Assembly: GCA_902728285.1 (NCBI GenBank)
Contig: CACVBU010000567.1
Coordinates: 372,001-436,000 of the forward strand
Source: Clytia hemisphaerica
Taxonomy: Eukaryota > Cnidaria > Hydrozoa > Leptothecata > Clytiidae
Direction: 5' to 3'
Length of the DNA: 64,000 nt
The first letter of the stretch is position 1, and each line of letters starts with the position of its first letter. Below the pieces are notes generated by a model. It was given only the letters and a program-made list of their open reading frames with translations. It ran no database searches and was not told where the DNA came from. This document shows positions 1 to 64,000 of the stretch, in pieces. Both the position numbers and the translations under genes were made by a program.

Positions 1-1789
1 TGTAGTTTGAGGCTAAGGTCAGATCACCTTTTTTGGGAACTGGAATGATACCCCCTGTTAACCATGCAGAAGGTGGCACAAAATCGTTAAATGTATGGTT
101 ACAAAACTCTAGAAGGAGGTCAAGAAAAATAGGGTCTTTCCATAAAACTGTGGGTATATTGTCTAGACCGGAAGATTTATTGATAGAAAAAGATTTTAAA
201 GCTATTTTAAGTTCATCTTTAGTAAAAGACTCTGTTGAAATGTGTAAGAGATCAAAAACTTGGTTCAGAGGAAGTTGGTCAGGTCCGAGAAGTGGGGGAT
301 TTCCAAGCAGTGACTTAAAATGAGCAAGCCAATTCTCTTTTCTTTTCTCTGGAGATCCTCCTTTGAGCTGGATCGATGGATGATCCTTGCGCCCTGACAG
401 TTCATTGATTGTCTTCCAAGCAGCTGAGTGTTGATTGGAAAAATGAAGATGTGAAATAGAGTCAATTTTACCTTGAATAAAAGATGCTTCAGCTGTTAAA
501 TAAGCTTCATCTAAATATTTTTGGGCGTCAGCAAGGCGTTTTGAGGTTCTTCTGGTTGCGCGAGATAGGTGCCTTGCTTTGACTTTATCGTATTCATTGC
601 GTGCTGCGATGACAAGATCATTTTCAGACAGATGTGTTCTTTTGGTTTTAACTTTTTTGGGCAAAAGAGAGAGACAGACATGTTCATTTGCGTCTACCAA
701 AGTTTGGTATTTCTCTTCAATATTGTGATCGGGACGAGAGAGGAGGTCAAATCTATTTTTCACTTCAACCGCATAAATAGAGCGAAGATTAGAACTTGTA
801 TAAACTTGTTGCCAATCAATAGATTTCAGAGGGTTGGGTTTGCACTTTTTAGAAGATCTCAAACTTAGACAAATGTGTGCAGAAACGACTCTGTGGTCTG
901 AGCCAACAGAAGAAAAAGAAAAATATGATTGAGCATTTCTGACACTGTTTTTCCATTTATTTCGGACAAGGACATAGTCTATTTGGGATTTAGTTCCAGA
1001 GGGATGTTGGAAAGTCCAGAGCTTATTAGTATTTTTCATAAAAAGTGTATTTGTAGCAACAAGCTGATGTTGTAACATAAAATCAAAGAGTTTATTACCA
1101 TTTCTATTTGTCGATTTATGGTATGAAAATTTTACATTATCATTCCCTAACTGGGCATTAAAGTCGCCAGCTAATATAAGAAAGTTATGCGCAGGAATAG
1201 AAAGGATAGTTTGAGAAAGAATGGAATAGAAACTATCGACATCAACCTGTTCAGAGACATTAGTTGGACTGTAACAAGCTACAAAGGTTGTTTTAGGGTT
1301 GCTATTAAATTCGGCAACAATAATTCGATTTGAAATTTTACGGAGAGATAAAAGATTTTCTGCTGCTCTAGAAGAGAGTAGCATACCAATACCCCCGATT
1401 GTTGTTCCCTGGGAATTTTTCCATGCTGAGGCGGTTACAAGCTTGTTTTTACCAAGATTTGAGTGGAGGAACTCAATGTCTTTGTGTAGAAATCTATGCT
1501 CTTGAATACTGAGCACATCAATTTGGAATTTGGAAAAACACGAAAGAAGCTCTTGTTTTCTACTAACAAGAGATAGAGAGCGCACGTTGAAAGTGCTAAA
1601 AATGGCTGGATGTTTGCAAACTAGTAGTCTTTGTGTTTTAGGTTTTGTTACAGACTCAATCCTATCACCGTCAACTCTCTCTGGTGAGTTTGGAGAAGAC
1701 GGTTCATTGGTTTCGCGGGAAACAAGGTTTAAGTTTGAAACTGAGAAAGCAGGGGCTTTAACCCTGGTGCTGTTTAAAGAGTTATTCAT
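1..1789 (-). mobile_element. LINE ORF, endonuclease and start of reverse transcriptase (partial, RTE-like)
   Basis: Reading the minus strand from an ATG at 1789 gives an open frame of about 596 codons that leaves the window at base 1, so the 3' end is missing. The N-terminal half carries apurinic-type endonuclease (EEP) motifs in order: FNVRSL, IQEHR, GGIGML, ACYSPTN, GDFNAQLG, SQIDYVLV and SDHRVV. The C-terminal part enters the reverse-transcriptase N-terminal region (GIIPVPKKGDLTLASNY). The spacing and the NTLF..WTFQHPSG block are typical of RTE-like LINEs, which cleave target DNA and prime reverse transcription there. No ORF1 is seen upstream. The frame has no stop, so the copy may be young. 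The clade is an inference; the EN-RT assignment is firm. Confidence 0.88.
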
Positions 1790-2265
1790 GGTATTTCTTT
1801 CGATAGCTAAATGTTTCTAATGCTCCGCGCCACTGGATACATCATAGGGAGAATGACAGTAAATACTGTCTAAAGAGGTCAACCACCCCATGAGGCAAAA
1901 ATAAAACACTGCAAGAAGCCAACCTATGCAGAGTGTGCAGTACCCAACTAACTTGGGCAAAATCCCTTTAGCCTGGAGGCCAAACGGACAGATAGGAGAA
2001 CCATACTAACGGTTTCTTGTTAAATGCTTCTACCACTATTCACTTTACCTGCAACAAAGTGAGATTTAATGGTTTTCTCCAGGTTTTACAGTAATCCTTC
2101 TGTTTTGTGGAACGAAATTTAATGTTAAAACTTGATAAAATACAGTATTTGTGTGATAAAAAGTGAATTCGCAGTTATATGGTTAAAAAATAAGTTTGTA
2201 TGTACAGGTTGAAAAATACGGTTACTATTCACAGTCAAAAGTCTTAGTCAAATTAGGAGCGTACT
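1790..2265. other. Non-coding stretch upstream of the LINE ORF
   Basis: No convincing coding sequence on either strand. By position it is probably the 5' UTR or promoter region of the minus-strand LINE. The element's 5' boundary is not visible. Confidence 0.4.
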
Positions 2266-2487
2266 GACAATTTTCAACACCAAAGTGATTAACATTGCCT
2301 CTATGATTCTTTATAAATAATTGTTAGATAAATATACTACTGTGGACGATTTTCAACACTGAAGTGATTAACATCGCTGTAAGATGATCAATGATGGTAT
2401 TTGAAATACAAGCGTATGATGGTAAATAACTATTCAATAAATGTCATAAAAATACAGCGATTTTCAACACTAAAGTGATTAACATCG
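2266..2487. repeat. Three interspersed copies of a palindromic 30-mer
   Basis: Copies lie at about 2266-2297, 2345-2376 and 2457-2487. Each has the form CGATTTTCAACAC, a 4-base loop, then GTGATTAACATCG. The halves pair at about 10 of 13 positions, so each copy can form a short hairpin. Unrelated AT-rich spacers of about 47 and 80 bp separate them. They sit upstream of the minus-strand LINE ORF and could be promoter repeats of that element. Confidence 0.7.
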
Positions 2488-2746
2488 TCTTGGATGAAAA
2501 AAATATATACTTGTTTTATCTAAGAATTAATATAGCAGAAAGAAGAAAGGCAAGTGTTGACGTAAACCTGATGGAAAAAAAGGGCACACTATTAATCTGA
2601 CTGAACTTTTGAAGATTGGCTCTGCAGGGCAAGGGCGCCAGACTTCCAGAAGGAAGTCATCCTTGGGGAAGACTTAAGCAGTCAACCCGCATACCCTATA
2701 GTCTTAGACTATAGCATAGTCTAGTTGGGAAGCTGCAAGAATAAAG

Positions 2747-2939
2747 CCAGACGATCTCAATCGAACGGAATCGACAGTCGAACCAGTCGAACAACAATCG
2801 AACCAATTGAATATTACCCAGAATTTTGACGTTCGATTGAGATTCGATCGCGTTCGACAATCGAATTTCAATCGGTCGATTGCGTTCGATTTGGTTCGAC
2901 TGGTTCGATCGTCGATTCCGTTCGATTGAGATCGTCTGG
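2747..2939. mobile_element. TCGA-rich MITE, copy 1
   Basis: A 193-bp palindromic element with inverted ends of nearly 30 bp (start CCAGACGATCTCAATCGAAC; the other end is its reverse complement). The interior is repeats of TTCGAT/ATCGAA. Its left flank (2724-2746) reappears inverted to the right of the copy ending at 36718, so the full element may be longer. There is no coding capacity. Confidence 0.8.
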
Positions 2940-3250
2940 TAATCTCTAATCAAAGAAAATAGTTTCAATCAGTGATTCTCTGACCTTCCCAGCAGTTTGC
3001 AGAGTATGGCAGTATGGCAGAAATCATGGAGATCTCGGGGGCAGAGTGTGTATCAGTTTCAAGGACAGGGGTAAATTTTTGATAATTTTCTGGTCTCACT
3101 CAAGGGCAAAATCACTGAAAATTGGCCAATTGTGTTACTTTTTCTGTTTTTTAGCAGCCTTTCAGGGGGTCCTAGGTCACTTGCTCGACAGTACACTTGT
3201 GCGACAGCTCAGTTGTTCAACATTTAACAAAATTGTCGAGGACAGGGGCA

Positions 3251-3766
3251 NNNNNNNNNNNNNNNNNNNNNNNNNNNNNNNNNNNNNNNNNNNNNNNNNN
3301 NNNNNNNNNNNNNNNNNNNNNNNNNNNNNNNNNNNNNNNNNNNNNNNNNNNNNNNNNNNNNNNNNNNNNNNNNNNNNNNNNNNNNNNNNNNNNNNNNNNN
3401 NNNNNNNNNNNNNNNNNNNNNNNNNNNNNNNNNNNNNNNNNNNNNNNNNNNNNNNNNNNNNNNNNNNNNNNNNNNNNNNNNNNNNNNNNNNNNNNNNNNN
3501 NNNNNNNNNNNNNNNNNNNNNNNNNNNNNNNNNNNNNNNNNNNNNNNNNNNNNNNNNNNNNNNNNNNNNNNNNNNNNNNNNNNNNNNNNNNNNNNNNNNN
3601 NNNNNNNNNNNNNNNNNNNNNNNNNNNNNNNNNNNNNNNNNNNNNNNNNNNNNNNNNNNNNNNNNNNNNNNNNNNNNNNNNNNNNNNNNNNNNNNNNNNN
3701 NNNNNNNNNNNNNNNNNNNNNNNNNNNNNNNNNNNNNNNNNNNNNNNNNNNNNNNNNNNNNNNNNN
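3251..3766. other. Assembly gap (516 N)
   Basis: A run of undetermined bases. The 5' exon(s) of the Disabled-like gene, whose first visible exon starts at 3960, could lie here or further left. Confidence 1.
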
Positions 3767-3959
3767 ATGTTTTCCCAGAAAAAAAATTATGTTTTTGATA
3801 ACTTTTAATTGTGACATGGCGTGATGTTTTTGAAATATAACAAGCAAGAATTCTGAAAATGAAAAAATGGCTGGTTACCCCTTGTGTACCATATATACCA
3901 TTTAGGTTATAGAGTTTAGGACATGTTTATTTTTATTTTCAATTTTGAATTCTTCACAG

Positions 3960-6900
3960 CACAAGATGGAGTCAGCAAATTTGAGGGATTTGGAGTTGAT
4001 TTCAAATGTAAAGTATGTGGAAAAGTTTTTGTATTGAATTTGACGAATTAATTTTTCTGTCCTAGAAAAATTGGACTGATTCTTAATAAAAAAGTAGAAT
4101 CTACAAACCAAGAGTTCAATAAAAAAGAGTTTTAACAATGAGTTTTCATGTTCAATCAAAAGATAAATTTAAGATTCCAAAGTACTGGTATGTTTTTTTT
4201 GTACAAAATGTTAAGCAAATAGATCAAAAAAATCAAGTCTACATAAATCATAGAGGATTTGTTATTTTTATTATTATGTTCTCACTCTTTTGGGACGCAC
4301 TATTCTATAGTAAAAAGAAATCAGACAAGCACTTTTAACATTATCAAAATTTGTTACTTTTTTTCGTTTTTTCCAGTTAATTGGCTGCACAGATGTTCCT
4401 GCAGCAAGGGGAGATGATATCTGCCAATCTGCAATGACCAAACTGAAGGTATTCACTGCTTGAGTATAAACAATTTGGAAATTTCTTTTTATTCATAGAA
4501 TTATATTCCACAGGTCTATCGACCTCTACGAAATAATTTACATTTATAAATATTGTCTAATTCTTCATCTGTCGTCCAGTCGTCAGAAGATATGGACAGA
4601 GAAGACGTTGTTTTGGTCTTTGTCCTAGGTTTTCGAAATAGGCGAAGGTTTGTTCTAGTGCTTCCTCTTACATGCCAAACGAAATTATCATTTTCTACAT
4701 TCATTTTCTTTGCCTTTTGGCACATATCTTTAATAATTTTTCTTTCGTTGATGGTGAAGTCGTCTGTAATGCTAAAGCCACCAATTTCGTTGAATCGTTT
4801 CAGCTTATGCAGATTTTGCATTATCCGTTTTTTTTCCTCCATACTTTTTAAGATCAACTTGATTGGACGCCAGTTGTAGCCCTTTTTCTGTTTTGTCCAA
4901 TGCGATGGTGGGACAGTTTGATATCTTGGACGCCAATGTTATCTAGTATACCTTCAATATCTATTTTGTCTTTTTCCTGTTGTTCCTCTTTCTTATGTAC
5001 CTCTAATTCCACCATTCCATGTATAATGATGTTTCGTTTTCTTGATTCGATGTCTCTTTCTTCATTCTTATTTTCTTGTTGGTGTTCTCTCACTACTGAT
5101 TTGAAATTATCCTTGTTTTTCTTAGTTATTTCAACAGCGTATGTTTTTTCTGATGTTTTTTCTATGTATTTCGTCGTTAGCTTTATTTCTTCTTTTATAA
5201 TCTGCTTGCTTTTTATTTCAAAGTCAGCCATCTTATTGGTTAAGATGCTTTCGATATCGTTCTTAAGGCTGCGGCTCCTGGCTAGCTGGTTTTCGAGCTT
5301 TTTAATGATGTCGTCCTTCTTCTCAATCTCCTTCTGCATCATATGATACGAGTTCTCACCTATTTTACTCATTAGAGATCGTGTTATCCGCACGCAATTC
5401 TGACATAGATATTATTTGTTATAAGTGTTGGCAAAAATTTGCAGCTGGTAAAGCGGTAATTATGTGCACTTGTTGTGTACCATGCGGTGACAGTTTCAGC
5501 ATTTTAGACGGTTTTGGTCATCGTCATCTGAGCAGGAGGGAGAGTACATGTTTGGTTTTGTTTACAGTAGCTTCTTCAAATGGTTGTTTTTCTTGCTTTT
5601 TGTCAGTTTTTTCGTTCATGTTTTTTCTTCAATGTGTCCTTTTTCAAAAAAGTATACTTTTGAAATACAGTGTGTCTCTTTAATTTGATTTTCAAGGGGA
5701 ATCGTATTTTTTCGAATAGTTACGTAACGAAAAGGAATGGGATCAACAGAATTCTAACCACACAAATGTTTTTTTTCTACAAGTTTGATTGATTAGCAAC
5801 ATGGTTCAATTTATTTTAGATGATTGCAGTACAGAAAAACAAAGAGAAGAAAGAACATAAACAAAAAATCACCGTCAATATTACTCTGAAAGGAATACGT
5901 ATTCTAGATGAAACTACTGAGGTTTGTGTTATATGTTTGTGTTACTTTAAGGGGATTAATTTTCAGGGGGATTAAATTTCGTTGTTGAGCTAATTCATTA
6001 AATTTCAAGATTTCGCAGGAACTTAATTCACGTAAAATTTCAAGATTGCGCAGGAACTTAATTTCCTGGGACAAGCTGGAGTTTTTACAAGCTCTTATTT
6101 GATTTGATTGGTCGTTAAGATGTAATAAAAGAATTTATTACTTTTTCTAAAGAACACGTCATCTCTACCACTTTAAATGACTAGAGACATTATTTTCATG
6201 ATTTTGTGTCTTTTTGGACCTACCTCCGGGTGCCCCGGTGGAGGTCCTATGAATTAACCTCTGTCTGTTCGTCCGTCCGTCCGTCCGTCCGTCCGTCCGT
6301 CCGTCCGTCCGTTCGTCTGTTACCAGCTTTTCTCGAGATTGGCTCATTAGTTTTTTCTGATTTTTTGCACAAAGATGCAAAATGGCAATGGGCAAAATGT
6401 GACGGAGTCCGATTTTCGAAAAAAAATCATTTCGGAAAAACCGACTTTTTGGCATTTTCTCAAGATTTCATCATTAGTTTTTTCTGATTTTTTGCACAAA
6501 GATGCGTATTAGCAATCCCCAAAACTTGGCCGAGTCAGATTTTTGAGAAAAAATCTTTTCTGGTCGAAAATGCCGGAAATATGCCGGAAATCGCTGTTTT
6601 TGCAGATTTTCATCGGACTTTTTCCTTATATTTCGTTGTTTTTTCACACAAAAACATTATTAATAGTAATGTCCACGATCAAGCATGATTCAACTGTCAT
6701 TAAAACTGATTTTTGAAGCCGGAACTTTCTAAAAATCGCCGGAACAGCCGATTTTCGCCGGAAAAACGGTATTTCTTGAATTTCTTGAGCTGTACTTTAT
6801 ATTTTTTCATGAAATTTTGCACACTGATGCAAAATGTCAATACCTAAATTGTGGCGAAGCCCGATTTTCGAAAAAAATTCATTTCCGGCCGAAAATGCCG

Positions 6901-9900
6901 GAAATATGCCGGAAAAACTGGTTTTTGTCATTTTCTCGAGATTTTATCATTAGTTTTTTCTGATTTTTTGCTCGAAGATGCGTATTAACAATGTCCAAAA
7001 CATGGCCGAGTCTGATTTTTGAGAAAAAAAATTTTCCGGCGGAAAATGCCTGAAATATGCCGGAAATCGCCGTTTTTCTAGATTTTCATTAGACTTTTTC
7101 CTTATAATTGGTTGTTTTTTCATTCAAAAACATTATTAATAGCAATGCCCACCATCAAGCACGTTTCAATTTTCAATAAAATTGATTTTTGAAGCCGGAA
7201 CTATTTTAAAAGTCGCCGGAACAACCTATTTTCGCCGGAAAGACAGTATTTCTTGAATTTCTCGAGCTGTACTTTCTATTTTTTTATGAAATTTTGCACA
7301 CTGACGCAAAATGACAATACCTAAAATGTGATGGAGCCCTATTTTCGAAGCCGGAAAAACCGGTTTTTTGACATTTTCTCGAATTTTTATTGTTTTTTCT
7401 GATTTTTTACAGAAAGATGCGTATTCGCAATGTTCAAAACATGGCCGAGTTCGATTTTTGAGAAAAAAATTTTTCCGGTTGAAAATTCCGGAAATCGCCG
7501 TTTTTGCAGATTTTCATTGGATTTTTTCCTTACATTTCTATTTTTTTCACACAAAAACATTATTGATAACAATGCTCACCATCAAGCATTGTCAATAAAA
7601 CTGAATTTTGCGACCAGAACTTTCTATTTAGTTTTTCTCTACAACCCTTCCCTCTCCCCCTACCATCAATCAATAATGAATTTCTTGCGTTATGCATTTT
7701 CGCTAAACGCTATGTTTTCTGACTGATTTTTTTTCATTTTTCTCCTTGCATTACTGTATCTAACTTTCATCATCAGGTAGGTCCATATTAAGTCCCACGA
7801 AACTTTTATAGTAAACTAATGAAAGATTTATATTCGTTTGATTTCGTTACAGAGGATAGACCATGCGCATCCCATCCATCGAATCTCCTTCATCAGTCAT
7901 GACAATGATGACAAACGAACCTTTGCCTATATTGTCGGCACAAAAGAAGGATACAAACTCTTTGCCATCAAGTCCATGAAAGAGGTATTGAACTAAACTT
8001 CGCACCATGCCCTATTTTTAATGGTATTGTCTCAAAAAATTTATTATTTTTGAAGCAGCACTCTTCAAGAAGAGATGTTTCAAATTTTAGCATATTATTC
8101 ACCAAAATTTCAAGGTATTCTTGTTTAAGATCAATTTTTCCGTCTCAGACGAAAAACCTTGCTTTGGTCACTGCATTTCATATTTTGGTAGTGTCTAATA
8201 AATTTTGTTGTTCTTGAAGCACCACTGTCCAAAGAGAAACACAAGTACTTTTTCTGTTTGTATCGATGATTAATGTATTAAACTTAACATTCCAGTTCGA
8301 TCAAATTTGATTTTAAAATTTGTTCCTCAATTTGTAAGATCTTTTGAGAATATCCGCTCAGGATTTTTTTATCTCTCTTTAACTTTGCTTGATTGAAAAC
8401 CATCATAGGCAGAGCAAATCACAAGCACGTTGAAATCACTATTCCAAGAAGTCTTTGAACGTTTCCAAGCCAAGAAACAAGAAGAGCAAGTGGAGGAAGC
8501 TACTGAAACAAAGGAGCAACCAGCTGTCGTGGAGACTCCTGTCGTCAATGAACAACCATCAACCAACAATGAAGGGAACTTCTTTGATGTCAATGAAGAC
8601 GTATGATAGGATCTTCTTTCTTAGAAATTAATTCTACAGTTTTGAACATCATTTCATTTTGTCTTGTCTTTCTAGCCCTGGGTTAGGCGACCCACTTTTC
8701 GCCCTGTCTATATAAATGGTGAATAATGTTGATAGAAACTTGACTGTCTAAAGCCATTGCATTGCCTTTTTTTGACGTCAATGCAATGACTTGCAATCGG
8801 CCTACTTTCTACCAACTTATCGCCTACTCAAGCAATTAGAATAGACAGGGCAGAAAGTCTGCCGTCTCAGCTAGACTTAGACGACCAACTTTTTCCCCTG
8901 CCTATTCTAAAAGATTGAAAGAAGATATTCCAGTGACGTAAAAAGAGGGCAAAGCATTGACTTCAGACAGCCAACAATCTTGCGTTTCGTCTGTTCATGT
9001 TGCCTCTAAAAGATTCTCATTCAAAGCCTTTATCCCCAAAAGAACTTTCCCTTCAAATACATCAAAACATTGTTTGAACCTTTACAGATCAGTGTTTTAA
9101 AAGCTCTCCCATCTCTGTGAAGTATCTGAAGATGTCTTTCTCAAAATTATGCATTATTCACCAAAATTTTAAGTATATGTGCTAATTTGCTGTGTAAAAT
9201 CCATTTTACAGTGTTAAAAGTTTTTCCGTCTCAAACGGATTTCCGTCTCAGCGAGGTCTATAAAGAGGTTTTTCCGTCTCAAAATTCGACATAATTCATA
9301 GACCAGCGTCCGAGATTCAAAAAAGGCCTTAAAAATTGTTTTCGTAGGGCACCCCTTAGATCAGGGCAAATTTTTGATATTATGCTCCTAATAGGGTGTA
9401 GAATCGACAAAAAAAATTTGCCCTTCGAATCTCCTGCAGTTTTCGAGTGAATCGATTTTTAGTTAATCGATAGAACTCATCAAGGGTCCCCCCTTTACTA
9501 ACGGTTTTTTCGAAGTCTGAAAATCAAATATCTGAGACTACCAACGGATTCAGCGTGAAAAGTAGATAAAGAAAATGGGGTTATTTGTTAAGTTTCGACC
9601 ACCTGTTGCCGAGAAATGGCACTTTTAAGGCGAAAAATCGAAGTTTTTGGCGTTTTCCGATGACGTCAGCATTTTCCTATGAGCATTTTCAGAAAAGTCA
9701 TTCCCACAGCTGGATAGCCCTGAATTAGTAGTATCCAAAAATGGTATGGTTTGTCAACTTTCAATGTATAGATCTCGAGATAATTCATTTTTAAGGTGGA
9801 TAATTATGCTGAAAAACTGCTGACTCAGCAAAAAATATCGATAATTTTCAATATTTAAACCAAAATATCTCGAGATCTAGACATCGAAAGTTAACAAACC

Positions 9901-11607
9901 ATACCATTTTTGGATACTACTAATTCAGGGCTATCCAGCTGTGGGAATGACTTTTTCTGAAAATGCTCATAGGAAAATGCTGACGTCATCGGAAAACGCC
10001 AAAAACGTCGATTTTTCGCCTTAAAAATGCCATTTCTCGGCACCAGGTGGTCGAAACTTAACAAATAACTCCATTTTCTTTATCTACTTTTCACGCTGAA
10101 TCCGTTGGTAGTCTCAGATATTTGATTTTCAGACTTCGAAAAAACCGTTAGTAAAGGGGGGACCCTTGATAAGTTTTATCGATTAACTAAGAATCGATTC
10201 ACTCGAAAACTGCAGGAGATTCGAAGGGCAAATTTTTTTTGTCAATTCTACACCCTATTAGGAGCATAATATCAAAAATTTGCCCTGATCTAAGGGGTGC
10301 CCTACGAAGTGACACAATCCACTGACTCGGCCGCTGGTCTATCACCAAAATATCAAGAATGTGCTATAGTTTGCTGCGTACAATCCATTTTCCATCTCAG
10401 ACGAAAATCTTGCTTTGACCACTGAACAGATATATCATTTTTGAATTTTCAGCCAACTTACGACAATCCAAAAGATGCGTTTGGAGACTGGAACCAACTC
10501 AACGAACAAATTCAAGTCATGCAAAACGTAAGACTTACTTTGACCTTAAAGTTGTTTAGCAGGTCTGATTGTTTTGAGGCTTTGAATTGGAGAATGAGTT
10601 GATTGGAACAAAATTAAAACCAAGTTGCCAAATCAAAAAATAATTGAAAATTAACTTGACTTTTTAGACAAAATAGAAGGTATCGTATCATATAACAAGT
10701 ATTCCAACAAAGACCAGCAAAATTGTTTTAGATTTTTCCACGGCAAAGGAACTTCTACTTTATCTTGTTTAACCTTTTTCAGGACCAACCATCAGATGGG
10801 TTTGACATGTTCGCCGACACTAACGGATATTCATCCACGACAACCAACGATCCCTTCGGTGGTGATAACTTCACCAACAACTCCACGACAACTGACCAAA
10901 ACCCCTTTGATGACTCGTCCCCATTCAATGCGGTAGATCCTAAACAAAACTCTGCACAAAAGGATCTTGATTTCTTTGCAGCACCATCCGTTCCTGCCCG
11001 CCCTGTTGAACAACCGCCTACCCAACAAACTGATCAATTATACAGTGTCGTTCAACGGCCTAACAAAACAGAAGACGATGCTCCGCTCCTCATAAATGAC
11101 CCGTTCGCTGAGCTTAAGAAGAATATCAACGAGATGCACAAACAAAACCAACAACAACCACCGCAACCACAATTCGGTTATTTCCCACAACAGCAACCAA
11201 TGAACGGAACAACTTCGCCTTTCCAGCAACAACAAGGGAACCCTTTCGCAAACACTCAATCCTTTGGTGGTATGCAACAACAAAATCCTTACCAGCAACC
11301 GATCGTTCCACCCCGCCCAGTTGCCGCAACGCCCGCTCCAAACCCTTTTACCACCACTTTACCAGCGGCGGCTCCACAAGATGAATTCGGGTGGACTGTC
11401 ACTAAACCGGTTGCTGCTCCTCGCAAGGCACCAACACCGGCTGCACCATCTAACCCACAATCCGATCCTTTTGCTTTCTTGAATAACCAAACAGGCCCCA
11501 CAACAAACGCTCCTGTGGAAAGCAAACCAACCAACGGATTTCCAGCGCAATTCTCGAACACCTCTACTACGTCAGCTTCCAGTGATATCATGGACTTGCT
11601 TGGTTGA
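3960..11607 (+). CDS. Dab: Disabled (Dab) homologue, PTB-domain endocytic adaptor (5' partial)
   Basis: Exons: 3960-4012, 4377-4448, 5820-5921, 7853-7984, 8409-8600, 10453-10527 and 10783-11607. After the first, all join in phase 0 at GT-AG sites, giving about 482 visible residues; the N-terminus is missing. Exons 1-5 form a PTB domain: DGVSKFEGFGVDFKCK, LIGCTDVPAARGDD, ITVNITLKGIRILDE, HPIHRISFIHND, RTFAYIVGTKEGYKLFAIKS, LKSLFQEVFERFQAKK. This is the Dab1/Dab2 layout, which binds NPxY tails of LDL-receptor-family proteins and phosphoinositides at the plasma membrane. The last exon is a low-complexity, Q/P/N-rich tail with three NPF and three DPF motifs, expected to bind EH-domain proteins and AP-2, and it ends in MDLLG. 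This supports a Dab2-like clathrin-adaptor role. Introns are loaded with transposons. Confidence 0.92.
4516..5393 (-). pseudogene. LINE ORF1-like gene, frameshifted, antisense inside a Dab intron
   Basis: The minus-strand frame from 5393 to about 4884 encodes a long K/E-rich coiled coil followed by RKRNIIIHGM and LSHHRIGQ, typical of ORF1 proteins of non-LTR retrotransposons. A one-base shift near 4884 moves the continuation (GYNWRPIKLILKSMEEKKRI) into another frame, which runs to 4516 (FSITDDFTINERKIIKDM, then a basic tail). Together they make one ORF1 protein of about 290 aa, so this is a decayed copy or contains a sequencing error. No reverse transcriptase follows. ORF1 proteins are RNA-binding chaperones of LINE particles. 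The copy lies in the Dab intron 4449-5819. Confidence 0.72.
6066..6180. repeat. MITE-like repeat of the GCTGGAGTTTTTACAAG family
   Basis: Shares CAAGCTGGAGTTTTTACAAG and the downstream TTCTAAAGAAC block with copies near 58527-58682 and 60527-60665. The three copies are diverged and AT-rich. Non-coding; lies in a Dab intron. Confidence 0.5.
6216..7784. mobile_element. Non-autonomous element with internal tandem units, in a Dab intron
   Basis: Bounded by GGACCTACC (6216) and GGTAGGTCC (7784). The left end is itself a GC-rich hairpin, followed by a (TCCG)n run at about 6269-6312. The interior is three diverged tandem units of about 440-480 bp, with starts near 6471, 6948 and 7386. They are rich in GCCGGAAA/TTTTCGG motifs. 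No coding capacity. A minimal hairpin with the same ends sits at 22614-22657. Confidence 0.6.
8672..8930. repeat. Degenerate MITE related to the GCTCTAG/TAA family
   Basis: Contains GACCCACTTTTCGCCCTG and inverted GACAGGGCAGAAAGT blocks like the intact copies at 11798-11883 and 45941-46170, but the outer ends are eroded. Non-coding; in the Dab intron 8601-10452. Confidence 0.5.
9299..10341. mobile_element. Fold-back element, copy 1 (1.04 kb near-perfect palindrome)
   Basis: Both ends read TAGACCAGCG(G/T)CCGAG in inverted orientation. The two arms, each about 500 bp, are near-identical reverse complements around a short centre near 9820-9870. No ORF. It sits inside a Dab intron, so the pre-mRNA could fold into a long double-stranded stem. 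A second copy starts at 63019. The insertion interrupts a sequence repeated elsewhere (TTCCGTCTCAGACGAAAA type). Confidence 0.92.
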
Positions 11608-11797
11608 ACAAGGGATATTTGTTTTTATTCATGATATGCATCATTGCAATGTCTTTTGTTCTGACATTACATCACGGACCCAACAACTGGTTGGTTGTAA
11701 GTGACGTAAAATCAGTCAATACGTCACTTTCAACCAATCAGCTGTTGGGTCCTTGGAAGACATCGCAGTGGTGCGTATCATGAATTAATGTTCTTAA

Positions 11798-11883
11798 GCT
11801 CTAGTTTATACAGCCCACTTTTCGCCTTGCCTATTCTAAATTTGAATTAAAGTGGGCAGAAAGTTGGCTGTCCAAACCAGAGC
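11798..11883. mobile_element. Short MITE with TAA target duplication (Harbinger-like)
   Basis: 86 bp running from GCTCTAG to CAGAGC, flanked by TAA on both sides (11795-11797 and 11884-11886). Ends match the element at 45941-46170. A 3-bp TAA/TTA duplication is typical of PIF/Harbinger-derived MITEs. It lies about 190 bp after the Dab stop codon, probably in the 3' UTR or just beyond. Confidence 0.72.
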
Positions 11884-11886
11884 TAA

Positions 11887-12791
11887 CACGTTGTTTATTT
11901 ACAGTTTCGTTGGTCTATGTCACATTGTTGACCTTTTATGTTTGCTGCCTTTTGAGAATATATTTTGACGAGCTTACGAGATTTATAGAGATTTTATGGC
12001 AGTGTTTTTGTTTGTTTGTTTGTTTACAGTTTTGTTTGTGCAATGTAGGTTTGCGTTGAATTAAGAGACACCTTCCTAAAAGGGAGATATTCTCTAACTG
12101 TAACGAACGTCCCCGTAAGTCATATAAATTTTAAAGGCCATTATTTGACGTACCATTTGCTTCCACAACATTTTTAAACAAAACGAAAGAATGACTTTCT
12201 CACCTTTCGACACCGCACGAACACGAGCACGAGCACAAATTCGAGGAGCTCTACATTTATTTTGCTTTAGAAACAGAGAGGTTTTAAATTTCGTGCCTGC
12301 GGATAGGATTTAGCATTTTAATTGTTTTTGGAGCGCGAGATCAAAAAAAGTAGGCGGCAAACGCTATTTCACATCCCTCAAACCGGTGAAATTGCATATT
12401 TTAGTTACGTGACTTTGGTAGGAAATCCTTCCAAACCTAGGCTTCACTTTTCGATAAAAGTTGCTTCGGGCTTTAAAGATCTGTGGGTGCGCCTCCTTTC
12501 TGTATCGAAAAATTAATATCTTTCGAATTTGAATGACCTCCAGAGAACCATTATAAGGACGGGAGATTTTCTAAATAGTTTTCCCGGGGAAAGAGAAAGC
12601 GGGTTGAGGGAGTTACTATAAGTTTTTTAATTTCTAGAAAATATCTATTCATTTTTTACTGCAGTATTTCAAAAAGATTTTTTATACCAAATTTGTTTTT
12701 TATATTTCAAAAGAGAGATAAAATATATAGAAAGTTTATATATTAGTCAGATGAAACATTTTTTTTAGAATTAGGTGAAAATAAGAATATA
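11887..12791. other. Intergenic, nothing recognised
   Basis: AT-rich sequence downstream of Dab. A (GTTT)n run lies near 12008-12025 and a GAGCACGAGCAC stretch near 12222. No supported gene. Confidence 0.5.
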
Positions 12792-12993
12792 TAGTGTTTC
12801 CGGAATGCGGGTGAAGGAAAAAAGCTCTCATGCGGCCGGCCGGAAAAAACTTTTTTTTTTGTTATTTTTGATAACTTGAAGTAAGTAAGTAATATGAAGT
12901 AAGCCCTGAAAACTAATGTATCAACTACTAACGAAAGTCTGCGGCCGAGTCAGAGAATATGTTTTTCCACCCTGCCGGTTTCTGGAAACACTA
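12792..12993. mobile_element. MITE with TAGTGTTTC ends, copy 1
   Basis: Inverted ends TAGTGTTTCCGGAA and TTCTGGAAACACTA, with interior GCGGCCGGCCGGAAAA. Shares both ends and the GAAGGAAAAAAGCTCTC block with the copy at 13354-13463. Confidence 0.78.
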
Positions 12994-13353
12994 CATATAC
13001 TATTTTTATTTTTGCCTTATGACTGCTTATGATGTAGTTGTTCGGTTTCTTTTCAGATTTTTACGTTTTTACTTCAATCTAATATATGGTTTTCAAAATA
13101 AACAAATAAAATACTTTCAAAGGAAAGTATTCTGCTAAGAATTTGGGTCCCTAATGGAAAGTATTTAAGAAATATCCAAAGAGTTGACACCCGCTTATAA
13201 AGTTACCCGAGAGTAACTAGCTTCCTCTAATTTGAAACCTTTAATATCGATTTAATTTATATCTTAATATTTTCCAGTAGATTTCAAATGGCTTAGAATA
13301 TTAGATGATATTATATTATTGTAAATGTTTATAATCAGCCGAAACTAAACAAA

Positions 13354-13463
13354 TGTAGTGTTTCGGGAATGTGGGTGAAGGAAAAAAGCTCTCGTGCGGC
13401 CGGCCGGAAAATCTTTTATTTTTTTTGCTATTTTTCACCCGACCGGTTTCTGGAAACACTACA
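13354..13463. mobile_element. MITE with TGTAGTGTTTC ends, copy 2
   Basis: A 110-bp element with inverted ends TGTAGTGTTTC and GAAACACTACA and the shared GGCCGGCCGGAAAA core. It is a shorter relative of the copy at 12792-12993. Confidence 0.78.
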
Positions 13464-13798
13464 TTTTTTTATTTTCGCCTCAAAATAACAATTTTCTCAA
13501 ATTATTCTAGATTGTTCTTAAATAATAAAAATATTTTCAATTTCAAAAGAAATTCTTTCTAATTTATAGTTACATGTAAACAACAAAATGATTAAAATTT
13601 ATCACAAATTATAAAAATTATTATTATTTTATGGTTTATAATTAACCCTTTTCAATTTATACCGATAAGAATAGAAATATTGATTCGATCACGTTTCATT
13701 GTCTTGGATATGTATTTTTCCTATCAAACATAATTCTTTGAACCGTTAGATTGCTTATTCTTCTCGAGAAAATTCTTCCCATCATAACGAATTTGCTT

Positions 13799-13972
13799 GA
13801 TCTTATCGGAGTTTTTGGTTTTTCTAAAAAAGGTGATGCTTTGGGGGATTGTTTTAGGGGTCTTACAATAGAAATCTCTTAGGAATTCCTCGAGGGAATT
13901 CTATTGTAATACCCCCGAAACAACCCCACAATGCATCGCTGTTTTAGAAAAATCAAAAACTCCGATAAGGTC
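13799..13972. mobile_element. Palindromic MITE
   Basis: A 174-bp hairpin: TTATCGGAGTTTTTGG at the left and its inverted match at the right, around an inner palindrome centred on GGAATTCCTCGAGGGAATTC. Ends four bases before the element starting at 13977. Confidence 0.8.
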
Positions 13973-13976
13973 TATA

Positions 13977-15316
13977 CAGTATATGGCCCCCAAAACGGAG
14001 GCGGCCCCCAAAACGGAGGTTTTCATTAAAATGAAGATTCTGACTTGTAGATTTATCAGAATTAAACGATTTTTGTTTATTTTGAAAGAATGGTGGTTAT
14101 ACTTAAAGATAAGCATGTTTTTGATGGTTTGAGACAGATTCAAAATAACATATTTGCGTATGAAGGAGATATTTTAACACCAAAATTAGATAAAAATTGC
14201 ATATAACTCACTCTAGCTCCTTGGATATTGAAAATAAGTTATAAAAACGGGGTATAGGAAACTTTCTACACCTAATGCCGTTCAGAAAATGCAAATACAT
14301 CTGTGACTTTAGAGGCTGGGTAAAAGATATAGGATCTTGAAGGTCAACCAGTATTTTGGAGCCCTAGAATCAGCATTGACAAAACCGAAAATTCTAAATA
14401 TGAGAAAAAGCAAAATATCTTGGAATTCTATTCCTATCACCTTGAGTTAATAGATTATATTATAGCCCTACAATACAACTGTCAATCATTTTTAAGAAAA
14501 CTGATTGGATGATTAATGTCACGTGGCCGGTCAATATTTCTCCATAGTGACCAGTTATGAAATTGACATCATTAAAATGTCAATTACTTTTATTACTTTA
14601 TTTTTGCAGGGCTATAAATGGATTGTTAACCTCAGAAGCCTGTCTCTCTTGTAAAATATCGACCTCGTTCGCTCGTATTGGACCTCGCTTCGCTCGTTCC
14701 AATACGTCGCGAACTCGGTCGATATTTTGCCAGAGAGACCAGCTTTTCGGTTAATAATCCATAAACAAAACATTAACATTGTATATAAAATTTTTCGCTG
14801 AATCTGCAAAAACGGCAAATTCTGTCATTTTTTTGCAAAATATAGGAGAAAAATATCTTTAAAGCTTAATATTTTCAGTTTCAGTCAAGCTTTTTTTCTA
14901 AAATTTTCACAGCTTATTCCATACATGAATGGAACTATTTTCAAAAGAGATTTGTTTTCAAAAACTTGATTAAGAAGTTGTTAAATCAAAATTGTCATTT
15001 TGAAAATTTCTAAATTTTCAGTTTGGACTTTGCAATATCGAAAATCTTGAAATATTTCATAAAAATCATAAATTTTACATCCATCAGGTCGAAAATTTAA
15101 GGGAAAACGATGGTTTTGGGGGCCATTAGAAAAAAGCTACCTATCTTTAAGCGATTGAAAAATATTGTTGAAATTGAAAATTTTGAAAAAGAACTTCCAG
15201 GAAATAAAGTAGAGATGTTAAAGGTTTTCATGCAGCAAAAATTTTTGTAAAATCTCTTTTCCTCTAGATTTGAGAAAAATTTAAAATTTGATCGCCGTTT
15301 TGGGGGCCACATACTG
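13977..15316. mobile_element. TA-flanked inverted-repeat element, copy 1 (CAGTATATGGCCCCC)
   Basis: Left end CAGTATATGGCCCCCAAAAC preceded by TA; right end CGTTTTGGGGGCCACATACTG. The terminal GGCCCCCAAAACGG block is repeated at the left. No ORF, so non-autonomous; TA flanks suggest a Tc1/mariner-type mobiliser. It matches 28967-30239 over most of its length, but it has the insertion 14461-14761 and lacks an internal segment present in copy 2. Confidence 0.85.
14461..14761. mobile_element. Two palindromic insertions nested in the 13977-15316 element
   Basis: Sequence absent from the sister copy. The first part runs from ATAGCCCTACAA to TTGCAGGGCTAT (about 14461-14617). The second, about 14618-14761, is a hairpin bounded by ATGGATTGTTAACC and GGTTAATAATCCAT with AAAATATCGACC...GGTCGATATTTT arms. 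Confidence 0.7.
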
Positions 15317-15436
15317 AAGTATTGATCTTAAATATCGGAGTTTATAAGGGAGGGTCCATGATGGTTAGCACATTAGACTCGCTGTTGATTTTGAAACTAC
15401 TTCATTTGTGCCAGTCATTTTATGATATTAATGACG

Positions 15437-15551
15437 TAATGTTCTAAACGGAAGCATCCAATTTAGCGTGGGCGTTTGCCTCAAGTTTACTATTTAACTC
15501 AAAATTAGTGGCAAACACCCGGTTTTTTTTATGCTTCGTTATAAAACATTA
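15437..15551. mobile_element. MITE with TAATGTT ends, copy 1
   Basis: 115 bp, ends TAATGTTCTAAACGGAAGC and GCTTCGTTATAAAACATTA, with GTGGCAAACACCCGG inside. Same family as 17879-17997. Confidence 0.78.
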
Positions 15552-16729
15552 CTTCCTGAATATCACGTCTTCATGACCGTGTATTTTGGCTATTACATCC
15601 GATTGTTGTTTTATTTCTTTTTTGTTTCAGTCGAAAATAAGAAAAACATGAAAAATTATATCGAAGATGTTCCCATAAAATTGGTTTGTATGATGGCCCT
15701 TTATGATTGTAATGGCACAGGTATCTCTTTTTCCTCTCAAGACACTTTCTAGCTGTTCTGTTTTTTATTACCGAGTTTATTCATTTGGGCTTCAATACTT
15801 AAATCAATCGTGGATTGGAACGACCCACCTCGCTGTCGCATTTCATTGGAATTTTCCTTAGAATATTTGAATCGGATTTAAACAAATATGCGGTATCGAA
15901 CAATCCGGACATAATCAATATTTAAATAACGGAAAATGCAATACAGTAACGGTATTGCTTGTCGGATATTCAAACCTTCAAACGATACGTTACGAAAAAT
16001 GAATTATTCAACAAACCTGCTTCAAAAACCTGTTTTCCATTGTTCAAATATTGATGTAATATTTCGCAAAACTTTTTTTATAAGAAATCTAATTTTTTGA
16101 TTCATTCGAAAACTTTTGATGAATTCTAAATTTTTATGAACATCGGCAATTCCATTTTCTTAAAATCCGTAAATCCCGTAACTATTGAGAAGTTACGGGA
16201 TTTTCATAATTTAGGAACCATTTTCCAAAGGGAGCCGGAGTTCCACAATGGGTGTGGCTGAACAATTTTACTGTTATCTATTTAATTTCCCTAGAACAAT
16301 TTTCTAATAAAAAATATATTTGAATATCGCATTTCAATTGATGATAAAAAATTCACAAAAGAACAGTCAGCTTGCTTTTGACATTGAGTTGTCTGTTCCT
16401 TTCAACAAAAGCTCAAAGCGCGCGTCATTGAACAAAAGAGATGAAATCTTGACTAATTGTTGTGCTATTGTTTTAATTGATGATGTCATTACATTGCAAT
16501 TTGTGCTGATATTTCTGATGTGTTGTCAGTTGTTAGAGAGACATTCAAACGCTCAGTTGATGTTCAAAAGGGTTGTTCGTGTGTGATATGATTTGATTTG
16601 AAGTCAACATTTGTAACTTAGGCTTGGTTTGACTTAACAAATTCTTTACACTTTCTAAACTTTGATATACACGACAAACAAACGTTTTTGGTTTGTTAAC
16701 TTGAATTGGATAAAGGTTTTTTTACACTG
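15552..16729. other. Intergenic, no supported gene
   Basis: AT-rich. Open frames at 15531-15752 and 16320-16586 have no recognisable domain and biased composition, so they are not called. Confidence 0.45.
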
Positions 16730-16852
16730 ATGGTTACTTTTTCACCGAATGAGGGTACACAAAAGATTTTGGTGGTAAACGATCTCAATCTCGGTGCACG
16801 TGAATGTCCTGCTATTGAAACCGACACTCAAGTTTTCGACGACGGTAGCTAG
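16730..16852 (+). CDS. Possible small ORF or exon, 40 aa, unknown
   Basis: An ATG at 16730 opens a 40-codon frame with balanced composition (KILVVNDLNLGARECP, IETDTQVFDDGS) ending at TAG 16852, just 62 bp before the ORF at 16915. It looks more protein-like than its AT-rich surroundings. It could be an upstream ORF or the end of an exon of the same gene. No family recognised. Confidence 0.25.
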   Translation: MVTFSPNEGTQKILVVNDLNLGARECPAIETDTQVFDDGS

Positions 16853-16914
16853 AGACTAGTGAACTCCCACACAATCCACTGATGGGTTAGAATATATTTA
16901 CAGCAGAACTGTAT

Positions 16915-17445
16915 TTGGACTTTAATTTTAATTCAACAAGGATATCAAAATCCTCAAATTTTTCAGAATTTATTTCATCACATCGTATTATCATTAACCG
17001 TCCCGAAATCAAAATGGCAGCTGGAAGTACTGCTCTTTTGCCGAGGCCGAAAGTCTCCTTTCAAATTCAAAACTCTTTAAATCTTCAAGTCGAAGAAATC
17101 TCAAAAAGCATCAAAAATTCAAAACGCAACAAATCGTATCTCTCAAAATATACCAATCTTATCAAACAAATCATCCAAGCTTTGAGCGGATCGGAGGCAA
17201 CTTTTCTCAGAAACGCCGAATTTTATCCCGATCTTCGCGAAACGTTGACAAAGATACAGAACAACGTCACCGAATTGTCCAAACGAAAATCCTTCGCTAG
17301 ATTCTTAATGGCGAAGAAAGATGCCCTTACCTACGATACGATGCAGAAACACGTTGACACGCTGTGCGGGCGCATTTTCTTATCGTACGCACAACGCATG
17401 GAGAAGAGAGCTACAAACAGCAATAAATCAATCGACAAATTTTAA
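16915..17445 (+). CDS. Unrecognised helical protein, 143 or 176 aa
   Basis: An open frame ending at TAA 17443. The start at 17014 (AAAATGGCAG) has a better translation context than the one at 16915 and gives 143 aa. The product is K/R-rich and predicted largely helical, with no signal peptide or membrane segment. The block LSKRKSFARFLMAKKDALTY followed by a leucine-spaced helix recalls the four-helix N-terminal domain of MLKL/HeLo-like proteins. That is a weak by-eye likeness, not an assignment, and no kinase or other effector domain follows. A single exon among repeats; it may be a real small gene or one exon of a larger one. Confidence 0.45.
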   Translation: MDFNFNSTRISKSSNFSEFISSHRIIINRPEIKMAAGSTALLPRPKVSFQIQNSLNLQVEEISKSIKNSKRNKSYLSKYTNLIKQIIQALSGSEATFLRNAEFYPDLRETLTKIQNNVTELSKRKSFARFLMAKKDALTYDTMQKHVDTLCGRIFLSYAQRMEKRATNSNKSIDKF

Positions 17446-17589
17446 ATGATGAACTTCTAATTTTAGCACAACTACTAATTTTACACTTTATCCAATATAA
17501 CCGAATCTATTTTTATTTTAGTAACCACATTATTTGTCATTATTATTTAGGCTTCGTCTTTGTGTTGTAAATGATATTCGTGACATATT

Positions 17590-17876
17590 ACACCCCCTTC
17601 TCACAGACCCGGTAGGATTTTTCCATCCAGTTGGGATGAAAACAACGGACTGAAACTTGATGGGGGATTGATGTTCCCATATATTTTGGCTGGGGGTTTC
17701 AATTCTTTTGTTTTCAAGTCAGAAAATTCAGTGGGGATGGGAAAAATAGCATAATATTTTGCAGTGAGGATTGGTTTATTTGATTATTATCAGTGGGAAC
17801 AAAAATTGGAGGATAATTTTCCACCGGGGACGATATTTTGGACAAATTTTCCAGTGGGTCTGTGAGTAGGGGGTGT
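17590..17876. mobile_element. MITE with ACACCCCCTTCTCACAGACCC ends
   Basis: 287 bp with near-perfect inverted ends of about 20 bp (right end GGGTCTGTGAGTAGGGGGTGT). The interior repeats CAGTGGG(A/G) motifs every 30-60 bp. The same motif on the opposite strand is clustered at 23030-23275 inside the P-like transposon. Confidence 0.8.
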
Positions 17877-17878
17877 CA

Positions 17879-17997
17879 TAATGTTTTATACGGAAGCACC
17901 CAAAGAAGCCCGGAAGTTTGCCGCTGGTTTTATTGTTTCAATTCAAAATAAGTGGCAAACACCCGGTCTTTTTCGGATTCTACCGTATGAAACATTA
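17879..17997. mobile_element. MITE with TAATGTT ends, copy 2
   Basis: 119 bp, ends TAATGTTTTATACGG and CCGTATGAAACATTA, sharing GTGGCAAACACCCGG with 15437-15551. It begins two bases after the preceding MITE ends. Confidence 0.8.
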
Positions 17998-18506
17998 CGC
18001 CATGAATATCTTGAATCAAGAAATCTCGATTTGCTAATAACCTGACACTAGGGCCTAATAAGTGGTAGAGAGTTTATATCTAATTTTCGCTTTTCTAACT
18101 TTCGACTTATTCATTATTTTACTTTTACTTGTTGCCTTTAAAGAAGTACTGTCGCAACGAGCTTAATTCATTAAAATTGAAACGAGTAAAAGGCGGATCT
18201 TCAAAACCACAAGGCCATGATGAAAGACATGTTTTCGGGTTTTTATTAATCATCTAACTAATTGCATCAGATAAACTCACCATAAGTTTTTAATTGGCTT
18301 CATAATTTGTCAGCTTTTTTAATTTGACAGTCAAAGTATCATCAAACATATGTGTATTTAATTATTAACCCTCTCTTAAATATGATAACGGTTTTCTATT
18401 TTCCTGAAATTCGTGGTAAAGTTGCTGAACGTTGAAAGTTTTCACGGGAGGGTGTCTGCCACCCGAGGTTTAAAAATCGGAAATTTTCAGGAAAAAAGCA
18501 TACATC

Positions 18507-18847
18507 GCCGTGTCAATTCAAGACAGCCTTAAGTCCATTTTTTCCATTTTGAGATAATTGACTTTAAAGGTTGAGATGTGTTGGACTTAAGGCTACACAT
18601 TTTATGCCAATGCTTCATAGAAAATAAAATTTGCACTAAAATTTAGCACTTAAGGCTGTTTATGGTTGATATATTATGGAACTTTCTAAATTCTTATTTT
18701 TTTTGAATTGCAAAATACACCTCTTTCCCATTAGAATTCTGTGGACTTAAGGCCGTTTTTGGAAAGCGTGCATGCTAAAATAGGGGGTTATGGTCTTAAG
18801 TCAATTTTCGAAAAATGGACTTAAGTCTGTCTTGAATTGACACGGCG
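18507..18847. mobile_element. Inverted-repeat element with 4-bp ACAT duplication
   Basis: Begins CGCCGTGTCAATTCAAGACA and ends with the inverse, with about 35 bp of near-perfect terminal inverted repeat that includes CTTAAGTCCA. The motif GACTTAAGGC/GCCTTAAGTC recurs five or more times inside. ACAT flanks both sides (18503-18506 and 18848-18851). Non-coding. Confidence 0.8.
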
Positions 18848-18851
18848 ACAT

Positions 18852-20679
18852 GTTTTTAGAATTTTGGGACCCTTATTGGGTCCCCCGAAATTTAGCCTTT
18901 ATAGGTACGCAATTTGGGATTTTTCCGTTTGTTGTAACTCTTAGGGCGGGGCTGATGTTAGACTTAATGATTTTTACGACCTCCGTTCCCTCCCCCAGGA
19001 AGGTTTTTTACCAGGTAATTTGTTTACGTATTTTATTTTATTACCTTCATACATGCGTTATCATTTTGATGAATTATATTTTGAAAAATACCATAGATTT
19101 AATGCCTTCCTGTTATTCGATTCTCAATATCCCGGGGGTGTGTGAGGGCTGCTATAAAAATATCACATAATCATTGATGGTCTTTTGGTGGATTGTTTTG
19201 AAAAATCGTGCTCACTTTTTGATTCTTCTTGTAATATCTTATACATATCTTATGTCTTGTCTTTATCGTCAACTTTAGTTGAGAATAGAATCTGAGAATG
19301 GCTGTATGTCACCTCAAAACTTTGGGGGCAGTCTAGAGACTTCAAAAATGGTCCGATTTGGCTGAAATTTTGCGCACTTGTTCCTCGGGTGAATATCTGG
19401 GGGTTTATTTTTCATTTTTTAAAAATCTGGATTTTTAGGGGCCACGATGGTCATGATTTTTTCGCCAAAACGAGGCTAAAAACTTTAAGGCAGGCTGCCT
19501 CCACGGGACTTCAAAAATGGTCAGATTTGGTTGAAATTGGTTACTTTTATCAATTTTACAATTGGGCCTACGAATGATTTTAAAACACGATTTCCATTTT
19601 TAACGTGTTTTCTACTTTGATTGATTTGTTCCGAAGTGGAAAGAAATATTATCTTCACACATCACCTTGCTTACTTTATTTTTACATTTGTCGTTATTTC
19701 CTCCTCCATCTTTTGTCACCTGTATCATGTTTATCAAGTATTCTTGTATTCAGGTCATTCAGGGTTATCATGTTTTGTGAGTTGTTTGTCGTGTTAAATC
19801 GCGATACTGCAGTGTGCTATGAAGGGATTTCCATCCATGATAGGTCAAAAACAGTAGCTCGTATTCGATAATTGTCATGATGATGTATCATATTTTTCTT
19901 GTTACATAGAATATACTTCTCAAAGTTACTACAGGCCCTACAGCTCGCAAATCAAGTTGCTGATGTTGGTGGTGATTTTTCTTTGCCCCTGCTTTTAAGA
20001 AAATACAATCCTTTGGAAACCTTGGAAAATAATCCCCGTGGGGATTTGAATAAATGAAAGCCTGCTAGAGGGGAATTTCTTAGGGGTTCGGGGCCACTTA
20101 TTTCCTCTACACAAGTTGCAAGGTCCTTGTGATTTTAATCACAAATGCTAGTTTGAAAACAACATTGACCGGCACAAAAAGAACAAGAAAAGCGCTAGAT
20201 ACAATCTATCATTCCAAAGTCATTACATTTCACTTGTCTGGGAAAAGTTTGACAATTCACCTGCTAGCTTTCGTCTATAACTCATCAAGTTGAACCATAG
20301 AAAGACCACCATGAACATTTCTCATTAGCATCAACTTATGAGATGAAGCAATCAGCTAATCATCAATAATCCTCTTTTAATCTATTTTTCTTTTCATGAA
20401 CTTTGCACTTTACACTAAGACGTCAGTTCTTTTAGCTAGTCTCTTTTAATCTTTTTAAATTTGATACCGCAGGATGGTTAAACTTTCTTTTCCCGAGAAA
20501 ACATTCCTGGCCTATTTCTGGGGCCTTTCCGCTGTTCTTTACTGCCTTAAGACTGACCCTCTACGAAAATTAAAGCTACATTTTGTTTTTCATAAGAATA
20601 AATTATATAAGAACATAAGGCTTCAATAGTTAAGAACATTTAAGGCTTTGGAGACTCCAAAACACCCGATTTCTTATTA
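18852..20679. other. Intergenic with a diverged direct repeat
   Basis: Two direct copies of an approximately 60-bp segment (ACTTCAAAAATGGTC...GATTTGG) lie at about 19338 and 19509. The stretch 20590-20679 is the left half of a MITE (TTAAGAACATTTAAGGCTTT) that the P-like transposon interrupts. No supported gene. Confidence 0.5.
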
Positions 20680-20904
20680 GGAAAACCATGGACATATAAA
20701 AAGAGTTGGACGCATCTCTTATTTTAAAATCCAAGAACCAGGCGCGTTTGCGCTCTATTGTTTCGGCACATCAAAAGAAAAAAAGAGGACGTGAGAAAAG
20801 ACGTCGAAAAAATAACGACAGCCTCGTTTAGTCAGACTTTTCCGTTTTTTCTCTTTTGATTTTTTTGAAGCGAGGCCTCGGAATCAAAACAAACTCAAAT
20901 AAAA

Positions 20905-22609
20905 ATGGCGGTCGCAAGCATGGAAGATAGAGAGAAAAATGAAATTAATCTGTTGTTGGAAAATATTGATGATGAAATAGAAGTAATTATTGAAGATCAC
21001 AATAAACTTATTGGTTTGAGTGCAGAAGAGTTGGAAGAAATATTTTCTGAAGAATTCGACCTTGAAGAAATACCATCCCTTCAAGATCATGAAGAAAACA
21101 AAACACCACCACAAACTACCACAACAGAAGTAGAGCCTGAGGCCCCAGTTACAAAGAAACACAAAACAAAATCACCTCCCAAGTTCGTTTGTGATAAATG
21201 TAAATTGAAGTATGTTCGACAATCTGCTTATGAGAAGCACTTATCAAAGTGTCTTTCTGAAGGAGTTTTGGTTATTGAAAAAGGTAAAGAATTATGCCTG
21301 CCCATGGATTCAGACTTTGCTATTTTTGTTATGTGTTATTCTTTTACTTTTTTGATTTTTTTTTCATGGTCCATGATATGATTTTTGCTTGCCTTGCCTT
21401 GCCTGCACTCACTGTTTTGTTTGTAATTTGTACGTACTTTTATAGAAAATTGTTACAATTTAAAATGATAAACCAAAAAATATACTGAACTGTAATTCCC
21501 ATTCGCAGATCTGAGTAAGGAAAAACTTTTTTCTTTATTTCTCAGAACTATTGTCCAACGTATTAATGGAAGAGTACAATAAGGAAGGACCAACCATGCT
21601 GACCAAAAGTTTTGAAATGGTGAAGGGCAATAAAGTCTTCATGATTCAAAGGGAAAGCAGAGAGACTCTTGGAAACAAAGCTCTAAAACTTGCTACAACC
21701 ATCCTCACAAAAAAGGAAACCACCGACTTCAAAGATTTTGCCTCAATGTTGTCCAAATTTTGTATAGGACTCCTCCAACTGAAGACCAACAAAGCTGCTG
21801 CGCGTGAAACCATCAGTACTACACTTCACCGTACCTGCAAAAATGAAAGTTTTAAAAATGCAATGTCAAAACTGGCAGTGAATGTTGACGAGGAGGTTTC
21901 ACTGTTTTTGTTGAACAACATTTTTAAGAGTTTTTTCCAGCTTTCCTTGACTTGGAGGAATGATAAGTTATTAACGCGGAATTTTAATGAAATTGATGTC
22001 AAGTTGTCATCACAAGAGCAGAAAACTCTGCGGTATGTTGCTGGTTTCATACCATTTTCCCTCTCAAAAAGATTTAAAAATAGACAAGACACTGATATGG
22101 GAAAAGTTGTCGTGGAAACTATTGAAACGTGGCGTGCTAATCCCAATGAAAATAAAAAATCTTTTTTGGAATTTTCAAAATCCTGGACCGAAAGGGTAAA
22201 CCGTGGTGGATTATTCCAAGTTAATGATGATTTTTATATATTTATTCGGAGAGTTGAAAATATGGCAAGGACTGTCCTGAATAGCAATTTAATCCTAAAC
22301 TATAAAGGAGAAGATTTGAGAGAGGTGTTACTTGAGAAGCTCAATCAAAACGAATTGGTGGATTTAGGCTGGATAGCATTGACTAAGTCTATACAATGTG
22401 ATGGAATGAAAAAAGCTCTCAAGAACATTATTTTGAGAAAGTGGGTTTCACTCAGAGCCAAGTCATTTCTAAACTGCTGGATCCGAATGTTAAAGAGGAA
22501 AAAACAAAATATTTCAGAAAAGAGTGAGCCCTCTATGAGAAAGTCTTTACATGGAAAAGGGAAAAGTGGTGATAAATCTGAACAGGATAAGGCAGAAAGT
22601 AACAAGTGA
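20905..22609 (+). CDS. Transposon-encoded zinc-finger accessory protein, about 480 aa
   Basis: Exons 20905-21283 and 21546-22609 join in phase (G|AA) at GT-AG sites, giving 481 codons with the stop. The first ATG lies 200 bp inside the left terminal repeat in context AAAATGGCG. The N-terminal 70 residues are acidic (EELEEIFSEEFDLEEI), then a proline/threonine linker, then one C2H2 finger (FVCDKCKLKYVRQSAYEKHL) near residues 90-115. Exon 2 is a long, probably helical region with QKTLRYVAGFIPFSL and RVNRGGLFQVNDDFY, motifs I associate with proteins accompanying P-like transposases in marine invertebrates, and ends in a basic tail. Function unknown; a DNA-binding cofactor or regulator of transposition is an inference. 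It lies convergent to the transposase. Confidence 0.78.
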
Positions 22610-22613
22610 TACT

Positions 22614-22657
22614 TTTATGGACCTACCTGGTCCAACCCACCGGGGTAGGTCCATAAA
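22614..22657. repeat. 14-bp perfect stem just after the accessory-gene stop
   Basis: TTTATGGACCTACC (22614-22627) pairs perfectly with GGTAGGTCCATAAA (22644-22657) around a 16-base loop, four bases after the stop codon. The GGACCTACC end matches the larger element at 6216-7784, so it may be a minimal insertion of that family rather than a functional 3' hairpin. Confidence 0.75.
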
Positions 22658-22919
22658 CTAATTTTTTGAATTTATTTTGAATCAAATATTTACCACTTTA
22701 TTAATATTTTTGTCAAATGATTTTACTTCTGATAGATATCTAACCAAGGTCGAGAAAAAATGATAAAGAAGAAAGAGTAAACATTATGTCAATTATTTTA
22801 ACCACTTTACAACCGTATGCACTCCTCAGAGTTGTTTACCCCCTTCAAATGAAAGATTTTGATACCTCAAATTTTCAATTTTAATTTAGTATATGGCACA
22901 ATTTTCAGGGTAGGCCAAT

Positions 22920-23280
22920 AGACGATTTTGGGTGTCTGGTCTAGTCTAATTGCTGGCATTTCGAGTGGATTTTTAAGCCTAAATTACATTCAAATTCAAG
23001 TGATGGAAGATTATATAAAAGACCTCTCTGTGACCCACTAGGATCCGCCTTATTAGCCAACCCCAGTGAAAAAATCGCCCTATAGGGGAAATTGGTCACC
23101 TCAGTGGAAAATGGGAGTTTCTCTTTCACACCAGTGATGAGCAACCCCAGTGGAAGAATGATGAAAGAACGATAGAATCTTATGACCCCATTGGCAAAAT
23201 ATAACCGTTTGACCCACCCCAGCGGGTTTGAAAATTTTGAATTTAGCCCCACTCAGCTTTGAAACCACTGGGGTACAGAT
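22920..23280. repeat. Cluster of CCCCAGTGG motifs inside the transposon
   Basis: ACCCCAGTG(G/A) or close variants recur every 30-50 bp between about 23030 and 23275. They resemble the interior of the MITE at 17590-17876 in inverse orientation. It lies between the two convergent genes and is probably an older insertion in the element. Confidence 0.45.
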
Positions 23281-23487
23281 ATTGATGGTATAATAAGAGG
23301 AAAAAGAAGTTATGTGATTTGTAATATGTAATATTATTGTTCAGTTGACAAAAATTCATAAACAAAATTATATCAATCAGTAAAGAACAGACAAAAAATT
23401 ATTTAGCTGCTATGACAGTTTCGCTTATCATCAGGATTAAAAATTCTAAAATGTTTATAAACTTCGATTGTTTGTACTGAGTGGTTT

Positions 23488-26400
23488 TTAAGAAGGTTTT
23501 GTCTTCTTTTTGGGGGGAAGTGACATATCGTTAACGTCGATGATTTTCTGCTCGTTATGTTTACCCCGACTGTTCCCTTCAGGTCGAACCAATAAATCGC
23601 CAGCAACTCCGATTGCGAGAGCATTAAAATTAAACTGACTAAGCGTTGGATTCTCATTACATCCGAGTCGCATTCTCTGCTTCCCAAAATATTCCTCAAG
23701 TGGATCCTGACTTAATTTCTCTGATAGAATATATTTGGCACCTTCGTTGAACATCACTTTTGATACTTCGATGAATGAACGAACTATAATCAAAATACAA
23801 AAATGACATGTATTCAAAACAAATTCTTAACACCCGTGAGGGTTACTCTTTAGGTAAAATTCGGAAAAAGGTATAAGTTTTTGTATCTGAAAGGGTACAA
23901 TTATTTCAAAACTCAAGCGTTGGTCGTCAAGGTCTGGGTCCTGGGTTCAAACATCAGACTAAGGCTATCATGTCCATGAGCTTATTATTAGCTCTTGGAA
24001 GATTTTTCATCTATTGGTTAAGATATTGCGATTTCGTTATACAATTTTCTAAATTAAATTGAGTTTGCAATAGAATTTACCTGTTATTCGAAGTCCTTCC
24101 AGTGTTTGGTGACTGAGACATAATTTTGATTGTTCAATTTTCGTCAAATTTGGGATGCTGTAGCAGTGCGCCTCCCAATCATTAAGGTACTTCAAAAATG
24201 TTGTGACCAACCACTGTAGAAAGAATAAGTAAAAAATATGTTCGATTATTGTCAGAAGTTTACCATGAACCTAAAAAAATATCTCCTTTACATAGTGACC
24301 CCTTGTTTTTTCTACAGAAAACTGCTACGGGGGGGGGCAAAGTGCTTCTCAAGGAGGGGGAACTACAGGATTTTTTTTCTTCGGGGGGGATGGATTTAAA
24401 AAAGAATGATAAGAAAACATGAGCCAAAGTTAATACTTACCCCAAAGCGTTCGTCGTCTGCTCCCCTGTACTTGTGCTTATCTAGGTTGTTAGATTTTTC
24501 ATCAGACTTGGAGACGTTTAAACAATCGAAGAATCTGTTCATGTGGGAAATAAATGTCCTCAAAGATTTTGTGGTATGGAGATCCTGCTCATCCAACATG
24601 TTGACTACAGTAGCACTGAGAACCTAAAAAAAATGTACATAATCTGTGTAATTTTTAATGGCTAATTAATACAAATGCATTTACATACACTCTTTTTATA
24701 CGAACAGTTTTATAAGAACAATGAGCCAATGGCCAAATAATTACACATTCTAGTCTTTAGGCTTGTTCTTGAACTGTTTTTAATTCTTGTCAGAAATGTC
24801 AAAATAAAATCAGACTAAAGCTAAAATTGACTAAAACACTTCTAGAATAGGAAATAAATAATTTGAGGCTTACAGTGCAAAAAAAAGTTAAAGAAATTGG
24901 AGCCTCTGAAAATCAAATTTCATGTTTTTTATACAAAATAATATGCATAAAATTCAATGGTAAAAGTAACATTAAAATAACATCATTCAAATCAATTTTT
25001 ATCAAATAATTTTTAAGAGATGAAAAGCTAAAAAATCAATCTTGATTCACTTACTTGCACTGCTAAGTAAACTCTCATGCGTGATCTCGGATTCAAATTG
25101 ATATGCTCCTCAGTCAAATGGTGACCCATTGTCAGACCAATGGCATCTCTCTCCATCCCTAAATCCCATTCATAAAGATTTATTATTTGACCCCAGGATA
25201 AACTTTGACCATCACACTAAAAACAGAAAAAAAAAAAGTTAAGTTATTGAAATGAGTTTTAAAATATCACAACAACATAGAAGTCTCCTCTTTGATTGTG
25301 GTAATTAGTTTATATTGAATTACATACCATTAGATTTCTAGAAGTAGACTTTGAGCTTGACTTCTCCAAGTTGTTTCTGGTGGTTTTCATCAGATGGGGA
25401 GGATCACATATGAAATACAATTTTCGAGCTGCAATGAAAAGTAAACCATTAAAAACCAAGAAAATATGAAGTATCACTCTATTCTTCATTACCTTTTTAA
25501 TGACTGTGTTATGGCTGGCGGCATATACCTTAATAATTTTACATTTTACAGATTTTTGGCCTTTAGTTGATATTTGTGGACAAGATAGACACAATAATAT
25601 TGTGGGATACAGAGCAAAAATAATATAATTAAAAAAATACTTGGGCAACATTCATTCCATGTCCAATAGATAACATTTTCTGGACTAAAGTTTTCTTTCG
25701 TTTCCCAATTATGGAGTTTGAAAAACTTTCGGTTTGTTGAGGCACCATCGGCAACTATGGCCAACACCTTCAAATCAATGGACTCCAATAAACTGATACC
25801 CTCCCAAATAACATGGTACAGCTGACTGCTTGTCATTCCAGAGCTGGAAGCAAAGTGTCCAAAGACATAAAATAAGTTTGAAGAAATTCCTCTGACCATG
25901 AGTGCTGTGGCATAGCTAGCAAGTTCCCTGTCGGTACTGTCAAGGGGGCGTTGGTTTTCAGACTCCTCTTCACTGTATTTAAGCTCAAATTCGGACAGAA
26001 GATCATTTATAGACCCTTCTTCACACAAACCAACAATTTTCCCAGTAGAGGTGCTGAAACAAAGCCCACTCTTGATCTTCATTTCATCAACAACCAAGGA
26101 AACAAAACTTTGATGAGGTTTTTCAAGGGCGTCAAATTGTCTGGCAATATTTGCAATAGTGTCAGGATTGAAACCACACCCAGGATCAGTATAGTTAATG
26201 TATTTTAGTAAGGTGTTCTTTGATGGCAGATTCAAAAATTGCTGTAATTGTCCTTTGTATGTCCCTGGACTTTTAAGGTAGATCCCAATACACCATCTTA
26301 TAATCAAAGGGTGCCACCTCATACCTCGTTTGTCTTTTAATGCAGCATATTTTTTTTGTTGCTCCCATAATAAGTGTTGTGGACTGTCCTCACCAAATGG

Positions 26401-27471
26401 ATTTTCTTTGTCCTCAACTGTCTGTTTTAAAATATCATATTGCTCTCCATCTAAGGTGACACCGTCTTCCATAACACATCTTTTTATCCTATCATCCATC
26501 CTCCTTATCTTTGACTTTAATGCCTTTCTTTCAGTTTCATACTTTTGCAGTTTTTCTCTTAACTGCTGCACATTGAGGTATCGGTCATTGGTGTATTCAC
26601 TAACCTCTCCTGTGCTGTTTCGTTTTCGCGACTGCATTGCATGTAAAGCTGCTCTATAACTATTACATATGTCACATCTCTCCCGTTCATTTGCTATTAA
26701 AACTGTGCAATTTGAATGCCTTATGGTAGTTAAGTCTGTCAAAGAATCTCCGCTATAAGATTCAATTCGACCAGTCACAATTCCATCATTGGATTCAAAA
26801 TTCCTAGCATCACAAATTTTTGATTCAATCAGGGTAGGAAAATCATAATTCCCACAACAAAGTGGTTTAGAAAATAGTTCAAATACCAACTTAAGTTGTA
26901 CCAAATTGTCGATCGTTGAAGGTAGCAAAACATCATCTATCAAAAAAGGAGATGATACATAACGATTTAGTGCATGAAATTTCCAGGTTTTCTCATTAAC
27001 ATCAATAATGAGGGTTTTAATACAAATAGCCTTTCCTAGACGATCAATATCGGTAATATGCATCTCATTTTCAATCTCAAGTGTAGTATATCCTTTTAGA
27101 TGTTTTATCTCCTCTTTGAGATTGAACAGTTTTGGTCTCTTGATTCCTGGTCCTCGCTTTGAAGCTAAAGTGCATACATAACATTCTTCACTGTGTGGTC
27201 TGAACTCAAAAAAACTGTCACCATGTGATGTAAGTTCATCGGGTGGAATGTCTAAATTTTTATTTTTTAAGCGGTATAACTTCATGTGACAACGTTTGCA
27301 TAACACTTTTGAAAAAATTGATTCATTTTCCTCGGTGACATTCAATTTAAAAACCTGTTTAATAATGGCAGAATACTCCATAACTGATTTGGGGTTTTTG
27401 TAATCTTTTTGATGACTTTTCAAACCACACATTCTGCAGATTAGTTTTAGGTTTTTAATATGACCTTCCAT
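23488..27471 (-). CDS. P-element-like transposase, about 901 aa, six exons
   Basis: Exons on the minus strand: 27471-25641, 25428-25328, 25216-25055, 24623-24441, 24213-24081 and 23783-23488. All have GT-AG sites and matching phases, 2706 nt in total. N-terminus: C12, C15, C58 and C61 (ICRMCGL ... VLCKRCHMKLYRL) form a ZAD-like zinc module where P transposases usually have a THAP domain; CYVC (97-100) and CDIC follow, then a coiled coil. The catalytic core is P-type: WHPLIIRWCIGIY, VVDEMKIKSGL (D about 462), VADGAST (D about 575), CDPPHLMKTTRNN (about 618), HINLNPRSRMRVYLAVQVLS, LEGLRIT and QDPLEEYFGKQRMR (E about 833), then NENPTLSQFN. It ends in a basic PPKKKTK, a possible nuclear signal. 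It should cut and paste the surrounding element in the nucleus. Confidence 0.93.
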
Positions 27472-27499
27472 GACTCAATAACATTAACTCAATAAACAA

Positions 27500-27945
27500 A
27501 ATCAGCAGGGGTATCGGTATCGTAAAATCAAATTGGTTGGCAGAAAGGAAAGTCTAAAGTCCAGTCAAAATTCAGCAGTGGTATCGGTATCGTAAAATCA
27601 AATCGGTTGGCAGAAAGGAAAGTCTAAAGTCCAGTCAAAATTCAGCAGTGGTATCGGTATCGTAAAATCAAATCGGTTGGCAGAAAGGAAAGTCTAAAGT
27701 CCAGTCAAATTTCAGCAGGGGTATCGGTATCGTAAAATCAAATCGGTTGGCAGAAAGAAAAGTCCAAAGTCCAGTCAAAATTCAGCAGGGGTATAGGTAT
27801 CGTAAAATCAAATCGGTTGGCAGAAAGAAAAGTCCAAAGTCCAGTCAAAATTCAGCAGGGGTATCGGTATCGTAAAATCAAATCGGTTGGCAGAAAGGAA
27901 AGTCCAAAAAGTCCAGTCAAAATTCAGCAGGGCTATCAGTTTATG
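27500..27945. repeat. 70-bp tandem array upstream of the transposase
   Basis: Six near-identical units of 70 bp, starting GTATCGGTATCGTAAAATC at 27511, 27581, 27651, 27721, 27791 and 27861, plus a decayed seventh. It lies between the transposase start codon (27471) and the right terminal repeat, where a promoter or transposase-binding array would be expected. That role is inference. Confidence 0.9.
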
Positions 27946-28719
27946 TTATGTCTTTATTTATTTCAATATTTATATTCTAGAAAGAACTGTGAGAATTGAA
28001 GAATTAATACTCATTATGAAGAAAAACAAAAACCTTTACCTGGTCTGGGTTGTTGATATTGACATTAATTCCACCATGTTAAAAGAACAAAAATTTCTTT
28101 CCGTACCACACAAAATCAGTGGAAATTTCACATTTAAACATAACAGAAACACCTTTCTTATTTCCAAATAAGTTTTCAATTTTTCGGAAGATCTAAATCG
28201 AGGCAAAATTTGAGAAAAATAACGGCAGAAAAACAAGAAATTCATCATATAAAACCCCATAGTGTAGGCCATAACCTAAAAGTGTACTGGAGTGTAAGGT
28301 ACCAGAAGAAAGAGCAATCCTTACACTACAGTCCCACAATTTCATCTTCCCCTATGAATTTCATCCAACTCCATAATTAACATTTGAAAAATAGAGGTTA
28401 ACAGTTAGAAAATTTAACACAATTTTCAGTAATCTTTCATCCATCATAACTTCTGACTGCAGCCTCCATTTTCCACCATTTTTGCTCTCCTTGAAAGCCG
28501 TGTTTATCTTCTCACGAATTTTAAAAACTTTGATTGGTTGGAAATGATGTAATCCATAGAAAATAAAAGTTTTCAAGGTCAAGTTAAACGAGTAAAAATG
28601 TCGGAGTTTCGACGGATCTGCTCGCCACACATGTCGGAAAAATATCAGTGTTTGGCGGAAACGCGCCTCGCTTCAAAGAATTAAAAGTTTCTATTTATTC
28701 GCAAATAAATAGACATAAA
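27946..28719. other. Non-coding right arm of the P-like transposon
   Basis: AT-rich sequence with the subterminal inverted repeats near 28655-28680 but no supported gene. An open frame at 27887-28171 overlaps the tandem array and is not called. Confidence 0.5.
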
Positions 28720-28752
28720 CGTCCAACTCTTTTTATATGTCCATGGGAAAAC

Positions 28753-28872
28753 AGACACAAAATGGTGAAAATAAGAACATGTTAAGAACATTTTAGGCTT
28801 AAATCTCAAAAAGTCAAGAACACCCGAAGATTTCAAATTTTTTGGATGTTTTTATAAAAAAACGTGTACTTT
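28753..28872. repeat. Right half of the MITE interrupted by the P-like transposon
   Basis: AAATGGTGAAAATAAGAAC, TTAGGCTTAAATCTC and GATGTTTTTATAAAAAAAC match parts of the uninterrupted relative at 47120-47391. The left half lies at about 20590-20679. Confidence 0.55.
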
Positions 28873-28966
28873 AGTACCCACCCAGAGTGTCGGTTTGTTA
28901 TCAAGTTGTAAATGGAATGTTTAGCTGTGAATGAGAATAATTAGATTAATACGGGGTTACCAAATA

Positions 28967-30239
28967 CAGTATATGGCCCCCAAAACGGAGGCGGCCCCCA
29001 AAACGGAGGTTTTCATTAAAATTAAGATTCTGACTTGTAGATTTATCAGAATTAAACGATTTTTGTTTATTTGAAAGAATGATGGTTATACTTAGAAATG
29101 AGCATTTTTTTGCTGGTTTTGCTGGTTCAGATTCAAAATAACATATTTGCGTCTAAAGGAAATATTTTAACACCAAAATTAGACAAAAATTGCATATAAC
29201 TCACTCTAGCTCCTTGGATATTGAAAATAAGTTATGAAAACGGGGTTTAGGAAACTTTCTACACTTAATGCCGTTCAGAAAATGCAAATACATCTGTGAC
29301 TTTAGAGGCTGGGTAAAAGATATAGCATCTTGAAGGTCAACCAGTATTTTGGAGCCCTAGAATCAGCATTGACAAAACCGAAAATTCTAAATATGAGAAA
29401 AAGCAAAAAGTCTTGGAATTCTATTCCTATCACCTTGAGTTAGTAGTTTATAACAAAAAATTAACATTATATATAAAATTTTTCGCTGAATCAGCAAAAA
29501 CGGCAAATTCCGCTGTCATTTTTTTGCAAAATATAGGAGAAAAATATCTTTAAAGCTTAATATTTTCAGTTTCAGTTATGCTTTTTTTCTAAAATTTTCA
29601 CAACTTATTCCATACATGAATGGAACTATTTTCAAAAGAGATTTGTTTTCAAAAACTTGATTAAGACGTTGTTAAATCAAAATTGTCATTTTGAAAATTT
29701 CTAAATTTTCAGTTTGGACTTTGCGATATCGAAAATTTTGAAATATTTCATAAAAATCATAAATTTTACATCCATCGGGTCGTAAATTTAAGGGTAAACA
29801 CAAATATGTTCATAGTTTTCCCCCCTATTACAACTGGGCTTGATATTTTGATTTTAACTACACCTCCGTTTTGGGGGCCCCAAACCTGCATTTTGACAAC
29901 CAGGGGTATACTGTAAAAATTTTATCAAATAAATTTATGCCCAGAACCCTCTAAATCATATTTCAAAACTATGGTCAAAATTTTGTATTCATATCTTAAA
30001 GATATCTTGAGAAATCGCCAAAATTTCAAACCTCCGTTTTGGGGGCCATTAGAAAAAAGCTACCTATTTTTAAGCGATTGAAAAATATTGTTGAAATTGA
30101 AAATTTTGAAAAAGAACTTCCAGGAAATAAAGTAGAGATGTTAAAGGTTTTCATGCAGCAAATATTTTTGTAAAATCTCTTTTCCTCTAGATTTGAGAGA
30201 AATTTCAAATTTGATCGCCGTTTTGGGGGCCACATACTG
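28967..30239. mobile_element. TA-flanked inverted-repeat element, copy 2 (CAGTATATGGCCCCC)
   Basis: 1273 bp with CAGTATATGGCCCCCAAAAC at the left and CGTTTTGGGGGCCACATACTG at the right, flanked by TA on both sides (28965-28966 and 30240-30241). Near-identical to much of 13977-15316. It also has an extra internal segment with CCTCCGTTTTGGGGGCC blocks at about 29865 and 30030. Non-coding. Confidence 0.87.
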
Positions 30240-30241
30240 TA

Positions 30242-32095
30242 CCGAAATGCCAAGACCACTGATGAAACATTTTGTGAACACCCTGTCTCATTCCCCAGGA
30301 ATTTCCATCGTAAAGAATAAACCCAAGAAGAAAGAAATTGCAAAAATAGTCACAATTTAGATCCGGTGAAGTTTTATCAAAGCTCATGAGATGTTTTGCG
30401 CACGGTCAAAATTCAATACTTGGATAGTTCAGAAATGATACTTATTATGGAAGTCAAAACTACACTCATTGCTTTATCTCGAGTTACCTTATTACACGAA
30501 TATTACTAGTCATTTATCAACACGAATTGAAAAATTTCGTGTTAATAAAAACCCCCTTGATTAAAACCAACCGCTGTTTCCTTGAAAAAGCAGACAAATT
30601 CGTGTTAATTTCAGATCGTGCAAATTTTAAGGCCGTTAGATACTTGCCTTGTAATATTTGTGTAATAAGTTATCTTTTAAAAGGAGGTTGAAACCGTTAT
30701 ATTCTTGAAGGAAATCCAAAGCTTATTTGTCAAAGACTGTTGACGATTCAGGCCATATTCCGCACCTTCTCGTAGAAATCTTTGGAAATGAGAGGATCAT
30801 CTGGGGATCAGAAGTAACGGAATCGATACCATGTCAGTATTATTAAAAGATAAAACAGGAGAATTAGAGCCTTTTGATGAAAAAAAACTTCCACAGCTTT
30901 TTTTTAATCGATCAGGATTCAAACGCATCTTCTTCCACTTGCGCCATCTCTCATCTTTGTTTAATTCCTCACTGCTCAAAAGTTGGCTAAATTGATATAA
31001 TTCTTATAGTCCACCTTTCACAGGCTTCAATCTGTCTTCTACACTTTCTCGTATGCACGTTTTTTTTTTAAGAAACTAGTTTTACCAAGCAGCCTCAATG
31101 TTTCTTATGAAATCGTCCTTTTTAGCCTTAAATGTTTCTTACATGTTTCTAAACTTTTTGACATAATCAGCCTCATGGATTGGAAGGTTCTTAAAAAAAC
31201 CGAATTTAAAAAATGTTATTTTCTCATTCTCAGCCTCAGCATGTTTCTTACATGTTTCTTAGTTTTTAGGCATTCTGAGCCTCGTGTTTATTAAAGTGCG
31301 GTTCTTAAAAAAAACAAAAGAAAAACGTGTAAATCTTTGAAAATGAGGAGATTATCCAGGGATAAAAAGTAACGGATTCTTGCCCATCAAATAAATCAGA
31401 CCATCATTTACTCCACAAATCCTCTCTTATTAATACGATGGAAAAGGAAATCGGATTTTGGGTTCCAGCAGACGATTTTCGGACAGTGGTTTTCGAAAGT
31501 GTGTACTGAAAAACATGAAAGTCATGGCTGCTTGTTTGATCAAGATCAAAGATAATTTAAAAGCTTTTAAAGAAGTATCCCCGGGTAGTATTATCTTGGT
31601 TTGATGTTAGTATCTACAGATCTTCTCTGACTTTACGATAATCTAGATTGATGGACACTGGAAATTTATTGTGAAACCTTCTTCAGAAATCGAAAATATG
31701 ACCTGGTGGAATTATCGAAAAATTAGAAGGCAAAACTCTAACCTCTGCCCGATTTTCGGACAGTGGTTTTCGAAGATGTGTATTGAAAAACATGAAAGTC
31801 ATGGCTGTTTGTTTGATGTTTGAGTAACTACAAATCTTTTCTGACTTTATGATAATATAGATTGATTGACACTTGGAGATTTACTGTGGAACCTTTTTCA
31901 GAAATGGAAAAACTGACCCGGTGGAATTTCATCGAAAAATTAGTTTTGCTACAAATCATTGTTGGACCAGTGGACGCAGAATTTCAAGTTGTTGATTCCA
32001 AAAACTAGTCGAAGCAAGCGAAAGTTTGTTTGAGAATTAGTTCGAGTTATGGACAGCGAATAATAGAAGTTCGAATTAGCGAGAGTCTATAGTAC
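30242..32095. other. Intergenic with a direct repeat
   Basis: No supported gene. A segment with GATTTTCGGACAGTGGTTTT and AAAAACATGAAAGTCATGGC occurs twice in direct orientation, at about 31470-31545 and 31749-31819, and a further block (TAGATTGATxGACACTxG) repeats in each. A degenerate TGTTTCTTACATGTTTCTxA repeat lies at 31095-31265. Confidence 0.5.
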
Positions 32096-32170
32096 ATGTT
32101 TTTTTTTTATAAGCAAGTGTATGCCCCTTGGTCAGGCTCGTGTATGCTTAAGTTATCAAAGCATCCAGGC
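32096..32170. repeat. Interspersed repeat (CATGTTTTTTTTTTATAAGC)
   Basis: ATAAGCAAGTGTATGCCCC and CAGGCTCGTGTATGCTTA are shared with 33978-34040. Non-coding. Confidence 0.5.
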
Positions 32171-32370
32171 AGACGATCAGCAGAATCAAAATTTCTAAGC
32201 CTCCATTGTTAAACAGTTTGGCGGGAAATGAGCCAGAGGAAATCGCATCATAATTATCTCTTCCCATTATCATTTTTTTCTTCTAATCTTATGGTTTTGA
32301 ATCAATGGCCCTTCTAACACATATCCGATTTAACACATGGCCACACAACCAACCAGAACCTCTACTCAAG

Positions 32371-33020
32371 AGGCCCCCAAGCGGTTTGCGTGATGATGTA
32401 TAGGGACTTTTTTGCAGCGTGGCTACGTGATTTTGAAAAAAAAGTTTCGTGATTGCGTGATGAGAGGTCAAAACGTGATCGTAATTTGAAAAAGTTTTGA
32501 GCCGTGATACTTGATTATTTGGACTTTTTCAAAAGGATGCGTGCGTGATGATTGGCCTCCCCCCCCTCAGCGGCTTGCGTGAATGCGTGAATGGGCATTT
32601 TCGGTTGCGTGAATGAGTGAAAATTGGGAAAAAAATGCGTGAATGCGTGAATTGAAAAAACTTGTGTGAACGTGAAAATTCACTTTTTGATTGCCTAAAT
32701 GCGTGAATCTGGGCTATTTTGTGATTGAATACGTGAAATTTTCCACCGATCATGTGCAGTTTTCACGTTTTCCCAATTTTTTCCCGATTTTCCCGAAAAT
32801 TTTCCGATTTCCTGAAAAATCGGGTTATTGCATGAAACTCGAGGAAAATTTGCGTGAATGCGTGAATTTCGAAAAAAAATTGCGTGATTGCGTGAATCAT
32901 GGACCGTGAATTGAGGGTCCGCTGGGGGGCCTCATGATTAGCCATTTTTTCTGGCTTCCGTGATCGTGATTGAAGACAAAAAATTGTGTGATATCGTAAT
33001 CAGAGTTACCGCTTGGGAGG
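32371..33020. mobile_element. Nested GAGGCCCCC-type element pair
   Basis: An outer element starts GAGGCCCCCAAGCGG and ends near CCGCTTGGGAGGAGGCC. It is interrupted by an inner element at about 32558-32933, with CCTCAGCGG/CCGCTGGGGGGCCTC ends and GCGTGAATGCGTGAAT repeats. The inner one is flanked by a 9-10 bp duplication, TGATTGGCC (32549-32557) and TGATTAGCC (32935-32943). A 9-10 bp duplication would fit Mutator-type mobilisation. Related copies surround the 48302-57311 element. Confidence 0.62.
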
Positions 33021-34420
33021 AGGCCCCCCAGCGGACCCTAAATTCACGCATTCACGCAAATAATTTTCGCAATTCACGCATTCACGCAAGTTTTTCTCGA
33101 AATTCACGCAAACCCGATTTTTTGGGAAATCGGGGAAATTTTCGGAAAAATCGGGGAAATTGTCAAACATTTCTACACATTTGGGTGAAAAGCCAGTTTG
33201 CAGAGTCTGAATTATCAGAGAAGTCGTTTGTTTTTGTTAAGTAGTCGAGAGTGGAGCAGACGTTAGACATTGCAATCTACTACAAATGGTAGAATGCCCT
33301 CGTATACGAGGCGCCCCAGCGGAACCAAAATGGCAAGGCTGCTACACTCGAGATTTTTCGAATGGATCTGGTCATGCACTTGAGAAAAACTTAACTCAGT
33401 AGTGATTTTTTCCTGTACACCTGACTATAAGCACATTAGCTTAAAGCGCTACGTAAGTTTTTAACTTTAATCACATGCCATCACGCAAAATATTTAATTC
33501 TTCTAACATGTCACTGTCGTTTAGAAAAGGTGAAACTTCTCCAGTTAAGGTAACACGATAGTAAGTGAAAAGATATGCGCCGCAGGGGAGTTTTTGTACA
33601 AAAAATATCTTAATCATTATCAAAAATAGGTCAAACAAACTCCAGGGTGACACCATAATGCTTAGCTAAGGGGTAAGGAGGCGCAACCAAGGTTTGTGCA
33701 GAGAGGAAATTTTTTGCATTTCTGTCACCTCGCGGTTGGCTAAAAATGCTATCTTTAACACCATTGAAAAAGAATGTAGTCTAAATTCGTTAAGAGGCGA
33801 GGTACGATCGCTTGATAGTTTGCAAAATGAGGTAAAAGGATGAACATTTGTTGCGAGCGAAGTGAGCAAACAAAAATTTTAAAAAGAATAGTTTTAATCA
33901 GGGCTCGCGTCTTGATTTCCTAACGTGGAGGGGTCGAAAACATAGTGACTAAGGGAGGCGCAACCATGGACTAAACTATACATGTTTTTTTTTTATAAGC
34001 AAGTGTCTGCCCCTACATCAGGCTCGCATTATGCTTAGCATTCTATTGTTCTCAAACAATAGAGCCATTGTTTAGTGACCAAAAACTGAGCCTGCATATG
34101 CTTATAAACGTTATGCTTATAAAAGAAAAAATATGTACTTGCACTCGACTTTTGGTGAGTGCTGCACTCAAAATCTCGAACAAACGTGCCACGTTCTGCA
34201 AACTGGGTGAAAAGGGAAATTCCCCGAGTTCACGTAAAAAACAGGGCAGATTCACGCATTCACGCAATAGAAAATGGATTTTCACGTTCACGCAAGTTTT
34301 TTTAATTCACGCATTCACGCAATTTTTTTCAATTTTCACGCATTCACGCAACCAAAAAAGCACATTCACGCATTCACGCAAACCGCGTGGGGGGCCCCTG
34401 GGAGGGGGGCTTTATCCAAA
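33021..34420. repeat. Fragments of the GCGTGAATGCGTGAAT repeat family
   Basis: TTCACGCATTCACGCAA repeats at about 33042-33110 and 34240-34385, bordered by GGCGCCCCAGCGG (33310) and CGCGTGGGGGGCCCC (34385). A copy of the ATAAGCAAGTGTxTGCCCC repeat lies at 33978. No supported gene. Confidence 0.5.
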
Positions 34421-35363
34421 ACCTTCACCAATTTTGAAAAGATTCCTTCCTAAATTCCATTTGCTTAAGCATGTCTCATTCTCTATAAGGTGCGCAAGCT
34501 CGTTAAAGCAGAGATGATGCCAACAGCCTCTGGGGGTGAATTCATATTTTTTATTTGTTATTGTTATTCAAATAGTGTGGATTGACGTACTACACACCTG
34601 AAGAGCTCAAAATTAAAATTAAATTGAATTAAAGAGCAAAACCATGGAGTTCTCATTTCCGAGCTCATTTCAAAATTGTGGAATTTTTATAGATAGAAGA
34701 ATACACAAGTGGCTATATATAGATAGATGCACAGATTGCCCAACGCGTGGTGCCGCCGCCGCAGGTGTAACTATATAGGGGCTAGGGCAACCTGGTGCAA
34801 AAGAGTAACCCCCACACCAACACCTTCTTATGCTCCTATATTTCATATCTTTTCCTTCTTTCTGTTCGGACCAATTTTGCTCCACATCCCATCCGTGTCA
34901 ATATCAAAAAGCTTTTTTGTAAATTAAAATTGATGAGTAAGCAAACGATATCACGCTGAGAGTTATTTAAAAACAAAACTTTTAAAGCCTCCTGCAACTC
35001 AACCAAATAGAAATATCCTCAACCCATCTAGAACGCCATGGGCTCAACGCAACCGTGTTAATCTGGTGATAGCTCAACCGCCCCGAAACCACCCCCCTCT
35101 GCGCCCGCGGTTGAAAGAAGCTCGTTCTAGCTAATATTTTCGAGCTCGGTTAGAGGTTTTCTAAAATGATCAAAATGGTAGCAAAGCTACGGTTCACAAG
35201 TGTCAGCGTCAACTACTGGGACCCAACTACTGTATGTTTTATTTCCATCTTTTCACTTCAAACTTCAATAAATTTATCGATGGGTTAATGTATGTAAGTA
35301 TATTTATTCTGAATAGGAAACTTGATTTATAAAGATCTGTAAAGATGGAAATATATCGTTTAA
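34421..35363. other. Intergenic, nothing recognised
   Basis: No gene or clear repeat. Short TATA(G/T) runs lie near 34710. Open frames are short and of biased composition. Confidence 0.4.
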
Positions 35364-35588
35364 AGAGACTGTGATGTCGCGATTTTTTGCGCCGTTTTTG
35401 ATGTAAATTAAGAATAATAAAGGGCCAAGGACTGAACCTTGAGGTACCCCATGTCTGATTGGTAGCAATCTAGATTGTGAGTTAGAGAGAGAGACAAACT
35501 GGGAGCGATCAGAAAGATAAGATTTGAACCATGCATTCTCAGTACCACGAATTCCATAATGGTCGAGCTTGGAAAGAAGAATTTAGAT
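35364..35588 (-). pseudogene. LINE reverse-transcriptase fragment
   Basis: The minus strand reads [36 protein letters not shown] and [17 protein letters not shown], the classical reverse-transcriptase blocks of Jockey/CR1-type LINEs. Only about 75 codons remain, and the catalytic YADD region is missing. A dead fragment. Confidence 0.88.
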
Positions 35589-36340
35589 CCACGTGAAGTT
35601 TCTTTCGATAGAAAAACCAGTCAATTTTAATTTATGGCAAAAAATGGCTATTTTCAGCACGATTCACGGCATGGCCCGAACATGGGCGCCTCTTGATTAA
35701 TACTTTTTTTAAATGGCCCGCGCGTGGCCCGCGCGGTCCCCCGCGCAGTTTCGGGCCAGATTTTCGAAAACTTGCTACGATTGCGCGTGTAATTTCAGGA
35801 CCCAATATTTATATTTTAAATTCCTTATTTTAGCAAACAAATTTAAAAATCTTCATCTTTATTCAAATATATATTGTTCAAATATAAAAGTTAATCATCT
35901 ATTTTCCAATTAAGTTAGGAAAATTATTAAAAAGAATGATTTGAATCTTACATAACATGGTCTTCTTTTTATTCTTTATCCCGTTGCCTTTTCTCGTGGT
36001 CTTCTCCTATTCGAAGCAGAATTTTTCTGGATCGTTTTTTGTACTGTTATACAACTTTGTGAATCAAACTGATATATATTTGGAACTTTGAATATGTCTA
36101 ATGAAAATATTTAACAATGGATGATAATAAACCAGGAAAGGTATATAAATAAAATCCGTATCAATTGTAAATACATGGTCCAAACAAAATGTTCGGGCCG
36201 ATTCAATAATACTTTTTTGTGGCCCGAGCATGGTCCAAACAGGCCCGAAAATGTTCGGGCCATGCCGTGGGTCGTTTTTCAGCTATTTTCAGGCTCATTA
36301 TTCGCGAAATAAAATCTAGCTATGTATAATCCAGACAGAT
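35589..36340. other. Intergenic with a degenerate GGCCCGxxCATGG repeat
   Basis: ATGGCCCGAACATGGGCG (about 35670) and inverted CCGAGCATGGTCCAAACAGG / TTCGGGCCATGCCG (about 36220-36270) delimit a degenerate inverted-repeat element of about 600 bp. No gene. Confidence 0.45.
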
Positions 36341-36718
36341 CCAGACGATCTCAAACAAACAGAATCGACGATCGAACCAATCGAACCAAATCAAACGCAA
36401 TATCGACCGATTGAAATTCGATTGTCGAACGCAATCGAATCTTAATTGAACATCAAAATAGACCTTTTTTCAAAGAGGATGTCCTGTTGAATAATTATGT
36501 AGTCCAGCCATAAAAACAATGATAGAGCCATGCATAATTACTGTATCATGCATATTGTAATAATTATGCATGATTTTATCATTGTTTTTCTGCTGGACTA
36601 CATAATTATTCAACAGGGTGGCCTCTTTGAAAAAAGGTCTATTCTGGGTAATATTCGATTGGTTCGATTGTTGTTGGACTGGTTCGATCGTAGATTCTGT
36701 TCGATTGAGATTGTCTGG
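36341..36718. mobile_element. TCGA-rich MITE, copy 2, with nested palindrome
   Basis: CCAGACGATCTCAAACAAAC at the left and an inverted GATTGAGATTGTCTGG at the right. It is a relative of 2747-2939 split by the palindromic element at 36461-36639. Confidence 0.75.
36461..36639. mobile_element. Palindromic TA-flanked MITE (GACCTTTTTTCAAAGAGG), copy 1
   Basis: 179-bp near-perfect hairpin with TA on both sides, GACCTTTTTTCAAAGAGG at the left and its inverse at the right. The loop is AT-rich (ATGCATAATTACTGTATC). Copy 2 is at 37571-37750. Confidence 0.87.
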
Positions 36719-36949
36719 CTTTATTCTTGCAGCTTCCCAACATCCAAACTCTCAAACATCACAAGCTGAATGAAATTTCTTTCGATTTCCTGTAGAAATT
36801 ATGCGATGAACAATCCGGGGGTCAATCAATCGACGATGATCGAATGCAATCGAACGCAATCGAACATCAATCGAACATCAATCGAACGCAATCGAATATC
36901 AATTAAATCTGAAAATTGCGGTAATATTCGATTGAGATTCGATTGCGTT

Positions 36950-37550
36950 CAGGGGGGCATGCAGTTACTACAAGACAGTATGACACTTACTACCGTGGTG
37001 GTACTGTATTCAGAAGTTATGAAAACAGTTACTACACAGTGTAGTAACTGCTGTTTGGGGGTGGTGCCAAACACTAAAACTAGCATTTTTGGTGTAGTAA
37101 ATGCTTATATTTTAATTCTTTTTAAAGAAATTTCAAAATTTTTCACAAAAAATGATATTTTTTGTGAAAAAATTCTTTGTTAAAAAAAAATATTTTTGTT
37201 ATAAATGGACGAAAAAAATTTTGAAAATTTGAAAATTTTTCTCAGACCCAACTATGAAATTATGCTTTCCCTAATTATCATTAAAATGTTCTCAACAGCT
37301 GTTAACCAAGTAAATTAAAAGAAAATCTAGCACAAAAATGGCTTTAGGTTGAAAAATAATCGCAATTTAGGGTAATTTCGAGCATGTTTTTGATGATATC
37401 ACTCAAAAACAGGGGTGGTACCTGGAAATCTTTTCTGAAAACAGTTACTACCAAGGTGTAGTAACTGCAAAGGGTGGTGGTCCTGAAAAAATGTGTTGAA
37501 AAAGCACTTACTACACATCATGTCTAGTAGTAACTGCGTGCCCCCCCCTG
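36950..37550. mobile_element. CAGGGGGGC-ended element with 7-bp TTGCGTT duplication
   Basis: 601 bp. Ends CAGGGGGGCATGCAGTTACT and AGTAACTGCGTGCCCCCCCC(TG). TTGCGTT directly flanks both sides (36943-36949 and 37551-37557). GTAGTAACTGC occurs repeatedly inside. Non-coding. Related sequence lies at 51930-52035. Confidence 0.83.
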
Positions 37551-37570
37551 TTGCGTTTGACAATCGAATA

Positions 37571-37750
37571 GACCTTTTTTCAAAGAGGACGTCCTGTTGA
37601 ATAATTGTGTAGTCCAGTCATAAAAACAATGATGGAGCCATGCATAATTACTGTATCATATCATATTGTAATAATTATGCATGGTTTTATCATTGTTTTT
37701 CTGCTGGACTACATAATTATTCAACAGGGTGGCCTCTTTGAAAAAAGGTC
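37571..37750. mobile_element. Palindromic TA-flanked MITE, copy 2
   Basis: 180-bp hairpin nearly identical to 36461-36639, flanked by TA (37569-37570 and 37751-37752) and inserted in the TCGA-rich MITE. Confidence 0.87.
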
Positions 37751-37955
37751 TATTTCAATCGGTCGATTGCGTTCGATTTGGTTCGACTGGTTCGATCGTT
37801 GATTCCGTTCGATTGAGATCGTCTGGATATATACGAGTCCCCTGCCCAGTTGGCTAGACCGGTCTAGTTTGCCACAGGTCTAATTGGCAATCAAACGTCT
37901 TTGAACCCAGAAAAGTCATAAAAAAGCAAACCTCTGGAGGATTTATTTTTGTACA

Positions 37956-38931
37956 GTAGGATTGTCTAATATCGGCATGCGTCTTCTAATTTCGACACAC
38001 CGGATCTGTAAAATAATCAAAAAACAAACCTTGAATGAAATTCTTGGTATCATTCTTATTGCATAAGTTCATCCATCAAACTAGAAGTTCAGTAAACATT
38101 GCAATCCTTTCAATAAAAAAAACAGCCAAACTATAAGCAGTTTCACACAACACACAAAACAAACGCATGCAAACTTCCTCGTAACTTTCCCGTGTCCAGG
38201 CTGCATCATTTGAGGCGTGCGATAGCACGCGCACACCTCCACACACACCTAAAATGTCTGAGGAGTGCGATCAATCACATCCCATAAAGTAAGTTTCACA
38301 ACTGAAAGTTGTGCATAGCACTCCTTATCACACGCCTAAATTACTAAAATTAAGATTTTAGGAGTGTGATTGACCACACGCCTGAAATTTTCAAATGATG
38401 CAGCCTGCGTGTCCATCATTAAAATTTTACAACTTTCTTACGCTTCAAGTCACGTGATAAAAATAATTCGCGCGCTTAGTCGACCTGGTTTCCCCGTCCT
38501 TATTGTTTATTGCAAGAACGCGATCTAGGCGCTAAGAGACCGCGTTAAACTTCTATGCGCTGCATCTGGCACACCCAGTCCCTTTTCAAATTCATAAGGA
38601 AACCGGGTTCTTTTAATTATTTTCGGTTCACGGTAAAAAGGTCTACTAAAAAATTCCTTGTGTGCAAAATGTTGTTGTGATTTGAGCATCTTCGTTGAAA
38701 GCATGCTACACCTACAGTAATTAGTTTTTTAGTGATTACTACATCGTTAAAGTTTTCTTTTCAAATATAAGTAATATAACACTTCACATTTCTCATATTA
38801 TATTAACAATCTGTGACGTGATAGGGAGAGTACAATTTAGTGATTGATTGATAACTTTGGTATGTATTTGTTTATGTTTGATTTTTTATGTCGAAATTAG
38901 AAGACGCATGTCGATATTAGAGGATCCTACG
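37956..38931. mobile_element. Inverted-repeat element with a nested palindromic MITE
   Basis: Ends of about 40 bp, starting GTAGGATTGTCTAATATCGG and closing with the inverse at 38890-38931. Contains a smaller hairpin at 38197-38407 with CAGGCTGCATCATTTGAGGC ends and GTGCGAT(C/A)AATCACA-type repeats. No coding capacity. Confidence 0.75.
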
Positions 38932-39018
38932 TTAGTTATCTGCCTTGACCTATTTTCCCGTACTACTGTGTAAAAAGAATTCTAGAAAGAACGAGTAAAA
39001 TCCGAAAGATCCAACTTT

Positions 39019-39574
39019 GGCCAGGCCCAATTGATTGTTTGGTTCGTGTCCTAGAAGCTTTGAAAAATGGGTAGGTCGGTCGGTCGGTCGGTCGGTCGGT
39101 CGGTCGATAGCTAAAATTGGAACCTTTTTTTCATTTTCCCACCAAAAACCTAAATTTTTTTGGAATGCCTCTAGTAATCGTGCAATCCTGGAATCCATAC
39201 GCGAATGTAAAGAAATAGCCTAAAGCCTGGATCCTCAAAGGCACGCACCGCGATCGCAAGATAACTTCTAATTGGAGATTGAGGCGTTTGCGGCGTGTGC
39301 TTTAAAAAGGAATACAGCTGAGAGTCTCTGCTTTTAGGTGCCTAATATTTGTTTTTAAGTACGGGCTACACCAGGACGAGTTTTTGTGCGCGAAGTGGAT
39401 GTTGTTTATAGAAGAATCAAAGCAGTCAGTTAAAAAAGAACCGCAGAGATAGTAGTTATCATGTGAAAAGGAGGTAATTTTTTTTTGATTTTTCCGACTC
39501 AAAGTGAAACACTTTTTCTAAAAAATTTAGAGTCGGTCGGAGGACACAAACCAAACTATCAATTAGGCCTGGCC
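39019..39574. mobile_element. Inverted-repeat element with GGTC microsatellite
   Basis: Ends GGCCAGGCCCAATTGATTG and its inverse, extending about 34 bp. A (GGTC)n run lies at about 39072-39107. The GTCGGTCGG motif next to the terminal repeat is shared with the element at 41494-41873. Non-coding. Confidence 0.72.
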
Positions 39575-41339
<1,765 letters not shown>

Positions 41340-41493
41340 TGATTAGATATGGTTGATGGGAAACTTTTATTCAAACTTTTTTAAACTTATTCTCTTCATT
41401 TTGTTATTGTAAAGATAATTCTTATTTACTACTTGATTTTTTATTTCCTTTCCAGCCTGATTCAAATTACTTTGTTTCTAACCCTTCTTAAGT

Positions 41494-41873
41494 GAGACCA
41501 ATTTAATATGTTGTTCTACGGGCAGATCGTTAGAAAAATATGGGTCGGTCGGTCGGTCGGTAAAATAAGAATAAACTTTTCATTTATCAGGGTTCGTAAA
41601 GTACCGAAAATATTTTCCAAAAAATTTCTGGATCAAAAAATCACTTTTTTATCTTCGATTAAGATCATAATAAAATTTTTAGTGTATGGAATGCTTGATT
41701 TTCTAAATTTTTCAATTTCTTGAATTAATTTTCAGCTTTATTCGAATTTAATTCTTACAAATAATTAGTGTGTATTTAATACATTATAGTGGAAATTGTT
41801 GTATTATTAATTGTTTGACTTTAGCAAAAATAGGGTCGGTTGGGCCCGTAGAACAACAAATCAAATTGGTCTC
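41494..41873. mobile_element. Inverted-repeat element downstream of RPB7
   Basis: Ends GAGACCAATTTAATATGTTG and, inverted, CAAATCAAATTGGTCTC, with GTTCTACGGGC next to each end (about 30 bp in all). A (GGTC)n run lies just inside the left end. 380 bp, non-coding, starting 155 bp after the RPB7 stop and so probably in its 3' UTR. Confidence 0.77.
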
Positions 41874-42221
41874 GCCTCATGTACAATTAGAGTATTTGTA
41901 GTTCTTCCGTCTCAGGCGGATTTCCATCCTAGCAAAGAAACTTTTCCAATTTAGAAAAATTCAGCAAAATATTAAAAATCTGACTGATTTGTCGTGTTGA
42001 GTCTATATTCTGTCTGAGATGAAAAACTTGGCTTAGACCACTGCAATTAATTAATATTGTATAGCAAAAACAAGGAGCATAAGGTCAATGAACGCAACAT
42101 TTTGTAACATAATAAAGTTATTCGTAGAGACCAAAATTGAGATTTCACACTCCTGTTTCTTTTTATTTTATAGTGTTTAAAAAAATTGAGAAAAAAGAAA
42201 GTCAATTAAAAAAGGAAAATT

Positions 42222-45200
42222 ATGGGGTCAACAGAAAGTAACTGTCAACATTACCAACGCAAGTGTTTCATGGTATCACCTTGTTGTAACAAAGAGTATG
42301 GATGTCGTATCTGTCATGATGAGAATGAAGGACACACATTAAACCGTAGAGAAGTGGAACAAATTGTTTGTTTACAATGTAAAACTAAACAAAAGGTTTG
42401 GAATTTTTAGATCTGAATCATATACCCTTTAAATATTTTCCCATTAGTGATGTAACTTAAATCCCATTTGACTTTTCCAGAAAAAATTTGAATATGGGGG
42501 TGGAGGATATATAAAATTTACCCCCCCCCCGGACATTGTGACTTTTGAGTCCCCGGAACAGCAGGTCTAACCCCCCAGACAAACATTAGTTGAACCCCTG
42601 GACACTCAAAATTACCCTCAAACAGAGCAAATTACCCCCAAACAGAGCAAGTTTACCCCCCGGACAAGTCAAATTTTGGACACTATATCCTCCACCCCCA
42701 TATACGAACATTTTTTGTAAGAGCCCATTCGCTTTAATAAGTGAGTGCCCTTTTTTCCTACCATGTGGAAACCATATCAGCATAATTAGACTGATTCTCT
42801 TGAAAATGGTTTGCATCTGGTAGCAAAAGTGAGTCTACAATTAAAGCAAATGGATTTTAATATTCAATTCGGATTAAAAACTTATTAATACTGCGATTAT
42901 TTATTGGTAAGCTCTATCCCGTAAGGTAAGCCGTTTATATGATTTCCACTAGATGCATTAACAGCTTTTTTTAGATGGATCATTTTTAAAACAAGATGAG
43001 TATAGAGAGTTTTCATATTTTGTTAGGTTACGTAATTTCTGCCATTATTGAAGCCAAACGTTCGAATCTGTAGAGATGAACCCTTACACTAATCGAATGT
43101 TTGCTTCCATAATTGCGAAAGTTACGTAACATAACAAAATCCAAATAAAGCAAGTGGTTTGGAAAAATAACTTCACCCTCCTTTTTTCTTTTTTTATTTC
43201 AGGTGCAAAGGAATTGTGAAGAATGTGGCATTTTGTTCGGGAGGTACACTTGTCTGACTTGTCGTTTGTTCGATGATGTTGACAAAAAACAGTTTCACTG
43301 TGAAGGTTGCGGTATTTGTAGGTAGGTCTCTCATCGCTTTTAACTACCTAAGGGTTTAGGTAGGAATAATTCTTAATAAAAACTTTAGGCGTACAAACTT
43401 TCGCTGGCAGAAACTTTCGCCTTTTCCGCGAATTTTTGCCTTTTTCGCAAAAGTAAATGTCTTTGAAAATTCTTAAGAGCTACTCGCAAAAGTTCATGAT
43501 CGCGAAAAATCCTTCACAAATAAGAAATTGTAAAACTTCAAACTTTGAATAAAATGTAACATTTATGCCTGTTAAAGCCTAAGGACAAAAGTTTCAAGCC
43601 AATTCAAGAAGTATTTGTCTCTAAGCTATTTTTTCATGTGAAAATTTTCATTTTTACGTTTTGGTTCGCGAAGATTTTTTCGTCAAATTCGGGAAAGTAA
43701 ATTTCGCGATTTTCGGACCTCGCGAAAGTTTCTGCTTGTGAAAGTTTGTACGCCTAAAAAGTAATATAAGTAATACAGTATAATAGGTTATAATTTCAAG
43801 CAAGATGTTTTGAGATTTCTTTAAACAACCATTTCTGGTTCACACTGGTTCAGTAATTTTATAAATGAGAAATTGTCATTCGTTCTTTAATTATTCTTAC
43901 AGAGTTGGAGGATCAGAAAACTTTTACCATTGCGACATTTGCAATATGTGTATCGGAATCGGCATTAAAGACTCTCACAAGGTATGGAGCAGTATGGAGC
44001 CCTTTTTTCCGTCAAAGTCCTTTTCCCGACACCGCTTTTACTACTACGCACTTGATTGTCCTTCATATAATTCCAATACGCTTCTTTAGAGATTGGAATA
44101 ACAGGATCATTAGAATCACTGATTGAAAAAGATTTTTCCTCTGTGACCGCTATAAGCAACGAATAAGTTTCAATCAGTGATTTTGACCTTTCTATTATTC
44201 CAAACTCTAAAGAAGGGTTAAGGAATGTCGTTGTAAGAACAACTTACGCTAAGACTTTTAGACAGTCTATCGATTGTTTTTCACGGCATCCAAAGCCAGC
44301 TTGCTCGGCTACCTGTTAACAGAAGGGGACACAGGAAGGTGCGGGAATTCGAACTATGAACCCCTGGTTTTTACCGATGACGCCTTGACCTCTTGGCCAT
44401 CGCTCCTTGTATGGTCATTACAGAAATATGCCACGCTCATGAATGTGTACAACCAGTAGGGACCTAGGAGCACTAGTAGATTCTTGTATAGCTTTTTAAG
44501 TATAAAGTTCCTGTTTAAAACGGATTTTCATCTCGGCGAGGTACAAAAAGAGACTTGTTTATCTAAAAAATCTTTGCTAATTTGTCCATTTCGACAAAAA
44601 AACTTTGCTTGGAACACTGAACATTTGTATTAATAACTTTCTTCGATTTTCAGTGTTTAGCGGATTCTTCCAAACAGAATTGTCCTGTCTGTCTAGAGGT
44701 AAACATTCACTTTTCATCACCCTTTCCCACAAAAGACCTTGTTTCCCTTTTCTAATTTGAAAAAAGAGATTAATGAAATAGCTCATGTCCTTTTTAAGGT
44801 GAAACTCCAACAAAGAAAATTCTCGTAACGTTATTCCTGAAGAATTTTAGTTTATTTTATGCTTCAAAATTCTTGAAATTAACGCGAAGATAGTCTTAAT
44901 AGGTGACATTTCCATTAACCCTTGATAGGCCAGTTTTCGGACCAGGTTGGTTGGCAAACTCTGAATCCAGAAAAAAATGTACATGTCCCTTACACAGTTT
45001 AATAAATAACCTTTTCAACATTTCTCATGCAGTACTTACACACATCACGAAAGGTTTTGCACATCCCGCAATGTTCTCACGTATTGCATTACGAATGTTA
45101 TCGAAGCATGCTACAGCACGGGTAATTTTTTTTGCCAATTTCATTGTCATTCTAACATTAGTATTTCTGAAGATACCTTTTTTTAATGGTTGATTGCATC

Positions 45201-48071
45201 TTTTCCGCTCAAATACACAATTGAGTATATCAGAAATAAGTAATAGTTATCGGACAGTTGCGAGTACAATATGAGAAATATTTTACGAGTTCCGAGATAT
45301 TTTCGTACAATACTTTTCGAGCCTTTAGGCGAGGAAAATATACGGAAAATCCGGAACGAGTGAAATATTTCCATATTGTACGAGCAAATGTCTGATAACT
45401 GGTTTATCGGTGACCCAAAAAATGCACTTTTGTGTTAGAAAAAAGCGCAGGGCACTTTTGTAGTGCAAAGTGACGTTAGATTGCTTCTACCGCTACAATG
45501 CAACAACATCTTTTCGTCAATTTATATCTTTACATGTAAAATACAAGATATATTGTACTCTTTTTAACCAATCAGATTGCAGATATTTTTTGGATCGCCG
45601 ATAATGGATGTTAAAGTTAGTTAACAACTGGTGCTCAAACTGAAATGTTACGTCCCCTTAAGTCTAGGGAAGGAAGAAGTGGTCCCAAGGATCTCTGTTC
45701 GACTGCCAATAAAGTTTGCAAGCGACTTAACTCAACTCAACTTTTTTTCTTTCTCAGCAAGATCAATTGTCCCATTTGTAACCGTTCCCTTGAAGACATG
45801 TCTGGATATTGGGCATTATTGGATAAGGAAATTTCGGAAACGCCCATGCCACTCATATACCAAAATTACAAAGTGAACGTGAGTTTCGGCCTTCTTTTTT
45901 CCGTATTCTGCATGTCTATAATATGAAAATTAATCACTAAGCTCTAGTTTAGACGGCCGACTTTCTGCCCTGCCTATTCTAATTGTTAGAGTAGGCAGAA
46001 AAGTGGGTGCAAAGTTGGTAGTTAAAATCTTTGCTTGAAGAAGGTTGAAAGAAGACATGGCATTGACTTCAAAAGAGGGCTATACATTGACTTTAGACAG
46101 CCCACTTTATGCCCACTTTAATTTACAATTAGAATAGGCAGGGCAAAAAGTGGGCCGTCTAAACTAGAGCTAATCTTTGAAAGTGTATAGTCAAATGTGA
46201 CATTGCACGGGGGGGGGGTTATTTGACTTGCATAGTATTGCAGTGGTCATAGCAAAGTTTGAAAACCTGGTCTTTAGAGAGAAGCTAGAAATTATTATAA
46301 TTGCCCGGGAATATTTGTTTTGTAAAGTATTTTTCCAGTAAACGAAGTTCTAAAGGTAAGACCTAGGAAAAGCTAATTCAAAATATGTCTGTTTGTTCAT
46401 GGTTTCGAACCTCCATAGAATTTTTTAGTCTTCCATACACTTACTTTGTCGGTTATATTAACGGCTTTGTTTCTTTTTAGGTCTTATGTCGAGACTGCAG
46501 AGAGGTATTTATATTACATTCTCAAATGAATTATTCCAGTACTACAATATTCATCTATCGTTGCATTATAGATTATAATGCTCGGCCAATAGAATGCCTC
46601 ATTTTCATTTGTTTTTGTTTTTTTTTCACCCGGTTGTCGTCGCTCCTCGGGTCTCAGTGTATAAATGGTGTGGTGGTAACTCTGTTATAAGAATATAATC
46701 TGATTAATTTTCGCGAGATATAATTTCATGAGCCAAAAAATCGGGAAATTTTCTTAGGCGAAAAGATTTGTTGAAAGTAGGCTGTAAACGTCATAAGTAA
46801 CTCATTTACAGTGTTTTTCAGTCTTTCGTTCCATGAGAATTTCGCGATTCTGCGATCTCAGGCCGCGCTTTCGCGATTTTATTTTTACGAAAATGACAAA
46901 GATTTGCGAAAACGCGAAGTTAAATCTAGTGAAAATTTATCCGATTAAAGTATCAGCTTCAAAGCGTATTTTCCTTATATTCCACTTGTTCTTTTGTTTC
47001 AGGAGAGTTTGACTGCTTTCCACGTGGTCGGTTTGAAGTGTTTGAAATGTGGAGGTTACAACACCACCAGGATAGGAGGTTCGTGATTCATTATTCTTGT
47101 CACCATTCGCGTCTTACACTTTTTTTATAAGAACATCCAAAATTTTTGAGGCCTTGGGATATTCTTAACTTTTTGAGTTTAAAAGGTTTCATTTTTAAGC
47201 CTAAAAACGTTCTTATTTCACCATTTTCACCAGAGTCCGCAAAGCCTTTAATGTTTTTAACTGGTTCGTAATATTTTGGAAATCGAAGCTTTATGTTCTT
47301 ATATAGTTTGTTCGTATAAAAAATAAAGAGCATCTTAAGAACACTTTCAGGCTTTAAGGTTTCAAAAATTTTGGACGTTCTTATAAAAAAAGCCTAGGAT
47401 AAGTTCTCAGCATTAGGTGAAAAAGTTTTGTCGTTTGAAAAACCTGATCGGCCCTTTTTACGATGGCCCTTATCGACGTTATTTTTCGTCACTGGCGTAA
47501 TAAGGGCCGGCTTAAGGAATCGGAATCGGAATTAAATCAGGGCCGGTCTAGCCAGTACCTTCCCAAAAATGCGATAAAAAATGTTCGTCTAACAGGCTAG
47601 GGCCTTGTTAAAAAATTAAGAAATTAGGCTTTGGTGTTATAAGAGCTGGCGTAAAAGAGGCCGGCGCTAAGTTAGGACCGGTGTATAAAGGTATTTGACA
47701 TTTGTGTACTCTGTTTTGTAGGAGATGAACCTCTACCAGAAGACCCTCTCGAAACATTACAAGAAACGGTGCGCGCTATCAACCTCCGACATCAAAACGA
47801 AGAAGGGGGAGCGGGAGAGGATGATGAGTTTGATGAAGGATCATGGGAAACAGTCACCGATGAAGAAGAAGAAGCTGGGGAGAGTGAAGAGAGTGAAAAC
47901 GAGGCTGGTGGTGATAACGAAAGTGAAAGTATGAGAACTGAAAATGAGACTTTGGAAATGGAGCATGATAATAATGGTGGAGGATGTGAAAATACAGACA
48001 CTGTTGCTATTGAAGAGGCGGATACAAGTAATGCGGGCTCTGAGGACATTAATCATCAGATGAATTCTTGA
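42222..48071 (+). CDS. RCHY1: RING finger and CHY zinc-finger ubiquitin ligase (RCHY1/PIRH2)
   Basis: Nine exons: 42222-42395, 43203-43321, 43903-43981, 44654-44698, 45033-45121, 45758-45878, 46481-46504, 47003-47078 and 47722-48071. All phases agree, 1077 nt, 358 aa. CHY zinc finger, residues about 8-80: CQHYQRKC, CCNKEYGCRICHD, CLQC, CEECGILFGRYTC; CTCHY part: FHCEGCGICRVGG, FYHCDICNMCI. The C3H2C3 RING spans exons 4-6 (NCPVCLE, HTSRKVLHIPQCSHVLHYEC, CPICNRSLEDM). The C-terminal zinc ribbon is LCRDCRE and LKCLKCGGYNTTR. This E3 ligase ubiquitinates p53 and other targets in vertebrates. After the family's usual end, exon 9 adds about 115 residues, strongly acidic (SWETVTDEEEEAGESEESEN), so the protein is about 100 aa longer than human PIRH2 (261 aa). 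Confidence 0.95.
42472..42729. mobile_element. C-rich inverted-repeat element in RCHY1 intron 1, copy 1
   Basis: Inverted ends ATATGGGGGTGGAGGATAT and ATATCCTCCACCCCCATAT. The interior has several CCCCxGGACAxxxxAAATTxxCCCCC units. Copy 2 lies at 59288-59571. Confidence 0.78.
43017..43140. mobile_element. Palindromic MITE in RCHY1 intron 1
   Basis: ATTTTGTTAGGTTACGTAA at the left and TTACGTAACATAACAAAAT at the right form an approximately 124-bp hairpin. Non-coding. Confidence 0.75.
43388..43755. mobile_element. Inverted-repeat element filling RCHY1 intron 2
   Basis: Left end GGCGTACAAACTTTCGCTGG and right end, inverted, GTGAAAGTTTGTACGCC, with TTTA/TAAA flanks. The motif GCGAAAxTT recurs throughout the 368 bp. 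Non-coding. Confidence 0.77.
44081..44217. mobile_element. Palindromic MITE in RCHY1 intron 3
   Basis: TTCTTTAGAGATTGGAATAA at the left and TTATTCCAAACTCTAAAGAA at the right. The inner arms are TCACTGATTGAAA and TTTCAATCAGTGA. Confidence 0.75.
44334..44406 (-). tRNA. Degenerate tRNA-like sequence (tRNA pseudogene or SINE head)
   Basis: Minus strand: GGAGCGATGGCCAAGAGG contains an A box (TGGCCAAGAGG), and AGTTCGAATTC is a B-box match about 40 bases later. Size and D-arm resemble a Leu/Ser-type tRNA, but the T-stem and acceptor stem do not pair cleanly. It lies within RCHY1 intron 3, antisense to the gene. A tRNA-derived SINE is the likeliest explanation. Confidence 0.45.
45246..45402. mobile_element. 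Palindromic MITE in RCHY1 intron 5
   Basis: TCGGACAGTTGCGAGTACAA at the left pairs with TTGTACGAGCAAATGTCTGA at the right. Inner arms AAATATTTTACGAGTTCCG and CGGAACGAGTGAAATATTT. 157 bp, non-coding. Confidence 0.75.
45941..46170. mobile_element. MITE with TAA target duplication in RCHY1 intron 6 (Harbinger-like)
   Basis: Ends GCTCTAGTTTAGACGGCC and GGCCGTCTAAACTAGAGC, flanked by TAA on both sides (45938-45940 and 46171-46173). The terminal repeat extends past CTGCCCTGCCTATTCTAATT. Same family as 11798-11883 and the decayed 8672-8930 copy. Confidence 0.87.
47120..47391. mobile_element. MITE in RCHY1 intron 8 (TTATAAGAACATCC ends)
   Basis: Left TTTTTTATAAGAACATCCAA and right, inverted, GGACGTTCTTATAAAAAA. 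The interior repeats the AAGAACxTTTxAGGCTT motif. The P-like transposon at 20687-28745 is inserted in another member of this family. Confidence 0.72.
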
Positions 48072-48396
48072 CGCACTTCTTTATTGTGAGCGAGCTGACA
48101 CCGCTGACACATAACGCTGTTTCAACGTTTTAAGAGGCCCCCGAGCGGTTTTCGTGATGACGTGATAGGGACTTTTTTGCAGCGTGATTACGTGATTTGG
48201 AAATTTTTTCAAAGGGATGCGTGATTGTCAAGAGAGAGGTCAATATGTGATCGTGTTTTGAACGATTTTTGAGCCGAGATACGTGATTTGGACTTTTCAA
48301 ATATGACGCGCCTTATGTTGCAAAACTATATCATCTTGGCTTTCAATAAATTAGCTTTCGCTTCGATCAAAATGAAATTCTCGCTCAGTAATGGAA

Positions 48397-48706
48397 TACT
48401 TTTTCGCTTAGATAAAAGTCAATTTTCTCGCTTAGATAAACTCACTTTTTTCGCTTAGATAAACTCACTTTTTTCGCTTAGATAAAAGTCAATTTTTCTC
48501 GCTTAGATAAAATCACTTTTTTCGCTTAGATAAACTCACTTTTTTCGCTTAGATAAAATAATTTTTTTCGTTTAGATAAAAGTCAATTTTCTCGCTTAGA
48601 TAAACTCACTTTTCTCGCTTAGATAAACTCACTTTTTTCGCTTAGATAAACTCACTTTTTTCGCTTAGATAAAGTCACTTTTTTCGCTTAGATAAACTAA
48701 TTAAAT
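48397..48706. repeat. Left array of the 23-bp CTTAGATAAA motif
   Basis: About 13 head-to-tail units of CGCTTAGATAAA(C/A)TCACTTTTTT with variants. The same motif in inverse orientation builds the array at 56190-57225; a short second block lies at 50526-50630. Confidence 0.93.
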
Positions 48707-48837
48707 ATTTCCCGTTTTCCAAAAGGGAAATATTTGTTAAAAGGGACTAGGCTTTCTTCAGGTTCTGATGTCAAAACGCCTTCCGTACGCCCTGACTGAC
48801 GCCCGTTTTAGCGCCTAAAGAAAGTAAATGCGATATC

Positions 48838-50222
48838 TCTTTTGTTGCTACTTGGTACTTTATAAGATTGAAGGCAATATACCTATCGGTAATTAGTTCT
48901 TACAAAGTAAACAAAGTATGGCGAAAAAGATGAGCATATTTCTTTTTATTATAAGCATCTACTTTATAAGAATCAAATCAATAACTCTTGATTGAAGGCA
49001 ATGTATCTTTCGGTAATTAGTTATTAGAAAGTAAACAAAGGATGGCGAAAAAGATGAGCATATTTATCTTTATTATAAGCATTTTCTTTATAAGAATCAA
49101 ATCAATAACTCTTGATTGAAGGTAATGTATCTTTCGGTAATTAGTTATTAGAAAGTAAACAAAGGATGGCGAAAAAGATGAGCATATTTATCTTTATTAT
49201 AAGCATTTTCTTTATAAGAATCAAATCAATAACTCTTGATTGAAGGTAATGTATCTTTCGGTAATTAGTTATTAGAAAGTAAACAAAGGATGGCGAAAAA
49301 GATGAGCATATTTATCTTTATTATAAGCATTTTCTTTATAAGAATCAAATCAATAACTCTTGATTGAAGGCAATGTATCTTTTGGTAATTAGTTATTACA
49401 AAGTAAACAAAGGATGGCAAAAAAGATGAGCATATTTATCGTTATTATAAGCATTTTCTTTATAAGAATCAAATCAATAACTCTTGATTGAAGGCAATAT
49501 ATCTTTCGGTAATTAGTTATTAGAAAGTAAACAAAGGATGGCGAAAAAGATGAGCATATTTATCTTTATTATAAGCATTTTCTTTATAAGAATCAAATCA
49601 ATAACTCTTGATTGAAGGCAATGTATCTTTCGGTAATTAGTTATTAGAAAGTAAACAAAGGATGGCGAAAAAGATGAGCATATTTATCTTTATTATAAGC
49701 ATTTTCTTTATAAGAATCAAATCAATAACTCTTGATTGAAGGCAATGTATCTTTTGGTAATTAGTTATTACAAAGTAAACAAAGGATGGCAAAAAAGATG
49801 AGCATATTTATCGTTATTATAAGCATTTTCTTTATAAGAATCAAATCAATAACTCTTGATTGAAGGCAATATATCTTTCGGTAATTAGTTATTAGAAAGT
49901 AAACAAAGGATAGCGAAAAAAATGAGCATATTTATTTTTATTATATGCATCTACTTTATAAGAATCAAATCAATAACTCTTGATTGAGAAAGCAATATGC
50001 CTTTCGGTAATTAGTTATTAGAAAGTAAACAAAGGATGGCGAAAAACGAGCATATTTATTTTTATTGTAAGCATCTACTTTATAAGAATCAAATCACTAA
50101 CTCTTGATTGAAGGCAATATATCTTTCTGTAATTAGTTCTTACAAAGTAAACAAAGTATGGCGAAAAAGATGAGCATATTTATTTTTATTATAAGTGTCT
50201 ACTTTATAAGAATCAAATCAAT
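48838..50222. repeat. 124-bp satellite array inside the fold-back element
   Basis: About 11 units with period 124 bp. TGATTGAAGGCAATGTATCT recurs at 48991, 49115, 49239, 49363 and so on. The central units are nearly identical, while the first and last two are more diverged, typical of unequal exchange. Each unit holds AAAGTAAACAAAGGATGGCG. An open frame at 50277-50474, just after it, has no recognisable product. Confidence 0.93.
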
Positions 50223-50639
50223 TTCAGAATTTTCGGCGTTTTCACTGTGATAATATGTGAGCGATAACTTCTCTTTTTGAGATGTGAGCGACCGTCTATC
50301 CCATGTCATCTCAAAAGTAAAGTTGAAGCCAAGCTTTCTTCCTCCGACTTATATTTTATCGATAAAACGAATTTAAAATCTACACATGCGTTATTTTGCT
50401 TACTTAGGGATATTTCGAAAGGAAGCTCTGCGGGGTATTCTTACTGGCAACTACTTGCTAGTATATGCCAATAATGACCTTCATTTTCAAGGAAATATTT
50501 AAAGTCGCAATTTTGCGATTGTTGTTTTTTTCGCTTAGATAAAAGTCAATTTTCTTGCTTAGATAAACTCAATTTTTTTCGCTTAGATAAAAGTCAACTT
50601 TCTCGCTTTGATAAACTCACTTTTCCTACAAACTCGCGT

Positions 50640-51540
50640 CTATATTTGAAAGCCTTAAAATGACGTCACAGTCACTCAAAGTAGGGCGTGTAGCATAGAA
50701 TTGGGAAGTAAGCCAAAGTAGCCAGACGGTCTATCGACCGTAGTTCACCAACCACTAGTCTGTTGTGCTTCATATGTATACCACACCTTCCTTAGGTGTG
50801 GCCCGACCCAATTTGGGTGTTCCGGACTTTTCGGACCCCTCCGGAACTCCCTGGCAAACCTCCGGAACTCGTGACTTTCTGAAACCCTTGGAGGCTTCTG
50901 CAAGGCCCCCAAGGCTTGTTATAATGAACTTGAAAAGTGGAAAAGATGTTCGGGCATAAAGACCGGCGATTTGGGTCGTTTGGGATATTATACCGGCTTT
51001 TCCCGGCTCAGGAAATTCCGGAAATGCCATTTTTAAGAGTACCGTAACCATAGCTCGGTCTGTTTGGCCCCCAAAAGTCCTGTAAGCCTTCCTTAACGTT
51101 GAAAACGGTCTGAGAACAAAGCAGAAGGGTACCTTCGACCATTCTAGCCCGGCTGGGCCTTCCGAAGGTCCGTGAAAGTCCGGAACGAATCCGGAAAACC
51201 TTTAATACCAACTTTCTAAATCTCCGGTTTTAAGGCACGCTTGAAGCCGGACGGCCTTCTTTAATGTTCTGATGGGCTGGGATGGACGCAGGGCATCGGT
51301 CCCGACCCGTACGAACCCCGGTGGCCTGTTCCTGACCCGGAAAGGGCCTTCCAGCGGGTCAAAATGGCGATTTTTGGGCATGCGGAAATCCCTTTATAGC
51401 GAGACTTCCAGGATACCCCAGACATCCAAACCGGTCGATATGCAAAGCATGTGTGTCACCCTTTCTGGCTTAGGTCCGGGGGCCGTTTGGGAACCCCCGT
51501 TTGCTGTCCGGGAGGCCCCGAAATCGGTCCACGGAGCGAG
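50640..51540. other. GC-rich non-coding block in the fold-back element
   Basis: Much richer in G+C than its surroundings, with many CCGGA/TCCGG motifs (for example TTCCGGACTTTTCGGACC). No gene recognised; long frames on both strands reflect composition. Confidence 0.5.
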
Positions 51541-53060
51541 TTTTGCCGGCTTTTGACGATACTTTGAGGAATTTTGAAGAACCCACACTGATGCAGGCGT
51601 GTACCCTCACATCCCTCTTAACCAGGTGTACTAAGTGAGCACATTTTTCAATTTTTCACTTAAAGTTTTAGGTTTTTAAAAATTCCAGAAGCAAAAAAAT
51701 TCAAAACATTTTTTTCAAAAGTCAAAAAAAAAATCACAAATTTTTTTCTTCAATCAAGGCATGAAAGATATTTTAACAAACTTGGAAAATGATTGAGATA
51801 TTTAACTCTTGAACGGTCGTTAATAGGACGTACCCAGTAAAATGGTATCAAAAATGAGGAATACAGTGAAAAAATTGCCAAATGTGGCATTTTTGGGGGT
51901 GGTATACACCAATTTTGAGGGTTAAATCAGTTAGTACACTATGGAATAACTGCAAAGGTGGTGGTGTCTGAAGAAATTGTCCAAAATTGCAGTTACTCCA
52001 CATAGTGTCAAGGAGTAACTGCAAGACCCCCCTGACGTTGCAAGCATTTTGACCCCGCCTTAATCCCCTGGAGAAAGAAATTCATTTTTTCCAATTTTCA
52101 AGCCTTTTCAAGCCTTTCCAAAGCCTTTTCACGCCTTTCCAAAGCCTTTTAAAGGCTTTGGATGACTGATGGAGGGTGCTGGCTTCGAAGGAGAGCAAGG
52201 CAGAGGGTATCCAAAGGGGTCCAAAGGACTATTGGGGGCTGTGGAGGGCTGTAGAGCCCTCAATTGGTCTCAGCGGCGATTTTTCCTGGTGGGATAGGGG
52301 TGTAACAGTCTCAATTGAGAAGGACATTTTTGGCAATTTTTTCGGCTTTTGACGGCACTTTGAGGAAATTTGAACGACCTCTAACGGTGCAGGCATGTAC
52401 TATCACATCCCCCTGAACAGTGAGCACCGATCAGACCCCCCCAGCACACCAGCTGGGACCCCCAGGGGCCGTCCACGGTGGTACCCAAAGGAGGTTATTT
52501 TTTTTTTCCAAATTTGACCAATTTTCAAGCCTTTCCGCCTTTCCAAGCCTTTTAAAGGCTTCGGATGACTGATAGAGGGTGCTGGCTTTAAGGGAAAGCA
52601 AGGCAGAGGGTATCCGAAGCGGTCCGAAGGGCTGTGGGGGACTGTAGAGGCCTCAATTGGTCCCACCGGGGCTGGTACCCAAAGGAGGTCATTTTCGGCA
52701 ATTTTTGCCGGCTTTTGAAGACACTTTGAGGATTTTTGAAGGACCCTCATCGGTGCAAGCGTGTACCCTCACATCCCCCCTGACCAATGGGCACCAATTG
52801 AACCCCCTGGAACCCCGACCAGGACCCCCAGGGGCCGTCTGTGCTGGTACCTAAAAGAGGTCCTTTTTTTCTAATTTTGACCAAGTTTCGCCAAGTTTCA
52901 AGCCTTTCCAAGCCTTTCCAAGCCTTTTAAAAGCTTTGGAGGGCTGACGGCGGGTGCTGGCTTTGAGGGAGATCAAAGCAGAGTGTATCCGAAGGAGACC
53001 GATAGGCTACGGGGGCTGTGGAGGGCTGTAGAGGCCTCAATCGGTCCCACCGGGGAACTT
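51541..53060. repeat. Diverged GC-rich units of about 370-410 bp
   Basis: The segment TTTTGA(C/A)G(A/G)xACTTTGAGGA...GTGTACxxTCACATCCC occurs at about 51553, 52336 and 52709. CAAGCCTTTCCAAGCC followed by GGxxGACTGATxGAGGGTGCTGGCTT recurs at about 52100, 52520 and 52900. The first unit is interrupted at about 51930-52035 by sequence related to the CAGGGGGGC element at 36950. Confidence 0.75.
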
Positions 53061-53157
53061 TGCCTGACTATTTAGTCGGTCTCACCGGAGAACTTTGCCT
53101 GACTGCTTAGTCAGCTCTGAGCAAGGTACAAATAGCCAGAAAAAGCACTCCAGGCAT

Positions 53158-53262
53158 GCTTCACGTCCATACCAGGATGAAAGCACCTGTTCTCGTCAGA
53201 TCACGGAAGTTAAGCATAGTACTTGGATGGGGGACCCCCTGGGAACTCCCGGTGCCGTGGAG
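53158..53262 (+). rRNA. 5S rRNA-like sequence with an internal deletion
   Basis: Matches eukaryotic 5S rRNA: GTCCATACCA, CTCGTCAGATCACGGAAGTTAAGC, then AGTACTTGGATGGGGGACC and CCTGGGAACTCCCGGTGCCGT. About 15 bases between GTTAAGC and AGTACTTGG (the GGGTCGGGCCTGGTT part of helix IV) are absent. The box A and box C regions of the internal pol III promoter remain. It is a 5S pseudogene or a 5S-derived SINE head, not a normal gene. Confidence 0.82.
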
Positions 53263-53419
53263 CGGAGGTGGAGGTTTTTCTCCTAGTGATGTTAGTAATG
53301 CTATGCTATGCTTTTGGGTGGTGCTGCTTTACTTTTGCACCTTTAGCCAAGCCTCAAGAATGCTCTAAGGGTGCTTTAGAGCTCATTAACAAGCCCTCAC
53401 ACCCCAGCGCTCGGCCAGC

Positions 53420-53590
53420 AGTAAGCCCAGTGGTCCAAAGTTCACGCACTGGGGATCCCCTGATCGAATCGGATCAGGTTCGATGTACTTTTTGACCAGG
53501 TTTTGATATTTTATGTTTTTTTGGTGTAGATTCCAAAAAAAGTGGTCCAAAGTCCTGAAAAGTTCACGGAAAGGCTATAGAGGGGGTTCA
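53420..53590. repeat. GC-rich segment duplicated at 55580-55720
   Basis: TTCACGCACTGGGGATCCCC, GGTTTTGATATTTxATG, GGTGTAGATTCC and GGTCCAAAGTCCTGAAAAGTT occur in the same order in both places. It may belong to one repeat unit with the neighbouring 5S-like sequence. Confidence 0.7.
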
Positions 53591-53785
53591 GAACTCGTAC
53601 CAGACCAGCTCGGAGCCCCCGGTGTGATGGAAAGCAGTGCGACGTTTCTACAACTCGTGAACGACTTGGCGGTGACGTACACCATCAACCAAGACCAAGA
53701 TATACTCTGAGGAGTCCCTAATGAGCTCTGGACCAAGTCAAGCTAGCGAAGGAATGACACCCCTGAGAAATTTCGCCAGCGCAAG

Positions 53786-53855
53786 GCTTGAAGTTGGCCC
53801 AGTGGTATAAGGCGTTGGGTTCATACCCTGAGTATCAGAGGTTAAGTTTTCAAGG
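53786..53855 (+). tRNA. tRNA-like sequence, possible Met (CAT) pseudogene
   Basis: GCTTGAA at the 5' end pairs 6 of 7 with TTCAAGG at the 3' end. TGGCCCAGTGGTATAAGGC forms a D-arm with a box A match, and TTGGGTTCATACCCTGA an anticodon arm with CAT. The T-arm is not convincing, so this is a degenerate tRNA or tRNA-derived repeat. Confidence 0.4.
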
Positions 53856-53986
53856 AATATATTAACCTCTGAAGATCAATAATAGAAATTTTATCGCGCA
53901 TGTGTCAATCTAATCACTGTAGAAAGAATCAAAGATGAAGAGCAAATATTACATTATTAATGTCTAGCAGACTGTATCAGTATGTA

Positions 53987-54205
53987 CAGGGTGTCCCTAA
54001 TAAAAGTATCGAGTTTGAACATGCGATTGAGTAAAAAAGTTTGTGTGTGTTATCGCTAAAATATAAGAACGTTCTCCATCACATATTGTTACGTAATGAC
54101 AAAGAAAAAAGAGGGAGAGCTTAAAATACAATTTTGTGAATACACACTTAAAACTTTCTACTCAATCGCATGTTCAAACTCGATACTTTTATTAGGGACA
54201 CCCTG
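53987..54205. mobile_element. Mariner-type MITE, TA-flanked
   Basis: 219 bp with CAGGGTGTCCCTAATAAAAG at the left and its inverse at the right (about 48 bp of terminal inverted repeat), flanked by TA on both sides. The CAGGGTGTCCC end is characteristic of Tc1/mariner-derived MITEs. Nested in the fold-back element. Confidence 0.9.
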
Positions 54206-54369
54206 TAGTTTACTATTTACGAATTCCCCAGAAACCTCCAAGTGTAATTGAAGTGAGTTTCTTTCGAAAGAAATCTTTTACATGATCCCCAAATGTATAA
54301 CAGTAATTACTCAACTATTAATTATGGAAATATCACTTTAATTGAATCGAAATAATAGACAGACTTTAT

Positions 54370-55369
54370 GGTCGTGTTCAGACCTGAAAGTTTAAGTTTA
54401 AGGCTTAAGGAGTAGTAAGTTGATATGGGAATTAAGAAATGCAACGACTTAATTGCTATTTCATCTTTTAGATAGATTACATAAGAGAGGAAAAAGGAAT
54501 CTCCTTCGTTTTTGATGCGGAGTATGGGTCCATCGATCCATGATATTCTCATTAAAAGCCCGTTAACTGCCTAAATTGCTAGAGACGCTCCGAGCGTCTC
54601 TAAGTCATAAATTTCACGTTCTCCTTTCATAATTTACAAAAGGAGCATGCTTTTCACTTGCGAATTCTGATTTCGTCTATGGCTGCGTTTAGACCAGCCT
54701 GGCATTTGTAATTGCTTGCAGTATTCTTTTGAATTCTATTGTTCCACGCAATTGTTCGGTTTGTCAAATGCCTAATGATGCCAGCGTGTTGGCATTTCGT
54801 TGGCATTTGAAATGCCATTTTGAGCAAAGGAATCCCCTTTTCTTGCATTTCAAATCAAACAAAGGAACCAAAACAAAGAGAAAAAATTACATTTTTGATT
54901 TTTTAAAGTATTTGCACGTTTTTTATTCAGTTCTTTCTATAGATTGTAAAATTTGCAAGATTTGCCATAGGCTATCCCTACGGCAAAAAGTTTCAGTCTT
55001 AATGACTGCAGTTTTTGAGAAATTCCATGCTTTCCATTGTTTGATATGTCAAAGTTGAACTTGAGGGAATCACCTTTTCAGTAATGACTCTAAAAAGACG
55101 ATTCCTTAAATGCCATGACAGAAAATACAATGGAAAAGCTATTAAAATCGAATCCCTCATGAGCAAATGCCAAATTACAAATGCCAGTTGGTCTAAACGC
55201 AGCCTATTCAGAGAACTGTCACGAAATCGTAAAAACCTTTTTTTTAAACCAGAGGGTGATTCCTTTTTAAACTTTGGTTTAACTAATGAGGAGCGTGCAG
55301 TTAAATACAAAAGGAATATAAAAGAGGCATGCGGACATAATTACTTTAAACCTAGGTCTGAACACGGCC
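54370..55369. mobile_element. Inverted-repeat element with TAT duplication, hosting a relative
   Basis: Ends GGTCGTGTTCAGACCTGAAAG and, inverted, GGTCTGAACACGGCC, flanked by TAT on both sides (54367-54369 and 55370-55372). A second element at 54681-55204, with related ends (GGCTGCGTTTAGACC) and also TAT flanks, sits inside. Open frames within show no recognisable domain. Confidence 0.78.
54681..55204. mobile_element. Inner TAT-flanked inverted-repeat element
   Basis: Left GGCTGCGTTTAGACCAGCC and right, inverted, GTTGGTCTAAACGCAGCC. The inner part of both ends is GGCATTTGTAAT. TAT at 54678-54680 and 55205-55207. Internal AAATGCCA/TGGCATTT motifs repeat. Confidence 0.8.
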
Positions 55370-55899
55370 TATGTTACGATCTATCACCGACTCTTTTTAA
55401 AAAGCATTGATGACTTTTTTCAGTTGTGTTTTCAACAACGGGAATAAAAACATCAACTTTGAACTTCATCCAAGATCTTGGATGGTTGTCATGGTTACTT
55501 TTGTCTTCGTTGATTGCGCGCTGAATAGAATCTCGATTCGTCGGCACAGCGTCGATATATGATTTCGACCTGTGCTTTCCATGGTATTGGGTTTACGCAC
55601 TTGGGATCCCCAGCTCGAATCGGGTCAGGGTCACCTTTACAATTTTAAAGGTTTTGATATTTCATGTTTTTTTTGGTGTAGATTCCGAAAACATAGGTCC
55701 AAAGTCCTGAAAAGTTGACAGGAGGGCGCTACGGGACCGTAAATGACCCCCCTCTCCTAGCGCCGGACTGGGTGGGTTTCACGGCTTGAAACTTTCTGGA
55801 GACATCAAGCATATCGGAGGGGGAAAGCATGCCAAATCTTATCACTCCACCGTCACCGGTCACCCAGCTATGGGGCAGCGAAAGGTGCGCTGCAGGATC

Positions 55900-56176
55900 G
55901 TCCCCTAAGGACGATTGCCGGGCCGTACGGCGTTTTCAGCCGGTCAAAATCTCAGTGAGGCATTTCTACGAAATGGAAAACAAGCCTGCAAAATATCTAA
56001 GACGTAGTACCAAAATTGAAGACACAGCGCCCGATTAGATTTTGCCTTAAGTCGGATTGGACTTATTACAGCGCAAGACCTTCCCGTAAGGACGATTGCC
56101 GGGCCACACGGCGTTCGCCAGAGCTCAAATTCAGCATGGTGAATCTCTACCAACCAGAGAACAAGCCTGCCAATGA
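55900..56176. repeat. Duplicated GC-rich structured segment
   Basis: AAGGACGATTGCCGGGCC(G/A)xACGGCGTT occurs at about 55907 and 56086, each followed about 70 bases later by ACAAGCCTGC. The core GCCGGGCC...ACGGCG can fold locally. No known RNA recognised. Confidence 0.6.
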
Positions 56177-56189
56177 AAAAATTTGTTAA

Positions 56190-57225
56190 AGCGAAAAAAA
56201 ACAGTGCGAAAAATGTGAGTTTATTAAAGCGATGAAATAGTCAGTTTATCTAAGCGAAAAAAGTGAGTTTATCAAAGCGAAAAAAATAAGTTTATCTAAG
56301 CGAAAAAAATGAGTTTATTTTAGCGAAAAAAAAAGAGTTTATCTAAGCGAAAAAAATGATTTTATCTAAGCGAAAAAATGTGAATCTATCAAAGCGAAAA
56401 AAAGTTATTATCTAAGCGAAAAAAATGAGTTTATCTAAGCGAAAAAATGTAAATCTATCAAAGCGAAAAAAAGTTATTATCTAAGCGAAAAAAATGAGTT
56501 TATCTAAGCGAAAAAAAAGAGTTTATCTAAGCGAAAAAAGTGAGTTTATCTAAGCGAAAAAAGTGAGTTTATCTAAGCGAAAAAAGTAAGTTTATCTAAG
56601 CGAGAAAAGTGAGTTTATCTAAGCGAGAAAATTGACTTTCATCTAAGCGAAAAAAAATATTTTATCTAAGCGAAAAAAGTGAGGTTATCCAAGCGAAAAA
56701 AGTGACTTTATCTAAGCGAGAAAAGTGAGTTTATCTAAGCGAGAAAATTGACTTTCATCTAAGCGAAAAAAAAAATTTTATCTAAGCGAAAAAAGTGAGG
56801 TTATCTAAGCGAAAAAAAGTGAGTTTATCTAAGCGAAAAAAGTGAGTTTATCTAAGCGAAAAAATTGACTTTCATCTAAGCGAAAAAAAATATTTTATCT
56901 AAGCGAAAAAAGTGAGGTTATCCAAGCGAAAAAAGTGAGTTTATCTAAGCGAGAAAAGTGAGTTTATCTAAGCGAGAAAATTGACTTTCATCTAAGCGAA
57001 AAAGAATATTTTATCTAAGCGAAAAAAGTGAGGTTATCTAAGCGAAAAAAAGTGAGTTTATCTAAGCGAAAAAAGTGAGTTTATCTAAGCGAGAAAATTG
57101 ACTTTTATCTAAGCGAAAAAAATTAGTTTATCCAAGCGAAAAAAGTGAGTTTATCCAAGCGGAAAAAGTGAGTTTATCTAAGCGAGAAAATTGACTTTTA
57201 TCTAAGCGAAAAAGTATTCCATTAC
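56190..57225. repeat. Right array of the 23-bp motif (inverted)
   Basis: About 45 units of GTGAGTTTATCTAAGCGAAAAA with variants (GAAAATTGACTTTCATCTAAGC, AAAGTGAGGTTATCC). Higher-order blocks of several units repeat, for example 56640-56760 and 56890-57010. Runs into the right terminal repeat. Confidence 0.93.
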
Positions 57226-57426
57226 TGAGCGAGAATTTCATTTTGATCGAAGCGAAAGCTAATTCATTGAAAGCCAAGATGATATAGTTTTGCAACATAA
57301 GGCGCGTCATATTCAAAGGGATGCGTGATTGTCCATTTCTTTTGCTGATTTGCGTGATCGTGATTGAAGACAAAAAATTGTGTGATATCGTGATCAGAGT
57401 TACCGCTGGGGGGGGGGGGGGCTCTT

Positions 57427-58030
57427 CTAATGATGTACGCTCATATAACGTTAGATGAACGTTGAAACAACGTGTCAAATTCGAAGAATGTTAGTTAGAA
57501 TTGAGCAAAGCACGTTTAGAATACAGATTTTCGCGAAATCCTCTTATTTAAAACAAGTTGACTTAAATGGTTCTTTCGAGACTTTTTTGGTTTTAATCTG
57601 AAATGTTTTGAAAATGTCTTTTTTGTGCGTGTTTTTGTTGGTTTTTAGATTTTGTTAAAATTTTGTATATTATTTATATGCCGAAATGAAATTGAATGGA
57701 TTTTATTCGCCACTGAGCAACTTTTTATATCAATTTCTTTTCAATTCCTTTCATCCCCTTTTTCATTTTATTTAAAGTTGGAAGTTACTTCCTCTTCATA
57801 CAGTTTTTGTTTTTCTCTGACGTTTTCTGAATTCATCTTTTTGAGAGAAGTTTTTTTGAAACCACACCTACTTTTCACACATTTACAAGTCGTCAATGCC
57901 ATATGTTTGTAATTAATTTTTGAATAATTTACACTGGATGATACAAAATTATAATATTTTGAGCACATAATTATTTGTAAGTCGTTGCTCTGCGCTCTAC
58001 TTGTGTAGGCGGTCGTTTTAACTATTTGAA
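57427..58030. promoter_or_regulatory. Upstream region of the cysteine-rich peptide gene
   Basis: AT-rich sequence between the fold-back element and the start codon at 58031. By position it should hold the promoter; no motif can be named with confidence. The open frame at 57652-57912 has no recognisable product. Confidence 0.3.
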
Positions 58031-59203
58031 ATGTTTTTATTCAGACTTTTTACTTTATTTTCAGTTCACTTTATTATCACTCAAAGCCGACACTACTATG
58101 AAAATGTAAGAATATTTTTACTTATTTCACCTTAATGTCTGTGTATGAAAATACTTCATGTTTTCTTCAATCATGGACCAATTCAAAACATTTATTTTTC
58201 TGCAAATTCAACAACATTTTACTTCGCTTTAAATTCTAAAACTGGAGATGTTTATAATACGCATTTTTCATCATACCGGTGCTATAATGGATGTTAGTTT
58301 GTATCATACAGTTATCATAAAACTTGTTCAAGTTCTGGAGATATTCGGGTTATAGAGGTTTGATTGAAAGAGAGTCCATTGGGCTTTTCCATAAAAAAAC
58401 CGTATACCCCCTGTTGAGGAGGTCCATCCCTCTGTGGCTGGAAATGCTGTAACCCCCTGAAAATTCCAGGCAATTTCAGCTGTAAACCCCTCTGGAATTC
58501 TAAATTTTAGTAGGATTTAAAAGCTGGGATGAGCTGGAGTTTTTACAAGATGCTTAACTGATTGGTTATTTTTAAACAATAGGGATGACGCGTTCTTTAG
58601 AAAAAGTAATAAAATCGTTTATCTCAACATTTAACGACCAACAGAGTCATCAAAGAACTTGTAAAAACTCCAGCTTGACCCTAAAAGCTACCCCCATGGA
58701 ATTCCAGTTATTTTTGACAGATTTTTGTATCTCCCTATGGAATTCCGCCACATATCAAACCTTACCCCCTTGGAACGGAAATGGACCTCCTCAACAGGGG
58801 GTATACGTTTTTTTATGGAAAAGCCCATTGTAATAATGTCCTTTAGTTTTCTCTCTCCCTCTCTTAAATCGCAAGCGCTAGACAGAAAACTTTCATCTCG
58901 ATTCTTCCTTCACTTCAGGGTAAAGAACAAAATTTATTTCATGGGAAGGAAAATGAAAAAGATGACGTCATCAAATCAGCATCCTTGGATGCACGTTCGA
59001 ATCACAATACAAATGATAAAGTGACATCATATCTTCAACGTCGTCGGAGTTTGGAGGAATTTGATTGTCAAAAGGTGGATTACATGTGCTCAGTAGATAT
59101 CCTACCATGTGAGAAAAACAATATTTGTCAGCATTGTTGCTCAGCTGATTATACTTGTAATCCAGATGGATATTGTGGTCTGACAGACATGCCATCTCAA
59201 TAA
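58031..59203 (+). CDS. Secreted eight-cysteine prepropeptide, 119 aa
   Basis: Two exons, 58031-58105 and 58919-59203, join in phase 0 at GT-AG sites. Exon 1 is a clear signal peptide (MFLFRLFTLFSVHFIITQS). Exon 2 starts with a charged, cysteine-free propeptide, then an RRR site (YLQRRRSLEEF), then the cysteine domain C-x6-C-x6-C-x5-C-x2-CC-x5-C-x5-C, ending about seven residues later. The order signal, propeptide, basic cleavage site, cysteine-rich peptide is typical of a processed secreted peptide such as a hormone, defence or venom-type peptide. Which of these it is cannot be told from sequence. A relative with the same spacing lies tail to tail at 60680-60865. The intron holds an inverted-repeat element. 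Confidence 0.72.
58381..58826. mobile_element. Inverted-repeat element in the cysteine-rich peptide intron
   Basis: Ends GGGCTTTTCCATAAAAAAAC and its inverse, about 45 bp, continuing to ACCCCCTGTTGAGGAGGTCC, flanked by ATT. A smaller hairpin with GCTGGAGTTTTTACAAG arms (about 58527-58682) is nested inside. Non-coding. Confidence 0.85.
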
Positions 59204-59287
59204 TGGCACTGGTCTCAAAATGTCAGATTGAAACTAGCTATGAGGATCATTATACTAGCTCGACCTTACAGAAGTACTGGAATAATG

Positions 59288-59571
59288 GGCTTTTCCCAGA
59301 AACAATTTGAATATGGGGGGTGGAGGATATGACATTTTTTAGAAATTTACCCCCCCCCCCCCGAACATTGTGTTTTTTGACCCCCCCCCCCCCGGATAAC
59401 ATGTCTTACCCCTCCCCTCTGGACAAGGAACAGTTGACCCCCTAGACATTCAAAATTACCCTCAAACAGAGCAAGTTTTCTCCCGGAAAAGGCAAGTTTT
59501 GTAGATTTTTTATTAACACCTGGACACTATATCCTCCCCCATGTACGAATATTATTTGGAAGAACCCAATG
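59288..59571. mobile_element. C-rich inverted-repeat element, copy 2
   Basis: TGGGCTTTTCCCAGAAACAA, then AATATGGGGGGTGGAGGAT at the left; ATATCCTCCCCCATGTACG, then GGAAGAACCCA at the right. Same family and flanks as 42472-42729. Long C runs inside. Starts about 85 bp after the peptide gene's stop. Confidence 0.75.
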
Positions 59572-60526
59572 GAGATTCTAACGAGAACGAGAGGGAGAAG
59601 ATTGTTGTTCATCGGGTATATCATTTGAACAATATTTCTACTTTTTTGAAACACTTGAAAATCAGAGCAAGAAGAGGAACAACTAACCCCATTTCGAGCC
59701 CTTCAAAATTTCCATTGGTATTTAATTTCGCGGATTCTCGCGGATGACACCCAAATCCGCGAAATCCGCGAAATTTAATCCCCGCAAAAGTTTATCCCAT
59801 TAAAGTAATAGCTTTTTCTTTATAAGCAACCAGGTTGCTAAGCCTTGACCTTATACTAAATACCTTATACCTTATCTCCTAAAGTTAAAGTTTTTTTAAA
59901 GATAATCTAACAATGACAAACGGTAGCCCATGACCCAACAAGCATAAATATGGAATGAAATCAGGGTTAGTCAAAGCAAATTTCTCAGAAAGGGAGCCGA
60001 AAATTGGGGTTGCTTATTAAAAAAATTGGTGTATGAGAACTCGAAATGAAATTAGTTTGACAGGCCTTTGTAGGGTTTTGATTTTAGTTTTTCGACACAA
60101 TTATTATACAATATGACTTAGAACTAGATACATTTCCTATGTCAATAAATGTAGGTAAAATCTCTGAAAACGTTTATTTTCAATAGACCTTTTCATAAAT
60201 TACGACAAGAGCAACGCTTTCCTCGTTTTCAAACTACTGATGTGGTTATTGATTCCTAGAGGAGTTCATAAGAAGTATTCTCCATTTATTAAAGTAAACA
60301 CTTTAATATTCAGGCTATTTGATCACCTTTGTTGGTGATAATTTCGATGGTTTCAAAACGAGGCAGTCTTTTCACTCAAAATAATTTATGAAAAGGCCTA
60401 TCTAAGATTTACAATTATATCTATAGGCCCATTGTTAAGGGGGCACCAACCTTTTTTTACGACAGGCCGATTGTTTTTTATGCACCAAACATATAATTCG
60501 ATAGTTTACACAGTTTTTTACAGAGG
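59572..60526. other. Intergenic between the two cysteine-rich genes
   Basis: AT-rich, no gene. A degenerate inverted repeat, ATAGACCTTTTCATAAATTA (about 60184) against TAATTTATGAAAAGGCCTAT (about 60383), marks a MITE of about 220 bp. Confidence 0.5.
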
Positions 60527-60665
60527 AGATGAAGTTTTTATAAGATACTTTAATAATTGGTCATTTGAAGTAATAAAAATGATGCGTTCTTTAGAAAAAG
60601 TAATTAAATTGTTTTATTACTGGTTGACGACCAACCAAATCAAATGAGAGCTTGCAAAAACTCCA
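60527..60665. repeat. MITE-like repeat abutting the minus-strand peptide gene
   Basis: Contains GCGTTCTTTAGAAAAAGTAAT and GCTTGCAAAAACTCCATG, matching the family at 6066 and 58527. Ends about 15 bp past the stop codon of the gene at 60680, so it probably supplies that gene's 3' UTR. Confidence 0.5.
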
Positions 60666-60679
60666 TGTCGTCCCATTTT

Positions 60680-60865
60680 TTATTGCGGATCACGACTATC
60701 ACTGCAGACATTAATTCCTCTGTTGTTGGTAGCACACACCAAGTTAACGTTTTGACAACATCTTTGACAGAATGTACTGCTTGAGCATTGTAATGAACCC
60801 AATGAACATCTGAAACTTTCACACGTGTCTCGTCGTAGCCTTGATAAAGCCACAAAAGATTTTTT
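60680..60865 (-). CDS. Secreted eight-cysteine prepropeptide, terminal exon (5' partial)
   Basis: Minus-strand exon beginning after a TTTTTCACAG acceptor at 60866 and ending at TAA 60682-60680, 61 residues. It reads a short propeptide tail with an RR site (LSRLRRDTCESF), then C-x4-C-x6-C-x5-C-x2-CC-x6-C-x9-C, then a short tail. The cysteine spacing, the basic cleavage site just before the first cysteine and the phase-0 exon start match the gene at 58031-59203, so the two are paralogues in tail-to-tail arrangement. The signal-peptide exon should lie to the right on the minus strand; I could not identify it before 62000. Confidence 0.62.
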   Translation of the reverse strand, partial: KKSFVALSRLRRDTCESFRCSLGSLQCSSSTFCQRCCQNVNLVCATNNRGINVCSDSRDPQ

Positions 60866-62141
60866 CTGTGAAAAAGAAGATTTGACATATTGATTTATTT
60901 TGTAAAACTTGCATGCCAAAATACTGGGTTGACCAAAAATAGGACTGATTACTAGGTTAAATGTTTTATAAGTTGAAGTACAGTCGAGATCGTAATATTA
61001 GAACAATTTGAAAAAAGGTAATTCCCTACAATTTTTTAAAACCGCAAATAATTTTTAAGTGATATACCTTATATCAGACTAAAGACATTCAAGAATCTGT
61101 TGAGACTTAAAAATGTTCGATTAGGGCTGAGAATAATAAAACATGAAAGTTAACTAAGCTCAACCCTAATTGACCCTTATCGAAAATATCCAATGAAATA
61201 AAGTGAGAATGCTAGATAATCATTTTCTTCTGAACTTTAAATCTTGGAAAACGAAGAAATACCAAGAACATGAACAATTTATAGACCTTTACTGGTGGTA
61301 TTATCTCGTCATGAAATAAAGGTTGCTTGGCACAAAGTGAAATCCTAGCAAAGCATCAACCTACCTCCGACACTCTACATCGACAAAACAAAACAAAAGC
61401 CATGAAAAAGCAAAGATACAGCATCCCGCTTTTTGTCATTTTCTGAATTTCCACTTTGATTTTAATTTCTTTTTTGATTTGTGAAGTTTATCCTTGATGT
61501 GCACTTCAAGCTTCTCAAGCAAAAGTAGAATGTTTCGAATCAAGAACAAAATTGAATTTAATATTAACTTTCGCGTGAAAACGCCTTCCCTTATTTTCTC
61601 GTGATAAACTTAATTTTATTTCACAGATAGTGTTTGCTTTTACAATCGATCCGGAAGGGCGGAATGTGGGGTGGTTCTTCTTTTCAACTCGTCTTTTCTT
61701 TTCTTTGTTACTTTTGCTTTTGGATTTTATCACTTTTTGAGATTGAAACAATTTTGAAGGAAGTTTTAATTCATTTTTTCGTTACAAAAACGTCATCGAT
61801 TCACTCAACAATCGCAACTCTATTGTTGTGATGTCACAAACAGAACTATCCAATCTCCTTCCTGAAAAAGCAGAGGTAGCCCTTCTCCTCATTAGTGGGG
61901 CTTGGTGTAGAAATTATGCAAGCACACCATGCACGTGTAAGAAGCAAATAAGTTTTTCTTCGTTCTGACCACCATACCATAGTTATTTATTTATTCGCAA
62001 TCACTCGCTCTACCTCTCATGCCTCATTTTGCTCCTTTCCATGCCATTTCCGATATTACGCCAAAAATCGTCAAAATCAAAAGCAAAAACTTTTACTTTT
62101 TCCAGATTGGCAAATCATCTCTATAAACTTATGCTGCTATA
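60866..62141. other. Intergenic or upstream intron of the minus-strand peptide gene
   Basis: No supported exon found. A short plus-strand ATG frame at 61831 (MSQTELSNLLPEKAEVALLL) reaches a possible GTAAGA donor about 110 bp later and could be a first exon of a gene leaving the window. It has no recognisable family. Confidence 0.35.
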
Positions 62142-63011
62142 CCGGGTGCGCCACAAAAAAATTTCTCTCTTTAAAACTAATTTTTTCGAAATCTAAAAGT
62201 TTTAAAAAAACCATTCCTATTTCATTAGAAAGAAGAAAGATAAACTTATATTTTGGTGGGTCATTTATTGAATTCGATTTATTAGATCAAAAGTTATACT
62301 CAATTGAATAAAAAAGTTACTTTCACAGTTTCAGAAAATGCTCAAAAACGTTAAAAATCGACCTATCAAATTAAACAGAAGCATAGTTATATGATATATC
62401 AGTATTTTTGTTTCAGTCATTAAAAATGATAATAAGCTGTCTAAATGACCTTTTGTTATTTAAAGGAAGGTTGAAGTTATTTAAAATAAAGTTGAATTTC
62501 AATGAAAGGAAGAAAATTCGTCGAAAAAGGCCAAATAATCTGGTAAAATTCATAAAAATACATCAAATATGGGTTTCGAGGTAATCCAGCTTTACATAGA
62601 CTTTATCCAGTCTAGAACCAAAAATCTAAGAAAAATTCCAGTAAAACCAAATTAGATTAATATAATGTTGATGAGGATTTTAAACCCTTTCGACCCTTTC
62701 GTTTCAAAATTTATGTTTTTTGTTACGGAAAAATGCTCTTAATTATGTAAAGGCTATTGCAATTGCCAAATTTAAAGTAAACATTTGATAGGTCGATTTT
62801 TGACGTTTTCGAGCACTTTCTGAGAGTAACTTTTTTTTTCAATTGAGCATAACTTTTGATCTAATGTTAATGAATGGAATTAATTAAATGACCCTTCAAA
62901 ATCTAAGTCTATCTTTCTTCTTTCCAATTGAAATAGGAGTGGTTCTTTTAAAAATTTTAGATTTTGAGAAAATTAGTTTCAAAGAGAGAAACTTTTTTGT
63001 GGCGCACCCGG
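62142..63011. mobile_element. TA-flanked element with long inverted repeats (CCGGGTGCGCCAC)
   Basis: 870 bp. Ends CCGGGTGCGCCACAAAAAA and its inverse, with TA at 62140-62141 and 63012-63013. Inverted similarity continues inward for roughly 200-250 bp on each side (AAAAATCGACCTATCAAAT against its inverse near 62790). Non-coding; TA flanks suggest Tc1/mariner-type mobilisation. Confidence 0.87.
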
Positions 63012-63018
63012 TAGTATA

Positions 63019-64000
63019 ATAGACCAGCGGCCGAGGCAGTGGATTGTGTCACTTCGTAGGGCACCCCTTAGATCAGGGCAAATTTTTGATATTATGCTCC
63101 TAATAGGGTGTAGAATTGACAAAAAAAATTTGCCCTTCGAATCTCCTGCAGTTTTCGAGTGAATCGATTTTTAGTTAATCGATAGAACTTATCAAGGGTC
63201 CCCCCTTTACTAACGGTTTTTTCGAAGTCTGAAAATCAAATATCTGAGAATACCAACGGATTCAGCGTGAAAAGTAGATAAAGAAAATGGGGTTATTTGT
63301 TAAGTTTCGACCACCTGGTGCCGAGAAATGGCATTTTTAAGTCGAAAAATCGACGTTTTTGGCGTTTTCCGATGACGTCAGCATTTTCCTATGAGCATTT
63401 TCAGAAAAAATCATTCCCACAACTGGATAGCCCTGAATTAGTAGTATCCAAAAATGGTATGGTTTGTCAACTTTCAATGTATAGATCTCGAGATAATTCA
63501 TTTTTAAGGTGGATAAATATGCTGAAAAACTGCTGACTCAGCAAAAAATATCGATAATTTTCAATATTTAAACTAAAATATCTCGAGATCTAGACATCGA
63601 AAGTTAACAAACCATACCATTTTTGGATACTACTAATTCAGGGCTATCCAGTTGTGGGAATGATTTTTTCTGAAAATGCTCATAGGAAAATGCTGACGTC
63701 ATCGGAAAACGCCAAAAACGTCGATTTTTCGACTTAAAAATGCCATTTCTCGGCACCAGGTGGTCGAAACTTAACAAATAACCCCATTTTCTTTATCTAC
63801 TTTTCACGCTGAATCCGCTGGTATTCTCAGATATTTGATTTTCAGACTTCGAAAAAACCGTTAGTAAAGGGGGGACCCTTGATAAGTTCTATCGATTAAC
63901 TAAAAATCGATTCACTCGAAAACTGCAGGAGATTCGAAGGGCAAATTTTTTTTGTCAATTCTTCACCCTATTAGGAGCATAATATCAAAAATTTGCCCTG
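63019..64000. mobile_element. Fold-back element, copy 2 (right end cut by window edge)
   Basis: Starts TAGACCAGCGGCCGAGG and follows 9299-10341 closely through both arms. The window ends about 60-90 bp before the expected right end. It begins only a few bases after the element ending at 63011. An open frame at 63297-63536 is an accident of the palindrome. Confidence 0.9.

Follow-up and report, generated by a model that had tools for sequence, protein, structure and literature searches.

A probable two-gene P-superfamily transposon of Clytia hemisphaerica with a RAG1-like zinc domain in its transposase

Structure and boundaries of the element

The analysed window (64,000 nucleotides) of the hydrozoan Clytia hemisphaerica harbors a DNA transposon of ∼8 kb at positions 20687–28745, which is likely an intact cut-and-paste element of the P superfamily, representing a two-gene lineage with an accessory protein. 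The N-terminal residues 1–125 of its transposase match the ZAD-like N-terminal zinc domain of RAG1, which rearranges antibody genes. The terminal inverted repeats (TIRs) of 26 bp, CATGGACATATAAAAAGAGTTGGACG at 20687–20712 on the plus strand and its counterpart at 28720–28745 on the minus strand, were identical at 26 of 26 bases on repeat comparison, and within the 64-kb window the TIR sequence was found at these two positions only, with up to five substitutions permitted. The TIRs are bordered by a 7-bp target-site duplication, GGAAAAC, on the left (20680–20686) and on the right (28746–28752). A 13-bp subterminal inverted repeat, TTTGAAGCGAGGC, is located at 20864–20876 (plus strand) and 28665–28677 (minus strand), i.e., 151 and 42 bp inward of the TIRs; none of the 300 single-base shuffles reached 13 bp, the maximum being 12. 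A further inverted repeat, AGGCGCGTTT (20740–20749 and 28659–28668), was at chance level, with 10 bp or more attained in 19 of 300 shuffles. The perfect TIRs, the duplication, and the subterminal repeats reported in the initial annotation were all recovered. In the stretch from the start codon of the transposase to the right end of the element is a 70-bp tandem repeat (6.3 copies, 27497–27937).

A diverged host repeat on the minus strand (∼47115–47327) was found to be collinear with both flanks of the element while lacking the 8-kb element, with an alignment score of 165 against a maximum of 68 in 500 shuffles. Under stricter scoring, the right flank alone aligned (86 versus 38). Since the host repeat also lacks ∼30 bases at the joint, it does not demonstrate the exact empty site. 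The perfect TIRs, the duplication, and the open frames are only consistent with a young insertion.

Gene organization

The element carries two intact, spliced, and convergent genes. The transposase gene, on the minus strand, consists of six exons encoding 901 amino acids, with every exon join in phase. Exon 1 (25641–27471), a single uninterrupted frame, encodes the RAG1-type zinc domain (residues 1–125), an RWD-like region (∼residues 115–200, a modest match), a second conserved cysteine cluster (C205, C255, C266, and C269), and the RNase H N domain with D462 and D575. Exon 2 (25328–25428) contains the motif ICDPPHLMKTTRNN, exon 3 (25055–25216) encodes the GTP-binding insertion domain, and exon 4 (24441–24623) the end of that domain (PF21788, residues 622–738). 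These are followed by exon 5 (24081–24213), supported by the deposited protein P0028, and exon 6 (23488–23783), which encodes the TNP-like RNase H C domain with the presumed catalytic E833. Gene 2, on the plus strand, encodes 480 amino acids in two exons, the first (20905–21283) with a probable C2H2 zinc finger (zf-C2H2, E 0.023, below cut-off) and the second (21546–22609) with a conserved, predicted all-helical domain bearing LRYVAGF and RGGL motifs.

Both models are supported by deposited proteins. P0001 of Clytia hemisphaerica (NCBI/UniRef), which was probably annotated from the present locus, is identical to the gene-2 product over 480 of 480 residues, the exon 1 part included, and P0028 (EukProt, TCONS_00058509-protein) is identical to transposase residues 384–901 (518/518 residues), spanning all five introns. 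The complete element with two convergent genes, in-phase exons, and intact coding capacity described earlier is therefore retained, with six introns in total instead of the seven proposed. The spliced transposase had also been regarded as an unusual trait; it is not, because the fly P element transcript is spliced as well (PMC7776569). What is unusual is the second gene, together with the RAG1-type domain at the N-terminus of the transposase.

It is very unlikely that the element is a degenerate, single, and immobile relic. One copy is on view, that of the 64-kb window, but it has perfect TIRs and a duplication, its frames are open, the catalytic residues are retained, and the name of the deposited protein P0028 resembles that of a transcript assembly.

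The transposase core belongs to the P superfamily

Pfam analysis of the transposase identified the TNP-like domains RNaseH_N (5e-21), GBD (3.5e-9), and RNaseH_C (7.8e-7); these three families (PF21787, PF21788, and PF21789) all exceeded their curated cut-offs. Comparison of the whole transposase with PDB sequences at E up to 1 gave the fly P transposase as the sole match (E 1.3e-5). D462, D575, and E833 aligned with D230, D303, and E531 of fly P (fly numbers counted from the alignments), which we take to be its catalytic residues. An RNase H domain with a GTP-binding insertion, three acidic residues, TIRs with a 7-bp duplication, and subterminal repeats, by which the P superfamily is recognized, are all present, in agreement with the original assignment to this superfamily. 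A THAP domain was absent from the nine Pfam families listed for the transposase at E up to 10, a search in which the HMMER filters discard most very weak matches. The helix-turn-helix domain PF12017 was detected in 3 of the 15 members of transposase set A2, the window protein giving no match. Membership in the RAG/Transib superfamily was rejected, as P-type models account for the core, RAG1 is matched by the N-terminal part alone, and the duplication is of 7 bp and not of 5 bp as in RAG/Transib.

A RAG1-type zinc domain at the N-terminus

The RAG1 N-terminal family PF12560 scored above cut-off in the window transposase. Among ten relatives scanned singly, seven were above cut-off, one was below, and two gave no match; the family was missing in 6 of the 15 set A2 members, of which at least two are fragments without the N-terminus. 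A profile of 12 sequences searched against PDB sequences matched RAG1 chains (4.8e-10 and 1.6e-8), fly P (4.4e-9), and the ZAD of M1BP (0.011). The N-terminal profile (12 rows) scored 51.7 bits on RAG1, and 51.9 bits with the window row omitted, the shuffle maxima being 13.1 bits (5000 shuffles) and 20.5 bits (500 shuffles with Cys and His fixed). A profile is required for this comparison, as the window protein taken singly matched RAG1 weakly (E 0.15). A search of the N-terminal region against the protein collection returned zero matches and missed the known relatives as well, and is hence uninformative.

An ordinary ZAD gained independently, resembling RAG1 merely because both are ZAD-like, would be an unlikely explanation, since one and the same profile scored 4.8e-10 on RAG1 against 0.011 on the ZAD, and since the match extends beyond the ZAD part into a further H..C..C cluster (residues 93–100) common to the transposase and RAG1. 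The RAG1-type domain and the P-type transposase are fused in one open frame in Clytia, Hydra, and further proteins. Both Pfam labels, RAG1-type and P-type, are already attached to some relatives in protein databases, where the pairing is visible; the initial annotation had missed the RAG1-type domain standing in place of THAP. According to a 2015 analysis (PMC4411706), the Chapa domain, i.e., the N-terminal part common to RAG1 and the transposons related to it, is absent from all other known transposable elements. From PMC4411706 and PMC3124419, we infer that the region of RAG1 to which the Clytia transposase matches (PF12560, ∼residues 101–246) corresponds to the Chapa domain.

Gene 2 and its probable association with the transposase

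Gene 2 had 26 further relatives at E up to 1 (weakest 2.7e-11), and the transposase had 23 matches. For the gene-2 relative P0007 and the transposase relative P0046, the longest contig is 24711 bases in both, and for P0021 and P0041 it is 38053 bases in both. These two exact agreements suggest that gene 2 and the transposase form a conserved pair, and gene 2, described at first as a co-mobilised gene, is therefore unlikely to be a mere passenger. The Hydra gene-2 protein P0005 speaks against such a pair, its longest contig (52822050) being different from the three contigs given for four Hydra transposase entries, although every entry lists a single contig. Conserved residues run through the 26 aligned gene-2 proteins. 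Pfam analysis of gene 2 gave nothing but the weak C2H2 finger below cut-off, PDB sequences gave zero matches up to E 10, the structure model gave no convincing fold match, and comparison with the transposases of its own family revealed no similarity.

It is improbable that gene 2 arose from the C-terminus of an ancestral P transposase, as a domain that split off and became a subunit of its own. The gene-2 motif LRYVAGFIPFS is reminiscent of a motif in the C-termini of THAP9-like proteins, which speaks for such an origin. In addition, the Clytia transposase stops 68 residues past E833, whereas the fly P protein continues into an additional acidic domain at its C-terminus (PMC7776569). Against this, no Pfam family of such a domain was present among 25 of the 28 families for the 26 gene-2 members, and gene 2 shows no similarity to the transposases of its own family. 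Captured, anti-silencing, or repressor-type genes are carried by some transposons, but it is unlikely that gene 2 is a captured host gene or an anti-silencing or repressor protein dispensable for transposition. Such an origin would fit P0026 of Branchiostoma, a gene-2 relative, as no Branchiostoma-labelled row occurs among the 23 transposase matches, part of which carry species labels; it is opposed by the longest-contig agreement in two pairs of distantly related proteins and by the residues conserved across the aligned gene-2 proteins. The conserved pair remains the preferred reading.

Comparison with known transposons

The Clytia element resembles fly P and THAP9 (Pdre2, zebrafish) in its RNase H core with a GTP-binding insertion, D-D-E residues, subterminal inverted repeats, and a target-site duplication (8 bp in those elements, 7 bp in Clytia). 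Its TIR begins with CATG, as does that of fly P, and the Pdre2 TIR begins with CAT. It differs from them in having a RAG1-type zinc domain in place of THAP, which was not found, in the lack of a long C-terminal domain, and in the added second convergent gene; it is 8 kb in length against 2.9 kb for fly P. To our knowledge, Galileo, a P-superfamily element of Drosophila, has no second gene. Most Galileo copies share the 7-bp duplication (PMC4168063), whereas long TIRs with internal repeats set Galileo apart.

RAG-like transposons likewise combine two convergent genes in one element (PMC7204232). RAG1 and the RAG-like proteins share the homologous N-terminal zinc domain with the Clytia transposase; however, their core is of the Transib type and that of Clytia is of the P type, and Clytia gene 2 is predicted to be helical, not kelch-like. 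Harbinger also carries a second protein beside its transposase, and is thus similar in having an accessory gene, but it belongs to another superfamily and has another accessory protein. The same likeness and the same differences apply to Kolobok with KolX (PMC9587614).

By analogy with the supposed role of the RAG2-like, KolX, and Harbinger second proteins, the gene-2 product, with its C2H2 finger and conserved helical domain, may be a dedicated partner required for or regulating transposition. The RAG1-type zinc domain would take the place that a THAP domain has in fly P and THAP9, recognizing sites at the element ends, and the RNase H core (D462, D575, and E833) would cut and join with GTP as cofactor, yielding the 7-bp duplication.

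Implications for the origin of the RAG1 N-terminus

As far as we know, the second gene gives this P-superfamily lineage an accessory protein; no publication was recognized as describing such a lineage among the titles and abstract openings listed in full-text searches covering a minority of subscription journals. In print, the N-terminal zinc domain of RAG1 has been derived from N-RAG-TP of Aplysia or from a Chapaev-like ancestor. According to PMC8355894, N-RAG-TP (Panchin and Moroz, 2008) is mobile and encodes a protein resembling the RAG1 N-terminus but, unlike the Clytia transposase, reportedly consists of that part alone. It is conceivable, though less likely than not, that the RAG1 domain was exchanged with, or derived from, a two-gene P-superfamily transposon of the Clytia lineage, of which N-RAG-TP may be a truncated member. 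The intact jellyfish element could also serve as a gene-transfer tool. A Chapa-type domain on a P-type transposase provides a testable new candidate source of the RAG1 N-terminus and, if this is true, RAG1 would unite parts of two different transposase superfamilies.

Element ends and insertion site

The element at 20687–28745 of the window is real. It is bounded by perfect terminal inverted repeats (TIRs) of 26 bp and flanked on either side by identical copies of the 7-bp sequence GGAAAAC; both features had been claimed in the initial annotation. Of two subterminal inverted repeats, a type of feature likewise claimed there, the 13-bp one, located 151 and 42 bp inward of the left and right TIR, respectively, was upheld, its length being equalled by none of 300 single-base shuffles, and the second, of 10 bp, was found to be within chance (19/300 shuffles). 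A diverged host repeat at ∼47115–47327 that lacks the element was collinear with both element flanks and additionally lacked ∼30 bases at the joint. The host repeat surrounds the element (20577–20686 and 28753–28872), and both flanks contain motifs such as TAAGAACAT and AAGGCTT.

Several other repeats were observed in the window. A ∼970-bp segment at 9341–10342, which is its own reverse complement with 94% identity and has a second copy at the window end (63019–64000), resembles a palindromic or foldback repeat. Another host repeat is present in two copies, 13974–15316 and 28964–30239 (three aligned pieces, 94–98% identity), the latter beginning ∼220 bp right of the element. Arrays of a ∼23-bp unit (TTTTTCGCTTAGATAAACTCACT and variants) occur on both strands at 48400–48698, 50525–50624, and 56206–57213, and a tandem array of a 124-bp unit (10.9 copies) spans 48866–50222.

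Gene models and their support

The transposase gene and gene 2 are convergent and every exon join is in phase, as previously proposed; the models contain six introns, against the seven given earlier, of which five belong to the transposase and the remaining one to gene 2. An annotated Clytia hemisphaerica protein, P0001, retrieved by protein search, was identical to the gene-2 model across 480 amino acids and is probably the annotated product of this locus. P0028, a EukProt entry whose name resembles a transcript-assembly identifier, was identical to residues 384–901 of the transposase model and thus spans all five transposase splice joins. As it begins within exon 1 (25641–27471), the transposase start codon lies outside what P0028 tests. 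In exon 1, a single unbroken frame covers the N-terminal domain together with the initial portion of the catalytic domain, and hence their fusion needs no splicing.

The search with gene 2, in which the 7998 candidates with most words in common were scored, identified 27 proteins including the deposited copy. Alignment of 26 of these (P0006, a second form of P0005, was left out) revealed invariant or near-invariant residues near LRYVAGF and RGGL. A Pfam scan of gene 2 showed no family except a weak C2H2 finger, the search of PDB sequences gave no match, and comparison with the transposase showed no relation. The predicted model was all-helical with middling confidence (pLDDT 74, pTM 0.47), and its fold comparison gave no convincing match. 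An exact longest-contig value was common to gene-2 and transposase relatives twice (24711 and 38053 bases), and the relatives with equal values were read as being on the same contigs. For the sole Hydra gene-2 locus, no equal value was seen among the transposase entries from Hydra.

The transposase core and its RAG1-type N-terminal domain

Three P-type domains of the transposase scored above the Pfam cut-offs, and the catalytic residues are retained in the sequence. The fly P transposase was the sole PDB sequence match of the whole protein up to E 1 (E 1.3e-5). Of 7924 candidates in the search for transposase relatives, 23 proteins reached E 0.001 or lower, P0028 being one of them; the named sources are Hydra vulgaris, Clytia (further proteins), and the crinoid Anneissia japonica. 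Three diverged Clytia transposase proteins of this clade (P0031, P0038, and P0042) are present in the databases.

The Pfam scan of the transposase found no THAP domain, the N-terminal domain of fly P and THAP9 transposases. PF12560 (RAG1 importin binding) matched the window protein above the Pfam cut-off. Among 10 relatives scanned singly, this domain was above cut-off in seven, below in one, and absent in two, and it matched at E up to 1 in 9 of the 15 members of the transposase alignment A2. A 12-sequence profile run against PDB sequences gave as best matches RAG1 (21wb_A, 4.8e-10; full-length chains, 1.6e-8) and fly P transposase (4.4e-9), followed by the ZAD zinc domain of fly M1BP (0.011). 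With the 12-row N-terminal profile, RAG1 scored 51.7 bits (51.9 without the window row), against shuffle maxima of 13.1 (n = 5000) and 20.5 with Cys and His held in place (n = 500); the window protein alone matched RAG1 at E 0.15 only. The CRxCG pair, the central CxxC, and the final H..CxxC were kept in the RAG1 alignment. In the predicted structure (mean pLDDT 81), residues 7–79 were near ZAD folds and residues 115–200, behind the zinc domain, near RWD-like folds, both with modest Z. A second conserved Cys cluster follows at residues 205–269. On these results, the N-terminal domain is a ZAD-like zinc domain, with RAG1 as its closest sequence relative among PDB sequences.

RAG1 residues 87–217 are described as binding two zinc ions and DNA (PMC3124419), and the RAG1 N-terminal region is said to be thought derived from the Aplysia element N-RAG-TP (PMC8355894). 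A passage of PMC4411706 states that RING and Chapa domains are encoded in no known transposable elements beyond the paper's own group. The P-element features used in the comparison were taken from passages of PMC7776569, PMC10983969, and PMC4168063. With its TIRs, 7-bp flanks, P-type domains above cut-offs, and two in-phase genes, 20687–28745 is, as initially annotated, a complete two-gene P-superfamily element, and its lineage carries a RAG1-type N-terminus.
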